A DNA stretch of 64,000 nt. Origin: Hymenobacter rubidus (lineage in GTDB: Bacteria; Bacteroidota; Bacteroidia; Cytophagales; Hymenobacteraceae). The first letter of the stretch is position 1; each line of letters starts with the position of its first letter. Below, piece by piece: positions 1 through 64,000 of the stretch. A program made the translations under genes and the position numbers. The stretch spans positions 1 to 64,000 of the forward strand of contig NZ_JAERQF010000018.1 in the NCBI RefSeq assembly GCF_016734815.1. The letters run 5' to 3'. The notes under the pieces were generated by a model that was not told the origin of the DNA, did not search any database, and saw nothing but the letters and a program-made list of their open reading frames with translations.

Positions 1-91
1 TGTACAGGTCCAACGTGCAACTCATCATAGGCAGTGTTAACGGGCCACCCAACTCAACGGATGCGTAACATCAGTTAGTAATCCAACCGTC

Positions 92-176
92 TGTCATGCT
101 GAACGCAGTGAAGGACCTTATCACGTCGGCACGAATCGACAGAATGTGATAAGATGCTTCCTTCATCAGTATGACA
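92..176. repeat. A-type palindromic repeat, left member of an inverted pair
   Basis: An 85-bp element begins TGTCATGCTGAACGCAGTGA and ends ATGACA. Its reverse complement occurs again at 1687-1771 with only a few differences. Its outer ends resemble the A family found elsewhere in the window, but the inside differs. It is followed by half an A element at 187-221. Confidence 0.85.
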
Positions 177-186
177 AACGGCGCGC

Positions 187-221
187 CAGAGATGCTTCAA
201 CTGCGCTCAGCATGACGTTCT
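187..221. repeat. Half A-family repeat upstream of the first gene
   Basis: This is the right arm of an A element (AGAGATGCTTC then GCTCAGCATGACGTTCT) without its left partner. The left arm of an A element lies just after the same gene at 1647-1676, so the two halves face each other across the gene. Confidence 0.7.
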
Positions 222-249
222 TTGGGTTTGTTCTATCAATTCCTCGTAT

Positions 250-1644
250 TTGCCCGTGCCCGTACCCGCCCCTCCCGTCATTACCGTAGTGGGTGGCGGC
301 TTTGCCGGCACGGCGCTGGTGCTGCACCTGCGGCAGCAAGCCGCTTTGGCGCAGGCCGAAATTCATCTCATCGAGCCGCGTGAGGTGCCCGGCCCCGGCC
401 TGGCCTATTCTGCCCGCCGGCCCGAATACCTACTCAACGTGCGCCCCGGCGGCCTGAGCCTCTACGCCGATGCGCCCGAGCACTTTGCCGCGTGGCTGCA
501 AGACCAGCCCGAAAGTGCCAACGGCGCACCCGAATTTGCCTCGCGGGCCAGCTACGGGCGCTACCTGAGCGAAAACCTGAGTGCGGCCCTTGGCGCGACT
601 GGCCCCGGCCACCTGCGCTGGCACCAGACCACCGCCGTGGCAGCCCCTGCCCTACCCGATGGCCGCCGGGCCGTGCAGCTTGCCAATGGCACTGAAATCG
701 TGAGCGACTACGTGGTGCTGGCGCTGGGCAACTTTCCCTCGCCGCCCCCCGCCGGCCCCGACCACCGCTACCTGCACCACCCCGCCTACCACGCCGACCC
801 CTGGGCCCCGCGCAACCTGCGCCGCATTGGCCCCGACGATTCCGTGCTGCTCATTGGCTCGGGGCTGACGGCGGTAGATGTGTTGCTGGCCCTGCGCCAG
901 GACGGCCACCGCGCCCCCATAACCGTGGTGGCCCGCCACGGCCGCTGGCCCAGCGCCCACGTCCCCGCCGCGCCCACCTACCCCAATTTCTACTCCGAGC
1001 TAGCTGCTGAAACGACGGTGTTGGGCGTAATTGCCGTTTTCAAGCGGCACCAGCGGCTGGCCCAAGCACAGGGCATCGACTGGCGGCCGGTGCTGGATGC
1101 GTTGCGCCCAGACCTGGGCCGCATCTGGGCAGCGTGGCCGCTGCTGGAGCAGCAACGGTTTTTGCGGCACCTGGCCGGGCTGTGGGCCGTAGCGCGGCAC
1201 CGTAGCCCGCCGCAGAACGCGGCGGCAGTAGCCGAACTGACGGCCGCCGGCTTAGTGCAGTTGCAAGTAGGCACGGTGCGCGAAGTATTGCCCGACGGTG
1301 ACCAACTCAGGGTGCGGGTGCGCCCCCACGGCCGCGCCGGTTGCTGGCTCACAGCCCAGCACGTGGTATGCTGCGCCGGCCCGCTGCTTAACTACAGCCG
1401 CATTGCCGACCCGCTGGTAACGAGCCTGCGAGAAGCCGGCCACCTCACCCCCGACCCACTGGGCTTGGGCCTGCTCACCGATGAGCACGGCGCATTGCTC
1501 GGAGTTAATGGCGGGCTTTCGCGCACGCTGTTCACGCTGGGCCCCAGCCGCCGGCCGGCTTATTTTGAATCGACCGCCGTGCCGGAACTGCGGCAACAAG
1601 CCGCCGCCTTGGCTCAGGAGCTGGCCCGGCGCGTGGGAATCTAA
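250..1644 (+). CDS. FAD/NAD(P)-binding protein (YdhS/COG4529-like)
   Basis: Probable cytoplasmic flavoprotein oxidoreductase of the FAD-NAD(P)-binding family (PF13454 type); the substrate is unknown. The first dinucleotide fold is clear: VVGGGFAG at residues 13-20. A second Rossmann motif, LLIGSGLTAVDVLLAL, starts near residue 200. The middle holds YLLNVRPGG, typical of this family. No signal peptide or membrane segment is seen. The reading frame opens with TTG at 250; a GTG at 256 is an equally good start, and no ATG is available before the nucleotide fold. Length (464 aa) is normal for the family. The gene stands alone between an inverted pair of A-type repeats, so neighbours give no hint of its substrate. 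Confidence 0.85.
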   Translation: MPVPVPAPPVITVVGGGFAGTALVLHLRQQAALAQAEIHLIEPREVPGPGLAYSARRPEYLLNVRPGGLSLYADAPEHFAAWLQDQPESANGAPEFASRASYGRYLSENLSAALGATGPGHLRWHQTTAVAAPALPDGRRAVQLANGTEIVSDYVVLALGNFPSPPPAGPDHRYLHHPAYHADPWAPRNLRRIGPDDSVLLIGSGLTAVDVLLALRQDGHRAPITVVARHGRWPSAHVPAAPTYPNFYSELAAETTVLGVIAVFKRHQRLAQAQGIDWRPVLDALRPDLGRIWAAWPLLEQQRFLRHLAGLWAVARHRSPPQNAAAVAELTAAGLVQLQVGTVREVLPDGDQLRVRVRPHGRAGCWLTAQHVVCCAGPLLNYSRIADPLVTSLREAGHLTPDPLGLGLLTDEHGALLGVNGGLSRTLFTLGPSRRPAYFESTAVPELRQQAAALAQELARRVGI

Positions 1645-1646
1645 TC

Positions 1647-1676
1647 CGTCATGCTGAGCTTGTCGAAGCATCTCTA
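1647..1676. repeat. Half A-family repeat after the first gene
   Basis: GTCATGCTGAGCTTGTCGAA and GCATCTCT form the left arm of an A element, starting 3 bp after the stop codon. The matching right arm is at 187-221. Confidence 0.7.
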
Positions 1677-1686
1677 CTACCTTGGC

Positions 1687-1771
1687 TGTCATGCTGACGA
1701 AGGAAGCATCGTATCACATTCTGTCGATTCGTGCCGACGTGATAAGGTCCTTCACTGCGTTCAGGATGACA
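1687..1771. repeat. A-type repeat, right (inverted) member of the pair
   Basis: This is the reverse complement of 92-176 with about five or six differences over 85 bp by eye. Together the two copies frame the FAD-binding protein gene. Confidence 0.85.
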
Positions 1772-1789
1772 GTCGATTGATAGAGTTTT

Positions 1790-1830
1790 AACGCAAAAAG
1801 CCACTCCGCACAGGAGTGGCTTTTTGCGTT
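1790..1830. terminator. Bidirectional intrinsic terminator
   Basis: AACGCAAAAAGCCACTC pairs perfectly with GAGTGGCTTTTTGCGTT across a short loop. A-rich and T-rich flanks allow stopping in both directions. It lies between the convergent genes ending at 1644 (+) and 1851 (-). Confidence 0.85.
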
Positions 1831-1850
1831 GAGGCAGAACGAAGCGCGTG

Positions 1851-2129
1851 CTACGCCGCCAAAGCCGGGTACATAGGCAGCACCGGCGCTTCCGTAGCAG
1901 GGAAAGCCGGGCGGATATCGGCCAAACGAGCCGGCGCAGTTGCTGGGGCCGTGTCGTCGGCGTGGCGGCGGAGGGCGCGCATCAGCAGGTAGCGGTATTT
2001 CTCAGCGTCGGCCAAGGCTTGCTCAATGGCGTGCAGGGCGTCGGCGTGAGCTACCACCGGCTGCAAGTCGCGGCGCGGGCGGCGGGCTTCAAACACGTGT
2101 CCTTCGAGGTATTCTGCGGCAGATTTCAT
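1851..2129 (-). CDS. Small hypothetical protein, 92 aa
   Basis: I do not recognise a family. The start chosen is the ATG at 2129 (MKSAAEYLEGHVFEARRPRR); a longer reading to 2213 adds 28 residues that look like translated leader. The protein is predicted soluble: a charged helical stretch (about residues 20-60, HAIEQALADAEKYRYLLMRA) followed by an Ala/Pro-rich tail. There is no signal peptide or cysteine motif. It lies downstream of the MDR oxidoreductase on the same strand, 144 bp away, and ends at a strong bidirectional terminator, so it is probably expressed as the last gene of a short unit or alone. Confidence 0.65.
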   Translation of the reverse strand: MKSAAEYLEGHVFEARRPRRDLQPVVAHADALHAIEQALADAEKYRYLLMRALRRHADDTAPATAPARLADIRPAFPATEAPVLPMYPALAA

Positions 2130-2273
2130 GGTGAAAACGGGCCGGTTGTAAGAGTATCTACGGCTTGCTGTATTAACCTTGAAACCGGCGTTTTCATTCC
2201 CATTAAGGCACATTTTAGCCGTAATTTATCCACTCACAGTCAGCGCATTACATCCGGTATTTATCGGTGTTTT

Positions 2274-3281
2274 TCAGGCAATTTTTAATACCACTTTGCC
2301 GAATTGCGCGCCTGCCTCCAGCCGGCGCAGGGCCGCTTCTCCGTCGGCCAGAGGGAATACTTCATCCACCACCGGCACAATGCCTTTTTCGGCCACCAGA
2401 GCCAGCAGGCCTTCGAAATCCTGCTCGCTGCCCATGGAGGAGCCCAGGATGCTGAGCTGTTTCCAGAACACTTTGGCGGGTGGCACGTCCGGAATAGTGC
2501 CCAGCGTGCCGCCGTAGAACACAATGCGGCCACCGGGCGCGGCGGCATCGAGCAGGGCGCCAAAGGCGGCGCCGGCCGCACTGTCGATGATGACATCAAA
2601 CGCCCCACCGGCTTGCTGCATGAGGGTTTTCACCCAACCATCGGCCTGGTAGCTGATGCCGCCTTTGGCCCCCAGCGCCTGGGCGCGGGCAATTTTGTCT
2701 TCGGCGCTGGATGTCACCCATACTTCGGCGCCACGGGCCACGCAGAGTTGTACGGCCGTGAGCGCCACGCCACCGCCCACCCCGGTCACCAACACCCGCT
2801 CGCCGGGCTGCACCTGGGCGCGGGTGAAGGCCGCCCGGTAGGCCGTGAGGCCGGCCAGCGGCAGGGCCGCGCCCTGCTCGAAGCTGAGGTGCGCGGGCAG
2901 CGGAAAAATGTAGCGGGCCGGCAAGCTGATGTATTCGGCAAACGTGCCGGGGTCGGGCATGCCGAGCACCACGAAGTCTTTGGCCTGGGCGCGGGGGTTG
3001 TCGCCCCAGCGCAGGCCGGGGTAAATCAGAACGCGGGCCCCCACGGCAGGCGCGGTGGCGGGCACGTTTTCGCCGTGGGCCGCTACTTCGCCGGCGCCAT
3101 CGGCCCCCAGGGTGCAGGGCAGTTTAATGCCGGCGTACTGGCCCTTCTGAATCCAGACGTCGCGGTGGTTAAGGGCAGCGGCGTGGAGCTTCACCAAAAT
3201 TTCGCCGGGGCCGGGCGTGGGGGTAGGAATGTCGCGGACGGCCGCGGGCTGGTGGATGGCGTCGAGTTGGAGGGCTTGCAT
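2274..3281 (-). CDS. Zinc-less MDR family NAD(P)H oxidoreductase (quinone reductase-like)
   Basis: Medium-chain dehydrogenase/reductase of the quinone oxidoreductase or enoyl reductase group, 335 aa, the usual length. The GroES-like N-terminal domain has LNHRDVWIQKGQYAG and LGADGAGEV (about residues 37-90). The Rossmann domain carries VLVTGVGGGVALTAVQL near residue 163, with the glycine-rich NADPH site. The catalytic zinc cysteine and histidine set of alcohol dehydrogenases is absent, so a zinc-independent reductase is likely. The exact substrate cannot be told. It is the first gene of a minus-strand pair with the small 92-aa protein. Confidence 0.88.
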   Translation of the reverse strand: MQALQLDAIHQPAAVRDIPTPTPGPGEILVKLHAAALNHRDVWIQKGQYAGIKLPCTLGADGAGEVAAHGENVPATAPAVGARVLIYPGLRWGDNPRAQAKDFVVLGMPDPGTFAEYISLPARYIFPLPAHLSFEQGAALPLAGLTAYRAAFTRAQVQPGERVLVTGVGGGVALTAVQLCVARGAEVWVTSSAEDKIARAQALGAKGGISYQADGWVKTLMQQAGGAFDVIIDSAAGAAFGALLDAAAPGGRIVFYGGTLGTIPDVPPAKVFWKQLSILGSSMGSEQDFEGLLALVAEKGIVPVVDEVFPLADGEAALRRLEAGAQFGKVVLKIA

Positions 3282-3414
3282 GGGATTGAACTAACGGTTC
3301 CCAGATAGCAGGGATTACTAAAAATGAAATTTCGGAGCATTGTTTGCAGCTACTATCAGCGCAACAACGAAGCTATTCAAGAGGTCGACAGAGCTTCCTG
3401 AACAGTACCTAGCG

Positions 3415-3545
3415 CGGTGTCGGGGTTGGTATAGAGTAGCGCGAACGTTGTCGTTCGCGTCCCCGCGCCGCCAGCTCGTTCTGGCACGCGAACTGCGAAG
3501 TTCGCGCTACTGACCGTACGTACACTGACTTCGAAACGGCTGTAA
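3415..3545. repeat. B-family palindromic repeat, copy B1
   Basis: GTAGCGCGAACGTTGTCGTT with CGCGTCCCCGCGCC faces GGCACGCGAACTGCGAAGTT and CGCGCTAC. The outer arms (GGGGTTGGTATAGA, ACTTCGAAACGGC) are a worn version of the arms in B2 and B4. It fills most of the gap between the MDR gene start and the rhomboid gene stop. Confidence 0.75.
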
Positions 3546-3548
3546 CCG

Positions 3549-4418
3549 TTACCCCAGCGCGGGCTTTTTCAGCCCAATCAAAGCCAGCGGGCCGGCTACC
3601 AGCAGGCCCGTGGCCAGGCCGCCGAGGTGGGCGGCGTTGTCGGTGTTGCCGTTGATGCCGGATATCAGGTTGCTGAGCACCAGGTAGAGCACGAGGCCCA
3701 GCATGGCGCGGCGGTCCGACTTGTCGAGCACCAGCTTTTTGCCCACCAGCAGCACCAGCAGCAGGCCGTAGAGGCCGAAAATGGCCCCGCTGGCGCCCAC
3801 CGAGTTGATGCCGTCGAGGCGGTGCCACCATAAGCTGGCCAGGCCGCCGCCCACGCCGCTGGCCAGGTACACCAGCAGCAGGCGCAGCGGCCCCACCCGG
3901 TCTTCGGCCAGCAGGCCCAGCAGCCAGAGCGAGAACATGTTCAGCAGCAGGTGCGACAGGCCGGCGTGCACAAACAGGCAGGTGAGCAGGCGCCAAGGCT
4001 CGCCGTGCAGCGTGAGGGCCGAAACGTTGGAGCCCCATTGCACCAGCTGGAACCCACTGGGGTCGGAGGCCGAGACGCCGCTGAGCACCATGAGCCCGAA
4101 AATGAACAGGTTGAGGTCGAGCAGCAGCGGGGTGGCCAGAAAGCGCCGCGAAGGCAGAAACAAGCCCCGCACCAGTTGCCCAAACAGCTGCGCCCAGGTT
4201 TCGGACTCCTCCGGCGGCGGGGGCGGCGCGGGGCGGGCGGCTTCGGGCAGCAGCTCGCGCCGCCGGAGCTCGGCCACGGCGGCGGCGCCCACGGCGGGCG
4301 GGTAGCGGGCGGCGTTCTGGGCCAGGTACAGGAGCTCGGCTTCGGTCTTTTGGGCGAAAAGCTGGGCAGCCAAAGCGGCCGTGGAGCCGGGCATGTTGTC
4401 GGGGGCGGGTGCGTCCAT
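3549..4418 (-). CDS. Rhomboid family intramembrane serine protease with extra N-terminal module
   Basis: Integral membrane protease, 289 aa. The rhomboid core has HAGLSHLLLN (151-160), the catalytic serine motif GASGAIFG (Ser210), and the catalytic histidine in NAAHLGGLATG (His264), with about six hydrophobic segments from residue 95 on. Residues 1-70 are not part of the core. They hold KTEAELL (24-30) and ELRRR (50-54), then a Pro-rich linker; the same module starts the neighbouring protein at 4627-5493. I chose the ATG at 4418; the frame stays open to 4604, but that stretch is translated repeat C1 and is rejected. The substrate is unknown. Confidence 0.9.
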   Translation of the reverse strand: MDAPAPDNMPGSTAALAAQLFAQKTEAELLYLAQNAARYPPAVGAAAVAELRRRELLPEAARPAPPPPPEESETWAQLFGQLVRGLFLPSRRFLATPLLLDLNLFIFGLMVLSGVSASDPSGFQLVQWGSNVSALTLHGEPWRLLTCLFVHAGLSHLLLNMFSLWLLGLLAEDRVGPLRLLLVYLASGVGGGLASLWWHRLDGINSVGASGAIFGLYGLLLVLLVGKKLVLDKSDRRAMLGLVLYLVLSNLISGINGNTDNAAHLGGLATGLLVAGPLALIGLKKPALG

Positions 4419-4521
4419 GGAAACCTGACGCGGCAAGGAGCGCGCCAGCTTGCCCAACCGGCCACTTTGCCAGATGTTGGCGGGTGTGGTGGCGGGCGGG
4501 GCATCTGCCAACAGCAATATG

Positions 4522-4618
4522 CCCGGTCCGACCGCTCCAGGCGGTCCGACCGGTTGTCGTTGTTTATCGGAACGTGCTCCCGACAACCGGTCGGACCGCT
4601 CCAAGCGGTCGGACCGGG
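4522..4618. repeat. C-family palindromic repeat, copy C1
   Basis: A 97-bp near-perfect palindrome: CCCGGTCCGACCGCTCCAGG and CGGTCCGACCGGTTGTCG face CGACAACCGGTCGGACCGCT and CCAAGCGGTCGGACCGGG. It lies between the rhomboid start and the stop of the gene upstream. Related copies are at 18938-19018, 21920-22075 and 40798-40894. Confidence 0.9.
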
Positions 4619-4626
4619 ACGTGCCA

Positions 4627-5493
4627 CTATCGCAGGTCTACTTTCAGCGGCTTTGCTTTGAGCACCACGCGCTTGTAGGCCCGGCCCGACACGGGCGATA
4701 CCGGCAGCAGGCCGCCTACCAGGTCTTCTACGTCGGTGGTACGGTTCTGCATTTCCTCGTCTTTCAGGAATTCGCGGCCGGCCAGCAGGTCGGGCAAGTT
4801 GTCGAGAATGTGCTGCTGGTTGCTGGCGGCCTCGGCCATGCGCTCAAACTGCGCCTGCATCACGGGGCCAAACTTGAAGCTGTACACGGCGGCGTGGTTC
4901 CAGTCCCGCCACGTTTCGCGCACCGTCACGGTCTGGTCGACGAACATCGGCCCGTTTTTGCCGGCGTACACCTGGTTCACGAGGTATTCGGTCTGTGTTT
5001 CGGCGGTCCAGAAACGCTTGGCCAACTCCCGGAACTGGCGCAGGTGTTGGGCATCGGCCTTCTCCTTGGCCGGCACCTGCTGTAGCTGCCGGACCACCGC
5101 GCCGGCCACCGCGCCATCGTAGCTGGGAATGGCACTGGTGGCCACTTCGGTAAGCTTCGGCGGGGCCTTTTTAACAGGAGCGGCCACGACTTCAGCTGCC
5201 GCCGGCCGCTCTTTTTGCTTGATGAAATAAAGCACGCCCAAGCTAACCGCCAGCACCGCCACCGTGGCCAGCGCAATGGGCCCCGTGCGGAGGCCGGTCT
5301 GGGCTGGCCCGGTGGCTATCAGCGGGGCGGCCGGGGCTTCTGGGGCTACGGGAACGGGCAGCGCCACGCCCCGGCGGCGCAACTCGCGGCGGGCTTCGGC
5401 CACGAGCACCGGCTGGTAATGGTCGGGATGTTCGACAAAAAACAGCAGCTCCGCGTCGGTTTTGTGGTGGTAGAAATCGGTAGCGTGGTCAGA
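4627..5493 (-). CDS. Hypothetical membrane-anchored protein sharing an N-terminal module with the rhomboid
   Basis: A 288-aa protein of no family I recognise. Residues 1-45 hold KTDAELL (12-18) and ELRRRG (38-43), with exactly the same 26-residue spacing as in the adjacent rhomboid. A Pro/Ala linker follows, then one membrane helix at about 73-92 (GPIALATVAVLAVSLGVLYF), followed by a soluble domain of about 190 residues with LRQFRELAKRFWTAETQTEY and a Trp-rich patch. The N-terminus would then be cytoplasmic and the C-terminal domain outside. The start is taken as GTG at 5493, because the homology to the rhomboid begins there; an ATG at 5556 gives 21 more residues. It precedes the rhomboid gene on the same strand, so it could be its substrate or partner. 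Confidence 0.75.
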   Translation of the reverse strand, partial: SDHATDFYHHKTDAELLFFVEHPDHYQPVLVAEARRELRRRGVALPVPVAPEAPAAPLIATGPAQTGLRTGPIALATVAVLAVSLGVLYFIKQKERPAAAEVVAAPVKKAPPKLTEVATSAIPSYDGAVAGAVVRQLQQVPAKEKADAQHLRQFRELAKRFWTAETQTEYLVNQVYAGKNGPMFVDQTVTVRETWRDWNHAAVYSFKFGPVMQAQFERMAEAASNQQHILDNLPDLLAGREFLKDEEMQNRTTDVEDLVGGLLPVSPVSGRAYKRVVLKAKPLKVDLR

Positions 5494-5659
5494 CACGGCA
5501 GTAGAGGTTAGGAGTGAAATGGCAAAGCCGGCAGCAAGATGGCAAATGCCGCGCAAATCCCCTACTCAACCGTGCGGCGTGGTCGCCGTACACCCTGTTG
5601 CGGCGTGTGCCTGCCCAGGCGCTGCGCTTTTTTCATCTCTCCATTTCATCATTCCCATC

Positions 5660-5953
5660 ATGCCCGACCCCACGCAGGAACCAACCGACCCCCGGCCCGA
5701 CTACGCCCCCGGCAGCAGCTCTACCCCCGACCAGGAATCGGAAAACGAGGCTACCGTGAACGCCACCCCCGACACCGCCCCCGACGAACAGCCCAGCACC
5801 GGCACCACCATCCCCAGCAGCACCCAGCAGAACATGGGCGACGGTGCCGGCATTCGGGGCGACTACGGCAACGCCAGCCAGACCAACGGCCTCGAAGGTG
5901 GCCCCGACACACCCGACAACCCGGAAACCGATACGGAGCTTACGGGCTCGTAA
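5660..5953 (+). CDS. Small acidic, disordered hypothetical protein
   Basis: A 97-aa protein starting MPDPTQEPTDPRPD at the ATG at 5660; the longer frame from 5519 has no protein-like content. It is made almost only of Pro, Thr, Ser, Asp, Glu, Asn and Gly, with no hydrophobic core and hardly any basic residues, so it should be intrinsically disordered and strongly acidic. There is no signal peptide or cysteine. Similar low-complexity proteins are common near stress genes in this group, but no function can be assigned. An A repeat begins 28 bp after its stop codon. Confidence 0.6.
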   Translation: MPDPTQEPTDPRPDYAPGSSSTPDQESENEATVNATPDTAPDEQPSTGTTIPSSTQQNMGDGAGIRGDYGNASQTNGLEGGPDTPDNPETDTELTGS

Positions 5954-5980
5954 GGGGTCTTTTAGGGATAGGCGACAAAA

Positions 5981-6086
5981 AGAACGTCATGCAGAGCGCA
6001 GCGAAGCATCTCGCGTGCGGCAGTAATTCAATCGATTGGATTATTGCCGCACGCGAGATGCTTCGCTGCGCTCTGCATGACGTTCT
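5981..6086. repeat. A-family palindromic repeat, copy A1
   Basis: AGAACGTCATGCAGAGCGCA then GCGAAGCATCTCGCGTGCGG pairs with CCGCACGCGAGATGCTTCGC then TGCGCTCTGCATGACGTTCT. The stem is over 40 bp with a short AT-rich loop. It lies just after the stop of the gene ending at 5953. Confidence 0.92.
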
Positions 6087-6147
6087 GTATTTACAGAAGT
6101 GGCTTGTCTTGATTTCTGCTTCAGCCCAGCCTCGCGGCCGAATGCCG

Positions 6148-6155
6148 TAATTTGC
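6148..6155 (+). promoter_or_regulatory. Candidate Bacteroidota promoter -7 element
   Basis: TAATTTGC, a TAnnTT(T/G)(G/C) match, 30 bp before the ATG at 6186. No clear -33 element. Confidence 0.4.
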
Positions 6156-6185
6156 GGCTTGTATTGTTGTCGCTGAATTGTATTG

Positions 6186-8000
6186 ATGTCCCGTTTTCTC
6201 GCCGCTGGCCGCTTCTATTTTTTCCTGTTGATACTATGCGGTAGCCGGTGGACGGCCCCCGCCCAGGCCCAAACGGCGGCCGACTCCACCGAAGCTCCGC
6301 CCCCGCCCAAGCGCGAGCTGCGCGGCATGTGGATTGCCACTGTCGAAAACATCGACTGGCCCAATCAGCGGGGCGAGACGCCCGACCAGTACCGCCGCGA
6401 CTACCGCCGCCTGCTCGACGCCGGCCAGCGCGCTGGCCTCAACGCCGTTTTCGTGCAGATTCGGCCGGCCTCGGATGCCTTTTATAAATCGGACCTGGAA
6501 CCCTGGAGCAAGTGGCTGACCGGCGTGCAGGGCAAAGCGCCCGCCGATGGCGACGACCCCCTGCCCTTCCTCATCACGGAGGCGCACCGGCGCGGCATGG
6601 AGTTTCACGCCTGGTTCAACCCCTACCGCGCCACCATGGACTCGGTGACGCGCCGGCTGGCGCCCACCCACCCCTACCGCCAGCACCCGGACTGGTTTCT
6701 GCGCTACAGCGGGCAGCTGCTGTACAACCCCGGTTTACCGGCGGTGCGCGACCACATTACCCGCGTCATTCTGGACGTGGTGCGGCGCTACGACATCGAC
6801 GCCGTGCATTTCGACGACTATTTCTACCCCTACCCCGAGCCCGGCCAGGTCTTTCACGACGAAGCCGCCTTCCGCGCCTACAACGCCGACAGCCTGAAGC
6901 TGGCCGACTGGCGCCGCCAAAATGTGAACGTCCTCATCCGGGATTTGCACGACAGCATTCAGGCCACGAAGCGCTGGGTGAAGTTCGGCATCTCGCCGTT
7001 TGGCGTCTGGATGAACAAGTCGAAAGCCTTTCCGGAGGGTTCCGACACGCGGGCTGGCCAGCCTTCCTATTCGAATCTGTACGCCGATACGCGGCTGTGG
7101 CTGAAAGAGGGCTGGATTGACTACATCGTGCCGCAGCTGTACTGGAGCACCAATTTCCGCCTCTGCCCCTACCCTGTTTTGGTCGACTGGTGGTCGAAAA
7201 ACCACTTCGACCGCCACCTCTACATCGGCCACGGCACCTATCGCATGCTCGAAAGCACCCGCTCCGACACCACTTGGCGCAACCCGCGCGAGCTGCCCCG
7301 CCAAATCCGCACCAACCGCGCCACCGAGGGCGAGGCCGTGGGCAGCGTATTCTTCTCGGCCAAATCGGTGCTGCGCAACCCGCTGCACACCACCGATTCG
7401 CTGCGCCAGAACCTGTTTCGCTACTTCGCCCTGGTGCCCGCCATGCCTTGGATGGACGCTGTGCCGCCCCTGCCCGTGGCCAATCTCACGTTGCGCCGCA
7501 CGGGCCAGCAAGTCGTCCTCAACTGGCAGAGCGGCCCGCCCGCTGCCGATGGCGACGCCGCCACCTACTACGTGCTCTACCGCTTCGGCGCCAACGAGCC
7601 CAGCTCGCCCAACGACCCCAGCCGCATCCTGGCGCTGCCCCGGCCGGCCCCCGGCTACCCCGCCACCTACGTGGACACGACCGCCCTGCCCGGCCAGGCC
7701 TACGCCTACTACGTGACCGCCGTGGACCGTCTGCACAACGAGAGCCGGCCGATTCGCGTCATCAGCACCGGCTTGCAGGCTACCGAAGTGGCCGTGGGCC
7801 AGCCCCCGGCCGGCACCGCCCGCCCGGCTACCAAGCCCGCCGTGGTGGCCGCGCAGCCCGCCCCCAGCCGGCCCCAACCCACATTGCGCCCCACCCCGGC
7901 CGGCGACAAGCCCGAGGCATCGGCCCCGTTCAGCAAGGTAAAAAGCAAGGAGAAGCCGAAGAAGCGCGGCTTCTTTGCGCGGCTGTTTGGGGTCGGGTGA
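6186..8000 (+). CDS. YddW/GH10-like family glycosyl hydrolase (DUF187), secreted
   Basis: A 604-aa protein with an N-terminal signal peptide (hydrophobic core about residues 7-22, ending near AQAQ). Residues about 40-370 form a TIM-barrel hydrolase of the glycosyl hydrolase-like 10 family (PF02638): RELRGMWIATVENIDWP, AVFVQIRPASDAFY, EFHAWFNPYR, VRRYDIDAVHFDDYFYPYP and KFGISPFGVW are all typical. A fibronectin-like domain follows (about 425-535), then a Pro-rich basic tail ending KKRGFFARLFG. E. coli YddW-like enzymes are thought to act on denuded murein glycan, so a cell-envelope role is inferred. ATG at 6186 is chosen over a TTG just before it. Confidence 0.88.
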   Translation: MSRFLAAGRFYFFLLILCGSRWTAPAQAQTAADSTEAPPPPKRELRGMWIATVENIDWPNQRGETPDQYRRDYRRLLDAGQRAGLNAVFVQIRPASDAFYKSDLEPWSKWLTGVQGKAPADGDDPLPFLITEAHRRGMEFHAWFNPYRATMDSVTRRLAPTHPYRQHPDWFLRYSGQLLYNPGLPAVRDHITRVILDVVRRYDIDAVHFDDYFYPYPEPGQVFHDEAAFRAYNADSLKLADWRRQNVNVLIRDLHDSIQATKRWVKFGISPFGVWMNKSKAFPEGSDTRAGQPSYSNLYADTRLWLKEGWIDYIVPQLYWSTNFRLCPYPVLVDWWSKNHFDRHLYIGHGTYRMLESTRSDTTWRNPRELPRQIRTNRATEGEAVGSVFFSAKSVLRNPLHTTDSLRQNLFRYFALVPAMPWMDAVPPLPVANLTLRRTGQQVVLNWQSGPPAADGDAATYYVLYRFGANEPSSPNDPSRILALPRPAPGYPATYVDTTALPGQAYAYYVTAVDRLHNESRPIRVISTGLQATEVAVGQPPAGTARPATKPAVVAAQPAPSRPQPTLRPTPAGDKPEASAPFSKVKSKEKPKKRGFFARLFGVG

Positions 8001-8002
8001 AG

Positions 8003-8836
8003 CTAGTGCAGTGATGGCTTGGGTTTGGCAGGACTGAGGTTTAACAGAAACTGGCAGCACTGGAGAAAGCCACTGCTTTTTTCTATAAAGCATTCCCGTT
8101 GAACAACCTGATATCTATTCGGCTCGTGCGCTTCGAGTACATAGGTAGCCCCGTCGAAACAACAAGAGGGCTCACAGCCAGGCAATTGCCAAAAACCAAC
8201 CTGGGTCAGCAACTTTTGGAATTGCTGAATCTGGATGCGGCTCAGCACTACTGCTGTTTCATTTTTGATAATCAGTGCTTTTCCGGTTAATTTTATATAG
8301 TCCAGCTGGTCTTTGGCAGAGGCCACCCGCTCCGTATTATCGGCCACATGTTCGCCGGCCTGCATCTGTTTGTTGAGCTCAGTAATGCGCTGGATTAGGG
8401 GCTTGCTTTCCGCTTCGATTTTTGCAGCAGAAGCTATGGGTTCGGGTGCCCTATTCAACAGCTGAGTAGTCAGCACACCGCCTGTTTCGGTTAGGTCTAC
8501 CGTAATCAAGACTGGATACCTACGTGCTGGTATCCACAAGAACCGATAGATGCTGTGCCCCAGGTAGTAGTTTGACAATACCGGGGCTCCGAAGCCAAAC
8601 AAATATTCCGAAAAACGACGGAATCTATCTTGGCAATCTCCCAAGCGTCGAATCAGGGTATCGTTGCTGGTGTTTATACTCGCCCCAGCCGGGAAATAGC
8701 TGGTTGCCGAATCGGGAGGAATGCCTTGGGGGCTGGATAGGGACTTGTCTTCCGGATAAGTAAAAGGCGGCTGAACCGGCGCTGAACAACTCGCCAGCAG
8801 GCAAATGCAAGCCAGCACAAGAAAGAGCTTGAACAT
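8003..8836 (-). CDS. Putative lipoprotein, 277 aa
   Basis: The start is the ATG at 8836, giving MFKLFLVLACICLLASCSAP with a clear lipobox (LASC, Cys17). The longer frame to 8965 adds a segment without protein character. The mature part has a charged helical stretch (EAESKPLIQRITELNKQMQA) in the middle and a cysteine-rich C-terminal region (PGCEPSCC, QCCQFLL). I do not recognise a family. The gene is convergent with the YddW-like gene, with only 2 bp between the stop codons. Base composition is somewhat more AT-rich than the neighbours. Confidence 0.75.
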   Translation of the reverse strand: MFKLFLVLACICLLASCSAPVQPPFTYPEDKSLSSPQGIPPDSATSYFPAGASINTSNDTLIRRLGDCQDRFRRFSEYLFGFGAPVLSNYYLGHSIYRFLWIPARRYPVLITVDLTETGGVLTTQLLNRAPEPIASAAKIEAESKPLIQRITELNKQMQAGEHVADNTERVASAKDQLDYIKLTGKALIIKNETAVVLSRIQIQQFQKLLTQVGFWQLPGCEPSCCFDGATYVLEAHEPNRYQVVQRECFIEKSSGFLQCCQFLLNLSPAKPKPSLH

Positions 8837-8974
8837 AAAGGGCGCATTAGCAAATGAAGCAGCGTGGCAGTAACGCTGCTGCGTGAGACTCTTGTATGCC
8901 CCGGTGCTGCGGATGCTGCCGGTGCGCAGGCAACTGTAGAAGCCGCCCGAGCTTAACGCCAGCACTCAAGTCGC

Positions 8975-8982
8975 TACTTTTA
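8975..8982 (+). promoter_or_regulatory. Candidate promoter -7 element for nagB-LmbE
   Basis: TACTTTTA, one mismatch to TAnnTTTG, 51 bp before the ATG at 9034. Confidence 0.3.
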
Positions 8983-9033
8983 GCCGCGGATGCGGGGCCG
9001 TCCCCGCCCTTTGCCGCCACCAGTCCTGCCCCA

Positions 9034-10968
9034 ATGATTACCGCCCCCGTCACCTTGCCCGCCACGGCGGGAGCCCGCCTGCCCGTCAGCATTTACCCCG
9101 ATTCGGAGCTGGCCTCCGCCGCCGTGGCCAATCAGATTGCCGACCTCATCCGAAGCCGCGCCGCCGAGGGCCGAACCTGCGTGCTGGGCCTGGCCACGGG
9201 CTCCTCTCCCACCCGCGTGTATGAGGAGCTGGTGCGCCTGCACCGCGAGGACGGCCTGAGCTTTCAGAACGTCGTCAGCTTCAATCTGGACGAGTATTAC
9301 CCCATGCAACCCGACTCGTTGCAGAGTTACGTGCGCTTCATGCGGGAGTACTTGTTCGACCACGTCGACATCCGGCCGGAGAACGTGCACATCCCTAACG
9401 GCACCGTGCCGCCGGCCGAAGTGGCCGCCTTCTGCCAACGCTACGAGGAGCAGATTCGCGAAGCCGGCGGCATTGATTGGCAGCTGCTGGGCATTGGGCG
9501 CACGGGCCACATCGGGTTCAACGAGCCCGGCTCCGGCCCGGCCTCCCGCACCCGCCTGATTACCCTGGACCACGTCACGCGCACCGACGCGGCTTCAGAC
9601 TTTTACGGCGAGGAAAACGTGCCGCGCCGGGCCCTGACTATGGGCGTGGGCACCATCCTCGAAGCCCGCCAGATTGTGCTCTTGGCCTGGGGCGAAGGCA
9701 AGGCCGCCGTGGTGAAGCGCCTGGTGGAAGGCGACGTAACCGACACGGTGCCGGCTACTTACCTGCAGCGCCACCCCGCCGTGCAGGTGGTGCTCGACGA
9801 GGCCGCCGGCGCCGAGCTCACGCCCCGCAAAACACCCTGGCTGCTGGGCCTGCCCTGCAACTGGCACGATGCCGCGCTGGTGCGCAAGGCCGTGACCGGG
9901 CTGGCCCGCACCGTGACCAAACCCATCCTTAAACTCACCGAGGAGGACTACAACGAAAACGGCCTCTCGGAGCTGCTGGCCCAGTCGGGCCCGGCCTACG
10001 ACATCAACATTCGCGTCTTCAACGAGCTGCAACATACCATCACCGGCTGGCCCGGCGGCAAGCCCCACGCCGACGACACCTACCGGCCCGAACGCGCCGC
10101 GCCGTTCCCCAAGCGCGTGCTCATCTTCAGCCCGCACCCCGACGATGACGTGATTTCGATGGGCGGCACCCTGCTGCGGCTGGTGGACCAAGGGCATGAA
10201 GTACACGTCGCCTACCAGACTTCGGGCAACATTGCCGTGTTCGATGACGAAGCCGTTCGCTTCGCCGATTTCGTGGCTGATTACGATGCCGCCTTCCACC
10301 TGCCGGCCGATGAGCCGGCCGACAACCTCTACCACCGCGTGGCCGATTTTCTGAAGAACAAGCAGCCCGGCCAGGTCGACTCCGACGAAGTGCAGCAGAT
10401 AAAGGGCCTCATCCGGCGCGGCGAGGCCAAAAGCGCCTGCCGCCTGGCCGGCATCCCCGACGCCAACGCGCACTTCCTGGATTTGCCCTTCTACGAAACC
10501 GGCCGGGTGCGCAAAAAGCCGCTCGGCGATGAGGACATTCGCATCACGATGGAGCTGCTGAACCGCATCCGGCCCCAGCAGATTTACGCCGCCGGCGACC
10601 TCTCCGACCCGCACGGCACGCACCGGGTGTGCCTGGCGGCCATTTTCGAGTCCATCCACCGCCTCAGAGCCTCCGGCACGCCCTGGCTCGACGATTGCTG
10701 GGTGTGGCTCTACCGCGGCGCCTGGCAGGAATGGGACATCGACCAGATTGAAATGGCCGTGCCGCTCTCGCCGCAAGAACTCACGCGCAAGCGCCGCGCC
10801 ATTTTCAAGCACCAAAGCCAGAAGGACCGGCCGCTCTTCCCCGGCGCCGACCAGCGCGAGTTCTGGCAGCGCGCCGAAGCCCGCAACCGCACCACGGCCA
10901 AGCTGTATGACCAGCTGGGCCTGCCCGAATATGAGGGCATTGAAGCGTTTGTGCGTTGGGAATTTTGA
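9034..10968 (+). CDS. nagB: Glucosamine-6-phosphate deaminase fused to a LmbE/PIG-L deacetylase-like domain
   Basis: A 644-aa two-domain cytoplasmic enzyme. Residues about 15-260 are NagB, which turns glucosamine-6-phosphate into fructose-6-phosphate and ammonia: LGLATGSSPTRVYEEL (phosphate loop), SFNLDEYYP (catalytic Asp) and GIGRTGHIGFNEPGS (catalytic His) are all present. Residues about 360-600 are a LmbE/PIG-L domain with the zinc motif SPHPDDDVISMGG and GDLSDPHGTHRV. This fusion is a known Bacteroidota form of NagB, about 640-660 aa. The natural job of the LmbE half is not settled; N-deacetylation of an amino sugar would fit. The start at 9034 removes an unlikely Cys/Arg-rich extension. 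NagX-like gene follows on the same strand. Confidence 0.93.
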   Translation: MITAPVTLPATAGARLPVSIYPDSELASAAVANQIADLIRSRAAEGRTCVLGLATGSSPTRVYEELVRLHREDGLSFQNVVSFNLDEYYPMQPDSLQSYVRFMREYLFDHVDIRPENVHIPNGTVPPAEVAAFCQRYEEQIREAGGIDWQLLGIGRTGHIGFNEPGSGPASRTRLITLDHVTRTDAASDFYGEENVPRRALTMGVGTILEARQIVLLAWGEGKAAVVKRLVEGDVTDTVPATYLQRHPAVQVVLDEAAGAELTPRKTPWLLGLPCNWHDAALVRKAVTGLARTVTKPILKLTEEDYNENGLSELLAQSGPAYDINIRVFNELQHTITGWPGGKPHADDTYRPERAAPFPKRVLIFSPHPDDDVISMGGTLLRLVDQGHEVHVAYQTSGNIAVFDDEAVRFADFVADYDAAFHLPADEPADNLYHRVADFLKNKQPGQVDSDEVQQIKGLIRRGEAKSACRLAGIPDANAHFLDLPFYETGRVRKKPLGDEDIRITMELLNRIRPQQIYAAGDLSDPHGTHRVCLAAIFESIHRLRASGTPWLDDCWVWLYRGAWQEWDIDQIEMAVPLSPQELTRKRRAIFKHQSQKDRPLFPGADQREFWQRAEARNRTTAKLYDQLGLPEYEGIEAFVRWEF

Positions 10969-11000
10969 TGGCTGTTTGTTAAAACCTGCTTGTTGAAGAG

Positions 11001-11034
11001 AGCGTCCTGCTGAGCGCAGCCGAAGCAGGACGTT
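11001..11034. repeat. Short A-like hairpin between nagB and the NagX-like gene
   Basis: AGCGTCCTGCT and AAGCAGGACGTT pair around GAGCGCAGCCG, a shortened relative of the A stem. It could act as a processing or termination hairpin. Confidence 0.5.
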
Positions 11035-11060
11035 CCCGTAATTTCGCTCACTCGTTATTC

Positions 11061-12176
11061 ATGCTCGCCCCCGCCCCACCGGCTCGCCTCATCTCCCTCG
11101 ACGTCTTCCGGGGCCTCACCGTGGCGCTGATGCTGCTGGTGAACAACCCCGGCGATTGGGGCCACATCTACCCCCCGCTGGCCCACGCCGACTGGAACGG
11201 CTGCACCCTGGCCGACCTTGTGTTCCCGTTTTTCCTGTTCATGGTGGGTGTCAGCACCGTGTATGGGCTCAGCGGGAAACGGGCCACGCCGGCCACCCGG
11301 CGCGCCGCCCTTGGGCCGGTGCTGCGACGCACGGCGGTGCTGGCAGGCCTGGGACTTTTGGCCTCCACCTGGCTCGATTTTGACCTGGCTACGCTGCGAA
11401 TTCCGGGCGTGCTCGTGCGCATCGCGTTGGTGTATGGGGCCACCGCCGCCATTTTTCTGCTCACCGCGTGGCGCACGCAGGTAGCGCTGATAGTGGGGCT
11501 GCTGGTGGGCTATGCGCTGCTGCTGCAAGTAGTGCCCGTGCCCGGCTTCGGCCCCGCCAACCTGGCGCCGGCCACCAACCTGGGGGCCTGGCTCGACCGC
11601 ATTGTATTCGGCGAAGCGCACCTCTGGAAAGAAAGCCGCACCTGGGACCCCGAAGGCCTGCTTGGCACCCTGCCGGCTTTGGGCACCGGCCTGCTGGGGC
11701 TGCTGGCCGGGCAGTGGCTGCGGTGGCCGGCTCCGGCAGCGCGGCGCACGGCCGGGCTGCTGGCCGCCGGCACAGCGGGCATCGCGGCCGGGCTGCTTTG
11801 GCACAAGGGGTTTCCCATCAACAAAAGCCTCTGGACCAGCTCCTACGTGCTGTTTACGGGGGGCGCGGCTGCGCTGGTACTGGCGGCGCTGCACTGGTGG
11901 TGCGATGTGCGCGGGCACCGGCGCGGGGCCGGGCCCTGGCGGGCGCTGGGCGTGAATGCGCTGGCGGCCTTTTTCGGCTCCAGCATCGTGGCCCGCAGCC
12001 TCAACCGGGCCCACATCGGAACGCTCAGCGTGAAGGATTTCCTGTACCAGAAGGGCATCGCGCCCTGGTTTACCGAGCCGCGAATGGCCTCGCTGGCGGG
12101 TGCCGTGGCGTGCCTGCTCGTTTGGCTGGCCGTGCTGGGCTGGCTTTACCGGCGCGGCTGGGTGTGGAAGGCGTAA
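11061..12176 (+). CDS. NagX-like membrane protein (DUF5009 / heparan-glucosaminide acetyltransferase family)
   Basis: A 371-aa polytopic membrane protein with about ten hydrophobic segments. The opening ISLDVFRGLTVALMLLVNN is the signature of the COG4299/DUF5009 family, related to the lysosomal heparan-alpha-glucosaminide N-acetyltransferase. ADLVFPFFLFMVGVS and the tail WLAVLGWLYRRGW are also typical. In several bacteria the homologue NagX sits in N-acetylglucosamine uptake and catabolism clusters. The position 92 bp after nagB-LmbE supports an amino-sugar role, either transport or transmembrane acetylation; the sequence cannot decide. Confidence 0.85.
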   Translation: MLAPAPPARLISLDVFRGLTVALMLLVNNPGDWGHIYPPLAHADWNGCTLADLVFPFFLFMVGVSTVYGLSGKRATPATRRAALGPVLRRTAVLAGLGLLASTWLDFDLATLRIPGVLVRIALVYGATAAIFLLTAWRTQVALIVGLLVGYALLLQVVPVPGFGPANLAPATNLGAWLDRIVFGEAHLWKESRTWDPEGLLGTLPALGTGLLGLLAGQWLRWPAPAARRTAGLLAAGTAGIAAGLLWHKGFPINKSLWTSSYVLFTGGAAALVLAALHWWCDVRGHRRGAGPWRALGVNALAAFFGSSIVARSLNRAHIGTLSVKDFLYQKGIAPWFTEPRMASLAGAVACLLVWLAVLGWLYRRGWVWKA

Positions 12177-12196
12177 AAAGAGAAGGACATTAGGCG

Positions 12197-12300
12197 GTCA
12201 TGCAGCGCGCAGCGAAGCAGCTTTACCGCTCAGCCCAATCCAATCGCCAGGATTACTGGTGGCGGGCAAGATGCTTCGCTGCGCGCTGCATGACGTTCTT
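12197..12300. repeat. A-family palindromic repeat, copy A2
   Basis: GGTCATGCAGCGCGCAGCGA and AGCA face AGATGCTTCGCTGCGCGCTG and CATGACGTTCTT. It starts 20 bp after the stop of the NagX-like gene. Confidence 0.88.
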
Positions 12301-12326
12301 TGTTCTTTTGGACAATAACCCATTCC

Positions 12327-13127
12327 ATGAAAATTCTCATCATCGGCGGCGGCAACATGGGCCTGACCTACGCCCGCAGCTTCGTGCGCGCCCACATCAC
12401 CTCGCGGCTCGACTTGCGGTTGCTGGCCCGCTCGCCCGAGCGCGTGGCCGCCCTGGCGGCGCACGAAATCGGCACGGTATGGGGTTCGCCGGCCGAGTGT
12501 GTACCGGGCGCCAGCATCATCATTCTAGCGGTGAAGCCGCAGGATTCGAAGGCCTTATTTGAAAAACTGCGCATGTATGTGCAGCCGCACCAGGTCATGC
12601 TCAGCATCATGGCCGGCGTGCGGATTGAAACCCTGCGCGCCGCACTGGGCACGCCCAAAGTCATTCGGGCCATGCCCAACCTGCCCGCCCAGATTGGCAT
12701 GGGCATGACGGCCTTCACCAGCACCGACGAGGTGACGCGCGCCGAATTGGTACAGGTTCAGAATTTGCTCTCGACTACTGGCAAGACGGTTTACGTGGAG
12801 GACGAATCGGCCATTGACGCCAGCACGGCCATCTCGGGCAGCGGCCCGGCCTACGTGTACTACTGCATGGGCGCCCTCATGGACGCGGCCACCCAAATGG
12901 GCTTTGCCCCGGCCGAAGCCGAGCTGCTGGTGAGCCAGACGTTTCGCGGCGCCGTGGAGCTGTACTCGCAATCGGGCCTGAGCTGTGCCGACTGGATTGC
13001 CAAAGTAGCCTCCAAAGGTGGTACCACCGAGGCGGCGTTGAAAGCTTTCGGTGCGGGCGCGGTGCGCGAGGGGCTCATGGCCGGCGCGGGCGCGGCGCGG
13101 GACAGAGCGGAGGAACTGGGGAAATAG
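12327..13127 (+). CDS. proC: Pyrroline-5-carboxylate reductase
   Basis: Last step of proline synthesis: reduces 1-pyrroline-5-carboxylate to proline with NAD(P)H, in the cytoplasm. The 266-aa length is normal. The nucleotide fold is at the start ([10 protein letters not shown], residues 3-12). [18 protein letters not shown] and the helical dimer domain with [20 protein letters not shown] and [13 protein letters not shown] are diagnostic. The start is the ATG at 12327; nine residues further upstream in frame belong to the end of repeat A2. The gene is convergent with the acyl-CoA ligase, with 24 bp between stops. Confidence 0.95.
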
Positions 13128-13151
13128 CTCACTGCGGGAAATCCGTCTCCC

Positions 13152-14777
13152 CTACGCCACCGAATACCCCGCGAAGTCCTTCCGCAGCTGCGTTTTCAGA
13201 ATCTTGCCCGTCGCCGTGTGGGGCAAGGCGTCCACGAATTCGACCGCGTCGGGCTCGCTGAATTTGGCCACTTTGCCCCGGAAAAAGGCCAGCATTTCTT
13301 CCTTCGAAACATCGAGCCCCGGCCGGCGCACCACCACGAGTAGCGGCCGCTCGCTCCACCGGGCGCTGGGCACGCCAATAACGGCGGCCTCGGCCACGGC
13401 GGGGTGGGCCACGGCCAGGTTTTCGAGGTCGATGCTGGAAATCCACTCGCCGCCTGACTTGATGACGTCCTTCGAGCGGTCGGTGATTTGCATGAAGCCG
13501 GCGGGGTCGATGGTGGCCACGTCGCCGGTGCGGAACCAGCCGTCGGCCGTGAGCTCGCCGGGGTTGGGACTGCGAAAGTAATCGCGCACCACCCAGGGCC
13601 CGCGCACCAGCAGGTCGCCGAAGGCCACGCCATCGTGCGGCAGCTCCTGCCCGTCGTCGCCCACTATTTTCATATCCACGCCGAACACCGCGCGGCCCTG
13701 TTTGGCCAACACAGCGGCTTTTTCTTCTTTGCTGAGCGTCAGCTGGTTGGCTTTGAGGCGGCTGCCGGTGCCCAGCGGGCTGGTTTCGGTCATGCCCCAG
13801 GCGTGGGTGATGGTCACGCCGAGTTCTCCCTCGAAGGCCTTCATCAGGGCCGGTGGGCAGCTGGAGCCGCCCACCACCGTGCGCCGCAGCGTGCGGAACT
13901 GCCGGTTGCCATCGCGCATGAACTGCAGCAGCGCCAGCCAGATGGTGGGCACCCCGGCCGAGAACGTGACGCCCTCATTTTCCATCAATTCAAATAAGCT
14001 GGCGCTGTCCATACCCGCGCCCGGCAGCACCAGCTTGGCCCCCGTGAGCGGGGCCGCGTAGGGTAAGCCCCAGGCGTTGACGTGGAACATGGGCACCACG
14101 GGCATTATTACATCAAGCGACGAGCAGCCGAGCGAATCGGGCAGCGAAATGCCCAGCGCGTGCAGCACTGTGGAGCGGTGCGAGTAGAGCACGCCCTTGG
14201 GCTGGTCGGTGGTGCCGGAGGTGTAGCAGAGCGAGCAGGCCGTGTTTTCGTCGAAGCTGGGCCAGGTGTAGTCGCCGTTTTCAGCGGCCAGCAGGTCCTC
14301 GTAGCTGCACAGACCGGGCAAGGCCGACTGCTTGGGCAGGTGCTCGGGGCCGGCCATCAGCACCCATTTTTCGACGGTGGGGCATACGGGCGCCAGCCGC
14401 TCCACCAGGGGCAGAAACGTGAGGTCAAAGAACAGCAGCCGGTCTTCGGCGTGGTTGATGATGTAGACCAGCTGCTCGGGAAACAGGCGCGGGTTGATGG
14501 TGTGGCACACCGCCCCGATGCCCGCCACGCCGTAGTATAGCTCGAAATGGCGGTGCGTATTCCAGGCCAGCGTGCCCACCCGGTCGCCGTTAGCCATGCC
14601 CAGCTTCTGCAAGGCTTGCGCCAGCTGCTTGCTGCGGCGGTTGGCAGCGGCGTAGGTGTAGCGGTGAATGCCGCCCTCGGGCAGCCGCGACACAACTTCG
14701 GTGTCAGCATGCCACTTGGCGGCGTGCTCGATGATTGTGGCCACGCGCAGCGGCTCGGCCATCATTTGTCCTAACAT
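13152..14777 (-). CDS. Fatty acid-CoA ligase (AMP-forming, AlkK/FadD-like)
   Basis: A 541-aa acyl-adenylate enzyme that activates a medium- or long-chain fatty acid to its CoA ester with ATP. The motifs appear in order: [18 protein letters not shown] (P-loop, about residue 185), [23 protein letters not shown] and the C-terminal hinge [15 protein letters not shown]. The overall sequence, such as [20 protein letters not shown] and [20 protein letters not shown], fits the AlkK-type group. No signal peptide. ATG at 14777 ([15 protein letters not shown]) is chosen over an upstream ATG at 14867 that would overlap the lipoprotein gene. Chain-length preference cannot be read from the sequence. Confidence 0.93.
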
Positions 14778-14848
14778 GGTGGGAATTTTTAGTGTGCGAG
14801 AGTGGAATATACACTTTCGCTCTGCATCACACCAATTCGTTGGCGGGT

Positions 14849-15550
14849 TTAGGGCAAGCGATACCACAAAGTGCCGCCTTCCAGGAAGGCAACCACCCCC
14901 ACGTCCCTGGCATAGTACAGCCGCCGAACGGGCTTGGTGCGGGGCAATGGGACGCCAGCATAAGAGCTATTCGACACCTGAATGACCGGCCCGTAGGTGA
15001 CACCGCCCACCTGCAACGACGGCAACACGCGGGCCGTCGTATCCGGCAGCGGCTGATTGGCCACTACTTCCTGAATGGGCAGGTAATTGGAAAAGCCAAA
15101 GTCCCAATAGAGCTGGGATTGGACCACTGCGTTGCCGCTGCCGTGATTGTCATCGGTGCCCATCTCAAGCAACGTACTTGCGCCAGTTATTGGAATTGAA
15201 TCAGGTTTGGTGGAAGTGCTGCTGAAAACTCGCTCGTAGCGGACGGTATCCGTGCGGCGGACGTCGACCCTGACTTGCTGCAACTTCGAGGACGTGGGCA
15301 GTGATAGTATGGTGGGAATGCCTCCTCCATTAGAGTGCGTGATGATGCGGTCATCGACTTCCCCGATGACAAATGTGCGCACCTTGCTGCTGCGTGCTTG
15401 CCCAAACCGCAGCACGTCGCCCGTGTGGTAGGGCTGCCACGCCAGCTGCTCCGCGGTTAGCCGGTATTCGGGAGCTTCTTTTCTACAGCCGGTTGTGCCA
15501 GCTAGCAGGAGCGAAAGGCAACTGGCAGCAGCGGCACGAAACGAAGGCAT
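14849..15550 (-). CDS. Putative lipoprotein, 233 aa
   Basis: The N-terminus has a basic start, a hydrophobic core and a cysteine at residue 22 (LLLAGTTGCRK), a weak but plausible lipobox. The mature protein is rich in beta-strand-like, Thr/Ser/Val segments, for example TYGPVIQVSNSSYAGVPLP. No family recognised. It lies in a minus-strand series: GH3/beta-lactamase gene, 67 bp gap, this gene, 71 bp gap, acyl-CoA ligase. No functional link between the three is evident. Confidence 0.72.
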   Translation of the reverse strand: MPSFRAAAASCLSLLLAGTTGCRKEAPEYRLTAEQLAWQPYHTGDVLRFGQARSSKVRTFVIGEVDDRIITHSNGGGIPTILSLPTSSKLQQVRVDVRRTDTVRYERVFSSTSTKPDSIPITGASTLLEMGTDDNHGSGNAVVQSQLYWDFGFSNYLPIQEVVANQPLPDTTARVLPSLQVGGVTYGPVIQVSNSSYAGVPLPRTKPVRRLYYARDVGVVAFLEGGTLWYRLP

Positions 15551-15617
15551 ACAAGGGTGGTTGAGGAAGCAGGGAATGACAAGATAAACATTGCTTTCTT
15601 ACTCTGTAGTTCTCCTC

Positions 15618-18600
15618 TTATTTCCGCGCCGCTTCAATGGCCAGCTGCAGCAGCGACGTCCGCACGTTCATTTCCGCCAGCTTGTTGTTGCGCCGCGTCG
15701 GATGCACCCGGTTGGTGAGCAGCACCACCACCAGCTCCTTCTCCGGCTCCACCCAGAAGTAAGTACCGGTGAAACCGGTGTGCCCGTAGCTGCGCTGCGA
15801 GGCACTTTTGGCCGAATTCACGGCCGGGTTGGTAGCGGGCCGGTCGAAGGCCAGCCCGCGGCGGTTGTCGGGGCAAAACTGGCAGCGGGTCCAGTCGTCG
15901 AGCAGGGCTTTATCGAAGAGTTGCTGGCCCCCGTAGCGCCCGCCCCAGGCATAAGTTTGCACGAGTTTGGCCACGTCGTTGGCATCGCCAAACAGGCCGG
16001 CATGCCCCGAGAGGCCGCCGAGCAGCGCAGCCCCTTCGTCGTGCACGGTGCCGTGCAGCAGCTGCTTCCGGAAAGCCGAATCAACCTCCGTGGGCACGAT
16101 GCGCGCCAGCGGAAACCGGTTTGTGGGCCGATAGCCGAGCGTGGCCGCGCCCAGCGGCCGGTACACTTCTTTCTGCAAAAAAGCATCCATGGGCAGGCCC
16201 GTACGCGCCTTCACCAGCTCCGGGTAAAGAAAAAACGACAGGTCGGAATACACATAGCCCGGCTTAGCCGTCAGCGGCGACTCGCCAATCTGTTGGTAGA
16301 CGCGGCCCGGCAAGTCCCGGCGCGCCCACAGCCCGGCCGCCGCCGGCAGCGGGAAGCGGGCCGATGAGTCGGGCCGGAAATAGCGCCGGCGCAAGTCCCC
16401 GTTTTTCTTGCGGAAGGCCTGCCAAAACGGAATAAACGCCTGCAATCCTGCCTGATGCGCCAATACGTTGCGCAGCTTCAGACTGGCTTTATTCGTGCCG
16501 CGCAGAAAAGGAAAATAGCTCCCCAGCGTACTGTCCGGACTGAATTTATGGTCGGCTTCCAGCTTGAGCAGAGCCGGTGTAGCGGCCAGCATCTTGGTCA
16601 GGGAAGCCAGGTCGTAGAGGTCTTCGTTGGTAACCACGCGCGGCGTGGTTACCAACGAAGAATTAGGAATGAGGAATGAGGAATTTGCCAACAGCTTCTG
16701 CTTTGCAACAGCTTTCTTTTTTTTCAATTCCTCATTCTTCATTCCCAATTCCTCCTTGCGGGCAAAGCCCGCATAGGTTTGGTTGCCATAGCTTTTGCGC
16801 AGCACCACCGTGCCGCGCCGGGCAATGAGCACCTGCGCCCCCGGAAACGCCTGGGCTGCCAGCGCCCGGCCCACGAGGCTGTCGACGCGGGCTTCGAGGC
16901 GGCCGTCCATGCCCACGTCTTCGGGGGTGGCGTAGCGCAGGCGGAAGCGGCCGGCCGTGCGCAGCCCAAAGCCGCGCGGGTACTTATCCGATACCGTGAC
17001 CGGCAGCTTACCGGTGGCCGCCGTGCCGCCAAAAAGGACTTGAGCAGCCAGGCTCTGGGCATTCGCACTTTCCTGGTAGGCCAGGATAACGGCGGCGGCC
17101 CGGTCCAAATCGCGCACGCGGGCCACGGCATACGCCGAGCCGAACACGCTAAGCACGAGTTGCTGCCTTTGGTCTACCAGCTCGCGCAGCAGCATATTTT
17201 CCTCCGCCGAAATGCCGAAGCTGGTGGCCGGCAGGCGCCCCAGGCTTTGCAGCGAAACCAGGATGAGATTATAAGGCCTGAGCGCGGCGCGCAATGCCAG
17301 CAGCTCGTCCAGCGTCGGGGTGGCCGACGCATGGAAATGAGCGGCCGGCGCATAGTCAGCCACGGCTTTCTGAAAGTCCGTCGTGTCGCGGGGCGAGCCG
17401 CCGAGCACCAGCGTGGCCATGCGCAACGTGTCGAGGCGCTGGAGCGGCAGCAGGTTTTTCTGGTTGCGCAGCAGCGTGATGCTGAGCTCGGTGAGGCGGT
17501 GGCTGAGGTACTGGGCGTGGGGCCCGTTGAGGTCTTCGTAGAGGTTTTTGGTATCGATGGGCCGGTAGTGGCTCAGGCCCGCCCACTGCTTGAGGGCCAG
17601 CACGCGACGGCAGTGCTCGTCGATTTCCTTCTGCGAAATCCGGCCGCTGTCCACGGCGGCGCGCACCATACGCAGGGCCAGCGGAATGTTCTTACTGAAC
17701 TCCAGAATGTCGTTGCCAGCCATGATGGCGCGCACGTCGGCCTCGCCGGGCGGAAACTTGCTGATGACGCCGCGCATGTTCATGGCATCCGTGAAAATCA
17801 GGCCTTTAAAGCCCATTTCCTGCCGCAGCACGCCCGTGATGATGGGCCGCGAAAGCGTGCTCGGGCCCAGCACGGTGTCCATAGCGGGTACGTTGAGGTG
17901 GGCCACCATCACCCCGCCCAGCCCGCCGGCCATCAGGCTGCGGAAGGGCGGCAGTTCCAGCGTATCGAGCCGGCGGCGGTCGACGCGCACGGTGGGCAGC
18001 GAGAGGTGGGAGTCGGCGTCCACGTCGCCGTGGCCGGGAAAGTGCTTGGCCACGGCCAGAATGCCGGCGTCCTGCAGGCCGCGCATGTACTGGCGGCTGT
18101 CGCGGGCCACGGCGGCCGGGTTTTCGCCCCAGCTACGGAAGCCGATGACGGGGTTGGCGGGGTTGTTGTTCACATCGACCACCGGCGCGAAGTTGACGTG
18201 CATGCCCAGCCGCTTGAACTGGCGGGCAATTTCGCGGCCCATGTCGTAGAGCAGCGCCGTGTCGGTTTCGCCGCCCATGCTCATTTGGTACGGAAATTTC
18301 TCCACGCTATCCAGGCGCATGCCCACGCCCCACTCGCCATCCAGGGCCACCAGCAGCGGCACTTTGCTCTGGCTCTGGTAGCGGTTCAGCAGCTTGGCCT
18401 GCCGCACCGGCCCACCCTGAAAAAATATCAGCCCGCCAATGCCGTACTGCTTGATAAGGGTCGAAATCGAGTCTTCGTCGATGCGCTTGCGGTTGGAATA
18501 GGCCGCCACCATGAAGAGCTGCGCGGCCCGCTGGTCGGGCGTGAGGGCCCGCATCAGGCTATCGACCCACGGCGAGTGCAGGTAGCGCGTGAATGCCGGG

Positions 18601-18857
18601 GCGCCAGGCGGCACCGGTGGCGAATCGACTGGCCTTTTGCGAATAGCTGTGGGCCGGCGAGCAGAGACAATCGCAGGTTTCGCTTTATTTCTGGCAACGC
18701 CCATATGTTTAGGCTGGGTGGCCGGTTGGGGGTGCGCAAGTGCGGAGCCGGGTTGGGGGTGCGCAAGTGCGGAGCCGGGTCGGCGCTGCGCCCGTGTATG
18801 CGTAAGTGCGCCTGCAATGAGCAATACGCAAAGAAGGGGAATTTTAAGAGACGACAA
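15618..18857 (-). CDS. Bimodular GH3 (NagZ-like) and serine beta-lactamase-family hydrolase
   Basis: A secreted enzyme of about 1079 aa. The N-terminal half is GH3 of the beta-N-acetylhexosaminidase type: AKHFPGHGDVDADSH (about 271) carries the His/Asp pair and GLIFTDAMNMRGV (about 355) the nucleophile Asp. The C-terminal half is a class C beta-lactamase-like serine hydrolase: LASLTKMLA (SxxK near 750) and YSD. This two-domain form is common in Bacteroidota and probably acts on murein or its fragments. No ATG gives a signal peptide; TTG at 18857 does (core IPLLCVLLIAGAL), and a promoter-like TACTTTCG lies 22 bp upstream. Residues about 701-733 are an in-frame D repeat; a nine-residue duplication (PGSALAHPQ) lies near the N-terminus. 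Confidence 0.88.
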   Translation of the reverse strand: MSSLKIPLLCVLLIAGALTHTRAQRRPGSALAHPQPGSALAHPQPATQPKHMGVARNKAKPAIVSARRPTAIRKRPVDSPPVPPGAPAFTRYLHSPWVDSLMRALTPDQRAAQLFMVAAYSNRKRIDEDSISTLIKQYGIGGLIFFQGGPVRQAKLLNRYQSQSKVPLLVALDGEWGVGMRLDSVEKFPYQMSMGGETDTALLYDMGREIARQFKRLGMHVNFAPVVDVNNNPANPVIGFRSWGENPAAVARDSRQYMRGLQDAGILAVAKHFPGHGDVDADSHLSLPTVRVDRRRLDTLELPPFRSLMAGGLGGVMVAHLNVPAMDTVLGPSTLSRPIITGVLRQEMGFKGLIFTDAMNMRGVISKFPPGEADVRAIMAGNDILEFSKNIPLALRMVRAAVDSGRISQKEIDEHCRRVLALKQWAGLSHYRPIDTKNLYEDLNGPHAQYLSHRLTELSITLLRNQKNLLPLQRLDTLRMATLVLGGSPRDTTDFQKAVADYAPAAHFHASATPTLDELLALRAALRPYNLILVSLQSLGRLPATSFGISAEENMLLRELVDQRQQLVLSVFGSAYAVARVRDLDRAAAVILAYQESANAQSLAAQVLFGGTAATGKLPVTVSDKYPRGFGLRTAGRFRLRYATPEDVGMDGRLEARVDSLVGRALAAQAFPGAQVLIARRGTVVLRKSYGNQTYAGFARKEELGMKNEELKKKKAVAKQKLLANSSFLIPNSSLVTTPRVVTNEDLYDLASLTKMLAATPALLKLEADHKFSPDSTLGSYFPFLRGTNKASLKLRNVLAHQAGLQAFIPFWQAFRKKNGDLRRRYFRPDSSARFPLPAAAGLWARRDLPGRVYQQIGESPLTAKPGYVYSDLSFFLYPELVKARTGLPMDAFLQKEVYRPLGAATLGYRPTNRFPLARIVPTEVDSAFRKQLLHGTVHDEGAALLGGLSGHAGLFGDANDVAKLVQTYAWGGRYGGQQLFDKALLDDWTRCQFCPDNRRGLAFDRPATNPAVNSAKSASQRSYGHTGFTGTYFWVEPEKELVVVLLTNRVHPTRRNNKLAEMNVRTSLLQLAIEAARK
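16621..16661. repeat. Perfect 19-bp inverted repeat inside the GH3/beta-lactamase gene
   Basis: TCTTCGTTGGTAACCACGC and its exact reverse complement are separated by 3 bp. It encodes TTPRVVTNED at the edge of the beta-lactamase domain and touches the D element, so it may mark how that element arrived. Confidence 0.85.
16657..16755. repeat. D-family palindrome inserted in frame, copy D1
   Basis: GAATTAGGAATGAGGAATGA faces CAATTCCTCATTCTTCATTC, with a lysine-rich loop. On the coding (minus) strand it reads EELGMKNEEL, then a lysine/alanine linker, then NSSFLIPNSSL. It is AT-rich within a GC-rich gene and separates the GH3 and beta-lactamase domains. Confidence 0.88.
18724..18777. repeat. 27-bp tandem duplication in the GH3/beta-lactamase leader
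   Basis: Two exact copies of GGTTGGGGGTGCGCAAGTGC plus GGAGCCG in tandem encode the repeated peptide PGSALAHPQ just after the signal peptide. Confidence 0.85.
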
Positions 18858-18879
18858 GGACGGGGACCGGATGTTTGGA

Positions 18880-18887
18880 CGAAAGTA
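18880..18887 (-). promoter_or_regulatory. Candidate promoter -7 element for the GH3/beta-lactamase gene
   Basis: TACTTTCG on the minus strand, 22 bp before the proposed TTG start at 18857; it supports that start over the ATG at 19082. Confidence 0.4.
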
Positions 18888-18937
18888 GTGCGTGCCGCTA
18901 ATGCGTAATGCGAAAGCGAAGGGCGGTGCTAGCAAAG

Positions 18938-19018
18938 AAGCTGTTTTGAAAGTCGACCACCACCCGGTCGACCGCCTAGGGCGTTGGACCGGGCGGAACT
19001 GTCTTACTAAACAGCTGC
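18938..19018. repeat. C-family repeat, degenerate copy C3
   Basis: AGCTGTTTTGAAAGTCGACC opens and CGGAACTGTCTTACTAAACA with GCT closes an imperfect palindrome with CGGTCGACCGCC and GGGCGTTGGACCGGG inside. The outer AGCTGTTTA/TAAACAGCT arms also occur at C2 and C4. Confidence 0.65.
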
Positions 19019-19203
19019 TATGTAAACAATATGATACTTTACCAACCTTTCCTACTTGTAGTCTAAACGACTCCAACAGCAATTTTCACTATTTTGACAT
19101 TTCTCAATTCAATACATTGATTATCATCATTAAATTGAAAATTGGATTAATTCAAATTAATATTTTTTAATTAAATAATTTCATCTTTCTCACAATCCAT
19201 GTG
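19019..19203. other. AT-rich intergenic stretch
   Basis: This segment is strongly AT-rich (for example TTAATTCAAATTAATATTTT around 19148), in sharp contrast with the coding DNA on both sides. I see no gene. It probably holds upstream promoter sequences for the T9SS gene that follows. Confidence 0.6.
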
Positions 19204-19211
19204 TAGCTTGC
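19204..19211 (+). promoter_or_regulatory. Candidate promoter -7 element for the first T9SS protein
   Basis: TAGCTTGC, 34 bp before the ATG at 19246. The same octamer lies 19 bp before the gene at 23715. Confidence 0.4.
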
Positions 19212-19245
19212 AGCCTTGGACTGAAATGAACATACCAATCACTCT

Positions 19246-21666
19246 ATGAAAAACTTAGTACATACCAAAACTGCGAACTTGCTTTCGGCACTGTTCAGGA
19301 CTGGTTTCCTAGCATTGGGAATACTGCTGTTGTGGTCAGCAAGTGCACAGGCACAGACTACTTATTACTGGATTGGAAAAGCCAATAATAAAACCGACTC
19401 ATTTAATAACCCAGACAACTGGAGCACCTCTACAACTGGAACACCCACCGGCCGCACTCCGGCATCCACTGACATTCTTGTATTCCGAGGAGGCATTGGT
19501 GCCGTCTTCCCGGCCACCGGCATTGTGATAGACTTGGGCACCGGCGCGACCCCAGTGCAACAAACCATTGCCCAATTGCGGGTGGAAAGCGGAGGCAACC
19601 TTGCTAACGCAGTGAATATTTCCTTTTCGGCCCCGAATACGGGTGCCAATGGCGCCTTCCTGAACTTGGCCGGCGGGCTTACCGCGCCGGGAGGAACAAC
19701 CATCGCCAACGCTTTTTTTATTGAAGCTGGTTCTACGCTCAATTTCATTGCAAGCGGAAACACCAACAACCGTTTCATCGGCTTAATCATCGGCACGGGA
19801 CAAACCGCACTCATCGCGGGCAACATGACTGAGAATGTGACCAGCGGCACACCCAACCGGTTTGTAGCTCCTAGTAATGCCAGCATTCAGTTTGCCAGCA
19901 CGTCTACTTTCACCTCGACTTCCAATTCAGGCAACCTTTTTGGCACTACCGGCACGGCTACCTTCACCAGCACGCGGGTGGACTACGGTGGCTCGACCCT
20001 GCCCACTTTTACTGATGTGACCTCAACCAACACTGTCACTTTTACTTCCGGCAGTACTTTTATTCAGCAGGGCGGTGTGGACCCCTTTGGCCCCGGTACA
20101 ACCCCAGTCACGAGCTTTAGCAGCGGCAGCATCTACACCTACAATGGCGGTACCTTTTCCACCATTGGGCGTACTTATGGCAACCTCGAATATGCAGGCG
20201 GAAGCAATACGTCCACTGTGACAGGCACCCAACAGTTTGTAGTAGCCAACGACCTGACGATAACCAGCGGCACGGTTAACCTCGGCTTAACCGGCACGGG
20301 TACCGGCACGGCTGCTGCTGTAAGCCTTCAAGGCAATCTGGTTACCAACGGCGGCGTGCTCAATATTAACCCCGCCAGCACCAGCACGTTCGCATTCAAT
20401 AGCCCGGTCGCTCCGGCAACGGTGGCCGTTGCCCAAAGCATTAGCGGTACCGCTACTTCTACTGCTTCTCTCAATTTTGGTACCAACGCCCTTTTCGAAG
20501 TCAACAATCCGGCAGGCCTGACGCTGTCACGGCCGGTTACCGTAACCAAAGGCTTGGTTTTTACTGCGGGCTTGGTTACTACCACCGCTACCAATGTGCT
20601 CACACTGCCCGCTACTGCTTCGGTGACCGGCGGCAGCGATGCCCGCTACGTCAACGGGCCAGTGGCCCGCACCACTACCAGCGGTGCGTCAGCAAACATG
20701 GTATTCCCGGTGGGTAAAAGCGGCAATTATCGCCCTATAACGCTGAACATCACCGCTCAAACGAACACCGGCACCGTGACCTATACGGGCGAGCAAATTG
20801 AAACACCCCCTACACAATCCGTAGCATTTCCGCTTACCCGCGTTTCTTTCAAACGGTATTTCACGCTGGCTCCCAACATTACTCCCACTGGCTTCAACGG
20901 TACCGTAACCCTCTCTTTTGGCACGGATGACTTCGTAAACTACCCCGATGACCCCGCTTTCGTCATCGCGCGCCGTGATGGAACATCTGCCTGGGCATCG
21001 CTCGGCCATGGTTCCAACACGGGCACGGCTACCAATGGCGCACCCGTGGCTGGCACCCTGACATCCACCGCTTTTACCTCGTTCCCAACCACCATCACCG
21101 GCTTCTCGCTTGGCAATACCAGTACCGCTACTTTTACTGCTAACCCCCTGCCCGTTGAGTTGACCTATTTTGATGCCACGGCCAAAGCGCAAGCGGTGAA
21201 CCTGAACTGGACCACGGCCAGCGAGAAAAACAGCGACCATTTCGACATTCAGCGTAGCGCCGATGGCGAAACGTTCGAAACCCTGGCCACTGTCAAAGGC
21301 CAGGGCAACAGCACCAAAGTGCACGAGTACACTTTGGTGGACAGCAAGCCCTTGGCGGGCCTGTCCTACTACCGCCTGCGCCAAGTGGACATAGACGGCA
21401 CCAGTGCCTTCTCGCAAGTAGCAGCTGTGCAGGCGCTGCTTGCCTTTGACGGGGCCTACCCCAACCCCAGCGCGGGCACCATCACGTTGCCCGCTACGCT
21501 AGGCACGGTGCGTTACCGCCTCTACAACCCCATTGGCCAAACCCTGCTCAGCGGCCAAGCCGCCGGCAACGACCGCCTCGACCTCACGACCCTGCCCAAA
21601 GGCCCGCTTTTTCTGGAACTGACCGGTGATGCTGGCCGCACCACCCAACGGCTAATCCACGAATAG
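19246..21666 (+). CDS. T9SS-secreted protein with Thr/Gly-rich adhesin-like body
   Basis: An 806-aa surface or secreted protein. A signal peptide ends near SASAQAQ (residue 37). The body starts TTYYWIGKANNKTDSFNNP, like the G8/autotransporter-type proteins of Bacteroidota, and is a long Thr/Gly/Asn/Ser-rich beta-helix-like region to about residue 630. Then comes a fibronectin-like segment starting PVELTYFDATAKAQ and a T9SS type A sorting domain: AYPNPSAGTITLP, YRLYNPIGQTLLSG, LPKGPLFLEL and the end TTQRLIHE. It should be exported by Sec, then by the type IX system, and attached to the outer surface. Its last ~175 residues are nearly the same as in the protein at 22366-23592. A strong terminator follows. 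Confidence 0.88.
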   Translation: MKNLVHTKTANLLSALFRTGFLALGILLLWSASAQAQTTYYWIGKANNKTDSFNNPDNWSTSTTGTPTGRTPASTDILVFRGGIGAVFPATGIVIDLGTGATPVQQTIAQLRVESGGNLANAVNISFSAPNTGANGAFLNLAGGLTAPGGTTIANAFFIEAGSTLNFIASGNTNNRFIGLIIGTGQTALIAGNMTENVTSGTPNRFVAPSNASIQFASTSTFTSTSNSGNLFGTTGTATFTSTRVDYGGSTLPTFTDVTSTNTVTFTSGSTFIQQGGVDPFGPGTTPVTSFSSGSIYTYNGGTFSTIGRTYGNLEYAGGSNTSTVTGTQQFVVANDLTITSGTVNLGLTGTGTGTAAAVSLQGNLVTNGGVLNINPASTSTFAFNSPVAPATVAVAQSISGTATSTASLNFGTNALFEVNNPAGLTLSRPVTVTKGLVFTAGLVTTTATNVLTLPATASVTGGSDARYVNGPVARTTTSGASANMVFPVGKSGNYRPITLNITAQTNTGTVTYTGEQIETPPTQSVAFPLTRVSFKRYFTLAPNITPTGFNGTVTLSFGTDDFVNYPDDPAFVIARRDGTSAWASLGHGSNTGTATNGAPVAGTLTSTAFTSFPTTITGFSLGNTSTATFTANPLPVELTYFDATAKAQAVNLNWTTASEKNSDHFDIQRSADGETFETLATVKGQGNSTKVHEYTLVDSKPLAGLSYYRLRQVDIDGTSAFSQVAAVQALLAFDGAYPNPSAGTITLPATLGTVRYRLYNPIGQTLLSGQAAGNDRLDLTTLPKGPLFLELTGDAGRTTQRLIHE

Positions 21667-21699
21667 TAAAGCGCGAGCCCTGCATTTTGCAGGCGCTCC

Positions 21700-21753
21700 G
21701 TAACGCAAGAGTGCCCTGTTTCCTTTACTGGAAGCAGGGCACTCTTGCGTTAC
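21700..21753. terminator. Strong hairpin terminator, perfect 19-bp stem
   Basis: GTAACGCAAGAGTGCCCTG pairs exactly with CAGGGCACTCTTGCGTTAC around a 16-bp loop, 34 bp after the T9SS gene stop. There is no long T-run, so termination strength is uncertain. Confidence 0.75.
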
Positions 21754-21919
21754 AGATTGAGCAATGGCATCAGTCCTCCACAGCAGCCAAGTAGGTACGA
21801 GCAAAATCTAACATTACGTGGCCGAACATGCTAAGCTGATGAATGAGCTCAGCGAAATGCTTGATAACAAATTCGAAACAAAAAAAGACACCCAATATAT
21901 ACTTTACCCAGATTTTATA

Positions 21920-22075
21920 AAGAAGTTGTTTAGGCCGTCGGTTCTGCTCGGTCCGCCGCCGTAGGCGTCCGACCGGTTGCCGCCCGAACGAGGCGCCAAC
22001 GACCGGTGACCGACGACCGGTCGGACGCCTACGCCGTCGGACCGGCAAGCAAGACAATTCCTAAATAGCTTCAAT
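21920..22075. repeat. C-family palindromic repeat, copy C2, with outer arms
   Basis: Core at about 21949-22044: CGGTCCGCCGCCGTAGGCGT and CCGACCGGTTGCCG face CGACCGGTCGGACGCCTACG and CCGTCGGACCG. Outer arms AAGTTGTTTAGG and CCTAAATAGCTT extend it. It is a GC-rich island inside an AT-rich gap. Confidence 0.85.
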
Positions 22076-22365
22076 AGCACGAAAACATCCTGCTCCAGCA
22101 CATAATTATGATTATCACTACATAAACCGTATCTGTCGAATTATTTTGCGATACCAGCCGAGTTGTAAACTAATTAAATAATGAGTTAAACAATATTTTT
22201 TACATTTATTTTGCATAAAGTTCACTTATTCCATCGTCACGGCTCGTTGGGCTTGTTGCTTTTGGCTCTCGCTTCAATGCTCTTGTCAACTTGTGTAGTC
22301 GTTTTGCCCCGTGCTCCTCTACTGATTTACCTCTTGCACCATTAACAAACATTCCTTTCTCACCT
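22076..22365. other. AT-rich intergenic stretch upstream of the second T9SS gene
   Basis: No gene seen. It is AT-rich up to about 22215 and includes a promoter-like TATTTTGC at 22207-22214, about 150 bp before the ATG at 22366. Confidence 0.5.
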
Positions 22366-23592
22366 ATGGCAACTTGCTTACCCTTTGATGCATTTTTTAC
22401 CAAGTACCGTATCCCCTTCCTGATGGGCGCTGCCGCGTTGCTTTTTGCGCCGCTCGAGGGCTTGGCCCAGCCCAGCCCGGTGGTGCAAACATTCGACAGC
22501 CAGAGCGCTACGCCGGGAGAGCTGTCTATTTCCCAGCGCATTAACGGCAGCTACCACAACCGGACGGGTGGGCCCTTTGCCTCGGGGACAAGCACGGGCA
22601 CGTATGGCGTCAATAAAGGCAACAATGGCAACGGCACCAGCGCCACCACTACGCTTGACTTTGTGGAAAAAACCTTTGCCATGGGTTCCGGCACGGTAAC
22701 CGACAATACGTTGTCTTTTGACCTGGCCAACCCGGTAGGCACCTTCGAAGACCTGTCTAAAGTCGAAGTGTTCCTCAATATCAACGGCGCGGGCTTCCCA
22801 ACCACTGCCCAGCTCACGATAACGGGCCCAACCACGGGCACCGGCCCCAGCTACGATTTCAGCACCGGCAGCACCTACCAAAGCAACTATGCCACCACGG
22901 CGGCGCCCGTCATGTCTGCCAGCACATTTTACAATCGGGTCGTTGTTGTCCTACCCAGTGCCGCTACCTCGCGCGTGTCAGTAGGCGTACGGCTACGCCT
23001 CACCTCCGGCACCAAGAATGCGAATACGGTGCTGATTGACAACGTTGCCCTCGCCTCGGGCAACTCTTCGCCCCTGCCGGTTGAACTCACGCGTTTCGAT
23101 GCCACGGCCAAAGCCCAAGGCATAAACCTGGCCTGGACCACAGCCAGCGAGAAAAACAGCGCCCGGTTCGAGGTGCAGCGCAGCGCCGACGGCGAAGTAT
23201 TTGAAACCATCGGAACGGTGAAAGCCCAAGGAAACAGCACCCGTGTACATGAGTACGCGTTTGCGGACGGCAAACCGCTAGCCGGCCTCTCTTATTATCG
23301 CCTGCGTCAGGTCGATACAGACGGTGCCGTTTCCTTTTCGCTGATTGCAACTGTACAGTCGCCGCCAGCCGCCGAAACGGCCTACCCCAACCCCAGCACG
23401 GGCATCGTCACGCTGCCTGGCACATTGGGCACGGTGCGCTACCGCCTCTACAACCTCCTTGGCCAAACCCTGCGCAGCGGCCAGGCCGCCGGCAACGACC
23501 GCCTCGACCTCACGGACCTGCCCAAAGGCCCGCTCTTTTTGGAGCTGACCGGCGCGGCCGGCCGCTCCACCCAACGCCTAATTCACGAATAG
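22366..23592 (+). CDS. T9SS-secreted protein, 408 aa
   Basis: The start is the ATG at 22366 (MATCLPFDAFF), giving a signal peptide with core FLMGAAALLFAPL that ends at LAQ. The body (about 30-240) is a Thr/Gly/Ser-rich beta domain with VQTFDSQSATPG, as in surface proteins that hold an omega or lectin-like fold, but I name no family. The C-terminal part repeats that of the protein at 19246: PVELTRFDATAKAQ, AYPNPSTGIVTLP, YRLYNLLGQTLRSG and TQRLIHE, that is a fibronectin-like domain plus a T9SS type A sorting domain. The protein is therefore expected on the cell surface or outside. A good intrinsic terminator follows. Confidence 0.85.
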   Translation: MATCLPFDAFFTKYRIPFLMGAAALLFAPLEGLAQPSPVVQTFDSQSATPGELSISQRINGSYHNRTGGPFASGTSTGTYGVNKGNNGNGTSATTTLDFVEKTFAMGSGTVTDNTLSFDLANPVGTFEDLSKVEVFLNINGAGFPTTAQLTITGPTTGTGPSYDFSTGSTYQSNYATTAAPVMSASTFYNRVVVVLPSAATSRVSVGVRLRLTSGTKNANTVLIDNVALASGNSSPLPVELTRFDATAKAQGINLAWTTASEKNSARFEVQRSADGEVFETIGTVKAQGNSTRVHEYAFADGKPLAGLSYYRLRQVDTDGAVSFSLIATVQSPPAAETAYPNPSTGIVTLPGTLGTVRYRLYNLLGQTLRSGQAAGNDRLDLTDLPKGPLFLELTGAAGRSTQRLIHE

Positions 23593-23628
23593 CTTATAGG
23601 CGCGCTTTGGCCAGTGATTTTGAAACGG

Positions 23629-23667
23629 GCCCTGCTCTCCGCTCCGGAGGGCAGGGCTTTTGTTTTA
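23629..23667 (+). terminator. Intrinsic terminator after the second T9SS gene
   Basis: GCCCTGCTCTCCG pairs with CGGAGGGCAGGGC and is followed by TTTTGTTTT. Confidence 0.85.
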
Positions 23668-23687
23668 GACAACGTGCCGGCGTTTCG

Positions 23688-23695
23688 TAGCTTGC
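23688..23695 (+). promoter_or_regulatory. Candidate promoter -7 element for the first DUF885 gene
   Basis: TAGCTTGC, 19 bp before the ATG at 23715 and just after a terminator. Confidence 0.4.
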
Positions 23696-23714
23696 ATCCC
23701 AATCCCAGTCTCTC

Positions 23715-25523
23715 ATGAAAAAACTTGCGTTGGCCGGCCTTGTCGCCGCCGCTCTCACCTCGGCCTGCAACCAGACCAAAACCACCGAAACCGCAGCCTC
23801 CGGTGGCACCGCCGCCGACTCGACCCAGGGCCTGCCCGGCCTGTTTGCCAGCTTCTGGGAAACGCAGTCGCGCCTCGACCCCATGAGCGCCACGGCCCAG
23901 GGCGACAACCGCTTTAACAACCGCCTGCCGAATGACCAGACGCAGGCGTTTCACGACACGCTGCGCACGTTTTATCAGGACTATCTGACGCGGCTGGGCA
24001 AGTTTGACCGGGAGAAGCTGAGCGACAACGACAAAATCAGCTACGACATCTTTCAATACGACCTCAAGCAGCGGGTCGAGGGGCTAAAGCTGAACACCTG
24101 GATGCTGCCGTTTCAGCAGTTCTGGGGGCTGCCCATTACGATGGGGCAGTACGGCTCGGGGCAGGGCAACCAGCCGTTCAAGACGGTGCAGGACTACGAC
24201 AACTGGCTGGGCCGCGTGCGGGGCTTCTCGGTGTGGGCCGACTCGGCCATTGGCAACTTCCGGCGCGGCATGAAGGCCGGCGTGGTGCTGCCCAGGGCGC
24301 TGGTGGTGAAGATGCTGCCCCAGATGCGCGCCAAAGACATGCAGGTGACGGACCCCACCAAGTCGCTGTTCTACGGGCCCATTAACACCTTCCCGAAAGA
24401 TTTTTCCGACGCCGACAAAAAGCGCATCACCGAAGCCTACCGCAAAGCCATTCTCACGGAGATTGTGCCCACGTATAAGAAGCTGGGTGACTTTCTGGCC
24501 ACCGAATACCTGCCCAAATCCCGGCCCACCAGCGGCATCAACGCCGTGCCCGGCGGGCCGGAAATGTACCGCTACCTGGTGAGCTACTGGACGACGACGG
24601 AGAAAACGCCGGCCGAAATTCACGCCCTGGGCCTGCGCGAAGTAGCGCGCCTGCGCGCCGAAATGGAGCGCATGAAAACTGAGCTGGGCTTCAAAGGCAC
24701 ACTGCGGCAGTTCTTCGAAAGCCTGAAAACCAACCCCAAGGCCATGCCCTTCAAAACGGCGGAAGAAGTGCTGGCGGGCTTCCGGAAAATCCAGGCCACC
24801 ATCGACCCCAACCTGAAAAAGATGTTCGGGCGCACGCCCAAAACGCCGTTTGAAATCCGCGAAACCGAGAAGTTCCGCGAGGCGTCGGCGTCAGCCGAGT
24901 ACAACCAGGGCTCGCCGGACGGTACGCGGCCGGGCATTTTCTACGTGCCGCTGCCCAAGCCCGCCGAGTACAACGTGACGCAAGGCATGGAGTCGCTGTT
25001 TCTGCACGAGGCCATTCCGGGCCACCACTACCAGATTTCGCTGCAGCAGGAAAACTCTAGCTTGCCCAAGTTCCGCCAGTTTGCCGGCTACGGCGCCATG
25101 ACCGAGGGCTGGGCGCTGTACTGCGAGAGTCTGGGCAAAGAGCTGGGCCTCTACACCGACCCCTACCAGTACATTGGCGCGCTGAGTGATGAGATGCTGC
25201 GCGCCGTGCGCTTGGTGGTGGACACCGGCCTGCACACCGGCCAGATGACCCGCGAGCAAGCCATCGACTACATGCTCGACAACACGCCCGACAACAAGGA
25301 GAACGACACGGCGGCCATTGAGCGTTACATGGCCATTCCGGGCCAGGCGCTGGCCTATAAAATCGGGCAGCTCAAAATCCAGGAGCTGCGCGCCAAGTAC
25401 ACCAAGCAGCTTGGCAGCAAGTTCTCGCTCAGCAACTTCCACGACGAGCTGCTGAAGGACGGCGTGATGCCGCTGGCCGTGCTCGAAACCAAAATGGATG
25501 CCTGGGCGGCCCGGCAGAAGTAG
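23715..25523 (+). CDS. DUF885 family lipoprotein, putative metallopeptidase
   Basis: A 602-aa envelope protein. MKKLALAGLVAAALTSACNQ carries a lipobox (TSAC, Cys18), so the mature protein should be a lipoprotein. The rest is one DUF885 domain (PF05960). The likely metal site is HEAIPGHHYQ at residues 431-440, with EGWALYCESLG about 30 residues later, as in gluzincin-like peptidases; the family contains peptidase-like members, but the substrate here is unknown. The gene at 25662 is a tandem paralogue, about 60% identical by eye. Both hold GRVRGF/LARVSRF, YGP and TDPYQ motifs at matching positions. Confidence 0.87.
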   Translation: MKKLALAGLVAAALTSACNQTKTTETAASGGTAADSTQGLPGLFASFWETQSRLDPMSATAQGDNRFNNRLPNDQTQAFHDTLRTFYQDYLTRLGKFDREKLSDNDKISYDIFQYDLKQRVEGLKLNTWMLPFQQFWGLPITMGQYGSGQGNQPFKTVQDYDNWLGRVRGFSVWADSAIGNFRRGMKAGVVLPRALVVKMLPQMRAKDMQVTDPTKSLFYGPINTFPKDFSDADKKRITEAYRKAILTEIVPTYKKLGDFLATEYLPKSRPTSGINAVPGGPEMYRYLVSYWTTTEKTPAEIHALGLREVARLRAEMERMKTELGFKGTLRQFFESLKTNPKAMPFKTAEEVLAGFRKIQATIDPNLKKMFGRTPKTPFEIRETEKFREASASAEYNQGSPDGTRPGIFYVPLPKPAEYNVTQGMESLFLHEAIPGHHYQISLQQENSSLPKFRQFAGYGAMTEGWALYCESLGKELGLYTDPYQYIGALSDEMLRAVRLVVDTGLHTGQMTREQAIDYMLDNTPDNKENDTAAIERYMAIPGQALAYKIGQLKIQELRAKYTKQLGSKFSLSNFHDELLKDGVMPLAVLETKMDAWAARQK

Positions 25524-25538
25524 TTGCCCAGGCCATTA

Positions 25539-25636
25539 AGAACGTCATGCTGAGCTTGTCGAAGCATCTCTCCCGCAATACTAAAATCAATTAGTTGCGC
25601 GGGAGAGATGCTTCGACAAGCTCAGCATGACGTTCT
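25539..25636. repeat. A-family palindromic repeat, copy A3
   Basis: AGAACGTCATGCTGAGCTTG with TCGAAGCATCTCTCCCGC pairs perfectly with GCGGGAGAGATGCTTCGACA and AGCTCAGCATGACGTTCT. It lies between the two DUF885 genes, 15 bp after the first stop. Confidence 0.93.
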
Positions 25637-25661
25637 GTTATGATAGAGTCATTTCAGACCA

Positions 25662-27452
25662 ATGCCCCGATTTTTTCTTTTCCTGTTGCTGGAGGCGCTG
25701 TGCCTGGGTGCCGGGCGGGTGGCAGCCCAGGGCCCGGCGCCCGGCGCGGCTGGCTCTTCGGCGTTGCTGGCCAACCTGTTCAATAACTACTGGGAGGACC
25801 GGGCACGGCTGTTTCCGCTGATGGCCACGGCGCAGGGCGATAACCGCTACAACGACCGGCTGCCCAACGACCAGACCCGCGCCTTCCGCCAGCAGCAGGC
25901 CCGCCTCTACCGCCGCTACCTCAACGACCTGCTGAACGTGGACCGTCCCCGTCTCTCGGCCGAAGACAAGCTCAGCTACGACATTTTCCAGTACGAAATG
26001 CGCAGCCGGCTCGACGGCCTGCGCCTGAACCAGTGGATGATGCCGTTTGCGCATTTCAACAGCTTGCCCGCTGCGCTGGGGCAGCTTGGCACGGGCACGG
26101 GCGCCCAGCCCTTCCGCACGGTGAAGGACTACGACAATTGGCTGGCGCGGGTGAGCCGGTTTCCGGTGTGGGCCGATTCGGCCATCGGCAACTTCCGGCA
26201 GGGCATGAAGGCCGCCGTGGTGCTGCCCCGCGTGCTGGTGCTGAAAATGGTGCCCCAGCTCCAGGCCCAGCTCACCGCCGATGCCACCAAAAGCCCGTTC
26301 TACGGCCCGGTGCGGCAGTTTCCGGCCAGCTTCTCGGAGGCCGACAGGGCCCGGCTAACCGCTGCCTACCAGCAAGCCATTCTCACCGACCTGGTGCCGA
26401 CGTACCGCAAGCTGGCCGACTTTCTGCAAACCGAATACTTGCCGCAGGCCCGCAGCAGCACCGGCCTGGGCGACGTGCCCGGCGGCGCCGATATGTACCG
26501 CTACGACGTGCGTCTGATGACGACCACCGACCGCGACCCCGATGCCCTTTACCAGACCGGGCTGGCCGAAGTGAAGCGCATTCGGGCCGCAATGGAGGGC
26601 GTGAAAAAGCAGGTTGGCTTCCGGGGCAGCCTGGCGGGCTTCTTCACCTACCTTGGCTCCAACCCGCGGTTTATGCCCTACCGGACGCCGGCCGAGGTGC
26701 TGAACGCCTTTCGCAGCATTCAGGCGCGCATCACGCCCAACCTGTCCAGGCTGTTTGGCCACGTGCCCAAGTCGCCGTTCGAGATTCGGCAGACGGAGGC
26801 CTTTCGGGCCGCCACGGCCCCGGCCGAGTACGACCGCGGCACGGCCGACGGCAGCCGGCCGGGCGTTTTTTTTGTCCCGATTAACGACGCGACCCGGTTC
26901 AATGTCACGTCCGGCATGGAGTCGCTCTTTGCCCACGAAGCCATTCCGGGCCACCACTACCAGTTGTCGTTGCAGCAGGAAAACACCGGCTTGCCCAAGT
27001 TCCGCCGCTTTGCCGCGTACCCGGCCTTCAGCGAGGGCTGGGCGCTGTACTGCGAAAGCCTGGGCAAGGAGCTGGGCCTCTACACCGACCCCTACCAGCG
27101 CATGGGCGCGCTGGGCGACGAGATGCACCGCGCCCTGCGCCTGGTGGTCGACGTGGGCCTGCACGCCAAAGGCCTGAGCCGCGAGCAGGCCATCGACTAT
27201 ATGATGGCCAACGAGCCTATCAGCGAGCCCGACGCCACGGCCGAAGTTGAGCGCTACCTGGCCTTGCCCGGCCAGGCGCTGGCCTACAAAACCGGCCAGC
27301 TCAAGATTCAGGAGCTGCGCACGCGCTACGCCAAGCAGCTGGGGCCACGGTTCAGCCTGCGGGCGTTTCACGACGAGCTGCTGGCCGGTGGTTCGATGCC
27401 CCTGGCCATTCTGGAACGGCACATGGACGCCTGGGCCGGACGCCAGCGGTAA
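25662..27452 (+). CDS. DUF885 family secreted protein, putative metallopeptidase (paralogue)
   Basis: A 596-aa tandem paralogue of the previous gene. Here the N-terminus is an ordinary Sec signal peptide (FFLFLLLEALCLGAGRVAAQ) with no lipobox cysteine, so this copy is expected free in the periplasm or secreted while the other is lipid-anchored. The metal-site motif HEAIPGHHYQ is at residues 425-434, and SEGWALYCESLGKELGLYTD follows. Length and layout match the first copy throughout. The pair arose by duplication, and repeat A3 now separates them. No own promoter is obvious, so transcription from the first gene is possible if A3 does not stop it. Confidence 0.87.
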   Translation: MPRFFLFLLLEALCLGAGRVAAQGPAPGAAGSSALLANLFNNYWEDRARLFPLMATAQGDNRYNDRLPNDQTRAFRQQQARLYRRYLNDLLNVDRPRLSAEDKLSYDIFQYEMRSRLDGLRLNQWMMPFAHFNSLPAALGQLGTGTGAQPFRTVKDYDNWLARVSRFPVWADSAIGNFRQGMKAAVVLPRVLVLKMVPQLQAQLTADATKSPFYGPVRQFPASFSEADRARLTAAYQQAILTDLVPTYRKLADFLQTEYLPQARSSTGLGDVPGGADMYRYDVRLMTTTDRDPDALYQTGLAEVKRIRAAMEGVKKQVGFRGSLAGFFTYLGSNPRFMPYRTPAEVLNAFRSIQARITPNLSRLFGHVPKSPFEIRQTEAFRAATAPAEYDRGTADGSRPGVFFVPINDATRFNVTSGMESLFAHEAIPGHHYQLSLQQENTGLPKFRRFAAYPAFSEGWALYCESLGKELGLYTDPYQRMGALGDEMHRALRLVVDVGLHAKGLSREQAIDYMMANEPISEPDATAEVERYLALPGQALAYKTGQLKIQELRTRYAKQLGPRFSLRAFHDELLAGGSMPLAILERHMDAWAGRQR

Positions 27453-27502
27453 GGCCCGGCGCCCGCAGGGAAAGAAGGCGGTTGGAACCGAAATTAACTC
27501 CC

Positions 27503-27510
27503 TACCTTGC
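27503..27510 (+). promoter_or_regulatory. Candidate promoter -7 element for the serine hydrolase gene
   Basis: TACCTTGC, 35 bp before the ATG at 27546. Confidence 0.35.
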
Positions 27511-27545
27511 TTCGCATTATTGGTTTTCGGGTAAAATTTCTTCCA

Positions 27546-29165
27546 ATGGTTCAATCCTGTGCTTCTCCCGCATTCCGCCCCGCTGGCCTGCTCTTGTGCT
27601 TTATTCTCTCCGCTGGTGTGAGTCGGGCCCAGACCGCCCCACCCGTCACCGCGCCGCTCGACGTAGCGGCCGTGGATGCCGTGGTGGCCCGCACCCTCAA
27701 AGGCTTCGACGTGCCGGGCATTGCGGTGGCCGTGGTGAAGGACGGGCAGGTGGTGATGGCCAAGGGCTACGGCGTGCGCTCGCTGGCCACCAAAGAGCCC
27801 ATGGACGCCAATACCCTCGTGGGCATTGCGTCCAATACCAAGGCCTTTACCACGGCGGCGCTGGGGCTGCTGGTGGACGAAGGCAAGCTGCGCTGGGACG
27901 ACAAGGTGACGGACTACATTCCGGAATTTCGGATGTACGACCCCTACGTGACGGCCGAGTTCACGGTGCGCGACCTGCTGTGCCACCGCAGCGGCCTGGG
28001 CCTGGGGGCCGGCGACCTGATGTTTTTTCCGGACTCGACGGACTTCACCATCAAGGACGTGATTCATAATCTGCGCTATTTCAAGCCCGTGTCGTCGTTT
28101 CGCAGCAAGTACGACTACGACAACAACCTGTACATCGTGGCGGGCGAAGTAGTGACCCGCATTGCGGGCCAGCCCTGGGCCGATTTTGTAGAAAACCGCC
28201 TGGTGAAACCCTTGGGCATGACGCGCACCGCGACCGACTTCACTCGCCTGCCCGACCCCACCAACGTCATCGACGGCCACGGCCTGGTAGATGGCAAAGT
28301 GCAGGTCATCCAGCGCGACCGGGGGACGGTTGCCGCGCCGTGCGGCGGCATGTACAGCAGCGTAAACGACCTGAGCAAGTGGGCTCTGATGCTGCTGGGC
28401 GGGCCGGGCGCCCCCGCGCCACTGCTCAAGCCCCGCACGCAGTGGGAGCTGTGGTCGCCGCAGACTATCACCCCGCTGGGCCCCGGCCCTACCCCTTACA
28501 ATACCCACTTCGCAGCCTACGGCCTGGGCTGGGTACTGAACGATGCGCGGGGCTACAAAGTAGTATCGCACACCGGCGGCCAGATAGGCATGGTGACCAA
28601 GGTACAGCTGGTGCCCGAACTACACCTGGGCATCATCGTGCTCACCAACCAGGAAGATGGGTTGGCGTTCACGGCCGTTTCATCTGTTATTCTCGACCAT
28701 TACCTGGGCGTGACGGGCCTCGACCGGGTGCAGCAGATGCTTGGCTACCGCCAAGCGGCTAATGGCCAGTCCAACAAAGTACTGACCGACGCCTGGAAGC
28801 AGGTGGCCGCAGCCCAGAAAGCCGCGCCTAAAAAGCCCGATTACAGCGCCTACGTGGGCCGCTACCACGACGCCTGGCTGGGCGACGTGAACGTGTACCA
28901 GCAGGCCCACCAGCTGTGGCTGCGGGCCGTGCGCGCCCCGCGCCTGGTGGGCCAGGTGCTGCCCTACCGCGGCAACACGTTTGCGGTGCGCTGGAAGGCG
29001 CGCAGCTTAAACGCCGACGCCTTTGCCACGTTCATCCTCGATGACCAGGGCCGCGCTTCGGGCCTGAAGATGAAGCCTATTTCGCCCGCTACCGACTTCA
29101 GCTACGATTTTCAGGACCTCGACCTGAAACGGGTGGAAGAGCCCGCAACGGGCGCCGGCCAGTAA
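27546..29165 (+). CDS. Secreted serine hydrolase (beta-lactamase family, class C-like)
   Basis: A 539-aa protein with a signal peptide (LLLCFILSAGVSRAQ). The beta-lactamase/D-alanyl-D-alanine peptidase fold is clear: VGIASNTKAFTT (SxxK, Ser96 and Lys99), YDYDNNLY (YxN near 191) and VSHTGGQIGM (HTG box, about residue 340). A C-terminal beta-domain of the DUF3471 type follows (YVGRYHDAWLGDVNVYQ, about 435-530). Such proteins are esterases or peptidases rather than true antibiotic-destroying lactamases; the substrate is not predictable. ATG at 27546 is preferred over 27507 because the signal peptide then starts correctly and the promoter-like site lies upstream. Confidence 0.88.
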   Translation: MVQSCASPAFRPAGLLLCFILSAGVSRAQTAPPVTAPLDVAAVDAVVARTLKGFDVPGIAVAVVKDGQVVMAKGYGVRSLATKEPMDANTLVGIASNTKAFTTAALGLLVDEGKLRWDDKVTDYIPEFRMYDPYVTAEFTVRDLLCHRSGLGLGAGDLMFFPDSTDFTIKDVIHNLRYFKPVSSFRSKYDYDNNLYIVAGEVVTRIAGQPWADFVENRLVKPLGMTRTATDFTRLPDPTNVIDGHGLVDGKVQVIQRDRGTVAAPCGGMYSSVNDLSKWALMLLGGPGAPAPLLKPRTQWELWSPQTITPLGPGPTPYNTHFAAYGLGWVLNDARGYKVVSHTGGQIGMVTKVQLVPELHLGIIVLTNQEDGLAFTAVSSVILDHYLGVTGLDRVQQMLGYRQAANGQSNKVLTDAWKQVAAAQKAAPKKPDYSAYVGRYHDAWLGDVNVYQQAHQLWLRAVRAPRLVGQVLPYRGNTFAVRWKARSLNADAFATFILDDQGRASGLKMKPISPATDFSYDFQDLDLKRVEEPATGAGQ

Positions 29166-29169
29166 CCCT

Positions 29170-29350
29170 CAATCAGCGCGCAGCCAAGCATCTGGCGTGC
29201 CACCACTACAGCGGTTTCGGAGTCGGCATCCAGGCGCTGGAAGTAGCGCGAACTGCAAAGTTCGCGCTACGGTACCCCGACTCCGAAACCGCTCTAACTA
29301 TTGATTACTGTCTCAAGCGAGGTGCTTGGCTGCGCGCTGCATGACGTTCT
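29170..29350. repeat. A-family repeat (A4) interrupted by a B-family repeat
   Basis: The A arms are AGCGCGCAGCCAAGCATCT (29175-29193) and GGTGCTTGGCTGCGCGCTGC with ATGACGTTCT (29321-29350). A complete B element lies between them, so this is a nested insertion. The outermost left A arm has been lost. Confidence 0.85.
29211..29292. repeat. B-family palindromic repeat, copy B2 (nested)
   Basis: GCGGTTTCGGAGTCGGCATC opens and CCCCGACTCCGAAACCGC closes; inside, GTAGCGCGAACTGCAAAGTT continues into CGCGCTAC. The 82-bp palindrome sits in the loop of A4. Confidence 0.9.
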
Positions 29351-29368
29351 GCTTTTTGTTCAAACACC

Positions 29369-29376
29369 TACCTTCG
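29369..29376 (+). promoter_or_regulatory. Candidate promoter -7 element for the M3 peptidase gene
   Basis: TACCTTCG, 34 bp before the ATG at 29411. Confidence 0.35.
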
Positions 29377-29410
29377 CCGACAATTCACGTTTCTGATTTC
29401 AATTCCCACT

Positions 29411-31675
29411 ATGTCACTTTCTTCTCGTGCCTCGCGGCCGGCTGGTTTTCTGGCCGTACTCGGCCTGACTCTCGCCCTGCTTCCCACCCCCGGTATGGCC
29501 CAAACGACTGCCTCCACCGCGCCTACTGCGGCCCGCGCCGACCAGTTGCCGCTACTGGCGCCCTGGGGCGGCCCGCACGGCGGCGTGCCGGCGTTTGATA
29601 AAATCAAAGTGGCCGACTTTAAGCCCGCGCTGGAAACGGCCATGGCCGAGAATCTGGCCGAAATCAACGCCATTGCCAGCAACCCGGCGGCGCCCACCTT
29701 TGAAAACACCATCGTGGCCATGGAACGCAGCGGCCGCACCCTCGACCGCGTACAGGCTGCCTACGGCGTGTGGAGCAGCACGCTGAACGACAAAGCTTTC
29801 GGCGCCGTGGAAACCGAAATGGCGCCTAAACTAGCCGCTTTCTCTGACCAGATTACCCAAAACGCGGCCCTATTCAAGCGCATCGAGGCGGTGTATAACT
29901 CGCCGGCTACCAAGAAGCTGACGGCCGAGCAGCAACGCCTGGTCGAGGTTGATTACAAGCAGTTTGTGCGCTCCGGCGCCAAGCTCGGGCCCACGGCCAA
30001 GGCCCAGCTTTCGCAAATCAACCAGCAGCTGGCGGGGCTCTTCACCAACTTCTCGCAGAATGTGCTGGCCGACGAGGCCGACTCGGTGCTGGTGCTGAAA
30101 ACCGATAAGGACCTGGGCGGACTGCCGGCTTCGCTGCGCGAGTCGGCCAAAGCCACGGCCGGCACCCGCAAGATTGCGGCGGCGGGCGTCATCACCAACA
30201 CCCGCTCCAGCATCGACCCGTTTCTGACCTACTCCGACCAGCGCCAGCTGCGCGAAAAGGCCTGGCGGATGTTCACCAACCGCGGCGATAACGGCGGCAA
30301 GCACGACAACAACGCCATTATTACCCAGATTTTGCAGCTGCGGGCCGAGCGGGCCAAGCTGCTGGGCTACCCCACCCACGCCCACCTGCGCCTCGACAAC
30401 ACCATGGCCAAAACGCCCGAAGCCGCCATGCAGCTCATGGAGCAGGTGTGGAAGCCCGCCGTGGCCCGCGTGCACGAGGAAGTGGCCGACATGCTGGCCC
30501 TGGCCCAAAAGGAAGGTGCTCCGGCCGGCTTCAAAATTGAGCCCTGGGACTACCGCTACTACGCCGAGAAGGTGCGCAAGGCCCGCTACGACCTCGACCA
30601 GAACGAGGTGAAGCAGTACCTGCAGCTCGACAAAATGCGCGAAGGCATGTTCTGGGTAGCCGGCGAGCTGTTCAACTTCGCCTTCGTGCCCGTTACGGAC
30701 GTGCCCGTGTACCACCCCGACGTGAAGGTGTGGCAGGTGAACGATAAAACCACCGGCAAGCAAATTGGGCTCTGGTACTTCGACCCCTACGCCCGGCCCG
30801 GTAAAAACTCCGGCGCCTGGATGAATGCCTACCGCAACCAGGAGCGCATGGACGGCAAGCCGGTGACGACCATTGTGTCCAACAACTCCAACTTTGTGAA
30901 GGGCAAGGAGGGCGAGCCCGTGCTCATTTCCTGGACCGATGCCACCACGCTGTTCCACGAGTTTGGCCACGCCCTGCACGGGCTGTCGAGCAACGTGACC
31001 TACCCCACGCTGTCGGGCACCAACGTGGTGCGCGACTACGTGGAATTCCCCTCGCAGCTGCTCGAAAACTGGCTGCCGACGCCGGAAGTGCTCAACCGTT
31101 TTGCGCTGCACTACCAAACCGGCAAGCCCATTCCAGCCGCGCTGGTCGAGCGCATCAACAAGGCCAGCACCTTCAACCAGGGCTTTGAAACGGTGGAATT
31201 CCTGGCCAGCGCCCTCGTCGACATGAAGCTGCACCTGGCCGGGGCGCAGAAAATTGACCCCGATAAGTTTGAGCGCGAAACCCTGGCCCAGCTGGGCATG
31301 CCGCACGAAATTGTGATGCGCCACCGCACGCCGCAGTTCTCGCACGTTTTCTCTTCGGATGGCTATTCGGCGGGCTACTACTCCTACCTGTGGTCGGTGG
31401 TGCTGGCGGCCGATGCCTTCAGCGCCTTCACCGAGGCCGGCGGGCCCTACGACAAGGCCGTGGCCGCCCGCCTGCGCCAGCACGTCTTCACGGTGGGCAA
31501 CACCGTGGACCCGGCGGCCGGCTACCGCGCCTTCCGCGGCCGCGACCCCAAAATTGACGCCTTGATGAAGCACCGTGGCTTCCCACTGGCGGCGGCTAAG
31601 CCAGCTGGTAAACCCACACCCGCGAAGGCTCCGGCCACCAAGCCCAAAAGCGCCACCCCGGCAAAACGGAGCTAG
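29411..31675 (+). CDS. dcp: M3 family metallopeptidase (peptidyl-dipeptidase Dcp-like)
   Basis: A zinc peptidase that removes dipeptides or cuts short peptides, 754 aa. A signal peptide (FLAVLGLTLALLPTPGMAQ) suggests a periplasmic site, as for many Bacteroidota Dcp proteins. The zinc motif HEFGH is at residues 516-520 in TTLFHEFGHALHG; further family marks are WGGPHGGVPAFDKI at the start and SDGYSAGYYSYLWSVVLAAD near the C-terminus. After about residue 720 there is an Ala/Pro/Lys-rich tail. Length is somewhat above that of E. coli Dcp because of the signal and the tail. A terminator follows at 31775. Confidence 0.93.
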   Translation: MSLSSRASRPAGFLAVLGLTLALLPTPGMAQTTASTAPTAARADQLPLLAPWGGPHGGVPAFDKIKVADFKPALETAMAENLAEINAIASNPAAPTFENTIVAMERSGRTLDRVQAAYGVWSSTLNDKAFGAVETEMAPKLAAFSDQITQNAALFKRIEAVYNSPATKKLTAEQQRLVEVDYKQFVRSGAKLGPTAKAQLSQINQQLAGLFTNFSQNVLADEADSVLVLKTDKDLGGLPASLRESAKATAGTRKIAAAGVITNTRSSIDPFLTYSDQRQLREKAWRMFTNRGDNGGKHDNNAIITQILQLRAERAKLLGYPTHAHLRLDNTMAKTPEAAMQLMEQVWKPAVARVHEEVADMLALAQKEGAPAGFKIEPWDYRYYAEKVRKARYDLDQNEVKQYLQLDKMREGMFWVAGELFNFAFVPVTDVPVYHPDVKVWQVNDKTTGKQIGLWYFDPYARPGKNSGAWMNAYRNQERMDGKPVTTIVSNNSNFVKGKEGEPVLISWTDATTLFHEFGHALHGLSSNVTYPTLSGTNVVRDYVEFPSQLLENWLPTPEVLNRFALHYQTGKPIPAALVERINKASTFNQGFETVEFLASALVDMKLHLAGAQKIDPDKFERETLAQLGMPHEIVMRHRTPQFSHVFSSDGYSAGYYSYLWSVVLAADAFSAFTEAGGPYDKAVAARLRQHVFTVGNTVDPAAGYRAFRGRDPKIDALMKHRGFPLAAAKPAGKPTPAKAPATKPKSATPAKRS

Positions 31676-31680
31676 GTTAG

Positions 31681-31755
31681 GTCGGTATCCAGTAGCGCGA
31701 ACTGTGTAGTTCGCGCTACTTCCAGCGCCTGTATACCAACTCCGAAACTGCTTTA
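31681..31755. repeat. B-family repeat, copy B3
   Basis: GTCGGTATCCAGTAGCGCGA with ACTGTGTAGTTCGCGCTACT is followed by the closing arm CCAACTCCGAAACTGCTTTA. The opening GCGGTTTCGGA arm is missing, so the copy is partial. It lies 5 bp after the dcp stop codon. Confidence 0.8.
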
Positions 31756-31774
31756 GGTTGGATTTCGGCAATCC

Positions 31775-31818
31775 AAAAGGCTATTTCCCGCAGTGTTCGC
31801 AGTGGGAAATAGCCTTTT
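31775..31818. terminator. Intrinsic terminator after dcp
   Basis: AAAAGGCTATTTCCC pairs exactly with GGGAAATAGCCTTTT around GCAGTGTTCGCAGT; T-rich ends on both strands. Confidence 0.85.
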
Positions 31819-31895
31819 CATTTTAGCTTAAACGGCACAACGATGCTTGGGCAGCCCGGTAGCGGTAAATCCTTTTGTTTTTGCAGCCTTGAGTT

Positions 31896-33215
31896 ATGCG
31901 TATTTCCTTTTTGGTGTCCGTGTTCATTTACTTGCTAAGCCTGAGCACGCCGCAACGGGCGCGGGCGCAGGGCCAGGCTTCCGGACCCAAGGCCGGTGGC
32001 AGCTGGGCCGCGCTTGCGGCCGAAGCAGCCCGCGTGGGCAAGCCGGCCTGGCGGCCCATGCTGGCCTACGTGGCCGCTCTGCACCAGCGCGCCACCCACT
32101 CCGCCGCCCCGCCCTTCGAGTACGAGTGGGAAGACCTGGGCCCCGGCTACGTGTACGGCAACGCTTTCGGGCACTGGGACGTGGTGCACGAAATCATCGA
32201 CGTGCTGCCCGCTTACCCCGAGCATGCCCTGCACCAGCTGCTGAACGACATCAAAAACCAGGAGGCCACGGGGCTGCTGCCGGGTTCCATCTACATGCCC
32301 GGCGGGCTGGCCCGGCACGACTCGGTGTACTGGAACCACAACACCCAGGGCCACCCGCCGCTGTGGCCTGTGGCCGTGCAGGACTACGTGCGCCAGACGG
32401 GCGACAGTGCCATCATCGGGCAGTTTTATACCCCGCTCATTCGGCAGATTACCTGGTTTGAAAACAACCGTAAGGCCGCGAACGGTGGCTTTTTCTACAA
32501 CGACATTCTGCTGAAAAAGTGGGAAAGCGGGGTTGATGAGGGCATTCGGTTTGATGAGGTGGCCAAGGGCGCCCTGGCCTGCGTCGACGCCACCAGCCAC
32601 GTTTACCAGCTCTACCGCGTGGCCGCGCAGTGGGCGCGCCGGCTGGGGCTGGACGCAACGTATTACACCCAGCGCGCCGCCGAGCTGCGGACTTATATTC
32701 AGACCCAGCTGTATGTGCCGGCCGATGGCATGTTCTACGACAGCTGGGCCGTGCAGAATGCCGCGCTGCGCAACCTGCCCTTCGAAAGCATGTGGCCCCT
32801 GGTGACGGGCGCGGCCACCCCGGAGCAGGCCAACCGCTACATCGACAGCTACCTGGCCAACCCCCAGGTGTTTCTCACCGAGCACCCCGTGGCTACCGTG
32901 GGCCGCCGCGACCCCAAGTTTGAGCTGCGCATGTGGCGCGGCCCGGCCTGGAACAGCATGGCCTACTGGGCCGCCCGCGCCTGCCTGAACTACGGCCGCC
33001 GCGACGCCGCCCGTCTCATTCTGGAAAAAGCGCTGGACGATTCCGCCAAGCAGTTCCGCCGCACGGGCACCATCTGGGAGTTTTACCACCCGCTGGGCGG
33101 CCACCCCGAAGACTTACAGCGCAAGCCCAGCAGCAAATACAACGTGCCCTGCCGCGACTACCTCGGCCACAACCCTTTGCTGGCCATGGCCCGGCTCTAC
33201 GATTCGCTGCGTTAG
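31896..33215 (+). CDS. Trehalase/GH63/MGH1-like glycosidase, secreted
   Basis: A 439-aa enzyme with an (alpha/alpha)6-barrel of the GH37/GH63/mannosylglycerate-hydrolase type. The signal peptide is MRISFLVSVFIYLLSLSTP ending at ARAQ. Family marks are YVYGNAFGHWDVVHEIIDVL, WNHNTQGHPPLWPVAVQDY, KWESGVDEGIRFDE, MWRGPAWNSMAYWAA and GTIWEFYHPLGGHPEDLQRK. Substrate could be trehalose, an alpha-glucoside or a mannosyl- or glucosylglycerate; the sequence does not settle this. It starts 77 bp after the dcp terminator and is followed by the M28 peptidase with a 55-bp gap. Confidence 0.82.
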   Translation: MRISFLVSVFIYLLSLSTPQRARAQGQASGPKAGGSWAALAAEAARVGKPAWRPMLAYVAALHQRATHSAAPPFEYEWEDLGPGYVYGNAFGHWDVVHEIIDVLPAYPEHALHQLLNDIKNQEATGLLPGSIYMPGGLARHDSVYWNHNTQGHPPLWPVAVQDYVRQTGDSAIIGQFYTPLIRQITWFENNRKAANGGFFYNDILLKKWESGVDEGIRFDEVAKGALACVDATSHVYQLYRVAAQWARRLGLDATYYTQRAAELRTYIQTQLYVPADGMFYDSWAVQNAALRNLPFESMWPLVTGAATPEQANRYIDSYLANPQVFLTEHPVATVGRRDPKFELRMWRGPAWNSMAYWAARACLNYGRRDAARLILEKALDDSAKQFRRTGTIWEFYHPLGGHPEDLQRKPSSKYNVPCRDYLGHNPLLAMARLYDSLR

Positions 33216-33270
33216 CCCGGCCGTGGAAGCAAAGATGAAACCTCTGCCCTCGTTTCCGAGTCTTACCCAC

Positions 33271-34770
33271 ATGAAGCATTTATTCCTTGCTGCCGGACTG
33301 CTGGCCGCCCTCAACCTGGCCCCGCTGGGCGCTACAGCCCAGAAAAAGCCCGCTACAAAATCCGCTACCCAAAGCGGCAACGCGCAAAGCGCCATCAAAG
33401 AAGCCGACATTAAGCGCGACTTGTTTGCCCTGGCCGCTGACCATTACCGAGGCCGCGAGGCGGGCACACTCGACGAGCTGAAAGCTTCCGTGTGGCTGGC
33501 CGACCAGATTCGGGCCATTGGCCTGCAGCCGGCCGGCGACGACGGCACTTACTTCCAGTGGTTCAACCTCCAGCGCACGCGCCTGGCCAAAACCAGCACG
33601 CTGCGCATTGGCACGCACCAGCTCAAGCTGAACGAGGACGGCGTGGTGACGGCCCCCACCAACGCCACCGTGAACGCGCCGCTGGTGTATGTGGGCAGCG
33701 GCTCGGCCGCCGAGCTGGCGAAAGTGGACGTGAAGGGCAAGGCGGTAGCCGTGCAGATTTCGGGCGCGCCAACGGACGGCATCAGCTACCGGCGCTACGT
33801 GTTTGGCAAGTTCGGCGGGCAGGCGGGCGAGTTGGTGAAGGCCGGCGCGGTGGCGGTGGTGTTTATTTCGGATGCGCCTTCGCAGGCCTTGTACGACCAC
33901 TGGAGCCACATTTACGAGCGGGGCCGCTACAGCCTGCCCGGCGCCGCCAGTACCAAAGTGGTGAGCACGCCGCCGGTGGTGTGGCTGCCCGCTAGCGCCG
34001 CCGCTTGGGTGCAGCAAGCCGGCCAGCAGCTCACCGCCGAGCTGAAGGTGGAAAGCTTCCAGTACCCGTCGGTGAACATTGTGGCCAAAGTGCCCGGCAC
34101 CGATGCCCAGCTGAAAAAGGAAAACGTGCTGTTCAGCACCCACCAGGACCACGACGGCGTGCGCGCCCCCGTGGCCGGCGACTCCATCTACAACGGCGCC
34201 GACGACAACGCCACCGGCTGCGCGGCCCTGCTGGCCATCATGCGGGCATTTAAGCAGCAGCCGGCCCGGCGCTCGGCCCTGTTTGTGTACCACGGCGCCG
34301 AGGAGCGGGGCCTGATTGGCTCGACCTACTACGCCACCACGCCTACCGTGCCCCGCGAGTCCATCGTGGCGGTGCTGAACGCCGAGATGATGGGCCGCAA
34401 CGCCCCCGACAGCGCCGCCCTGCTGGGCTCGACGCCGCCCCACCTCAACTCGTCGGACCTCGTGAAAACCGCCCTGGCCGCCAACCAGGCCGGCCCCAAA
34501 TTCAAGCTCGATACCGAGTGGGACAAGGCCACGCACCCCGAGGGCTGGTACTTTCGCTCCGACCACCTGCCCTACGCCCGCCTCGGCATTCCGGCCGTGA
34601 TGTACACCTCGCTGCTGCACGCCGACTACCACACCCCGCGCGACGAGGCCAGCCGCATCGACTACGCCAAGCTTACGCGCATGACCACCTGGATGTACCT
34701 CACGGGCTGGGCCGTGGCCAACCGCACGGCGCCCCCCGCCCGCGAGCCCGGCTTCAAGCTGGAACGGTAA
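33271..34770 (+). CDS. M28 family zinc peptidase with PA-like insert
   Basis: A secreted aminopeptidase-type enzyme, 499 aa; signal peptide MKHLFLAAGLLAALNLAPLG ending at ATAQ. The ATG at 33271 is chosen; 16 residues further upstream do not look like protein. The co-catalytic zinc site is complete: STHQDHDGV (His/Asp region), NGADDNATGC (bridging Asp), HGAEERGLIGS (Glu-Glu) and LNAEMMGRN, with the last His in LHADYHTPRDE. Between residues about 130 and 240 lies a PA-like segment (VKGKAVAVQISGAP) often seen in these enzymes. DoxX follows after 30 bp and a flavin reductase after that. Confidence 0.92.
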   Translation: MKHLFLAAGLLAALNLAPLGATAQKKPATKSATQSGNAQSAIKEADIKRDLFALAADHYRGREAGTLDELKASVWLADQIRAIGLQPAGDDGTYFQWFNLQRTRLAKTSTLRIGTHQLKLNEDGVVTAPTNATVNAPLVYVGSGSAAELAKVDVKGKAVAVQISGAPTDGISYRRYVFGKFGGQAGELVKAGAVAVVFISDAPSQALYDHWSHIYERGRYSLPGAASTKVVSTPPVVWLPASAAAWVQQAGQQLTAELKVESFQYPSVNIVAKVPGTDAQLKKENVLFSTHQDHDGVRAPVAGDSIYNGADDNATGCAALLAIMRAFKQQPARRSALFVYHGAEERGLIGSTYYATTPTVPRESIVAVLNAEMMGRNAPDSAALLGSTPPHLNSSDLVKTALAANQAGPKFKLDTEWDKATHPEGWYFRSDHLPYARLGIPAVMYTSLLHADYHTPRDEASRIDYAKLTRMTTWMYLTGWAVANRTAPPAREPGFKLER

Positions 34771-34800
34771 CGCCCACCCGGCCGCACCGTATAGCCGGGC

Positions 34801-35217
34801 ATGCTGAACCTGACCAACTCCGAGCTGGCCTTTGTGCTGGGGCGCCTGCTGATGGGCGTGGCTTTCCTGACCCACTTTCTGGTGCGGCTGCCCAAGCTGG
34901 CGGCGTTTCAGGCCGGTATGGTGAAGCAGTTTGCCAATTCGCTGCTGCCCGAAATGCTGGTGCGGCCCTTCGCGGCAGTGCTGCCTTTCGTGGAAGGCGG
35001 CATTGGGCTGCTGCTGATTATCGGCCTGTTTACCCGTCCGGCGCTGGCCGCCGCCATGCTGCTGATGACGGCGCTGGTGTTCGGCAGCAGCCTGCTGGAG
35101 CAGTGGGCCACGGTGGGCACGCAGCTGGTGTACGGACTGTTTCTGTTTGCCCTGATGCTGCACTGCCAGTATAACCGCCTGTGCCTCGACCGTAGCGCAG
35201 GTACCGGCGCACACTGA
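34801..35217 (+). CDS. DoxX family membrane protein
   Basis: A 138-aa inner-membrane protein with four hydrophobic helices (about residues 8-25, 60-80, 84-103 and 108-125). LGRLLMGVAFLTHFLVRLPK at the start and VEGGIGLLLIIGLFTRPALA in the middle are typical of DoxX/MauE proteins, which often work with thiol or quinone redox partners. The start is ATG 34801, 30 bp after the M28 gene stop, so co-transcription is likely. A flavin reductase gene follows 68 bp later, in line with a redox role, but the partner is unknown. Confidence 0.85.
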   Translation: MLNLTNSELAFVLGRLLMGVAFLTHFLVRLPKLAAFQAGMVKQFANSLLPEMLVRPFAAVLPFVEGGIGLLLIIGLFTRPALAAAMLLMTALVFGSSLLEQWATVGTQLVYGLFLFALMLHCQYNRLCLDRSAGTGAH

Positions 35218-35285
35218 AGAAAAGCTGAACATTTCGGGGAAGAAGCAGGTCATTGCCTCGTTACTTGCCTTCATCAGCCCCTTCC

Positions 35286-35915
35286 ATGCGCCATCTCACT
35301 GCGGCCGACCTTCAGGCGTTCGAAAAAATCTATCGTCTCAACCTCGTCAACGGACTGCCCGGCTTCAAACCGGCCAACCTGGTGGGCACGGCTGCCCCCG
35401 ACGGCGCCACCAACCTGGCCGTGTTCAGCTCGGCCCTGCACCTGGGCTCCGACCCGGCCCTGTTGGGCATCGTGACGCGGCCCACTACCGTTCCCCGCCA
35501 CACCTACGCCAACCTAAAGGCCAACGGCTGCTACACCCTCAACCACGTGCCGGTGGCTCTGGCCGCGCAAGCGCACTACACCTCCGCCAATTTCCCCGAT
35601 ACCGTTTCGGAGTTTGATGAGTGCGGCTTCACAGCGGCTTTCCGTGACGGGTTTCCGGCGCCCTACGTGGCCGAAAGTCCGCTTAGCATCGGCTTGCGGC
35701 TATTGGAGGAGCACCCCATCAGCAACGGTACCGTGCTGCTGGTGGGCACCGTGGAGCATGTGTATATGCACGAAGAAGCCTTGCGCGAGGATGGCACGCT
35801 CGACCTCGCCGCCCTGGGCACTGCCTGCATCTCCGGCCTCGACGGCTACCACGCGGTGCAGCCTCCGGTGCGCTTCGGCTATGCCCGGCCGGGGCAGTTT
35901 CCGAAGGCCTTGTAG
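35286..35915 (+). CDS. Flavin reductase-like FMN-binding split-barrel protein
   Basis: A 209-aa soluble flavoprotein of the flavin reductase-like domain family (PF01613 type). Key stretches are GFKPANLVGTAAPDGATNLA, VFSSALHLGSDPALLGIVTR, HTYANLKANGCYTLNHV and, at the end, LDGYHAVQPPVRFGYARPG. It should bind FMN and transfer electrons from NAD(P)H to flavin or to an aromatic substrate. ATG at 35286 is chosen since the domain begins immediately; the frame is open from 35253. A bidirectional terminator follows at 35940. Confidence 0.87.
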   Translation: MRHLTAADLQAFEKIYRLNLVNGLPGFKPANLVGTAAPDGATNLAVFSSALHLGSDPALLGIVTRPTTVPRHTYANLKANGCYTLNHVPVALAAQAHYTSANFPDTVSEFDECGFTAAFRDGFPAPYVAESPLSIGLRLLEEHPISNGTVLLVGTVEHVYMHEEALREDGTLDLAALGTACISGLDGYHAVQPPVRFGYARPGQFPKAL

Positions 35916-35939
35916 CGCCAGCTCAGAACAATTGAACGC

Positions 35940-35974
35940 AAAAAGCCCGTTGCCGTGTCGGCAACGGGCTTTTT
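35940..35974. terminator. Bidirectional intrinsic terminator
   Basis: AAAAAGCCCGTTGCC pairs exactly with GGCAACGGGCTTTTT around GTGTC. It serves the convergent flavin reductase (+) and small lipoprotein (-) genes. Confidence 0.92.
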
Positions 35975-35995
35975 GATGCCTGGCGGCAACAAAAT

Positions 35996-36334
35996 CTATT
36001 TCTTCTCCTGCGCCTGGTCGGTGCTGCCCATCTGGCCGCTGGCGTTCTGGGGCGACGCGGCGTTGTCGCCGGCCGGGGCCGAATCCAGCTTGTCCTGCAC
36101 CGAGCCCTTTTTGATGGCCGTGGCCGAACCCACACCCGACGGAGCCGGGGCCTTGGGCTGGTTGTTGATGCTGTCGCGGTTCACGTCGGCGTTGTGCCAG
36201 CCGGGAGGATTGGTGAATCCGTGGTGGAATTGCGTGTTTTCGCCGGGGCTCCAGCGGTAATCGCAGGACGAAAGCGTGGCGGCCAGGGCGGTACCCAGCA
36301 GCAGGGCCAGGGTGAAACGGGAAGAAAGCTTCAT
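35996..36334 (-). CDS. Small lipoprotein, 112 aa
   Basis: The signal peptide MKLSSRFTLALLLGTALAAT leads to a good lipobox, LSSCDYRW (Cys24). The mature part of about 89 residues is hydrophilic, rich in Asn, Pro, Ser, Gln and Lys, and probably disordered after WSPGENTQFHHGFTNPPGW. No family recognised. It is transcribed divergently from the alpha/beta hydrolase, and both genes have TAnnTT-type promoter candidates in the 113-bp space between them. Confidence 0.78.
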   Translation of the reverse strand: MKLSSRFTLALLLGTALAATLSSCDYRWSPGENTQFHHGFTNPPGWHNADVNRDSINNQPKAPAPSGVGSATAIKKGSVQDKLDSAPAGDNAASPQNASGQMGSTDQAQEKK

Positions 36335-36358
36335 GAAGTGGTGCTTGGAATTGGTGGT

Positions 36359-36366
36359 GCAAAGTA
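36359..36366 (-). promoter_or_regulatory. Candidate promoter -7 element for the small lipoprotein
   Basis: TACTTTGC on the minus strand, 24 bp before the ATG at 36334. Confidence 0.4.
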
Positions 36367-36410
36367 CGTTGATTTCGGGCGGAAGGCCAACGCAATATCG
36401 CGGGCGGCGC

Positions 36411-36418
36411 TACTTTCG
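36411..36418 (+). promoter_or_regulatory. Candidate promoter -7 element for the alpha/beta hydrolase
   Basis: TACTTTCG, 29 bp before the ATG at 36448; divergent to the site at 36359. Confidence 0.4.
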
Positions 36419-36447
36419 GGTGGGGCTGCTTCCGCCCTCCCCTCCTC

Positions 36448-37608
36448 ATGTCTGATTCTGACGCCCCCCAACCTTCCCGTTTTCGCCGCGCCCTAGGGGC
36501 GGTAGGCCGGGCCGCCCTGCTGCCCGTGCGCGGCGCCGACTACCTTGTGCGCACCGGCAAGGCCCACCAGCACTTCTTTTTGCCGGTGCTCAACGGGGTC
36601 CTGGGCGACCAGCTGGCCGCCCGTTTCGACCCGCGTGCCATTCAGATGAGCTTCCGGCGCGGCGGCCACGACGTGGCCGTGGCCGACCTGCGTCTCAGCG
36701 AGCCCCACCAAAAGACGGCGGTGTTTGTGCACGGCCTGATGGGCGACGAGCTTATCTGGCAAACCGGTTTTCAGGACGCGCCGGGCAGCCGCCGCTACGG
36801 CCCCCGCCTGGCCGAGGAAACCCACATTCGGGCCCTCTACCTGCGCTTCAACTCCGGCCTGCACCTCTCCGAAAACGGCCGCGAGCTCAGCCGTCTGCTC
36901 ACCGAGTTGGTCGAAACCTACCCCGACGCCATCGGCGAGCTGGTGCTGGTGGGCCATAGCATGGGCGGGCTGATTATTCGCTCGGCGGGGCATTACGCTG
37001 CGCTTAATGAAGAATTAAGAATGAAGAATGAGGAATTATCCAGCGAAGCAAACCGGCCAGCCACCGATAATTCTTCATTCTTCATTCCTCATTCTTCATT
37101 AAAAAAAGCGCCCTGGCTGGCGCACCTGCGCTCGGTATTCCTGCTGGGCACGCCCAACGACGGCTCCTGGCTGGAGCAAAACTCCTTCCTGACGGCCCGC
37201 CTGCTGGAGCGCATCAACCTGTTTCCCACGCGGTTTCTGAGCAAGGCACTCAACCAGCGCAGCAACGGCATCAAGGATTTGCGCTACTCCATTCTGGTAG
37301 ACGAGGACTGGCAGGATGCCCACGCCCACGACCTCACACCGCCGCGCATGCCGGTGCCGCCGCTACCGGGCGTGCAGTACCACATTCTAATGGGCGCGTG
37401 GCTGCGGAGCACCCGGCCCTCGGCCTTGCGCGAATACTTCGGCGACGGGCTGGTGGGCAAGGGTAGCGCCCGCGGCCACGCCACTTTCGGCGATGAGGCG
37501 GCTTTGCCGGCGGGCGCCAGCGTGCGCACGGCCGTGTTCAGCCAGCAGCACCATGGCGGCTTGCTCACGCATCCGGAGGTGTTTCAGTACCTGAAGCAGT
37601 GGACGTGA
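36448..37608 (+). CDS. Alpha/beta hydrolase (PGAP1/lipase-like) with an in-frame palindromic insertion
   Basis: A 386-aa cytoplasmic esterase or lipase-like protein. KTAVFVHGLMGDELIW (oxyanion loop), LVLVGHSMGGLIIR (nucleophile elbow, Ser171) and the C-terminal QQHHGGLLTHPEVF (catalytic His) are visible; SVFLLGTPNDGSWLE is typical of PGAP1-like and triacylglycerol lipase-like families. The substrate is unknown. Residues about 186-218 (NEELRMKNEEL, linker, NSSFFIPHSSL) are not part of the fold: they are a D-family palindrome that keeps the frame, placed between the nucleophile helix and the next strand. No signal peptide is seen. Confidence 0.86.
   Translation: MSDSDAPQPSRFRRALGAVGRAALLPVRGADYLVRTGKAHQHFFLPVLNGVLGDQLAARFDPRAIQMSFRRGGHDVAVADLRLSEPHQKTAVFVHGLMGDELIWQTGFQDAPGSRRYGPRLAEETHIRALYLRFNSGLHLSENGRELSRLLTELVETYPDAIGELVLVGHSMGGLIIRSAGHYAALNEELRMKNEELSSEANRPATDNSSFFIPHSSLKKAPWLAHLRSVFLLGTPNDGSWLEQNSFLTARLLERINLFPTRFLSKALNQRSNGIKDLRYSILVDEDWQDAHAHDLTPPRMPVPPLPGVQYHILMGAWLRSTRPSALREYFGDGLVGKGSARGHATFGDEAALPAGASVRTAVFSQQHHGGLLTHPEVFQYLKQWT
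37004..37102. repeat. D-family palindrome inserted in frame, copy D2
   Basis: A 37-bp arm starting TTAATGAAGAATTAAGAATG (37004-37040) faces one starting GATAATTCTTCATTCTTCAT (37066-37102), around a 25-bp GC-richer loop. The encoded peptide has the same EEL-R/G-MKNEEL and NSSF-IP-SSL halves as D1. Confidence 0.92.
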
Positions 37609-37777
37609 GTGGTGAGCAGAAGAACGTTATGCGGAGCACAGTGCCAGGATTCTTGCGGCTATTCTAAACCACGAAACACTACTGATATTCAGGGCTTTGT
37701 CGAATGCGGCAAACTTCATGACAGCCGCAGCGTTAAGTTCTTGTGCTTTCGTTGTTTGCTTAGCTACTGCTCGTTTC

Positions 37778-38194
37778 ATGCCCGATTCTGTGCCCGATAC
37801 CATCCTGTTCGACGGCGTGTGCAACCTTTGCAATGGCTTCGTGCAGTTCGTCATCCGCCACGACCCGGCGGGCCGCTTCCGTTTCGCGGCCCTGCAAAGC
37901 GAGGCCGGCCGGGCCCTGCTGGCGGCCCACGGGCTGGCGGCTGCGGCCGTTGCCGCCAGCCCCGATTCGGTGCTGCTGCTGAGCGGCGGGCAAGTGTATT
38001 CCCATTCCACGGCCGTCTTGCGCATTGCGCGCGGGCTGGGCGGCGTGTGGCAGCTGGCAGCCGTGGCCGAGGTGTTGCCCCGCGCCTGGCGCGACGCGGC
38101 CTACCGCCTGGTGGCCCGGCACCGCTACCGCTGGTTTGGGCGGCAGGAAAGTTGCTGGCTGCCCACCTCGGCCCTGAAAGCCCGGTTTCTATAG
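37778..38194 (+). CDS. DCC1-like thiol-disulfide oxidoreductase (DUF393)
   Basis: A 138-aa protein beginning MPDSVPDTILFDGVCNLCNG; the DGVCNLC motif (CxxC) at residues 12-18 is the hallmark of the DCC family (PF04134), predicted thiol-disulfide oxidoreductases. RFAALQSEAGRALL, VYSHSTAVLRIARGLGG and the tail RYRWFGRQESCWLP also match. The ATG at 37778 is chosen because the domain starts there; 27 extra residues upstream do not fit. The redox partner is unknown. Confidence 0.88.
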   Translation: MPDSVPDTILFDGVCNLCNGFVQFVIRHDPAGRFRFAALQSEAGRALLAAHGLAAAAVAASPDSVLLLSGGQVYSHSTAVLRIARGLGGVWQLAAVAEVLPRAWRDAAYRLVARHRYRWFGRQESCWLPTSALKARFL

Positions 38195-38333
38195 TGGAAG
38201 CGACACAATGACCCCACTGCATGGTAACAAACCAACGGCGCATGCTTAATTTGCTTTCTATCCAGACATAGCTGGACTATTCTAACAGCATCTTCATTTA
38301 TCGGCAATTCGTCTGCCGGCCCTTCCCTGCTTT

Positions 38334-39269
38334 ATGAAAACACCCGTACACCTTCTGCTGAGCCTGCTGGCCTGCGCCGACCTGTTCCTGACAGCCCCGG
38401 CCCGCGCCCAAACGTTCACCAACAGCAACCTCGACACCTGGGCCGTTCGCAATGGCGTGGACGCCCCCGCCAACTGGCAAACCACCGACGACGTGGCCGC
38501 CTATTTCATCGGGGCCCGCTTCCCGACCAATGCCGTGGTGAAAACCACCGTGGTCCACGGCGGCACCTACGCGGCCCAACTGCAAACGCAGCTGTTGCTG
38601 GGGCTGGGGCAGATTCCCGGCGCTATTACGCTGGGCACCAGTCTGCAAGGCATTGCCCTGCCGCTGGGCAGCAGCTTGCCCAGCGGCATCCCGTTCACGA
38701 CGCGCCCCGCCAACCTCCAGTTTTACTACCAGCTCAGCGGCCCGCAGGCCGTAGCCGACTCGGCCGCCATGGCCGTGAAGCTCATGCGCCGCGTCAATGG
38801 CGTGGCCACGGTGGTGGCGCAGGCCCGCTACTACGTGCGGGCCCTGGCCTCGACCTACACGCTGGCGTCGGTGCCGCTGCAATATTCCTCCGCGCTGACG
38901 CCTGATTCGGTTTCGCTGGTGTTTTTGTCGGGCACGGCGCGGGCCATCACCGTGGGCACGGTGTTTCGGGTCGACGATGTTTCCTTCACCGGAACCGCCA
39001 CCGCCACCCGCGACGCCGCCCAAAATGCCGCCCTGAGCGTGGCCCCCAACCCCAGCGCCGACGGCCGCTACCTGCTCAGCAGCACCGAGCCCGCTCTGCT
39101 GGCCGCGCCCCTCACCGTGCTTGATGCCACCGGCCGCACCGTGCGCCGCGAGTTGGCGCCAGCGCCTGCTCTCAGCCGTACGCTGGATTTGAACGACCTC
39201 CCCGCCGGCCTCTACACTCTGCTGCTGACCACGCCCAACGGCACGGTTTCGCGCCGGCTGGTGCGGTAA
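38334..39269 (+). CDS. T9SS-secreted PCMD-like protein, 311 aa (paralogue 1)
   Basis: Signal peptide MKTPVHLLLSLLACADLFLT ends at ARAQ. The body (about 27-230) has NLDTWA, APANWQTTDD, VVHGGTYAAQL and PFTTRPANLQFYYQLSG, resembling the PCMD/putative carbohydrate-binding domain often found in outer-surface proteins of Bacteroidota. The last ~75 residues are a T9SS type A sorting domain: LSVAPNPSADGRYLLSS, VLDATGRTVRREL, LPAGLYTLLL and SRRLVR. It has exactly the same length and layout as the protein at 41069-42004. The carbohydrate link is a resemblance only. Confidence 0.82.
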   Translation: MKTPVHLLLSLLACADLFLTAPARAQTFTNSNLDTWAVRNGVDAPANWQTTDDVAAYFIGARFPTNAVVKTTVVHGGTYAAQLQTQLLLGLGQIPGAITLGTSLQGIALPLGSSLPSGIPFTTRPANLQFYYQLSGPQAVADSAAMAVKLMRRVNGVATVVAQARYYVRALASTYTLASVPLQYSSALTPDSVSLVFLSGTARAITVGTVFRVDDVSFTGTATATRDAAQNAALSVAPNPSADGRYLLSSTEPALLAAPLTVLDATGRTVRRELAPAPALSRTLDLNDLPAGLYTLLLTTPNGTVSRRLVR

Positions 39270-39307
39270 TATGGATAGTTTCAGAAACCCAAAACGTCAT
39301 GCTGAGC

Positions 39308-39404
39308 AGACCGTCATGCTGAGCTTGTCGAAGCATCTCTACCGCGAAGAGTAATCATTTACTATTGCGGTAGAGATGCTTCGACAAGCTCAGCATGACG
39401 GTCT
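39308..39404. repeat. A-family palindromic repeat, copy A5
   Basis: AGACCGTCATGCTGAGCTTG with TCGAAGCATCTCTACCGC pairs with GCGGTAGAGATGCTTCGACA and AGCTCAGCATGACGGTCT. A further AACGTCATGCTGAGCAGA scrap precedes it at 39293. It lies between convergent genes. Confidence 0.92.
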
Positions 39405-39431
39405 GCTGTACTGCCGCAACACATCCTAATC

Positions 39432-40547
39432 CTAAAAATGCGCCTGTTCTGCCTGACGCAGCCAAGCTTCATCGATGGTGGCGCCCAGGCCGGGCGTGGC
39501 GGGTACCTCCACTACACCACCGGGCCGGTAGCGGATGCCGCCCAGCACGGGGTCTTCGGTGAACATGAGCGGGGTGTCGAAATCGCAATGGTGAATGGCA
39601 TCATTAGAGAGGGCCAGGTGGGCGGCGGCCGTCATGCCGAGGCGCGATTCCAGGAAGCCGCCCACTTGCAGAGTCAGGCCGGCGGCTTCGCCCAGCCGGG
39701 CAATTTTTTGGGCCCGATGGAAGCCCGATGACTTGCCCAGCTTGATGTTGAGTAGCTGGCAGGCTTGCAGCTGAATGAGGCGGGCGGCGTCGTGCTCGTC
39801 GCCGCAGCTTTCATCGGCCATGATGGGGATGGGCGAAGCGGCCGACACCCGGCTCAGCTCCATGAAGTGCTGGCGCAGAATCGGTTCTTCGCAATGCTCG
39901 ATGTTGAATTCGGCCAGGGCTTGCAGCACGGCAATGGCGTTGTCGGCCGTTTGCCAGCCCTGGTTGGCATCGATGCGCAAATGGTGCGCGAGCCCAATGC
40001 CTTCCCGAATGGCCCGGATTCGGGCCACATCCTCCTCCAACGTCCCGCCCAGCTTCACCTTGATGGCGGGAAAGCCCTCCTGTTGAAAACGCACGGCATC
40101 GGCCTGCATTTTGGCGGGCGGGCCGAGGCTCACGGTCATGTCGGTGGTGAGGACTTTGCGGTTATTCCCGCCTAGAAATTCGTAGATGGGCAAGCCGGCG
40201 TGCTGGGCTGCAATGTCGTGCAAGGCCACGTCAAAGGCACTTTTGATGCTGCTGTTGCCGTAGATAATACGGTCCATCAGGGCCAGGTTGCCGGGCAGGT
40301 CCAGCGCGTCGCGGCCTTTGAGGGCGGGCGCGAAATATTGGCCCACGATGAAGCAGGTGTCCACGCTTTCGCCGTTGATGGTGAGGAAGGGGCTGCATTC
40401 GCCGTAGCCGGTGTGGCCGTCGGTGGTGCGAATAACCACCACCACGTTCTGCACCGCCAGCAGCGGCCCGAGGGAAATGACGAAGGGCTCGCGCAGCGGC
40501 ACAAGCAGCTTGTAGAGGCTAATGGCCTGGATGGTGGTGCCGGGCAT
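39432..40547 (-). CDS. Enolase-superfamily dipeptide epimerase (L-Ala-D/L-Glu epimerase type)
   Basis: A 371-aa cytoplasmic enzyme of the mandelate racemase/muconate cycloisomerase group. The catalytic set is complete: KVK (Lys163 and Lys165), metal ligands in RIDANQGW (Asp193), CEEP (Glu220) and MADES (Asp245), and NIKLGK (Lys269) on the other side. This pattern is that of dipeptide epimerases such as L-Ala-D/L-Glu epimerase of murein recycling; an o-succinylbenzoate synthase-like or other epimerase role cannot be excluded. The gene sits alone between two T9SS paralogues on the other strand. A promoter-like TACTTTGG lies 32 bp upstream. Confidence 0.88.
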   Translation of the reverse strand: MPGTTIQAISLYKLLVPLREPFVISLGPLLAVQNVVVVIRTTDGHTGYGECSPFLTINGESVDTCFIVGQYFAPALKGRDALDLPGNLALMDRIIYGNSSIKSAFDVALHDIAAQHAGLPIYEFLGGNNRKVLTTDMTVSLGPPAKMQADAVRFQQEGFPAIKVKLGGTLEEDVARIRAIREGIGLAHHLRIDANQGWQTADNAIAVLQALAEFNIEHCEEPILRQHFMELSRVSAASPIPIMADESCGDEHDAARLIQLQACQLLNIKLGKSSGFHRAQKIARLGEAAGLTLQVGGFLESRLGMTAAAHLALSNDAIHHCDFDTPLMFTEDPVLGGIRYRPGGVVEVPATPGLGATIDEAWLRQAEQAHF

Positions 40548-40579
40548 ACGGGTAAACGGTCAGAGCAAAAATTACCGCC

Positions 40580-40587
40580 CCAAAGTA
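40580..40587 (-). promoter_or_regulatory. Candidate promoter -7 element for the epimerase
   Basis: TACTTTGG on the minus strand, 32 bp before the ATG at 40547. It overlaps the start of a B half repeat. Confidence 0.3.
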
Positions 40588-40779
40588 GCGCGGACTTTGC
40601 AGTCCGCGTCGCCGGCGGCCAGTTGAAGGACCGGATTAGAGCGGTTTCGGAGTCGGTGTACCGTAGCGCGAACTTTGCAGTTCGCGTCCCCGCGCCGTCT
40701 TATCGAAGCGACTGGCGCGGGGATGCGAACTACAAAGTTCGCGATACTTCCAGCGCCTGGATGCCGACTCCGAAACCGC
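40585..40779. repeat. B-family repeats: half copy followed by full copy B4
   Basis: A half copy (GTAGCGCGGACTTTGCAGTC at 40585) is followed by the full 139-bp palindrome at 40641-40779: GCGGTTTCGGAGTCGGTGTA and GTAGCGCGAACTTTGCAGTT with CCCCGCGCC face GGCGCGGGGATGCG, CAAAGTTCGCGATAC and CCGACTCCGAAACCGC. Confidence 0.9.
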
Positions 40780-40797
40780 TGTGGGAAGTCAGCCTCC

Positions 40798-40894
40798 CCG
40801 GGCCGACGCCCCAGGCGTCCGACCGGTTGCCGCTAGAACGACTCCCAAACGACCGTCGACCGACAACCGGTTGGACGCCAGGGCGTCGGCCCGG
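40798..40894. repeat. C-family palindromic repeat, copy C4
   Basis: CCGGGCCGACGCCCCAGGCG and TCCGACCGGTTGCCG face CGACAACCGGTTGGACGCCA and GGGCGTCGGCCCGG. It is 97 bp, the same length as C1, and lies 18 bp after B4. The outer arm CCTAAACAGCTTC follows at 40909. Confidence 0.88.
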
Positions 40895-41040
40895 CAAACG
40901 ATACGCTTCCTAAACAGCTTCGAAAAGAGAATCACAAGTGGGAAATAAGGCCGTGAAACCCCGAATTGGTCTGCTACTACCGGGTATCCGTCGAGTGCAG
41001 TCGTGGAATGGTGCGCCAGGGCAAATTTTTGCCAGCACAA

Positions 41041-41048
41041 TACCTTTT
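41041..41048 (+). promoter_or_regulatory. Candidate promoter -7 element for the second PCMD-like gene
   Basis: TACCTTTT, 20 bp before the ATG at 41069. Confidence 0.35.
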
Positions 41049-41068
41049 ACCACTCACTCACTTTCACT

Positions 41069-42004
41069 ATGAAAACCCTTACCCGCTTCACGCTGGCCCT
41101 GGCGGCCAGCCTCCTCAGCCTCGGCGCTACGCAGGGCCAGGCCGTGGCCAATCTCGACCTTGAAACCTGGGCCACCCGCACCACTTCCGTGAGCGGTGGC
41201 GTGGAAGCCCCCGCCAACTGGCTCACCGACGACGACTTTTCGGCCGAATACAGCGGCCAGCCCCAAAACGGCAGCTACAACACCCTCGTCAAAACCACCG
41301 ACGCCAACTCCGGCTCCTACGCCGCCAAGCTCATCACCGATGCCAGCGGCTACGCCAGCTACTTCGTGCTGGGCACCCGCGTGGCCACGGCCTCGCCGAA
41401 CTCCTACGGCGGCGTGCCGTTTACGAGCCGGCCCGCGCAGCTGCAGTTTTACTACAAGCTGGCCGGCGCCAGCGCCGTGGCCGACTCGGCCTACGTGCTG
41501 CTGGAGCTGACCCGCACCGTGAACGGGGCCTCGCAGACGGTGGGCTTCGTGTCGCAGTACCTCACCAGCACGGCCACCAGCTACACGCTGGCCTCGTTCC
41601 CCATCACCTACAACTCGGCCACGACCGCCGCGCCCGATTCGGCCCACCTGGTTTTCGTATCGGGCACGGCCGCCAACATCACCACGGGCACCACGGTGTA
41701 CATCGACGACATTAACCTGGGCAACGCCGTCACCGCCACCCGCAACCCGGCGCTGAATGCCGCTCTCAGCGTAGCCCCCAACCCCAGCCCAAACGGCGTG
41801 TTCACCCTCAGCAGCACCGAGCCGGCCCTGCTGGGCGCCCCCTACACCGTGACCGACGCCCTGGGCCGCGTGGTGGCGCAAGGCGCTTCAGTCGCTGCCA
41901 CGGCCACGCGCCAGTTGGAGCTACCCACGGTGCCCGCTGGCCTCTACACCCTGCAGCTGCGCACTGCCCAGGGCATCGTGACGCGCAAGCTGGTGGTGCA
42001 ATAG
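41069..42004 (+). CDS. T9SS-secreted PCMD-like protein, 311 aa (paralogue 2)
   Basis: Start at the ATG at 41069 (MKTLTRFTLALAASLLSLGA), a good signal peptide; the frame from 41003 adds leader only. The body parallels the protein at 38334: NLDLETWATR, EAPANWLTDDD, DANSGSYAAKL, PFTSRPAQLQFYYKLAG, SYTLASFPITYNSAT and YIDDINLG. It ends with a T9SS type A sorting domain (LSVAPNPSPNGVFTLSSTEP, VPAGLYTLQLRTAQG, TRKLVVQ). Identity between the two proteins is highest in the C-terminal domain. They are expected on the surface; the body resembles PCMD carbohydrate-linked domains. A terminator follows 20 bp after the stop. Confidence 0.84.
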   Translation: MKTLTRFTLALAASLLSLGATQGQAVANLDLETWATRTTSVSGGVEAPANWLTDDDFSAEYSGQPQNGSYNTLVKTTDANSGSYAAKLITDASGYASYFVLGTRVATASPNSYGGVPFTSRPAQLQFYYKLAGASAVADSAYVLLELTRTVNGASQTVGFVSQYLTSTATSYTLASFPITYNSATTAAPDSAHLVFVSGTAANITTGTTVYIDDINLGNAVTATRNPALNAALSVAPNPSPNGVFTLSSTEPALLGAPYTVTDALGRVVAQGASVAATATRQLELPTVPAGLYTLQLRTAQGIVTRKLVVQ

Positions 42005-42024
42005 TTAGGACGTTACTTTTTTTG

Positions 42025-42056
42025 CAACGGCTGTCCATTGGGTGGCCGTTGTTTTT
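42025..42056 (+). terminator. Intrinsic terminator
   Basis: CAACGGC and GCCGTTG pair around TGTCCATTGGGTG and are followed by TTTTT. It also touches the stop of the convergent outer-membrane protein gene. Confidence 0.8.
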
Positions 42057-42738
42057 AACCTTCTTTTTTCAGGTTGAAGGCGTAGCGCAGCCCGATGCCG
42101 GCCCCAGGCTGCACTACCCAGCGGTAATCTTCGCGGGGGTTCAAGTACCAGTTGTTGGTGAGGTCGGCGGCCAGCTCCAGGTGCGGCGTCAGGTTGAAAC
42201 CCAGCCCCAGGCCGCCGGTGAGGTACCAGTTGGCGGCCTGCAAATCCTGCTGAAACTGATTCTGCGCCTGGTTGGAGAGGGAATACGACTCCTGATGGAA
42301 GCGGTGGAGCAACAACGTAGGGCCCAGCAGCGCATCCAGATGCAGCCGGTGTGTGGGCCGACGAGCTAGCCGAAAGCGAAGTAGCACCGGGACTGCTGCA
42401 TTGAAATACTGCCGACGCTCGATGTACTCAATCAGCTGGCCATTCTGGCCAATGCTGGTTAAATCCGTCTGTTGCTGCTGATGGCGCTGCTGAAACCCCG
42501 CCTGCACGGCCACATGCGGCGTGAACTGATAGCCCCAATACCCATACCCTGGCCTGATAATGCCCTCCTGGGCCGTATAGACTGAAGTGGTGCGGAAAGC
42601 TTGAAAACCGGCGTGGAGCCCGACATACCATCGATAGCGCGGTGGCGAGTCAGCCTGGACGACCTCCTGCGCCCAGCCGGGCAGACTCAACATTCCAAGC
42701 AGTACGCCTGGCAGCATCCGTCCAATACCAAACATCAA
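42055..42738 (-). CDS. Outer-membrane beta-barrel protein, 227 aa
   Basis: Signal peptide (MFGIGRMLPGVLLGMLSLPG ending at WAQ), then a mature part of alternating strands with many aromatic ends: YRWYVGLHAGFQAF, GYWGYQFTPHVAVQAGFQQR, AAVPVLLRFRLARR, WYLTGGLGLGFNLTPHLELA and the last strand PGAGIGLRYAFNLKK. This is the pattern of the outer-membrane barrel family PF13568/PF13505. The function (porin, adhesin, scaffold) is unknown. The first two codons are both ATG, so the start may be 42738 or 42735. Confidence 0.8.
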   Translation of the reverse strand: MMFGIGRMLPGVLLGMLSLPGWAQEVVQADSPPRYRWYVGLHAGFQAFRTTSVYTAQEGIIRPGYGYWGYQFTPHVAVQAGFQQRHQQQQTDLTSIGQNGQLIEYIERRQYFNAAVPVLLRFRLARRPTHRLHLDALLGPTLLLHRFHQESYSLSNQAQNQFQQDLQAANWYLTGGLGLGFNLTPHLELAADLTNNWYLNPREDYRWVVQPGAGIGLRYAFNLKKEG

Positions 42739-43018
42739 AAGCGCAGCCGGGGAAAAGACAGCCAGTCATATCATCGTTGGTCGAAGCTCTTTATTGTGCC
42801 AAGCTCTTGGGTTTCTGCCCTCCTCGCTGACCAGTAAGACGCCGAAGCCGCCCGAGGCCACAGTCGCCAACTCCTCCACACCGAGCTTCTGTACAGCGGG
42901 GAATGCCCCGTGTATGTCAGCACCGACGCCCGCCAGCACCCTGCGTGGTGACGGACACGCCCGCCCCGCCCGCCGCCCCGGGGCCGCCCCTGGCGCAGCG
43001 GCCGGGTGGGCGGGAACG
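42739..43018. other. Intergenic stretch of unclear content
   Basis: Open frames exist on both strands (for example minus 42766-43029, with PAVQKLGVEELATVASGGFG), but none has a credible start, signal, domain or neighbour. The right half (42940-43010) is a C/G-rich run of proline, alanine and arginine codons. It may be the remnant of a gene; I cannot name it. Confidence 0.4.
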
Positions 43019-43049
43019 AAACAGGGCACCCCGTGAGGTACCCTGTTTT
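43019..43049 (-). terminator. Hairpin after the AT-rich lipoprotein gene
   Basis: AAACAGGGCACC and GGTACCCTGTTT pair with one mismatch around CCGTGA, and T-runs lie on the outer side for minus-strand transcripts. It is 24 bp past the stop at 43073. Confidence 0.7.
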
Positions 43050-43072
43050 GGTTTAACTATGGCTGTTAGAAT

Positions 43073-43726
43073 TCAGTGTTTTATAGGTACTAGCTTGCCT
43101 GTTGAATCTTCCGCAACAGGAAACACTCTTCCAGTTGAATCATACAGATGAGGGCCATTTAATATTTTAAGAGTCTTTACTGTGCACCCCTGTTCAATAA
43201 GAGCTTGAAAATTATCCACACATCTAAGCGGAACCATGTAGTAGGTTCCAATATCAGAAGCACCTGAAGAGCAATTACGAAAGACGGCGAAACGAGCATC
43301 GTTTCGACTGATACCCCAGCCTCTGTCTCCTCTACATCCAAACATCCAAATAGGCATTGGCTGTTCATTCCAAGGTATAAAATCAGTGTATGACACTACT
43401 TCCCGGCCACGGACAAAAAGCAACCTCCTGAATCCGTCTGGCACCGCCCCTTCATACCATTCGAACCCTATTTTACTGTTGATTTCGGCATTATCTGGTA
43501 CTGAACCGCCTCTAAAGAAATAAACTGAATCCCATTCAAAGTCAGTCAGGTCACTTAAATTAAGCACCCGATAACCATGAGTCATGGTACGCACAGGTTC
43601 CATTTGCTGGCGCATCTTTTCCAAGAGCTCATCATTACTTCCTGTGCATCCAACTAGCAGCATTGATGCAATGACAAGGGCGGCAGTAACCCAAAGGCAA
43701 GAGGTTATTCTCATCAGCGGCACCAT
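43073..43726 (-). CDS. Putative lipoprotein, 217 aa, AT-rich gene
   Basis: The N-terminus has a hydrophobic core and lipobox (ASMLLVGCTGSN, Cys27). MRITSCLW at 43714 is an alternative start. The mature part has EWDSVYFFRGGSVPDN, RRLLFVRGREVVSYTDFIPW and SSGASDIGTYYMVPL; I do not recognise a family. Codon use is clearly more AT-rich than in the GC-rich genes on both sides, so recent transfer is possible. It is 15 bp upstream of the GH31 stop on the same strand side, but GH31 reads toward it, so the lipoprotein may be transcribed from the GH31 unit's far side. Confidence 0.72.
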   Translation of the reverse strand: MVPLMRITSCLWVTAALVIASMLLVGCTGSNDELLEKMRQQMEPVRTMTHGYRVLNLSDLTDFEWDSVYFFRGGSVPDNAEINSKIGFEWYEGAVPDGFRRLLFVRGREVVSYTDFIPWNEQPMPIWMFGCRGDRGWGISRNDARFAVFRNCSSGASDIGTYYMVPLRCVDNFQALIEQGCTVKTLKILNGPHLYDSTGRVFPVAEDSTGKLVPIKH

Positions 43727-43741
43727 AATTAGGATTCAGTT

Positions 43742-46204
43742 CTATTCCTTTTCCCCCGCCCCACTCGCCACCACGTTCACGCGCACCTCGCCGAAGCCGA
43801 CGGGCACCACGAGGCTGGGCAGGGTGAGGCCCGTTTCCAGCGTGGCATCCGTCACGTTAGCAGCTTGGCCGTCGGCTTGCGCGGCGAGGGCGCCGGCCAC
43901 ACCGTGCAGCACCACGCGGTAGGTGGCGTAGCTGGGCGCGTAGTCGCCTTCGATGGCCTGGGTGAGTACGAGGCCCTCGGCGGAGCCGGTGACGGTGAAG
44001 CGGCGCACGGTTTTGTGGCCTTCGAAGTAGGCGTAGCCTTCGCCGCCGTCGTCGTAGAGGACGCTCTCGGCGGTGCCGTTTTTGTAGTACACGTGCAGGG
44101 TGAGCTCGGTGACGGGGGTTTCGCCCACGTACTGCATCACCGGCTGCATGGGCACCACCGCGCCGGCCTTGATGAAGAGCGGAATGCGGGTGAGGTCGGC
44201 GGCGGCCCAGACTTCGCTGCCGCCGGCCTGGGGCGTGTCGGTCCAGTAGTAGAACCAATCGCCGCGGGGCAGGTACATCCAGCGGCCATCGGCGCCGGGC
44301 GTGGTGATGGGGCAGACAAGCAGGTGGTCGCCGAGGCCGAATTCGGCCATGCGCAGGTAGGTTTCGGTGTCGTTCTGGTCGAGGAAGGTGAGCGGGCGCA
44401 GCATGGGCGTGCCCTTAGTGGCGTACTGCCAGAAGGCGGTGTACACGTAGGGCAGCAGGCGGTAGCGCAACTCGATGAAGGAGCGGGCCAAATCGGTCAC
44501 CTCGTCGCCGAAGCTCCAGGGCTCCTGGTCGCCGTGGTCGCCGGATGAGTGGGTGCGGAAGAACGGGTGGAAGGCCCCCAGGGCAATCCAGCGGGCGTAG
44601 AGCTCGCCGGTGGGCGTGTCGATGAAGCCGCCGATATCGGAGCCGATGAAGCTGAAGCCCGAGATGCTCAGGCGCTGGCACTGGATGTTGGCCAGCCAGA
44701 GGTGCTCCCAGCTGGCGATGTTGTCGCCGGTCCAGCCCGAGGAGTAGCGCTGGCCGCCGCTGTAGGTGCTGCGCGTGATGGTGAAGGGCCGGTTGGGGTA
44801 GCTGAACTTCTTCACGCCGTCGTTGGTGGCGCGGGCCATCTGCATGCCGTAGATGTTGTGGGCCTTCTGGTGCGAGGCCCAGTGGCCGTCGTACTCGAAG
44901 CGCACATCGGGCGGGAAAGTGCCTTTTTCGAATACCGCCGGCTCGTTCATGTCGTTCCACACGCCCTTCACGCCGATGTCCTGAATCAATTCCTGAAACA
45001 GCCCGGCCCACCACTCGCGCACCCGCGGCGCGGTGAAATCGGGGAAGTTGCAGAGGCCGGGCCACACGGAGCCTTTCATCAGCGGGCCGTCGGCGCGGCG
45101 GCAGAAGTAGTCGTTGGCCACGCCCTCCTTGTACACCGAATATTCGGGGTCAATCTTGATGCCGGGGTCGATTATGACGATGGTTTTGAAGCCGTCGGCG
45201 GCCAGCTCCTGCACCATGCGCTTGGGCTCGGGGAAGTGCGACTTGCTCCAGGTGAAGCAGCGGTAGCCCTCCATGTAGTCGATGTCGAGGTAAAGCGCGT
45301 CGCAGGGAATCTGGCGGTCGCGCAGGCCGCTGGCAATTTCCTTCACGTTGCTCTCCGGGAAGTAGCTCCACTTGCACTGGTGGTAGCCCAGCGTCCAGAG
45401 CGGCGGCAGCTCGGGCGGGCAGGTGAGCAGGGTGTATTCCTGGGTCACCTCCATCAGGGTGGGGCCGTAGATAAAGTAGTAGTTCAGCTCGCCGCCCTGG
45501 GCCCAGAAGCTGGTCACGTCGGCGCGCTCGGCCGCGAAGTCGAAGCTGGCCTTGAAGGTGTTGTCGAAGAAGATGCCGTGCCCGATTTTCTGGTGCAGCA
45601 CGTGGTAGAACGGGATGTTCTTATACAGCGGGTCGGAGCCCTTCACGTAGCCGTAGGTATCGGAGCCCCAGTTGGTGAAGCGCTTGCCGCGCAGGTTCAT
45701 GTTGTCGGGCTTGTCGCCGAGGCCGTAGTAGTGCACGCCGGCGGGCACCTGCTTGCTCATCTTCACGATGTCGTTGCCGGTGTCGTAGTCGTACTCCCAG
45801 TGGAAGCCCTTTTCGTCGTCGCTCAGGATGGTGCCGGAGCGGTCCAACACGCGGGCCTTCAGGTTTTCCTTCTGAATAATGCAGATAAGCCGGGCCGTGG
45901 TGAGGCGGTAATGGTCGGGCTTCTCGCGGAATTCCACCAGCGCCGGGGCCATGCGCGTAGTAGCGTCGGCCGGCACGGCGTAGGAGAAATCGGGGTTCAG
46001 CGGGCCGTCGGTGAGGTAGCGGAAGCGGAGGATTTTATCGGAGAGGACGTGCAATAAGAGCCGCACACCGTTCTGGCACACGAAGAGGAAGCGACTGTCG
46101 CCCAGCTCTTCGACGCGCAGCACCTCGCCGGGAAATTGCTCCTGGTGGCTTTGGGCCGCCAGGTCGTTCACCATATAGTTATTTTCCTGAATTGTATTAT
46201 CCAT
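43742..46204 (-). CDS. Glycoside hydrolase family 31 (alpha-glucosidase type)
   Basis: An 820-aa exo-alpha-glycosidase that releases glucose (or a related sugar) from starch or glycogen fragments. The GH31 catalytic pair is present: GVWNDMNEPAVF with the nucleophile Asp (about residue 418) and SSGWTGDNIASWEHL with the acid/base Asp (about 494). An N-terminal beta-domain starts at QFPGEVLRVEEL and C-terminal beta-domains follow. The ATG at 46204 is chosen; an ATG at 46174 (MVNDLAAQSH) is equally possible, and the frame up to 46357 has no signal peptide, so a cytoplasmic site is likely. The GT-like gene is divergent to it at 46430. Confidence 0.92.
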   Translation of the reverse strand: MDNTIQENNYMVNDLAAQSHQEQFPGEVLRVEELGDSRFLFVCQNGVRLLLHVLSDKILRFRYLTDGPLNPDFSYAVPADATTRMAPALVEFREKPDHYRLTTARLICIIQKENLKARVLDRSGTILSDDEKGFHWEYDYDTGNDIVKMSKQVPAGVHYYGLGDKPDNMNLRGKRFTNWGSDTYGYVKGSDPLYKNIPFYHVLHQKIGHGIFFDNTFKASFDFAAERADVTSFWAQGGELNYYFIYGPTLMEVTQEYTLLTCPPELPPLWTLGYHQCKWSYFPESNVKEIASGLRDRQIPCDALYLDIDYMEGYRCFTWSKSHFPEPKRMVQELAADGFKTIVIIDPGIKIDPEYSVYKEGVANDYFCRRADGPLMKGSVWPGLCNFPDFTAPRVREWWAGLFQELIQDIGVKGVWNDMNEPAVFEKGTFPPDVRFEYDGHWASHQKAHNIYGMQMARATNDGVKKFSYPNRPFTITRSTYSGGQRYSSGWTGDNIASWEHLWLANIQCQRLSISGFSFIGSDIGGFIDTPTGELYARWIALGAFHPFFRTHSSGDHGDQEPWSFGDEVTDLARSFIELRYRLLPYVYTAFWQYATKGTPMLRPLTFLDQNDTETYLRMAEFGLGDHLLVCPITTPGADGRWMYLPRGDWFYYWTDTPQAGGSEVWAAADLTRIPLFIKAGAVVPMQPVMQYVGETPVTELTLHVYYKNGTAESVLYDDGGEGYAYFEGHKTVRRFTVTGSAEGLVLTQAIEGDYAPSYATYRVVLHGVAGALAAQADGQAANVTDATLETGLTLPSLVVPVGFGEVRVNVVASGAGEKE

Positions 46205-46429
46205 AAATTTTTGCTGAGCGGAAGGCAAAAGCGCTAAGGAAGCGAGCCAAAAAAGGCCAGAGAGGCCGGTTAATCGAAGGTTAAGTACGCAAGTTACTTT
46301 TTTAGCCCAGTCCCTCGCGAAATTTTCGATGAACATATGGCCCGGCTGGCGTAGCATTGGGAGTTAATTGGCCGAAGGCGCCGGGTGTGCCCGTTCATCG
46401 GCCCGTTTTGCCCTTTCCATTCCCCTGCC

Positions 46430-47851
46430 ATGACCTCGCCCGAGTTTTCCGTACTGCTGCTAGCCTGGGATGACGCCGACCCTGGCGTGGCCGTACTCGG
46501 CGGGGCCGCCCTGCCTCCTACCCGCTCGCTGGTGTACCAATTGGCCGAACAGCATCCGGTACTGGCCTTCTACCCGCACCTGCCCACCCCCGAAACGCCG
46601 GCCGAAGCATCTCCGCGCGACGAGCCAACTTCGGCTCCTAACGATGCGCACGCGGCAGCCACCAGCCCTGTTGCACCGGATGCCCCCGACCAGCCCGGCG
46701 TGCGCCTATTGCCGGCCGCCACGCTTCCTCCGTCGGCAGCGAAACACCTTGGCGCAGCGCCCCGGTCCAGCATGATTGGCTTGTCGGAGCTGGAAACCAG
46801 CCGCGCCCCGCTGCCAGCCGACGGAGCTACGCTTCCCCTCGAAGGCGCACCGGTGCCCCCGCCCCAGCGCTGGGAGTTGCCGCCGCCAGCACTGCTCGGC
46901 CACAACCAATGGCCCGCAGGCGCCGAGCCCACCGCGCCCGATTACCACTGGCAGGCACCGGCCGAACCCTACGTAGGCGCGGGTGCGCTCAGCTCTTATC
47001 CGGCGCCCGTTGTTTACCCCGCCCCGCCGCCGGTCCCCGCTATAGTCCATGTCAGTCTGAAGGGAGCGCAAACGCCAACCACGCCGCCAGCGCAGGAGCC
47101 AGCTGCGCCGCCACTGAGCGAGCAGGAAACGGCTTCACCAGTTGGCGCCGTTGAGCTTCCTGCCAGTGAACCGACCGCCAGTCCGCCGCCCGCCACTGAG
47201 CCGCCGGCCACTGCCGACACCCACGACGCTAGCGCAACCGAACTGGCTACTATTCAGCATCCCGAGCTGCTTGATGAGCCCACGGAAGAAATAGGTCCCG
47301 CCGAAGCAAACGACATGTTTGCCCCCGAAGACGACATCGTGCCCGATGTGCTGCCGACAGCTGTTCCTGTTTCGCCCGCTGTTATTTCCGCTCCTGCACC
47401 AGCGCAACCGGCCGCAACGGTGGCTGCTGCCGTTGCTACACCGGCCCCGGTCGTGGTGCAACCTAAGTTAGATGGGCTGAATTTTCGGATGATTCAGTAC
47501 GCCCGCCGGGCGGCGCAGTTGGCCCAGTCCCGGTCCGAATTTGGGGTGATTTATGCGCCCAACTGGCCGGCCTGGCTGGCGGCGCAGGAAATCCGCAACA
47601 GTTCGCGCATGCCGCTGGTGCTGTACGTGGCCAGTCTGGTGGCCGACTTCACCGTTCCCGCCGAGCGCGGCTGGCTGCAGGAAGTGGAGCGCATGACCCT
47701 GCGCCGCGCCCACGTCATTCTGGTGCCCGACGAGGCCATCCGGCGGCGCCTGCACCTACTCTACCCGGACACCACCGGAAAAACCCGCGTAGTGGCCGCC
47801 GACGACGAAGACACCGTGCAACGCGTGCTGGGCGAAGTCGCGCTTTACTAG
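46430..47851 (+). CDS. Degenerate GT4-like protein with a very long Pro/Ala linker
   Basis: A 473-aa protein in three parts. Residues 6-52 (FSVLLLAWDD, then TRSLVYQLAEQHPVLAFYPH) and 347-473 (LNFRMIQYARRAAQLAQS, EFGVIYAPNWPAWLAAQEI, RAHVILVPDEAIRRRLHLLY) together match the N-terminal Rossmann half of Bacteroidota GT4 starch-synthase-like enzymes. The catalytic patterns have changed: the expected HAHDW reads YAPNW. The C-terminal nucleotide-sugar half is absent. Residues about 53-346 are a disordered Pro/Ala/Thr/Glu-rich insertion. It is therefore probably not a glycosyltransferase now, but a binding or scaffold protein. ATG at 46430 is chosen. It is divergent to GH31 and transcribed alone. 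The reading as GT-derived is inference from pattern only. Confidence 0.62.
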   Translation: MTSPEFSVLLLAWDDADPGVAVLGGAALPPTRSLVYQLAEQHPVLAFYPHLPTPETPAEASPRDEPTSAPNDAHAAATSPVAPDAPDQPGVRLLPAATLPPSAAKHLGAAPRSSMIGLSELETSRAPLPADGATLPLEGAPVPPPQRWELPPPALLGHNQWPAGAEPTAPDYHWQAPAEPYVGAGALSSYPAPVVYPAPPPVPAIVHVSLKGAQTPTTPPAQEPAAPPLSEQETASPVGAVELPASEPTASPPPATEPPATADTHDASATELATIQHPELLDEPTEEIGPAEANDMFAPEDDIVPDVLPTAVPVSPAVISAPAPAQPAATVAAAVATPAPVVVQPKLDGLNFRMIQYARRAAQLAQSRSEFGVIYAPNWPAWLAAQEIRNSSRMPLVLYVASLVADFTVPAERGWLQEVERMTLRRAHVILVPDEAIRRRLHLLYPDTTGKTRVVAADDEDTVQRVLGEVALY

Positions 47852-47874
47852 CTTTTTTTGCACAACAATACAGA

Positions 47875-47978
47875 AGTACGTCATGCAGAGCGCAGCGAAG
47901 CATCTCGCATGTGGTAGTAACTCAATCAAAGATTACTATGGCACGCGAGATGCTTCGCTGCGCTCTGCATGACGTTCT
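47875..47978. repeat. A-family palindromic repeat, copy A6
   Basis: AGTACGTCATGCAGAGCGCA and GCGAAGCATCTCGCATG pair with ACGCGAGATGCTTCGCTGCG and CTCTGCATGACGTTCT. It starts 24 bp after the stop of the GT-like gene. Confidence 0.92.
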
Positions 47979-48021
47979 TGTTCTGAATTATGACTAAGCA
48001 GCACCAGAAACCAACAGCCAT

Positions 48022-48492
48022 ATGCAGCCTGAACACGAATTTGAAGCCGTTTTAGAAGCCGGTGATGGGGACGGCGGGGTGTTCGTCGTGGTGCCTTTTT
48101 CGGTGCCCGAGGTGTACGGCACGCGCGGCCGGGTCCCCATCCAGGCTACTTTCGACGGCTACCCGTACCAGGGCAGCATCACGCCGCTCGGCGATGGCCA
48201 CCACGCCCTGCTCATCCTCAAGCAAATCCGCAAAGCCATCGACAAAACCGTGGGTGACACGGTGCGCGTGACCCTGAGCCGCGACGTGACCGAGCGCAAA
48301 ATGGAAGCCCCCGCCGACCTGGCCGAGCAGCTGGCCACCAACCCCAAAGCCGCTGCCTACTTCGCCAAGCTGGCCTACACCCACCAGCGCGAGTACATCA
48401 ACTGGCTCAAGGGCGCCAAAAAGCCCGAAACCCGCACCCGCCGCCTGGGCGAAATCGTGGCCATGCTGGCTCAGGGCCGCAAGCGCGGCTGA
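48022..48492 (+). CDS. DUF1905 plus YdeI/OmdA-like protein
   Basis: A 156-aa soluble protein in two halves. Residues about 5-95 fit DUF1905: VVPFSVPEVYGTRGRVPIQA and GHHALLILKQIRKAIDKTVG. Residues about 100-150 fit the YdeI/OmpD-associated (bacteriocin-protection) domain: LATNPKAAAYFAKLAYTHQR and YINWLKGAKKPETRTRRLGE. Members are widespread in Bacteroidota; the YdeI family was linked in E. coli to stress and antimicrobial peptide resistance, but no biochemical activity can be inferred. It starts 43 bp after repeat A6 and probably has its own promoter. Confidence 0.86.
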   Translation: MQPEHEFEAVLEAGDGDGGVFVVVPFSVPEVYGTRGRVPIQATFDGYPYQGSITPLGDGHHALLILKQIRKAIDKTVGDTVRVTLSRDVTERKMEAPADLAEQLATNPKAAAYFAKLAYTHQREYINWLKGAKKPETRTRRLGEIVAMLAQGRKRG

Positions 48493-48590
48493 GCCATACG
48501 ATTGGGCTTGGAGTAGTTTTTGCAGGAAGATTAGGCGTTCAAAATAAGCGTTTTGGAGCCTGTTGATTTCCCGCTTTTACTACCGTCTGC

Positions 48591-51218
48591 ATGAGAGTAT
48601 TTATTACGCTGCTGATTCTGGGGCTCCTGTTTTGCCGGCCGGCTTACGCACAAGGCCCGAACGTTGACCCGTCGTTCATTAACACAGGGATTTACCGGCC
48701 CGGCGGGGTGGTGCAAGCGGTGCGCCAGCCCGATGGCAAAACGCTGCTGCTAGGCACCTTTAAGCGGGTGCTGCAGCAAGCTACCGGGACGCTGGTGCGG
48801 TTGATGCCCAACGGCACCCAGCTTGATACCGGGTTTCAGGCCAACGTGGCCGGTTTACAAGGGCCAGTCGACCACCTGGCCTTATTGCCCGACGGCAAGC
48901 TGCTGCTCTTTGATGACCGCAGCTTTGGTACGGTGGGCTCTTCCGAAACGCTGACGCTGGGCAGCGTGACGCGGCAAACGCTGCTACGGCTCAACGCCGA
49001 CGGCACGCCCGATGCGTCCTTCAACGCGCAGTTCACCAACTCCATGACGCTGCAACAGGTGGTACCGCAGCCCGATGGCAAGCTGCTGCTACTAGGCTTT
49101 TTCACCCCCAACGCTGGGCAAACTGGCCCGGTACTGATTCGCCTCAATGCCGATGGCAGTCGCGACCTCGGCTTTCAGGCCCCGGTGTTTAGTATCAATG
49201 GCATTGGCACCTACCCCAAATCCATTGCCTTGCAGCCCGACGGCAAGGTGCTGGCAACGGGCAACTTCGATGCGGTGGACGGGCAGCCCCAACAGGCCGT
49301 GGCCCGACTGTGGCCCAGCGGCGCGCTCGATACCAGCTTCACGGCGGCCGTGCCCACCGATGTGAGCGGCCGTAGCGTGGCGGTGCAGCCCGATGGCAAG
49401 CTGTTGCTGCTATGCGACGGCGGGCTCCCCTCTTATCCATCCGTCCGGCGGCTGCTGGCGAACGGGGCGGTTGATTCAGGTTTTCAATACGTCGGCCCGT
49501 CGTTGTTCTTTATGCCCGGCTACGTGCTGCCGCCGGTGGTGCAGCCCGATGGCCGGTTTCTGGTGGCTACGGCCAACGCGTTTTACAACGGGGCTTTTCT
49601 GGGAAGGCTGCTCCGCTTCCTGCCCACCGGCACGCTCGACCCTGCCTTCAACAACGCCGGGGCGCTTACCGGCCAAATCAACCGCCCCACGGTATACCCT
49701 GGTTCGGTGCAGTTGCTGGCCACTGGCCAATTGCTGGTAGCAGCCGGCCGCACCAGTTCTGCTCTCCCGCGCTTTCCGCCCCTGGCCACGTTTCTGCCCG
49801 TAGGCTTGGCGGTGCTCAATGCCGATGGCAGCTACGATGCCACATTTGCGCCCCTGATTCAGGACCTGGGCATCGTGAACGACCTTGCCCTACAGCCCGA
49901 TGGCAAAATTGTGCTGGGCGGCGACTTTTCGGAAATCAACGGCGTGGCCGTGCGCAACCTGGCCCGGCTGCAAGCCAATGGCCTGGTCGACCCTTCTTTT
50001 TCGGCCACGACCGATGGCGTGGTGAACACCCTCGCTTTGCAGACCGATGGCCAGGTGGTGGTGGGCGGCAGCTTCGACTTCCTGAGCGGCGTGGCCCTGC
50101 CCGGCCTGGGCCGGGTGCTGCCCACCGGCGCTCTCGACGCCGCCTTTGTACCCGCCCTCGCGGCCAATACGGCAAATGAGTCGTCAGAGGTACGGCGCTT
50201 GCTCGTGCGCTCCACGGGCGAGGTCATTATTAGCGGTACCCTCATTATTCAGCGCGGCAGCACCCCGGCGTACCTGACGCTTACCCAGCTGCAGGCCCTT
50301 ACCGGCCAGGAAGATACCGGCTTTCAGTCTACTGCCTTGAACTCCATCAGCATCTCGCACATGCTGCTGCAACCCAGTGGCAAGCTGGTGCTGGCCGGCA
50401 ATATTTCCAGTGGCCCGGCTTCTAATGCTCCCATGTGGCGGCTGCTGCCCAATGGAGCCTTGGATACGAGCTTTCCAATGCCCAATCTAATTGCCGATGT
50501 CGGGTTGACGCTGGCCCAGGATGGCGCGGGCCGGCTCTACCTTAGCAGTCAAGGCCGCGATGCGCCGGGCGCGGCAATTTTTTTCCGTAGCCTGACGCGG
50601 TACCTGGCCGATGGCCAACCCGACCCCACGTTTCAGGCCGTGCTGCCGGGGAGCGCGCCAACGGCAGTTGCCATTGCCGTGCAGCCCAATGGCCGGGTGC
50701 TACTCGGCGGGCAGTTGTCATCTAGTAGCAGCAGTTTCAATCCCAATCCGGAAGGCACCCTGCGCCTGCTGCCTACCGGTGCTGCTGACCCCAGCTACAA
50801 TCCCGCCAGCGGCCCTGTAGGTACACCCGGCTACAGTGGCAATGTGAACCGCTTGCTTATTCAGCCCAACGGCGCCATTCTGGCCGCCGGCTATTTTTCG
50901 CAGGTGGGCACCCAGTCCATCAACGGCTTGGTGCGCCTGCTCGACGCCAACGTGCTGAGCGTGCGCGCCCAGCCCGCCACGCCGGCCACCGCCGCCTGGC
51001 CCGTGCCGGCCCGCGGCGTATTGCACCTGGCCCTGGAGGCCGCTGCCCGCCCGCAGCGGGTGGAACTGCTCGACGCCCTGGGCCGGCCCGTGCTAGCGCA
51101 GGCCGTGGCCCAACCGGACATGAGCCTGAACACGGCCTCCCTGCCACCGGGGGTGTACCTGCTGCGCGTGCAGTATGCGCAAGGCGGGGCCGTGCTGCGC
51201 CGTGTGGTACTCGAATAA
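48591..51218 (+). CDS. Delta-60 repeat surface protein with T9SS sorting domain
   Basis: An 875-aa secreted protein. Signal peptide MRVFITLLILGLLFCRPAYA, cut before QGPNVDPSF. The body is built from about 14 repeats of the delta-60 type, each with a core such as QPDGKILLGGDF followed by a LxxLxxNGxxDxxF segment; they should form a beta-propeller or a beta-solenoid-like array. The last ~75 residues hold PVPARGVLHLALEAAARP, VELLDALGRPVLAQAV, LPPGVYLLRVQY and the end RRVVLE, a T9SS type A sorting domain. Role on the cell surface is unknown; adhesion is a guess. The amylase gene begins 127 bp later. Confidence 0.87.
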   Translation: MRVFITLLILGLLFCRPAYAQGPNVDPSFINTGIYRPGGVVQAVRQPDGKTLLLGTFKRVLQQATGTLVRLMPNGTQLDTGFQANVAGLQGPVDHLALLPDGKLLLFDDRSFGTVGSSETLTLGSVTRQTLLRLNADGTPDASFNAQFTNSMTLQQVVPQPDGKLLLLGFFTPNAGQTGPVLIRLNADGSRDLGFQAPVFSINGIGTYPKSIALQPDGKVLATGNFDAVDGQPQQAVARLWPSGALDTSFTAAVPTDVSGRSVAVQPDGKLLLLCDGGLPSYPSVRRLLANGAVDSGFQYVGPSLFFMPGYVLPPVVQPDGRFLVATANAFYNGAFLGRLLRFLPTGTLDPAFNNAGALTGQINRPTVYPGSVQLLATGQLLVAAGRTSSALPRFPPLATFLPVGLAVLNADGSYDATFAPLIQDLGIVNDLALQPDGKIVLGGDFSEINGVAVRNLARLQANGLVDPSFSATTDGVVNTLALQTDGQVVVGGSFDFLSGVALPGLGRVLPTGALDAAFVPALAANTANESSEVRRLLVRSTGEVIISGTLIIQRGSTPAYLTLTQLQALTGQEDTGFQSTALNSISISHMLLQPSGKLVLAGNISSGPASNAPMWRLLPNGALDTSFPMPNLIADVGLTLAQDGAGRLYLSSQGRDAPGAAIFFRSLTRYLADGQPDPTFQAVLPGSAPTAVAIAVQPNGRVLLGGQLSSSSSSFNPNPEGTLRLLPTGAADPSYNPASGPVGTPGYSGNVNRLLIQPNGAILAAGYFSQVGTQSINGLVRLLDANVLSVRAQPATPATAAWPVPARGVLHLALEAAARPQRVELLDALGRPVLAQAVAQPDMSLNTASLPPGVYLLRVQYAQGGAVLRRVVLE

Positions 51219-51269
51219 GCCGGCACCGGAACAACATTTAGCGCCATCGGCCGCATCGAAAGTGGCCCC

Positions 51270-51277
51270 TACCTTTG
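51270..51277 (+). promoter_or_regulatory. Promoter -7 element for the amylase gene (exact TAnnTTTG)
   Basis: TACCTTTG, an exact match, 68 bp before the ATG at 51346 and at the left edge of a hairpin. Confidence 0.45.
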
Positions 51278-51309
51278 AAGCCCCATCTCCTCATAAGGAG
51301 GCGGGGCTT
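51278..51309. terminator. Hairpin at the amylase leader
   Basis: AAGCCCCATCTCCT pairs with AGGAGGCGGGGCTT, two mismatches, then a short TTTC. It could stop transcripts of the delta-60 gene or form the 5' end of the amylase mRNA. Confidence 0.5.
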
Positions 51310-51345
51310 TCACGTTCCGGTATCCCACCCAGCCACTTGCCTGCC

Positions 51346-53232
51346 ATGAAAAAAGAATTTCTGCTGTCCGTTTTCTGCCTGCTAATGCCGGTACTGGCCG
51401 ACGCCCAAACCACCAGCATCGACCGCGTGAACCCCACCAATTGGTGGGTGGGCATGAAAAACCCCAACGTGCAGCTGCTGTTGCATGGGCCGGGCGCGGG
51501 CACGCTGGCCTACACGGTCAGCTACCCCGGGGTGAAACTCGTGAAAAGTAGCACGGTCGAGAACCCCAACTACGCCTTTTTGGACCTTACCATCTCCCCA
51601 ACGGCCAAGCCCGGCCGGGTGCCGCTGGTGGGCAAAAAAGGCAGTCAGACCGTGACGCAAACCTGGGAATTAAAAGCCCGCGACAACTCGCCCAAGGCTC
51701 AGGGCGTGACGGCCGCCGACTTCATCTACGTGGCCATGGTGGACCGCTTTGCCAATGGCGACCCGAGCAACGACAAGTTTGCCGACATGCGCGACCCGAG
51801 CATGGACCGCACCAACCCATTCCTGCGCCACGGCGGCGATTTGGCCGGCGTGGCGCAGCATTTTCCCTACATCAAAGACCTGGGCGCGACGGCCGTGTGG
51901 CTAACCCCGGTGACGGAAAACGACCAGCCGCTCACCAACGAGGGCGGCACCATGCGGGCCTCCTACCACGGTTTTGGCTTCACGGACCAGTATCAGATTG
52001 ACCGGCGCTTCGGTGGCAACGCGGGCTACAAAAGCTACGTGCAGCAGGCCCACGCCGCCGGTCTGAAGGTGGTGCAGGATGCCGTGTACAACCACGTGGG
52101 CAACACGCACTGGATTTTGCAGGACCTGCCCATGAAAAGCTGGCTGCACCAGTGGTCCACCTACACCAACACCAGCTACAAGTACCAGCCCATCACCGAC
52201 CCGCACGCCGCGCAGAGCGACCGCAAAGTCACCCTCGACGGCTGGTTTGTGCCCTTCCTGCCCGACCTCAATCAGCAGAACCCCTACGTGGCCAACTACC
52301 TGATTGAAAACGCCATCTGGAACGTGGAAAACTTCGGCATCGATGCCTACCGCATCGATACCTACCTGTATAACGACCAGCCGTTTATGAACCGCTGCAA
52401 CGCGGCGCTGCTGGCCGAGTACCCGCGTATTCACATTTTCGGCGAGTCGGCGGTGACCAATGTGGTAGACCAGGCCTACTACACCCGCAACAAAATCGAC
52501 TTTCCTTTTAAGTCGAATCAGCCCGGCGGACTCGATTTCGTGCTCGAAGGCGCCATGCTGGCCGCCTTGAAGGAAGTGGGCACGCCCGCCACCACCGGCT
52601 TCGACGGCGGCCCGCACCGCTTCTACCAGTCCCTGGCCCAGGACGTGGTGTACCAGGACCCCACCAAGCTCGTCACCTTCCTCGACAACTTTGACCACGA
52701 CCGGTACCTGTCCGTCATCGGCGACGACTTCGACCGCTACAAAATGGGCCTGACCTGGCTGCTCACCACGCGCGGCATCCCGAGCATGTATTACGGCACC
52801 GAAATCCTCATGAAGAACTTCAAAGACCCCACCGATGCCGAGGTGCGCAAGGATTTCCCCGGCGGCTGGCCCGGCGACAAGGAGAACAAGTTCAACGCCG
52901 CCGGCCGCTCGGCCAAGGAAAACGAGGCCTTCGACTTCGTGAAAAAACTCGCTACCTACCGCCGCGACCAAAAGGTGCTGCACGATGGCAAGCTGATGCA
53001 ATACCTGCCCGAAAACGGCCTCTACGTGTATTTCCGCTACGATGCCACCGGCACCGTGATGGTGGCCTCTAACACCACCGACAAGCCCGCCGCGCTGCCT
53101 ACCGCCCGGTTTTCGGAGCGCATGACTGGTTTTACAAAGGCCCGCAATGCGCTGACGGGCGAAAGCCTGAGCAACCTTGCGACGCTGCAGCTGCCCGCCA
53201 AAACCGCCGTGGTACTGGAGCTGGGGAAGTAG
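51346..53232 (+). CDS. GH13 amylase, cyclomaltodextrinase/neopullulanase type, secreted
   Basis: A 628-aa periplasmic or surface starch-degrading enzyme. The ATG at 51346 gives a signal peptide (KKEFLLSVFCLLMPVLADAQ). An N-terminal beta-domain (about 23-120, with NPTNWWVGMKNPNVQLLLHG) fits the cyclomaltodextrinase N-domain. The GH13 barrel follows: YVAMVDRFANGD, VVQDAVYNHVGN, DAYRIDTYLYN (nucleophile Asp, about residue 338), HIFGESAV (acid/base Glu, about 365) and TFLDNFDHDR (about 446-455), with a C-terminal beta-domain. It resembles SusA-type neopullulanases. No SusC/D genes are near it in this window. Confidence 0.9.
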   Translation: MKKEFLLSVFCLLMPVLADAQTTSIDRVNPTNWWVGMKNPNVQLLLHGPGAGTLAYTVSYPGVKLVKSSTVENPNYAFLDLTISPTAKPGRVPLVGKKGSQTVTQTWELKARDNSPKAQGVTAADFIYVAMVDRFANGDPSNDKFADMRDPSMDRTNPFLRHGGDLAGVAQHFPYIKDLGATAVWLTPVTENDQPLTNEGGTMRASYHGFGFTDQYQIDRRFGGNAGYKSYVQQAHAAGLKVVQDAVYNHVGNTHWILQDLPMKSWLHQWSTYTNTSYKYQPITDPHAAQSDRKVTLDGWFVPFLPDLNQQNPYVANYLIENAIWNVENFGIDAYRIDTYLYNDQPFMNRCNAALLAEYPRIHIFGESAVTNVVDQAYYTRNKIDFPFKSNQPGGLDFVLEGAMLAALKEVGTPATTGFDGGPHRFYQSLAQDVVYQDPTKLVTFLDNFDHDRYLSVIGDDFDRYKMGLTWLLTTRGIPSMYYGTEILMKNFKDPTDAEVRKDFPGGWPGDKENKFNAAGRSAKENEAFDFVKKLATYRRDQKVLHDGKLMQYLPENGLYVYFRYDATGTVMVASNTTDKPAALPTARFSERMTGFTKARNALTGESLSNLATLQLPAKTAVVLELGK

Positions 53233-53240
53233 CACACCAG

Positions 53241-54461
53241 CTACTCGCGTACAAGCCGGCAGGTAGCAGAATTTCCTTGCACGGTGTAGGCTCGCACCAA
53301 GTAGATACCTGCGGGCTTGGCCTGTAAATCGAGCTGCAGGCTGGTTGTACCGGCCGTTACATTTTGCGTCATCACCTGTCGGCCCATTACATCGAGCACT
53401 TCAACCGTGCGTATTTCACTGGAAAAGTCGAGCGTGCTAACTCCCGTAGTGCTCGGGTTGGGGTAGGCTTGCAACACCGGCGCGGCCGGCGCGACAGCGG
53501 TAGCCAGCACGGCCCCCACATTGGCTACCCACATATCGGCCAGCGTGGAGGAGTTGGCCGAGGCCGTGTTGCCGCCCCACACGTAAAGTTGGCTGTTGCG
53601 AACGGCCGCAGCAGCATTACGGCGCGGCGGCAGGTTCGAAGTGAAGGTGCGCAGCTGGCCGGTGCGGGTATTATAGGCCGCCAGGTAGCTTTGGTTGTTG
53701 AAATCTCCCACCAGCCACAGCCATTCGCCCTGCACCGTCACTGCTTGGTTGGAGACAGTGGTGGGCAACGTGCCCACGGCCTGCCAGGTGTTGGAGGCAA
53801 TGTCATAGGCATCGACGCGGGCCGAGTTGATGACGCCATTGTAGCCGCCAATAGCGTAAACCTTGCCGTTGACAGCCGCGCCGCCATACACCACTTTGGC
53901 TTCCGGCATGGGTGCCAGCGTGGCCCACGTGTCGGTGGCCGCGTTGTAGGACCGTAGCTGGTTGGTGTAGCTGCCGCTGGCCAGCTGGCCGCCGTAGGTG
54001 TAAATGATGTTGCCCCAAACCGCAGCGGCCGCACTCACCGCCGGTACCGGGTTGGTGTACGAGGGGCCGATGCTGCCGCTGCTCGTCAATACGGTTTGCA
54101 TGTTGGACACGGGGGTGCCAAGGGTGCTCGTGGCCCCGCTCAATATGTAGAGCAAGGCTTGGCCGCTGCCATTAGTGGCCGGCACCATGGTGGCCCAACG
54201 CTGCGACGCCAGAAAACTGACAGCCAGACCCGGTGTCCAAACATCAAGCGTTGGCTCGTAGCGATAAACGTCCTGATTAAACGAGGAAGCCGGACTGCCG
54301 CCACCCGCCATGTAAAAGGCCGAGGCATCCTGGCAGTAAGCCATGCCGTAGCGCCCGCCGCTGGGAAGTGCATTCAGCGGACTAAACGTGAGCGAGGTTT
54401 GGGCCGAAGCCGCGTGACCAACGACGAGCAAGAGGCTGCGGAGGAAGTATCTGTGTTTCAT
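53241..54461 (-). CDS. Kelch-repeat protein with T9SS sorting domain
   Basis: A 406-aa secreted protein. Signal peptide MKHRYFLRSLLLVVGHAASA, cut before Q. The body is a Kelch-type beta-propeller: at least five blades with IIYTYGGQLAS, VYAIGGYNGV, YDIASNTWQAVGTL and LYVWGGNTASA. The tail holds VLQAYPNPSTTGVSTLDF, VEVLDVMGRQVMTQNV, KPAGIYLVRAYTVQG and the end CRLVRE, a T9SS type A sorting domain. The stop lies 8 bp from the stop of the amylase gene (convergent). Binding target unknown. Confidence 0.87.
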   Translation of the reverse strand: MKHRYFLRSLLLVVGHAASAQTSLTFSPLNALPSGGRYGMAYCQDASAFYMAGGGSPASSFNQDVYRYEPTLDVWTPGLAVSFLASQRWATMVPATNGSGQALLYILSGATSTLGTPVSNMQTVLTSSGSIGPSYTNPVPAVSAAAAVWGNIIYTYGGQLASGSYTNQLRSYNAATDTWATLAPMPEAKVVYGGAAVNGKVYAIGGYNGVINSARVDAYDIASNTWQAVGTLPTTVSNQAVTVQGEWLWLVGDFNNQSYLAAYNTRTGQLRTFTSNLPPRRNAAAAVRNSQLYVWGGNTASANSSTLADMWVANVGAVLATAVAPAAPVLQAYPNPSTTGVSTLDFSSEIRTVEVLDVMGRQVMTQNVTAGTTSLQLDLQAKPAGIYLVRAYTVQGNSATCRLVRE

Positions 54462-54530
54462 AAAAGAAGCGGGTATTTACATAGCAATTATACTATATAA
54501 ATACTTGGCCTCCTAATTATTCGTGCCATT

Positions 54531-54574
54531 ACCTCCCCCCGCGCCAGCACCAGCGCCACCCGGCTGGGCACGTA
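54531..54574 (-). pseudogene. Fragment of the glgB 3' end (44-bp copy)
   Basis: These 44 bp equal 59457-59500, the last codons and stop region of glgB, except for one base, which turns the stop codon into GAG. It is a remnant of a second copy or of a recombination event, and lies upstream of the DUF1080 gene. The DNA between it and the DUF1080 ATG shows nothing else. Confidence 0.75.
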
Positions 54575-54741
54575 CGCCGAGGCAAAACTCGGCTAGACCA
54601 CCTCCGTTTGCTTTTTCCTTAAAGCTACATATCTGTTTTGCTTTGGGGAGTGCGTTCAAGGTATCAAAGGCGCTGGGTGGCGGGGCAACCGGCGCCGCTG
54701 CCTTGCACCACCCCCGTTCGAATGTTTTCTTATCTTTCCGC

Positions 54742-56127
54742 ATGCTTAGCCCCTTGAAAAAACGCATCGCCCTGGCCACCGGAATCGTGGCGGCGATGGT
54801 TTGTAATAGCCCTGCCCTGGCCCAAGCGGCGGGTTCCTGGCAGAATCTGTTCGATGGCAAAAGCCTGAACGGGTGGAAGCGCGTAGCGGGCACGGCCGAC
54901 TACAAGGTAGAAAACGGCGTCATTGTGGGCACGACGGTGCTAAACTCGGGCAACACGTTTCTAGTCACCGAGAAGGAATACGGCGACTTCGTGCTGGAGC
55001 TGGACGTGCTGATTGACAGCCCGACCAGCAACTCGGGCATTCAGACGCGCAGCCATTTCAATACGGAGGGCCACGCGGGCAAGGTGTACGGCCGGCAGGT
55101 CGAGATTGACCCGTCGGAACGAAGCTGGTCGGGCGGCATCTACGACGAGGCGCGGCGGCAGTGGTTGTACCCGCTCGATTTGCACCCGCAGGCCAAATCG
55201 GTGTTTAAAATCGGCCAGTACAACCACGTCAAAGTGGAGTGCATTGGCAATGAGATGAAGACCTGGCTGAACAACACGCCCATTGCCTACGTGGTGGACC
55301 CCGTGGACCCCAAAGGCTTCATCGGCCTGCAAGTGCACGCGGTGACGACCAAGGAGCAGGAAGGCAAGAAGGTGTACTTCAAGAACATCCGCATCAATAC
55401 CACCGACCTGAAGCCCAGCGCATTTCCGGCCGATATCTACGTGGTGAACTTCGTACCCAACTACCTGAATGCGTATGAAAAGGCGCACGGCTGGCGGCTG
55501 CTGTTCGATGGCAAAACCTCGGCCGGCTGGCGCAGCGCCAGGGGCCCGGCCTTTCCGGCCAGGGGCTGGGAAGTGGGCGACGGCACGATGACGGTGCAGC
55601 CTTCGGAGGGCAAGGAGGCGGCCAACGGCGGCGACATCGTGACCAACGAGGAGTTCAAGGCCTTCGACCTGTCGTTTGAGTTCAAGCTGACGCCGGGGGC
55701 CAACAGCGGCGTGAAATACTTCGTGACGCTGGACGAAAAAACCGAGGGCTCGGCCATCGGCCTGGAGTACCAGGTGCTCGACGATGCCCTGCACCCCGAT
55801 GCCAAGCTGGGCCGCGACGGCGACCGGACCCTGGCCTCGCTCTACGACCTGATTCGGGCCGATAAAAACCCGCGCTTCATCCACCCCATCGGCGAATGGA
55901 ACGTGGGCCGCGTGGTGGTGTACCCCGACAACCGCGTGGAGCACTACCTCAACGGCAGCAAAGTGCTGGAATACACCCGCGGCTCGAAGGAATTTCAGGC
56001 GCTGGTGGCCATCAGCAAGTACAATGTGTGGCCGAATTTCGGGCTGGCGCCGCAGGGGCACATTCTCCTGCAGGACCACGGCAACCGGGTGTCGTTTCGT
56101 AGCATTAAAATCAAGACGCTCAAGTAG
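54742..56127 (+). CDS. Double DUF1080 (3-keto-disaccharide hydrolase-like) protein, secreted
   Basis: A 461-aa protein with two concanavalin-like DUF1080/PF06439 domains. The first (about 27-220) has WQNLFDGKSLNGWKR, YGDFVLELDVLIDSPTSNSG and GFIGLQVHAV; the second (about 245-460) has WRLLFDGKTSAGWR, FDLSFEFKLTPGANSGVKYF and the C-terminal KVLEYTRGSKEFQ. The start is ATG 54742, giving a signal peptide that ends at ALAQA; the frame is open from 54523, but that part is translated leader. PF06439 proteins cleave 3-keto-glycosides in some Bacteroidota. The Gfo/Idh/MocA and DUF6807 genes downstream support such a pathway, but which substrate is not clear. Confidence 0.87.
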   Translation: MLSPLKKRIALATGIVAAMVCNSPALAQAAGSWQNLFDGKSLNGWKRVAGTADYKVENGVIVGTTVLNSGNTFLVTEKEYGDFVLELDVLIDSPTSNSGIQTRSHFNTEGHAGKVYGRQVEIDPSERSWSGGIYDEARRQWLYPLDLHPQAKSVFKIGQYNHVKVECIGNEMKTWLNNTPIAYVVDPVDPKGFIGLQVHAVTTKEQEGKKVYFKNIRINTTDLKPSAFPADIYVVNFVPNYLNAYEKAHGWRLLFDGKTSAGWRSARGPAFPARGWEVGDGTMTVQPSEGKEAANGGDIVTNEEFKAFDLSFEFKLTPGANSGVKYFVTLDEKTEGSAIGLEYQVLDDALHPDAKLGRDGDRTLASLYDLIRADKNPRFIHPIGEWNVGRVVVYPDNRVEHYLNGSKVLEYTRGSKEFQALVAISKYNVWPNFGLAPQGHILLQDHGNRVSFRSIKIKTLK

Positions 56128-56147
56128 TAATTCTCTATACACTGGCG

Positions 56148-56235
56148 GTCATGCAGAGCGCAGCGAAGCATCTTTACCGCAGCGGTAATCTGATTTACTT
56201 CCGAGGTAAAGATGCTTCGCTGCGCTCTGCATGAC
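56148..56235. repeat. A-family palindromic repeat, copy A7
   Basis: GTCATGCAGAGCGCAGCGAA and GCATCTTTACC pair with GGTAAAGATGCTTCGCTGCG and CTCTGCATGAC. It starts 20 bp after the DUF1080 stop and separates it from the next gene of the cassette. Confidence 0.9.
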
Positions 56236-56287
56236 TGCCTTTGAGCAGGCCCTAACCAACCATCCTCATACTCCAACCAGAATTCCC

Positions 56288-57658
56288 ATGTCGCACGAAG
56301 AACCTAATCCCCGCCGCCTGTTCCTCAAGCAAACGGCGCTGGCCAGCGCCGGGGTGCTGCTCGCACCCTCTATGGCGTGGTCGGCTAGCAGCTACCGGCG
56401 CATTGTGGGGGCCAACGACCGGGTGCGCGTGGGCGTGGTCGGCTTTTCGGACCGCCACCGCAGCTCGCACATTCCCAGCTTCCTGAACCATTACAAGGAG
56501 CTGAATTTCGACGTGGTGGGCGTGTCCGACATCTGGAAAAAGCGGCGCGAAGAAGGCGCGGCCACCTGGAAAGAGAAGCTGGGCCACGACGTGACGGCCT
56601 ACCGCAACAACGAGGAGATGTACGACAAGAAAGCCGTGGACGCGGTTTTTGTGAGCACCGCCGACTTCCAGCACGCCCTGCACGCCATCGAGGCCGTGAA
56701 AGCGGGCTGCGACGTGTACTGCGAAAAGCCCTTCGCCGAAACGATGGAGGACAACCGAGCGGCGCTGAAAGCCATCAAAGCCTCGAAGCAGATTGTGCAG
56801 ATTGGCTCGCAGCGGCGCAGCGGGGCCAACTACCACGCGGCCGATGCCTACATCAAATCGGGCAAATTCGGCGACATCAAAATGGTGGAGCTGACCTGGA
56901 ACGTGAACCAGCCCGGCCGCTGGCGCCGCCCCGACCTGGTGCCCCAGCTGAAAGAAGCCGATACCGACTGGAAACGCTTCCTGATGAACCGTCCCGCCGA
57001 CGCCTTCGACGCCCGCAAATACCTGGAGTTCCGCCTGTTCTGGCCCTATTCCTCGGGCCTGCCGGGCCAGTGGATGAGCCACCAGATTGACACCGTGCAC
57101 TGGTTTACGGGCCTGCAGCATCCGCGCAGCGTGGTGGCCAACGGCGGCATCTACATGTGGAAAGACGGCCGCAAAAACTGGGACACCCTCACGGCGGTGT
57201 TCGACTACGGCCCCCAGAACGACCCCAGCAACGGCTTCCAGGTCACCTTCGGCTCACGGATGGACAACGGCGACGAGCACCCGGCCGAAATCTACTATTC
57301 CAACGGCGGCGAGTTGAATTTGAACACCAACACGGTATCGCCGCGCGGCGGGCTTACCAAGAAGTTTGCCGACGACATGCACATCCAGCCGTTTTTGCTG
57401 CCCGAGTCGAGCTTGTCGGCTGTGGAGCCGGTTATCGCCTCGGCCAATACCGGCGGCGACAAGCTGACCTCGAACCACGTCCGCAACTGGATGGAGTGCG
57501 TGCGTAGCCGCCAGCAGCCCCACGCGCCCGTGGAGGCCGGCTACAGCCATTCCATTGCCACCATTATGACCAACGCGGCCGTGCATTCGGGCATGAAAGC
57601 CACCTTCGACGAGCAGACGCAGGAGGTGATGGTGGGCGGCAAGGTGTTCAAATATTAA
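56288..57658 (+). CDS. Gfo/Idh/MocA family oxidoreductase, exported
   Basis: A 456-aa NAD(P)-dependent sugar oxidoreductase. The N-terminus (RRLFLKQTALASAG, about 9-22) is a signal for export, Tat-like in that it has two arginines. The Rossmann start VRVGVVGFSDRHRSSHIP and the motif VYCEKPFAETMEDN (catalytic Lys) are typical of the family; the C-terminal domain has WMSHQIDTVHWF. The start is ATG 56288; the frame from 56231 would read through the end of repeat A7. In the 3-keto-glycoside route such enzymes oxidise the sugar at C3. DUF6807 gene follows 20 bp later, probably in one operon. Confidence 0.88.
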   Translation: MSHEEPNPRRLFLKQTALASAGVLLAPSMAWSASSYRRIVGANDRVRVGVVGFSDRHRSSHIPSFLNHYKELNFDVVGVSDIWKKRREEGAATWKEKLGHDVTAYRNNEEMYDKKAVDAVFVSTADFQHALHAIEAVKAGCDVYCEKPFAETMEDNRAALKAIKASKQIVQIGSQRRSGANYHAADAYIKSGKFGDIKMVELTWNVNQPGRWRRPDLVPQLKEADTDWKRFLMNRPADAFDARKYLEFRLFWPYSSGLPGQWMSHQIDTVHWFTGLQHPRSVVANGGIYMWKDGRKNWDTLTAVFDYGPQNDPSNGFQVTFGSRMDNGDEHPAEIYYSNGGELNLNTNTVSPRGGLTKKFADDMHIQPFLLPESSLSAVEPVIASANTGGDKLTSNHVRNWMECVRSRQQPHAPVEAGYSHSIATIMTNAAVHSGMKATFDEQTQEVMVGGKVFKY

Positions 57659-57678
57659 CCCGTTTTCAGCCTTTCCCG

Positions 57679-58740
57679 ATGAAGAAATTTGCTCTCCCCG
57701 GCGGCGTGCTGCTGCTTGCGCTGGCTGGCTTTCCCGATGCGCAGGCCCAGAAAGCCGAGCCGGTACGCGTGACCAAAGACGCCAAAGCCAAGAAGATTGA
57801 TGTGTATGTAGGCAAGGAGTTATTCACCAGCTTCCTGTATCCCGATTCGCTGGAAAAGCCCGTGCTCTACCCGTTGCACGCCGCCAACGGCACCGTGGTC
57901 ACGCGCGGCTTCCCGCTGAACCCGCAGCCCGGCGACCCCACCGACCACCCGCACCACCTCGGCCTGTGGTTCAACTTTGAAAACGTGAACGGGCTGGATT
58001 TCTGGAACAACTCCTACGCCATTGCCAAGGAGAAAAAAGCCACCTACGGCTGGATAAAAACCGATAAGATTCTGACCACGACCAGCGGCCCCACCGGCGT
58101 GCTGGCCTACCACGCCAACTGGACCAACCAGCAAAACGAGGTACTGCTGGAAGAAACCACCCGCTTCGAGTTCAGCGGCACCGGCCGGGCCCATACCATC
58201 GACCGGGTGACGACCCTCACCGCGGCGCGGGAAGTCACCTTCACCGACGCCAAAGACGGCCTGCTGGGCCTGCGCCTGGCCCACGCGCTGCAAATCCCCG
58301 CCGACCAGGACCAGAAATTTACCGACAGCAAAGGCCTCGTGACGGTGGTAAAAGCCGGCACCGACCACGTGGCCAACGGTACCTACCTCACCAGCGCCGG
58401 CAAGCGCGGCAACGACGCCTGGAGCACCCGCGGCACCTGGTGCAAAGCCTACGGCAAAATGGGCGCCGACTCCGTCAGCGTTACCATCATCGACCACCCC
58501 AAAAACCCGAACTACCCCACCTTCTGGCACGCCCGCGGCTACGGCTTATTTGCCGCCAACCCGCTGGGCGAGAAGATATTTACCAACGGCAAATCGGCGA
58601 AAAATCTGCAACTGAAAAAAGGCGAATCGGTGACGTTCCGCTACCGCGTGCTGATTGACGACGGCCGCACTACCCCGACAACCAACCAGCTAAACGCCGC
58701 CGCTGCTGCCTTCGCCCAGAAGCCCGTCGCAGCCAAGTAG
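57679..58740 (+). CDS. PmoA/DUF6807 family secreted protein
   Basis: A 353-aa periplasmic protein; signal peptide MKKFALPGGVLLLALAGFPD ending at AQAQ. The domain is of the DUF6807/PmoA type: ELFTSFLYPDSLEKPVLYPL, DHPHHLGLWFNFENVNGLDF (two His-rich loops), FWHARGYGLFAANPLGEKIF and LKKGESVTFRYRVLIDDG. The family occurs next to Gfo/Idh/MocA and DUF1080 genes in sugar degradation loci; its reaction is unknown, though the name methane oxygenase PmoA in databases is not supported by function. The gene is last in the three-gene cassette. Confidence 0.86.
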   Translation: MKKFALPGGVLLLALAGFPDAQAQKAEPVRVTKDAKAKKIDVYVGKELFTSFLYPDSLEKPVLYPLHAANGTVVTRGFPLNPQPGDPTDHPHHLGLWFNFENVNGLDFWNNSYAIAKEKKATYGWIKTDKILTTTSGPTGVLAYHANWTNQQNEVLLEETTRFEFSGTGRAHTIDRVTTLTAAREVTFTDAKDGLLGLRLAHALQIPADQDQKFTDSKGLVTVVKAGTDHVANGTYLTSAGKRGNDAWSTRGTWCKAYGKMGADSVSVTIIDHPKNPNYPTFWHARGYGLFAANPLGEKIFTNGKSAKNLQLKKGESVTFRYRVLIDDGRTTPTTNQLNAAAAAFAQKPVAAK

Positions 58741-58842
58741 CGCGGCGCTGGTTGTAGGCAACTCTGGGTGCCGCACCTGCTTCTACGTTGCCATGGCCTG
58801 CATCGACGGCATGACGTAAATCTGCCTCCAGGACCCCGTCAG

Positions 58843-59304
58843 CTACGGTTTGGTGGCAGATGCTGCTGTTTTAGCCGTGCGCCATTTCAGAACGTGATAC
58901 GTTGCTTGGGTAGTGCCCACGTTTTGGATGCTGTGCAGTTTGTTCGGCGCCTGAAAAATCAATGAGCCGGGGCCTACACGCTTGAGCTCACCGTTCACGA
59001 GGGCTTCCACGGTGCCTTCCTTCACTATCATCAGCTCCTCTTCCGGGTGCTGATGGGCGGGGTGCGCAAACTCGCCTGGGTTCAGGGTGGTAGCGTGAAT
59101 CTCTAGGTTTTCGAGGGTCTCGGTAGGGGTGTCGAGGAACTGCCGTTTCTCGCCCACTTTCGTGGGCGTCGCCTTGACGGATTTCCACTCAACTACCGAG
59201 GAAGGCAGGGCGGCCAGCAGGTGTTGGTTGTTCGCCATGATGACCAGCGGAATGCTCATCAACAGGACCGTCAAGGCAACGAGGGTAAGCTCTCTTTTCG
59301 TCAT
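58843..59304 (-). CDS. Cupin-domain protein, membrane-anchored or secreted
   Basis: A 153-aa protein: N-terminal hydrophobic segment (LTLVALTVLLMSIPLVIMA, about 5-23), which may be a signal peptide or anchor, then a single cupin domain. The metal-site pattern is visible: AHPAHQHPEEELMIVKEGTV with His, His and Glu, and a second His in APNKLHSIQNVG. Such cupins often bind a metal and a small ligand. Substrate unknown. It is convergent with the DUF6807 gene (102 bp) and lies downstream of glgB on the same strand. Confidence 0.82.
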   Translation of the reverse strand: MTKRELTLVALTVLLMSIPLVIMANNQHLLAALPSSVVEWKSVKATPTKVGEKRQFLDTPTETLENLEIHATTLNPGEFAHPAHQHPEEELMIVKEGTVEALVNGELKRVGPGSLIFQAPNKLHSIQNVGTTQATYHVLKWRTAKTAASATKP

Positions 59305-59458
59305 GATTTAAGTGTATTACAGAATGAATTTTCGACAAGCCATTCAACGCAGCAGGTGCCCGAAACAGCACCGCTGCGGCTGAATTTCCGGGTTTGGATA
59401 GTAACTGCTTTTTAGCAACAGCCCGCCCCAACCAATGGCATAGTCGTAAAAGGGCCAC

Positions 59459-61507
59459 CTACCCCCGCGCCAGCACCAGCGCCACCCGGCTGGGCACGTA
59501 GAGGCTTAGCTGGTGCTCATACGTCTCGTACTCGAACGCCTCGTCGGGCCGGTCGAAGCCGCCGAACTGGGCGTTGTCCGACGACAGCGCCACGCGGTAT
59601 TTGCCTTCCTCGGGCACCCAGAAGCGGTAATCCGTCAGGCTGCGCTCGACGTGGAAGTTTAGGATGAACACCAGCCCGGCGCGGGCAAAGGCCAGCACCT
59701 GGTTGGTTTCGTCGTGCTTGAGCAGCTGAGCGGGGGCGGCGGCCAGCAGGTGGGTGTTTTTGGCCAGATGAATCAGGGCCTTGTCGAAGGCGCCCATCTG
59801 GTAAAATTTCAGGTCGGGGTTGTCGCCCAGGCTCCACTGGCGGCGGGCAAAGTGGTGGCTCCAGCCGTTGCCCTCGCGCGGGAAATCGACCCATTCGGGG
59901 TGGCCAAATTCGTTGCCGATGAAGGTGAGGTAGCCCTCGCCCCCGGCCGCCAGCGTGAGCAGCCGGATGAGCTTGTGCAGGGCCAGGGCCCGCGCCGCGG
60001 CGGGGTCCGGGTCGCCAATCTGCATGTGGGTGTAAATCCCGGCATCGAACAGCCAGTGCGCAATGGTTTTGTCGCCCACCAGGGCCTGGTCGTGGCTTTC
60101 GGCGTAGGCAATGGTTTTTTCGCCCAGGCGGCGGTTGGCCAGGGTGTACCACAGGTTGCCGAGGGGCCAGCTTTCGTCGGGCGTGTGCTTGAGCAGCTTT
60201 ATCCAATAGTCCGGAATGCCCATGGCCAGGCGGTAGTCGAACCCGATGCCGCCTTCCACAGTGGGCCGGCACAGGCCGGGCATGCCGCTCATGTCCTCGG
60301 CCACCAGCAAGGCGCCTTTCTTGAACTCGTGGGCCAGGGTGGTGGCCAGCTGCAGGTACAGAATGGCGTCCTCATCGGCCCCCGCGCCGAAGTAGTTGTC
60401 GTAGCTCATAAAAGCCACGCCCTCGCCGTGATGGTGGTAGAGCATGCTGGTCACGCCATCGAAGCGGAAGCCGTCGAAGTGGTATTCTTCGAGCCAGAAG
60501 CGCAGGTTGCTGAGCAGGAACTGCTGCACCTCGGGCCGGCCGTAGTCGAACAGCTTGCTGTCCCAGCCGGGGTGGTTGCCGCGGGCACCTTTGTGGAAGT
60601 AAAGGTTGCCGGAGCCGTCGAAATCGGCCAGGCCTTCGGCCTCGTTTTTCACGGCGTGCGAATGCACGATGTCGAGCAGCACGGCAATGCCGCGGCGGTG
60701 GGCTTCGTTAACGAGAAACTTCAGGTCTTCGGGCGTGCCGAAGCGCGAGCTGGCCGCAAACAGGTTGGCCACGTGGTAGCCAAAGGAGCCGTAGTATGGG
60801 TGCTCCATCACGGCCATAAGCTGCACGGTGTTGTAGCCGCCGGCCTCGATGCGGGGCAGGATATTTTCGGCAAACTCCCGGTAAGAGCCCACCCGGCCAT
60901 CCTCGGTGGCCATGCCCACGTGGGCCTCGTAGATGAGCGGCTCCGCTACCGCCTTGGCGGGCTTAAACTTCTGGTCGGTCCAGACAAACGGCGTGTCGGG
61001 CCGCCAAACCTGGCCGGCAAAATCCCGGGTGCTCACGTCCTGCACGGCGCGACGCAGGGTGGCCGGCAGCCGGTCTTTGCCCTGGCCGTTGGCCACCACG
61101 TGCACCTTAAACCGGCTGCCGTGGGTAAGGCGCTGGTCGAACTCAGCATCCGGCAAAAACGCTTCCCACACGCCAAATTCCAGCTTGTGCAGCGGCGTGG
61201 CCTGCCGGTCCCAGCCGTTGAAATCCCCGACCAGCGACAGCGCCTCGGCACCGGGGGCCCACTCGCGGTACACCCAGCCGCCGCGGGCGGCGTCGTGGTT
61301 CAGGCCCAGCTGCTGGTGGGCGGTAGCAAAGTTCAGCAAAGAGCCGTGGTAATGCTTGATTTCGGCCAGCCGGGCCTGCAAGCGGGCCATACGGGCCCGC
61401 AGGATGGGCTCGTAGGGCGTCAGCCAAGTGTCGCTCTTGACCAGGGGCAGCGGGGCGGGGCGCTGGAGCTTGACGGCGGCGGGGGCAGTGGGTTTCGACT
61501 TGGCCAT
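59459..61507 (-). CDS. glgB: 1,4-alpha-glucan branching enzyme, eukaryote-like GH13_8 type
   Basis: Makes alpha-1,6 branches in glycogen in the cytoplasm; 682 aa. The N-terminal CBM48-like domain has REWAPGAEALSLVGDFNGWD. The GH13 barrel has HSHAVKNEAEGLADFDGS, DGFRFDGVTSMLYHHHGEG (nucleophile Asp, about residue 350) and ADEDAILYLQLA. These stretches match eukaryotic branching enzymes (GBE1/Glc3 type) better than E. coli GlgB, a subfamily also found in some bacteria. The C-terminal beta-domain ends VPSRVALVLARG. The start is ATG 61507; 28 residues upstream in frame do not fit. A promoter-like TACTTTTG lies 20 bp upstream. Its 3' end is copied at 54531. Confidence 0.93.
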   Translation of the reverse strand: MAKSKPTAPAAVKLQRPAPLPLVKSDTWLTPYEPILRARMARLQARLAEIKHYHGSLLNFATAHQQLGLNHDAARGGWVYREWAPGAEALSLVGDFNGWDRQATPLHKLEFGVWEAFLPDAEFDQRLTHGSRFKVHVVANGQGKDRLPATLRRAVQDVSTRDFAGQVWRPDTPFVWTDQKFKPAKAVAEPLIYEAHVGMATEDGRVGSYREFAENILPRIEAGGYNTVQLMAVMEHPYYGSFGYHVANLFAASSRFGTPEDLKFLVNEAHRRGIAVLLDIVHSHAVKNEAEGLADFDGSGNLYFHKGARGNHPGWDSKLFDYGRPEVQQFLLSNLRFWLEEYHFDGFRFDGVTSMLYHHHGEGVAFMSYDNYFGAGADEDAILYLQLATTLAHEFKKGALLVAEDMSGMPGLCRPTVEGGIGFDYRLAMGIPDYWIKLLKHTPDESWPLGNLWYTLANRRLGEKTIAYAESHDQALVGDKTIAHWLFDAGIYTHMQIGDPDPAAARALALHKLIRLLTLAAGGEGYLTFIGNEFGHPEWVDFPREGNGWSHHFARRQWSLGDNPDLKFYQMGAFDKALIHLAKNTHLLAAAPAQLLKHDETNQVLAFARAGLVFILNFHVERSLTDYRFWVPEEGKYRVALSSDNAQFGGFDRPDEAFEYETYEHQLSLYVPSRVALVLARG

Positions 61508-61527
61508 GATGCGGAAAAGGGTTGGCT

Positions 61528-61535
61528 CAAAAGTA
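61528..61535 (-). promoter_or_regulatory. Promoter -7 element for glgB (exact TAnnTTTG)
   Basis: TACTTTTG on the minus strand, 20 bp before the ATG at 61507; exact match to the Bacteroidota -7 consensus. Confidence 0.45.
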
Positions 61536-61746
61536 ATAATTTGCCGGTGGCAATGCACGCAGCCTATGCGCTGCGGTGCCACCGGCCACACCGGGTGGCT
61601 TTCGGCACACGCAATGCCCCGAAACTACTTCCTTTCCCGGAGAACACTCGGCAGTCCGCCGGCTTTCGCCCATAATTTTATTCCGCTCGGCGGCTATTTG
61701 GCCCCGCCAGGTAGCAATCTGTGGAATCGTACCGTTATTTTGCTCG

Positions 61747-63501
<1,755 letters not shown>

Positions 63502-63502
63502 C

Positions 63503-63530
63503 GGGAATAGGGAATAGGGAATAGGGAATA
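63503..63530. repeat. Four tandem copies of GGGAATA
   Basis: An exact 4 x 7-bp microsatellite begins 1 bp after the ggt stop codon, just before repeat A8. Copy number is likely to vary between strains. Confidence 0.85.
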
Positions 63531-63533
63531 AAA

Positions 63534-63629
63534 AGAACGTCATGCTGAGCTTGTCGAAGCATCTCTATTGCAATAGTAAATAATTACTTGCGCAGTAGAG
63601 ATGCCTCGACAAGCTCAGCATGACATTCT
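63534..63629. repeat. A-family palindromic repeat, copy A8
   Basis: AGAACGTCATGCTGAGCTTG and TCGAAGCATCTCTA pair with TAGAGATGCCTCGACAAGCT and CAGCATGACATTCT, around an AT-rich loop. It lies between convergent genes. Confidence 0.9.
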
Positions 63630-63649
63630 TTTTAGAATCTTTTGCTTTT

Positions 63650-64000
63650 CTAGCTGACTACCGGCGCCTTGGCCAAGTGGCGCAGGTTGCCGGCGGCGGC
63701 AATCAGCTTCTGGCTGATTTCGCGGGCTTTGTCGCCCTCGCCGCTGAAGCTGTGGGTGCTCAGGGCCGACTGGGCCGTTAGCTCGCCCAGGTTCTGGAAG
63801 GCTTGGGCCATGCCAACGGCGTTGTTGTTGCTGATGTGGGTGCGCAGGGTTTCGAGCTCGGCCACGATGGGGCGCAGCACGGGCTGGTCGATGGCGCGCA
63901 GGTGCGAAATCCAGTTGTCAATCTGGTTGAAGCCGGTGCCGGGGTCCTGCTGGAAACCGTTGTTGATGGAGTCAAACAGCACACGAATGCTGGATTCTAC
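63650..64000 (-). CDS. Hypothetical helical protein, 5' end cut by the window edge
   Basis: At least 116 codons; the frame stays open to the edge (VESSIRVLFDSINNGFQQ), so the true start lies outside. The visible part is helical and uncharged at the core: WISHLRAIDQPVLRPIVAEL, LRTHISNNNAVGMAQAFQNL, GELTAQSALSTHSFSGEGDK and AREISQKLIAAAGNLRHLAK. It looks like a four-helix bundle. I do not recognise a family, and no catalytic motif is seen. Convergent with ggt. Confidence 0.7.
   Translation of the reverse strand, partial: VESSIRVLFDSINNGFQQDPGTGFNQIDNWISHLRAIDQPVLRPIVAELETLRTHISNNNAVGMAQAFQNLGELTAQSALSTHSFSGEGDKAREISQKLIAAAGNLRHLAKAPVVS

Follow-up and report, generated by a model that had tools for sequence, protein, structure and literature searches.

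How does a palindrome come to lie inside an enzyme gene without breaking its reading frame, and to what kind of element does it belong? We address this question for an alpha/beta hydrolase gene of Hymenobacter rubidus, found in a 64,000-nucleotide stretch of DNA (hereafter, the window) that corresponds to contig 9 of the 5.49-Mb, 87-contig genome G000. The initial annotation of this stretch likened the palindrome to the in-frame elements known from Rickettsia (RPE). Here, we compare it with its copies in the genome, with orthologous loops in other Hymenobacter, and with relatives outside the genus.

The hydrolase palindrome and its orthologous loops

The palindrome is 99 bp long, with 37-nt arms that lie 25 nt apart and are 92% complementary. 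Each arm consists of four heptads of the form AATKARG, a sequence type, or colour, that we call A. The element probably extends leftward beyond the 99 bp to include the end motif ACGCTGCGCTT. As RNA, it folds at -51.7 kcal/mol, compared with -20.2 ± 3.4 for 200 dinucleotide shuffles (z -9.2), none of which folds as well. The period-7 and inverted-repeat scores of this linker both lie at the floor of 100 codon shuffles. The initial annotation placed the palindrome in frame within the hydrolase gene, and the open reading frame is indeed free of stops across the insert (...GHSMGGLIIRSAGHYAALNEELRMKNEELSSEANRPATDNSSFFIPHSSLKKAPWLAHLRSV...). The peptides that it assigned to the palindrome (EEL(R)MKNEEL and NSSFFIPHSSL) are likewise encoded there (Table 1).

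Table 1. Positions of features in the window.
Feature	Position	Strand	Remarks
Host gene, alpha/beta hydrolase	36448..37608	+	386 aa including insert; PF12697, weaker DUF676; orthologue alignment
Left end motif ACGCTGCGCTT	36995..37005	+	common to many copies and to left end of A-colour IVP element
Left arm	37004..37040	+	heptads AATGAAG AATTAAG AATGAAG AATGAGG, then AATTAT; codes NEELRMKNEEL
Spacer	37041..37065	+	25 nt; other copies have different spacers
Right arm	37066..37102	+	inverted heptads; codes NSSFFIPHSSL
Second host gene, GH3 plus beta-lactamase	15618..19082	-	Pfam Glyco_hydro_3 and Beta-lactamase
Second in-frame colour-A copy	16654..16757	-	KEELGMKNEEL...NSSFLIPNSSL; inside ORF 15618-19082
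Second palindrome family	1646-1677, 5978-6092, 12193-12305, 25538-25642, 39305-39410, 47874-47984, 56142-56246, 63529-63635		CGTCATGCTGAGC..GAAGCATCTC

Named relatives of the host protein, at 53–61% identity, come from Hymenobacter and Solirubrum. A structure model (mean pLDDT 60.7, and below 50 across the insert region, 193–219) is too weak to indicate more than alpha/beta hydrolase identity. A search of Rfam gave no match near the gathering score; we take the scores for mir-577 (30.1 of 100 bits) and SECIS_5 (18.6 of 50) as chance. On the mRNA strand, paired mismatches are A-C in 33 cases and G-U in 16. Since G-U is not in excess over A-C, nothing indicates that the hairpin is maintained in the mRNA, and we reject RNA-level selection on it.

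Hydrolase orthologues were found in 38 of the 59 genomes searched. No conserved, non-repetitive sequence occupies the site; it is hypervariable, short in outgroups and filled with arrays of other colours in sister species. The linker measures 15 nt in the outgroups G049 and G056 and 24–33 nt in four members of the genus, G001, G002, G010 and G031; the others are heptad arrays whose colour differs by species. These are AATKARG in G000, G021 and G024; AGTKAAR in G011, G028, G023, G012 and G035; ARTGAGC in G033; AGTTGTC in G013; and GTTTTTG-type in G006 and G016. In Hymenobacter rigui the linker is of the AGTTGTC form, and in an uncultured Hymenobacter it is of a GGTGAGG form; G013 and G017 have linkers identical to those of H. 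rigui and H. persicinus. EgtB linkers behave like those of the hydrolase, with the left edge at about the same codon in most filled species. The PurH linker is of colour A in G000 only and of other colours in G016, G026, G029, G030, G025 and G035; in G016, G026, G029 and G025 it is a tandem array without a palindrome. In a three-protein tree the PurH insert is private to G000; the five genomes closest to it have retained a GC-rich linker of 51 bp. In both PurH and EgtB the insert replaces the native linker rather than adding to its length, and the orthologous linkers compared include no clean empty/filled pair.

The period-7 signal lies at the codon-shuffle floor in 17/35 hydrolase, 8/30 EgtB and 9/30 PurH linkers, where about 1 of the 95 would be expected; the inverted-repeat score does so in 11, 5 and 2 of them, respectively. 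All linkers keep the frame except that of the broken hydrolase gene of G005 (L091), which was excluded, so that 35 hydrolase linkers were scored; seven genomes of the genus for EgtB, and seven for PurH, yielded no locus and were left out.

Linkers usually carry a colour that is abundant in their own genome. We counted four colours genome-wide in 59 genomes and compared linker colour with abundance, allowing one mismatch; one-sided Mann-Whitney tests, which ignore the shared ancestry of the genomes, gave p values of 0.002 (A), 0.001 (B), 0.004 (E) and 0.002 (F). TGTTAGC, for example, has 99 matches in G016, 89 in G026 and 64 in G029 (median 0), and ARTGAGC has 104 in G033. There are exceptions: G011 is dominated by colour A (326 matches versus 14), yet its hydrolase linker is of colour B, and G027 has an A-like linker with a single A match genome-wide. 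Copies of one colour can number dozens to hundreds in one genome and be few in a sister species.

Copies in the H. rubidus genome and beyond the genus

In G000, the two-heptad pattern AATKARGAATKARG has 314 matches (166 + 148); a reversed control has none. Our census comprises the sites among the matches listed (100 of 314) and those from a similarity search, which used a coding copy as its query and so favours coding copies; all copy counts are lower bounds. At least 76 array clusters were seen among the sites fetched, 52 of them palindromic, with arms on both strands; the 24 with arms on one strand only were left out of the counts of palindromic copies. The 52 palindromic copies among the matches listed span 53–166 bp, and at least 13 lie in frame in genes, as judged by whether the frame stays open and by codon usage on either side. 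Among pattern matches on contigs C1–C15, the part of the census without query bias, 7/26 sites are coding (hand count).

All 13 coding copies read alike, as NEELxMKNEEL, a spacer and NSSFLIPHSSL. They include the copy in the GH3/beta-lactamase gene, in which the initial annotation had already recognized the same peptide halves (Table 1). The left arm has only one stop-free frame, which requires T in the second heptad, and 31/39 non-coding copies have no open frame at all (hand count). The core is 2 mod 3 in length in 12/13 coding copies, compared with 10/39 others (hand count), and exactly 77 bp in 8/13 compared with 2/39. Spacers are arbitrary among copies, and many copies terminate in ACGCTKCGCTT beside the arm.

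The host genes of the coding copies encode ordinary enzymes. By Pfam they are a PD-(D/E)XK nuclease, GH31, a D-Ala ligase fusion, HrpB, methylmalonyl-CoA mutase, an E1/transketolase fusion, an EgtB-like protein (DinB_2 + FGE-sulfatase), AIR synthase, a bifunctional PBP, PurH, a glycosyltransferase 9, the GH3/beta-lactamase and the window hydrolase. The insert falls between Pfam domains in five hosts (the nuclease protein, GH31, HrpB, the E1 fusion and EgtB) and, as a loop, within the span of a domain in the other eight. The insert is presumably translated and the enlarged enzyme made and tolerated.

Several other repeats were noted. Heptad arrays stand at contig ends of G000 (the end of C3, where eleven AATGAGG units close the contig, the start of C15 and the end of C2), positions at which assembly may be interrupted and copies may be missed from the counts. 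At L098 (G011:C248), a response regulator gene with an A-colour palindrome of its own has upstream of it a long tandem array of heptads in another colour, open in several frames. At least eight intergenic places in the window hold palindromes of a second family, unrelated to the first (Table 1); elsewhere in G000, copies of this second family also lie between heptad arms (L078:3000-3240, L047:4310-4550). A third family, AGTAGCGCGAACT..AGTTCGCGCTAC, has seven copies (window positions 3435-3510, 29242-29270, 31691-31719 and 40584-40747). An 86-nt direct repeat, 81% identical and rich in a GACCGG motif, is found at 21944-22029 and 40794-40879 of the window.

Outside the genus, a search of a plasmid collection matched carA of Bacteroides finegoldii, which has NEELRMKNEEF and NSSFFIPHSSL in two successive loops, separated by about 30 native residues. 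The carA gene of Parabacteroides distasonis has the same two loops filled in another colour. These arms stand around native residues, which shows that arms can flank native coding sequence. The carA records are labelled plasmids and look like pieces of chromosome. The carA genes of Phocaeicola massiliensis and G294 have no insert; G294 was the one close Bacteroides relative drawn in a sample of 296 Bacteroidota genomes, and the CarA alignment has six rows, those that passed the filter among the first 13 of 30 loci fetched. A heptad probe found no match in a phage collection, and IVP is present in 2 of 50,697 phage records.

IVP genes between inverted heptad arrays

One pair of A-colour arms in G000 (C44, ~180.3-180.9 kb) encloses a complete open reading frame, which starts inside the left arm (MKNEEL...) and matches PF05635, 23S_rRNA_IVP (23S rRNA intervening-sequence protein, IVP), with an E value of 4.5e-26. 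At its left end, this element has the ACGCTGCGCTC motif found in the small copies. Its right arm (L079:10815-10910) runs into the beginning of the following gene, where it would code for a portion of the N-terminal hydrophobic stretch of that gene's product (LLLLAILILHSSFFIPHSLKAQDY).

We assembled 29 IVP loci: every plasmid record encoding a relative (25 in number), and all four IVP genes found in 2.06 Mb of Hymenobacter DNA. An inverted flank match with a score of at least 15 is present at 26/29 of these loci, which span five phyla, compared with 12/473 control ORFs (1/76 from plasmids, 11/397 from Hymenobacter). The best repeat lag is 7, likewise in 26/29. Arm colours include AATTCGC in Nostoc, GATTAGT in Bernardetia, AAATTCA in Aulosira, AAATCGT in Planktothrix and AATTAGG/AATGAGG in Monoglobus. 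An IVP element of the same colour as small copies in the same genome was found for A in G000 only; the other three IVP loci in the sampled Hymenobacter DNA have different arms, one with period 9. A blind scan of the 2.06 Mb returned 26 inverted heptad pairs, one of which encloses an IVP gene at that stringency.

IVP genes were also seen inside or beside defence operons (L249, L250, L255, L258-L260, L368, L369, L371). They occupy the cas2/cas1 gap, the HsdS/HsdR gap, positions after drmD and before cas1, and a place between DUF1156 and Swt1/HEPN genes.

IVP is the gene of the 23S rRNA intervening sequence (IVS), in which a stem of inverted repeats surrounds a PF05635 gene; according to the accessible part of the source, this stem is excised by RNase III and has been proposed to be mobile, a longer stem-loop replaces the native loop, and the IVP protein is a pentamer (PMC4990558). 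The window element and the IVP loci share with it terminal inverted repeats that form a stem. The window copy differs in lying in a protein gene rather than in 23S rRNA, and its 25-nt spacer has no IVP/S23 ORF, which its like-armed relatives do have; we therefore do not file it as an IVS. The Hymenobacter elements differ further in that they are dispersed, have heptad-array arms and, in their gene-less form, enter coding sequence.

A probable origin of the coding palindromes

The flank anatomy of IVP genes and the known IVS stem-loops around the same gene are most simply explained together if the small palindromes are relatives of IVP elements that have no gene. We put a probability of about 0.68 on the view that the window palindrome derives from an IVP (IVS-type) element, of which it would be an ORF-less and MITE-like form, and that it is one of many dispersed hairpins with heptad-array arms. 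The ORF-bearing relatives would be IVP (PF05635, S23) genes between inverted heptad arrays, that is, IVS-type elements outside rRNA. Hairpin copies would land everywhere in the genome, and those that survive within genes would combine a tolerant loop, a length that is a multiple of three and the single open reading of the heptad arms. Limited to that one reading, the arms of surviving copies would be translated as NEELxMKNEEL and NSSFLIPHSSL, and reuse of an element colour within a species would cause orthologous loops to differ in colour between species.

The distribution of colours suggests that the hairpins move, being copied between sites, and IVP may act as their mover or helper. It would probably bind the hairpin as RNA or single-stranded DNA, and a hairpin RNA or single strand may be the intermediate. 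To our knowledge, IVP is not a known transposase. It bears a likeness to Avd of diversity-generating retroelements.

An unlikely alternative, although one with evidence in its favour, is that nothing moves. Arrays would arise in place by replication slippage in linkers under low constraint, fold-back template switching would make one arm from the other, and only in-frame outcomes would survive. Tandem arrays without a palindrome, such as the eleven AATGAGG units at a contig end and the four PurH linkers noted above, are consistent with this, as are the arbitrary spacers; arms in two separate carA loops, in both B. finegoldii and P. distasonis, are easier to obtain by local copying than by insertion of one block. 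However, the abundance of same-colour copies in one genome and their scarcity in its sister require copying between sites, as do the common end motif and the colours that match between unrelated genes. Once in place, the arms may well be remodelled by local slippage and fold-back copying, and carA favours some local process.

Improbable, in our estimation, is that the palindrome is an ordinary MITE derived from a DDE-type insertion sequence and IVP a mere passenger. The small copies do have features of a MITE: they are short, have inverted ends and no coding of their own, are present in many copies, and are in many cases intergenic. Yet a non-systematic search turned up no parental insertion sequence bearing arms of this kind, the aligned copy ends have no evident target-site duplication and the orthologous linkers offer no close empty site, and the recurrent gene between arms, in five phyla, is IVP.

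Less probable still, and rejected here, is movement by a Y1 transposase (RAYT) as a REP-type palindrome. REPs are dispersed palindromes and the genome has a Y1_Tnp gene, but this sole gene (L063:1834-2629) is flanked by its own, different GC-rich REPs (TGCCGCCCCGCTGGGGCTT), with no A-colour copy within ~2 kb; the palindromes have no known transposase partner. Nor do Y1 counts track heptad counts across genomes: a single weak Y1 match (3.2e-4) stands against 326 A matches in G011, and G008 has none. Removal or bypass of the insert at the RNA level, so that it is absent from the protein, is scarcely credible, even though the strand folds into a strong hairpin and RNase III cuts out 23S rRNA IVS stems (PMC4990558, accessible part), since a removed insert would need no frame and 13/13 coding copies are in frame and stop-free, while 31/39 others have no open frame.

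How, then, does a putative derivative of IVP elements compare with palindromes and repeats described before? RPEs are described, in the available part of one account, as short palindromes that place one conserved peptide in frame in unrelated genes (PMC10969869). The initial annotation's parallel holds as to behaviour: the 99-bp window element, close to the rough 100–150 bp of RPEs, has many copies, and at least 13 of the 52 palindromic ones encode the same peptide in frame in unrelated genes. Its treatment of these copies as one family does not hold, given arms that are 7-nt arrays of many colours and an arbitrary spacer. The elements also come from another phylum than RPEs, and physically they are nearest to the inverted arrays beside IVP genes rather than to anything known to be related to RPE. 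We therefore call the elements RPE-like and not RPE, a comparison made by description and not by sequence.

Bacterial heptamer repeats have been seen as well. STRR occurs inside rnpB. In the accessible portions of two reports, repeats with 7-nt units (TAACTGA; GGGAATC; cyanobacterial STRR) are described from Cyanobacteria and some Bacteroidetes, often adjoining start or stop codons (PMC4679880, PMC4692102). Unlike the present elements, those stressed there are intergenic direct repeats, and the same portions make no link to IVP. More broadly, in the accessible parts of the open-licence literature we found no account that connects heptamer arrays with IVP genes, and none of in-frame palindromes from Hymenobacter.

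More tentatively, and at somewhat less than even odds, IVP genes with inverted heptad arms may constitute a class of mobile elements that is widespread, present in no fewer than five phyla and as yet unnamed, with the known heptamer repeats as their arms. Gene-less derivatives would spread through genomes, each species having its own colours, and those of Bacteroidota would time and again remodel the loops of housekeeping enzymes without loss of frame, perhaps moving by way of a hairpin RNA with help from the IVP pentamer. Such a class would unite three old puzzles: the nature of heptamer repeats, the spread of IVSs and the role of the IVP/S23 protein. The Hymenobacter copies extend protein-coding palindromes well beyond Rickettsia, to free-living Bacteroidota, where the same protein loop is refilled with different repeat DNA, species by species.

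Follow-up and report, generated by a model that had tools for sequence, protein, structure and literature searches.

The focal gene of the window, by which the whole 64,000-nt stretch of Hymenobacter rubidus DNA analyzed here is meant, encodes a protein that is one half of a GT-B glycosyltransferase (Table 1). Sequence, synteny, phylogenetic tree, and predicted fold together make it nearly certain that a GT4 enzyme of full length, encoded at a GH31-GT4-glgB locus, was its ancestor by vertical descent, and that the protein is now a catalytically dead half. The best explanation of the whole, to which a probability of roughly 0.6 is assigned, joins this dead GT4 half to a presumed accessory role in GT3-based glycogen synthesis. 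Taken by itself, a function as a non-catalytic accessory of glycogen metabolism has about an even chance of being correct.

Table 1. Features of the focal gene and of its neighbors, in window coordinates.
Feature	Coordinates	Strand	Basis or remark
GH31 alpha-glucosidase-like gene, divergent neighbor	43742..46204	-	start placed at MDNTIQEN
Focal gene, half glycosyltransferase (GT-B N-domain, disordered insert, C-terminal helix)	46430..47851	+	473 aa ORF
Residues 1-52: opening strand FSVLLLAWDDA, helix, second Rossmann strand	46430..46585	+	AF2 E8-11, H31-41, E44-48; alignment
Residues ~88-124: third folded piece, strands 91-93 and 114-117, helix 118-123	46691..46801	+	AF2 model, alignment
Residues ~125-345: Pro/Ala-rich low-confidence linker	46802..47464	+	block pLDDT ~38-63, composition
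Residues 174-183, WQAPAEPYVG: linker PxxPYxG motif	46949..46978	+	71/71 proteins
EEIGPAEAND: short acidic linker motif	47285..47314	+	E292 at least 90% conserved, alignment
Residues 346-455: Rossmann domain, second part (PF13579/PF13439)	47465..47794	+	Pfam, AF2 model
Residues 460-472: C-terminal helix, corresponding to the final helix in complete GT-B enzymes	47807..47845	+	AF2, structural alignment
DUF1905/OmdA (YdeI-like) gene, conserved downstream neighbor	48022..48492	+	profile match, synteny
glgB branching enzyme gene, ancestral convergent neighbor, displaced here by insertion	59465..61525	-

Two AlphaFold2 models, one of the window protein and one of its short-linker orthologue from H. 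crusticola (L133, 304 aa), were computed with input alignments of native orthologues. In the H. crusticola model (pTM 0.73), most of the Rossmann domain has pLDDT 71-97, and the linker is of low confidence. In the window model (pTM 0.60), strands were predicted at residues 8-11, 44-48, 91-93, 114-117, 373-376, 396-399, 429-432, and 451-454, followed by the C-terminal helix, and confidence was low between residues ~125 and 345. The first-pass annotation had described a broken-up GT-B N-domain in two pieces, separated by a disordered linker of ~290 residues. The fold was confirmed, but the domain is made up of three pieces (1-52, ~88-124, and 346-473), and the true disorder is limited to ~220 residues. 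The elements at 91-93, 101-104, 114-117, and 118-123, which lie inside the linker as originally claimed, form strands or helices with block pLDDT 75-91, and the ~88-124 piece corresponds in the alignment to the ancestral segment V.GLN..DL.

Comparison of the window model with the GT-B N-domain, a check that the same annotation had proposed, gave Z scores of 16.6-18.7 with 166-191 residues aligned to GT-B enzymes (VIA-align). The highest was obtained with MshA (Z 18.7, 191 residues), followed by GlgM (Z 18.2), the sucrose-phosphate synthase construct 6ldq (Z 17.7, 166/187 residues), and Pyrococcus glycogen synthase (Z 16.6); the L133 model matched GlgM with Z 19.8 over 177 residues. With both models, the alignments run out to where the full-length targets end, at their C-termini, indicating that the C-terminal helix has been kept and the intervening C-domain removed. 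The 6ldq construct, which by its title comprises residues 27-220 plus 406-426, has this same architecture of N-domain and C-terminal helix.

In profile searches, the last 133 residues alone matched PF13579 (E 1.9e-7) and PF13439 (E 1.6e-6) with scores that passed the gathering cut-offs; the whole 473-aa protein fell slightly short of the cut-offs of these two families. The focal protein has no PF08323 (GT5) match in Pfam, no match in NCBIfam, and no match among PDB sequences by phmmer. The weak whole-protein Pfam scores and the missing PDB match are what a chance resemblance, arising from a low-complexity protein unrelated to GT-B enzymes, would predict. However, the fold match at Z ~18, the unbroken sequence intermediates described below, and a locus identical to that of the full-length GT4 leave this explanation a negligible probability. 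The occurrence of orthologues across the genus (117/120 genomes) likewise argues that the Pfam resemblance is not due to chance, and the idea was rejected on the orthologues, the intermediates, and the fold match.

The ancestry of the gene was traced through six genera of one family, labeled g1 (Hymenobacter) and g2 to g6. In the sister genera g4 and g6, the corresponding locus carries a full-length GT4 of 440-488 aa with both PF13439 and PF00534, in the gene order GH31< GT4> glgB<; these enzymes have a GWE(F/D)(P/Q)P opening, a GG(L/V)G loop, and YAHDW. An equivalent full-length enzyme with H(A/C)HDW was found across the order, where it adjoins GH31 in family f15; in several genomes it is followed by a gene of ~400-430 aa, which in the single case scanned was identified as GH57 (PF03065, E 4e-65). 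The window protein shares with these Cytophagales enzymes beside GH31/GH57 ("GWEFPP" type, GlgM-/MshA-like GT-B fold) the N-domain and the GH31 side of the locus, and in the sister genera glgB is also near. Shared sequence features include the GWD/GWE opening, the V.GL.. strand, the P..PY segment, the IQYAR helix, DW..(F/W)LAG, and PLVLHVHSL, and the alignment runs through an unbroken series of intermediates between the full-length GT4 and the half protein. The window protein differs in lacking the C-terminal Rossmann domain, the GGxG loop, and the second His of HAHDW, and in carrying the long disordered insert. The parent enzymes (GWEFPP...GGLG...H(A/C)HDW) score best with GT4 models; thus, of the starch-synthase-like GT4 descent suggested at first reading, the GT4 part stands, and a GT5 starch synthase is not the parent.

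The halved form is found in g1 and g5 with the locus kept, consisting of a divergent GH31, the half gene, DUF1905/OmdA, and a convergent glgB. In g4, halved copies have also arisen, in which the last helix (W..T....I......) was kept and the entire C-domain is gone. The tree of the shared domain requires two separate changes from full length to half, one in g1 plus g5 and one in g4, both forced by well-supported branches, so that halving took place at least twice in the family. Some g4 genomes possess a full-length copy together with extra, unlinked half paralogues; in G143 and G131 these are represented by L201, L202, and L203, and one of their neighborhoods recurs between species.

The loss of catalysis is consistent throughout the genus. 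The second His of HAHDW was absent from all 69 readable Hymenobacter proteins, the focal protein having YAPNW at this site in the 346-455 part, and GGxG near the opening strand was found in none of 70, so that the ancestral donor loop is gone from the region of residues 1-52. The C-terminal nucleotide-sugar domain (PF00534, E-x7-E) is absent, and in the alignment the protein ends after the N-domain, with 94-110 residues following WPxWLA in 71 proteins. These observations bear out the earlier claim that the sugar-nucleotide half is missing. Of the proposed "pseudoenzyme or scaffold", the former is well supported by the sequence, and a role as scaffold is putative.

Split GT-B enzymes of the Alg13/Alg14 type exist, with the two halves on separate polypeptides, and the protein is exactly an N-domain, which would suit one subunit of such an enzyme (Alg14 with Alg13 style) whose donor half is encoded elsewhere. 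An active split enzyme, however, should retain GGxG and the catalytic His, both of which are lost. No C-terminal GT half lies directly downstream of the focal gene, where the next gene is DUF1905/OmdA, and in a search of the organism's own genome no free C-half was found, the full-length profile recovering, besides the single-copy focal gene, only frames of 384-430 aa of the ordinary GT4 type. The split-enzyme idea, extremely improbable on these grounds, was rejected for want of a free C-half in the own genome.

Of the 120 genomes of the genus, 117 encode an orthologue, among them every one of the 114 of high quality, which makes this a core gene rather than an oddity of a single strain. Pooled dN/dS, calculated from 14 independent close species pairs after the saturated all-congener values had been set aside, was 0.22 for residues 1-52, 0.31 for 88-124, and 0.26 for 346-455; in the linker, where the alignment is unsure, it was 0.43. 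Linker length varies between species, giving total protein lengths of 304-534 aa. The linker is more than mere filler, as judged from the conservation of PxxPYxG. This motif was present in all 71 proteins, 26 of which carry two or three copies, compared with an expected 0.005 per protein in shuffled linkers. P177, P180, Y181, and G183 are invariant in a 53-sequence alignment, and the motif aligns with a "VPANLFPY"-like segment of the parent enzyme. A scan of the own genome with the fuller form, WxxPxxPY(hydrophobic)G, returned only the focal gene.

These data also bear on the view that the gene is a functionless, decaying remnant of the former enzyme. Loss of the catalytic half, the fast-changing linker, and low identity between species would fit such a remnant, but the gene is carried by every high-quality genome, the two main folded parts evolve at dN/dS ~0.22-0.26, fold residues and the linker motif are invariant, the fold is predicted with high confidence, and the frames are open. 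Decay is therefore very unlikely, being contradicted by this constraint.

The earlier annotation had placed the gene divergent to a GH31 and on the same arm of the window as GH13 and glgB; these neighbors were found as described, with GH13 at 51403-53229. It had also proposed to look for orthologues beside GH31 or glgB in other Hymenobacter genomes, and these exist throughout the genus: of 36 readable loci, 34 have GH31 alongside and 26 have glgB no more than five ORFs away. In most of the genus OmdA and glgB are near neighbors, unlike in the window's clade, where ~11 kb (~48591-59400) lies between them, containing the cyclomaltodextrinase-like GH13, a kelch-like gene, an oxidoreductase, and others.

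The link to glycogen comes from the distribution of GT3 glycogen synthase among 80 genomes of the family. GT3 was found in 55 of 55 genomes from g1, g4, g5, and g6, the genera in which the GT4 or half-GT gene is present, and in 0 of 25 from g2 and g3, where that gene is absent. In g6, GT3 adjoins the GH31-GT4-glgB cluster. Against the link, the one GT3 gene of the H. rubidus genome is on a contig other than that of the window, and its glgB lies 11 kb from the focal gene. The GH57 companion known elsewhere in the order is missing in nearly all members of g1, g4, g5, and g6. This co-occurrence suggests a role for the retained half in glycogen metabolism based on GT3, as a genus-level correlation over six genera, behind which there is perhaps a single loss event; the conserved neighborhood could itself reflect vertical inertia. 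In g2 and g3, which lack both GT3 and the GT4 or half-GT gene, a GH57 of ~800-880 aa was found in nearly every member sampled. These genera have perhaps switched to a pathway of the GlgE type, which has been described for Pontibacter (PMC11206854).

A different reading of the locus is that the protein is a repurposed pseudo-glycosyltransferase with a role outside glycogen, for example as a regulator or adaptor of the adjacent DUF1905/OmdA protein, its proximity to GH31 being due to inheritance only. The DUF1905/OmdA gene follows the half-GT at nearly all g1 and g5 loci; none was observed at the loci of g4 and g6, genera with a still whole or an independently halved enzyme. The loss of catalytic and donor-loop residues is compatible with an adaptor, and a single frame that joins the two genes in one genome also speaks for it. 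The strict genus-level co-occurrence with GT3, however, and a GH31/glgB-flanked position that is older than the halving, argue against this reading, which is considered unlikely, though a serious competitor. The joined frame is found in G010 (L046, 8143-9996, + strand), a single-contig genome, in which the half-GT and DUF1905/OmdA form one continuous frame of 618 codons, possibly a natural fusion.

The favored reading starts from the loss, by the enzyme encoded between GH31 and glgB, of the C-terminal Rossmann domain, the donor glycine loop, and the catalytic His. What was retained is the N-terminal Rossmann domain, with the C-terminal helix closing it. An internal loop expanded into the disordered Pro/Ala linker, in which PxxPYxG occurs one to three times. 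On this reading, the half would be a non-enzymatic accessory of glycogen synthesis by GT3. In GT-B synthases, a large share of the acceptor side lies in the N-domain, and the nucleotide sugar belongs to the C-domain; retention of the N-domain only would fit a protein that holds a glucan or a partner enzyme but transfers no sugar. The folded half may do so through its old acceptor side, although glucan binding is only putative, since part of the ancestral acceptor region, the catalytic His, has been lost. A disordered loop with a repeatable motif would fit the docking of another protein, and such docking may gather the synthase, the branching enzyme or GH31, or assist the start of a glycogen particle. 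A more specific version, proposed only tentatively, is a non-enzymatic factor that organizes or initiates glycogen, derived from a GT4 halved twice, with an acceptor-side domain and a PxxPYxG docking loop, as a bacterial counterpart of plant SS5. How glycogen particles are started and shaped in bacteria that have no glycogenin-like protein is poorly understood. A genus core gene that is the non-donor half of a GT4, halved twice and accompanied by GT3 each time, points to a non-catalytic function, perhaps one already present in the intact GT4 enzyme. For archaeal glycogen loci, what GT4 enzymes do there has been explicitly called open (PMC11046441).

The first-pass annotation knew of no description of such an architecture, but N-half-only GT-B proteins have precedents in plant SS5 and in a GT5 fragment of Bacteroidota. 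Plant STARCH SYNTHASE5 (SS5, or SSV), which has a GT5 domain and lacks the GT1 domain, promotes starch granule initiation in a non-enzymatic role (PMC8396644, PMC11809589). Like the window protein, it consists of the N-terminal GT-B half only and derives from a complete synthase-type glycosyltransferase, and it may be regarded as the closest working analogue. It is, however, a eukaryotic protein of GT5 descent, so that its likeness to the GT4-derived window protein is one of fold class. A GlgA-GT5 fragment is conserved in Bacteroidetes (reviewed in PMC11046441), and is likewise the N-half only of a GT-B synthase, but it belongs to PF08323, occupies another locus, and has no long disordered insert, whereas the window protein matches PF13439/PF13579. 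The H. rubidus genome has a gene of this kind next to panC (C22:214711-215388; L261 1378-2190, - strand), a separate gene that encodes a 270-aa PF08323 GT5 N-half, so that this genome has two halved GT-B proteins of independent origin. Alg13/Alg14-type enzymes share the division of a GT-B fold between polypeptides, and differ in that the window protein has lost its catalytic residues and that no C-half partner was found in its own genome. Halved GT-B proteins are therefore already known as a kind, and what is new here is that the protein descends from a GT4, that halving was repeated, that a docking-type motif is conserved, and that the gene is present genus-wide. Within the literature collection searched, no paper was found on Hymenobacter with glycogen and glycosyltransferase, or with pseudoenzyme.

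A long inverted repeat, with arms of ~47-53 nt and the core CATGCAGAGCGCAGCGAAGCATCTCGC, lies between the focal and OmdA genes (window positions 47874-47979). An inverted repeat with the same core is found at 5981-6086, and weaker copies occur near 56150-56233, 12266, and 29317. The element is a REP-like hairpin.
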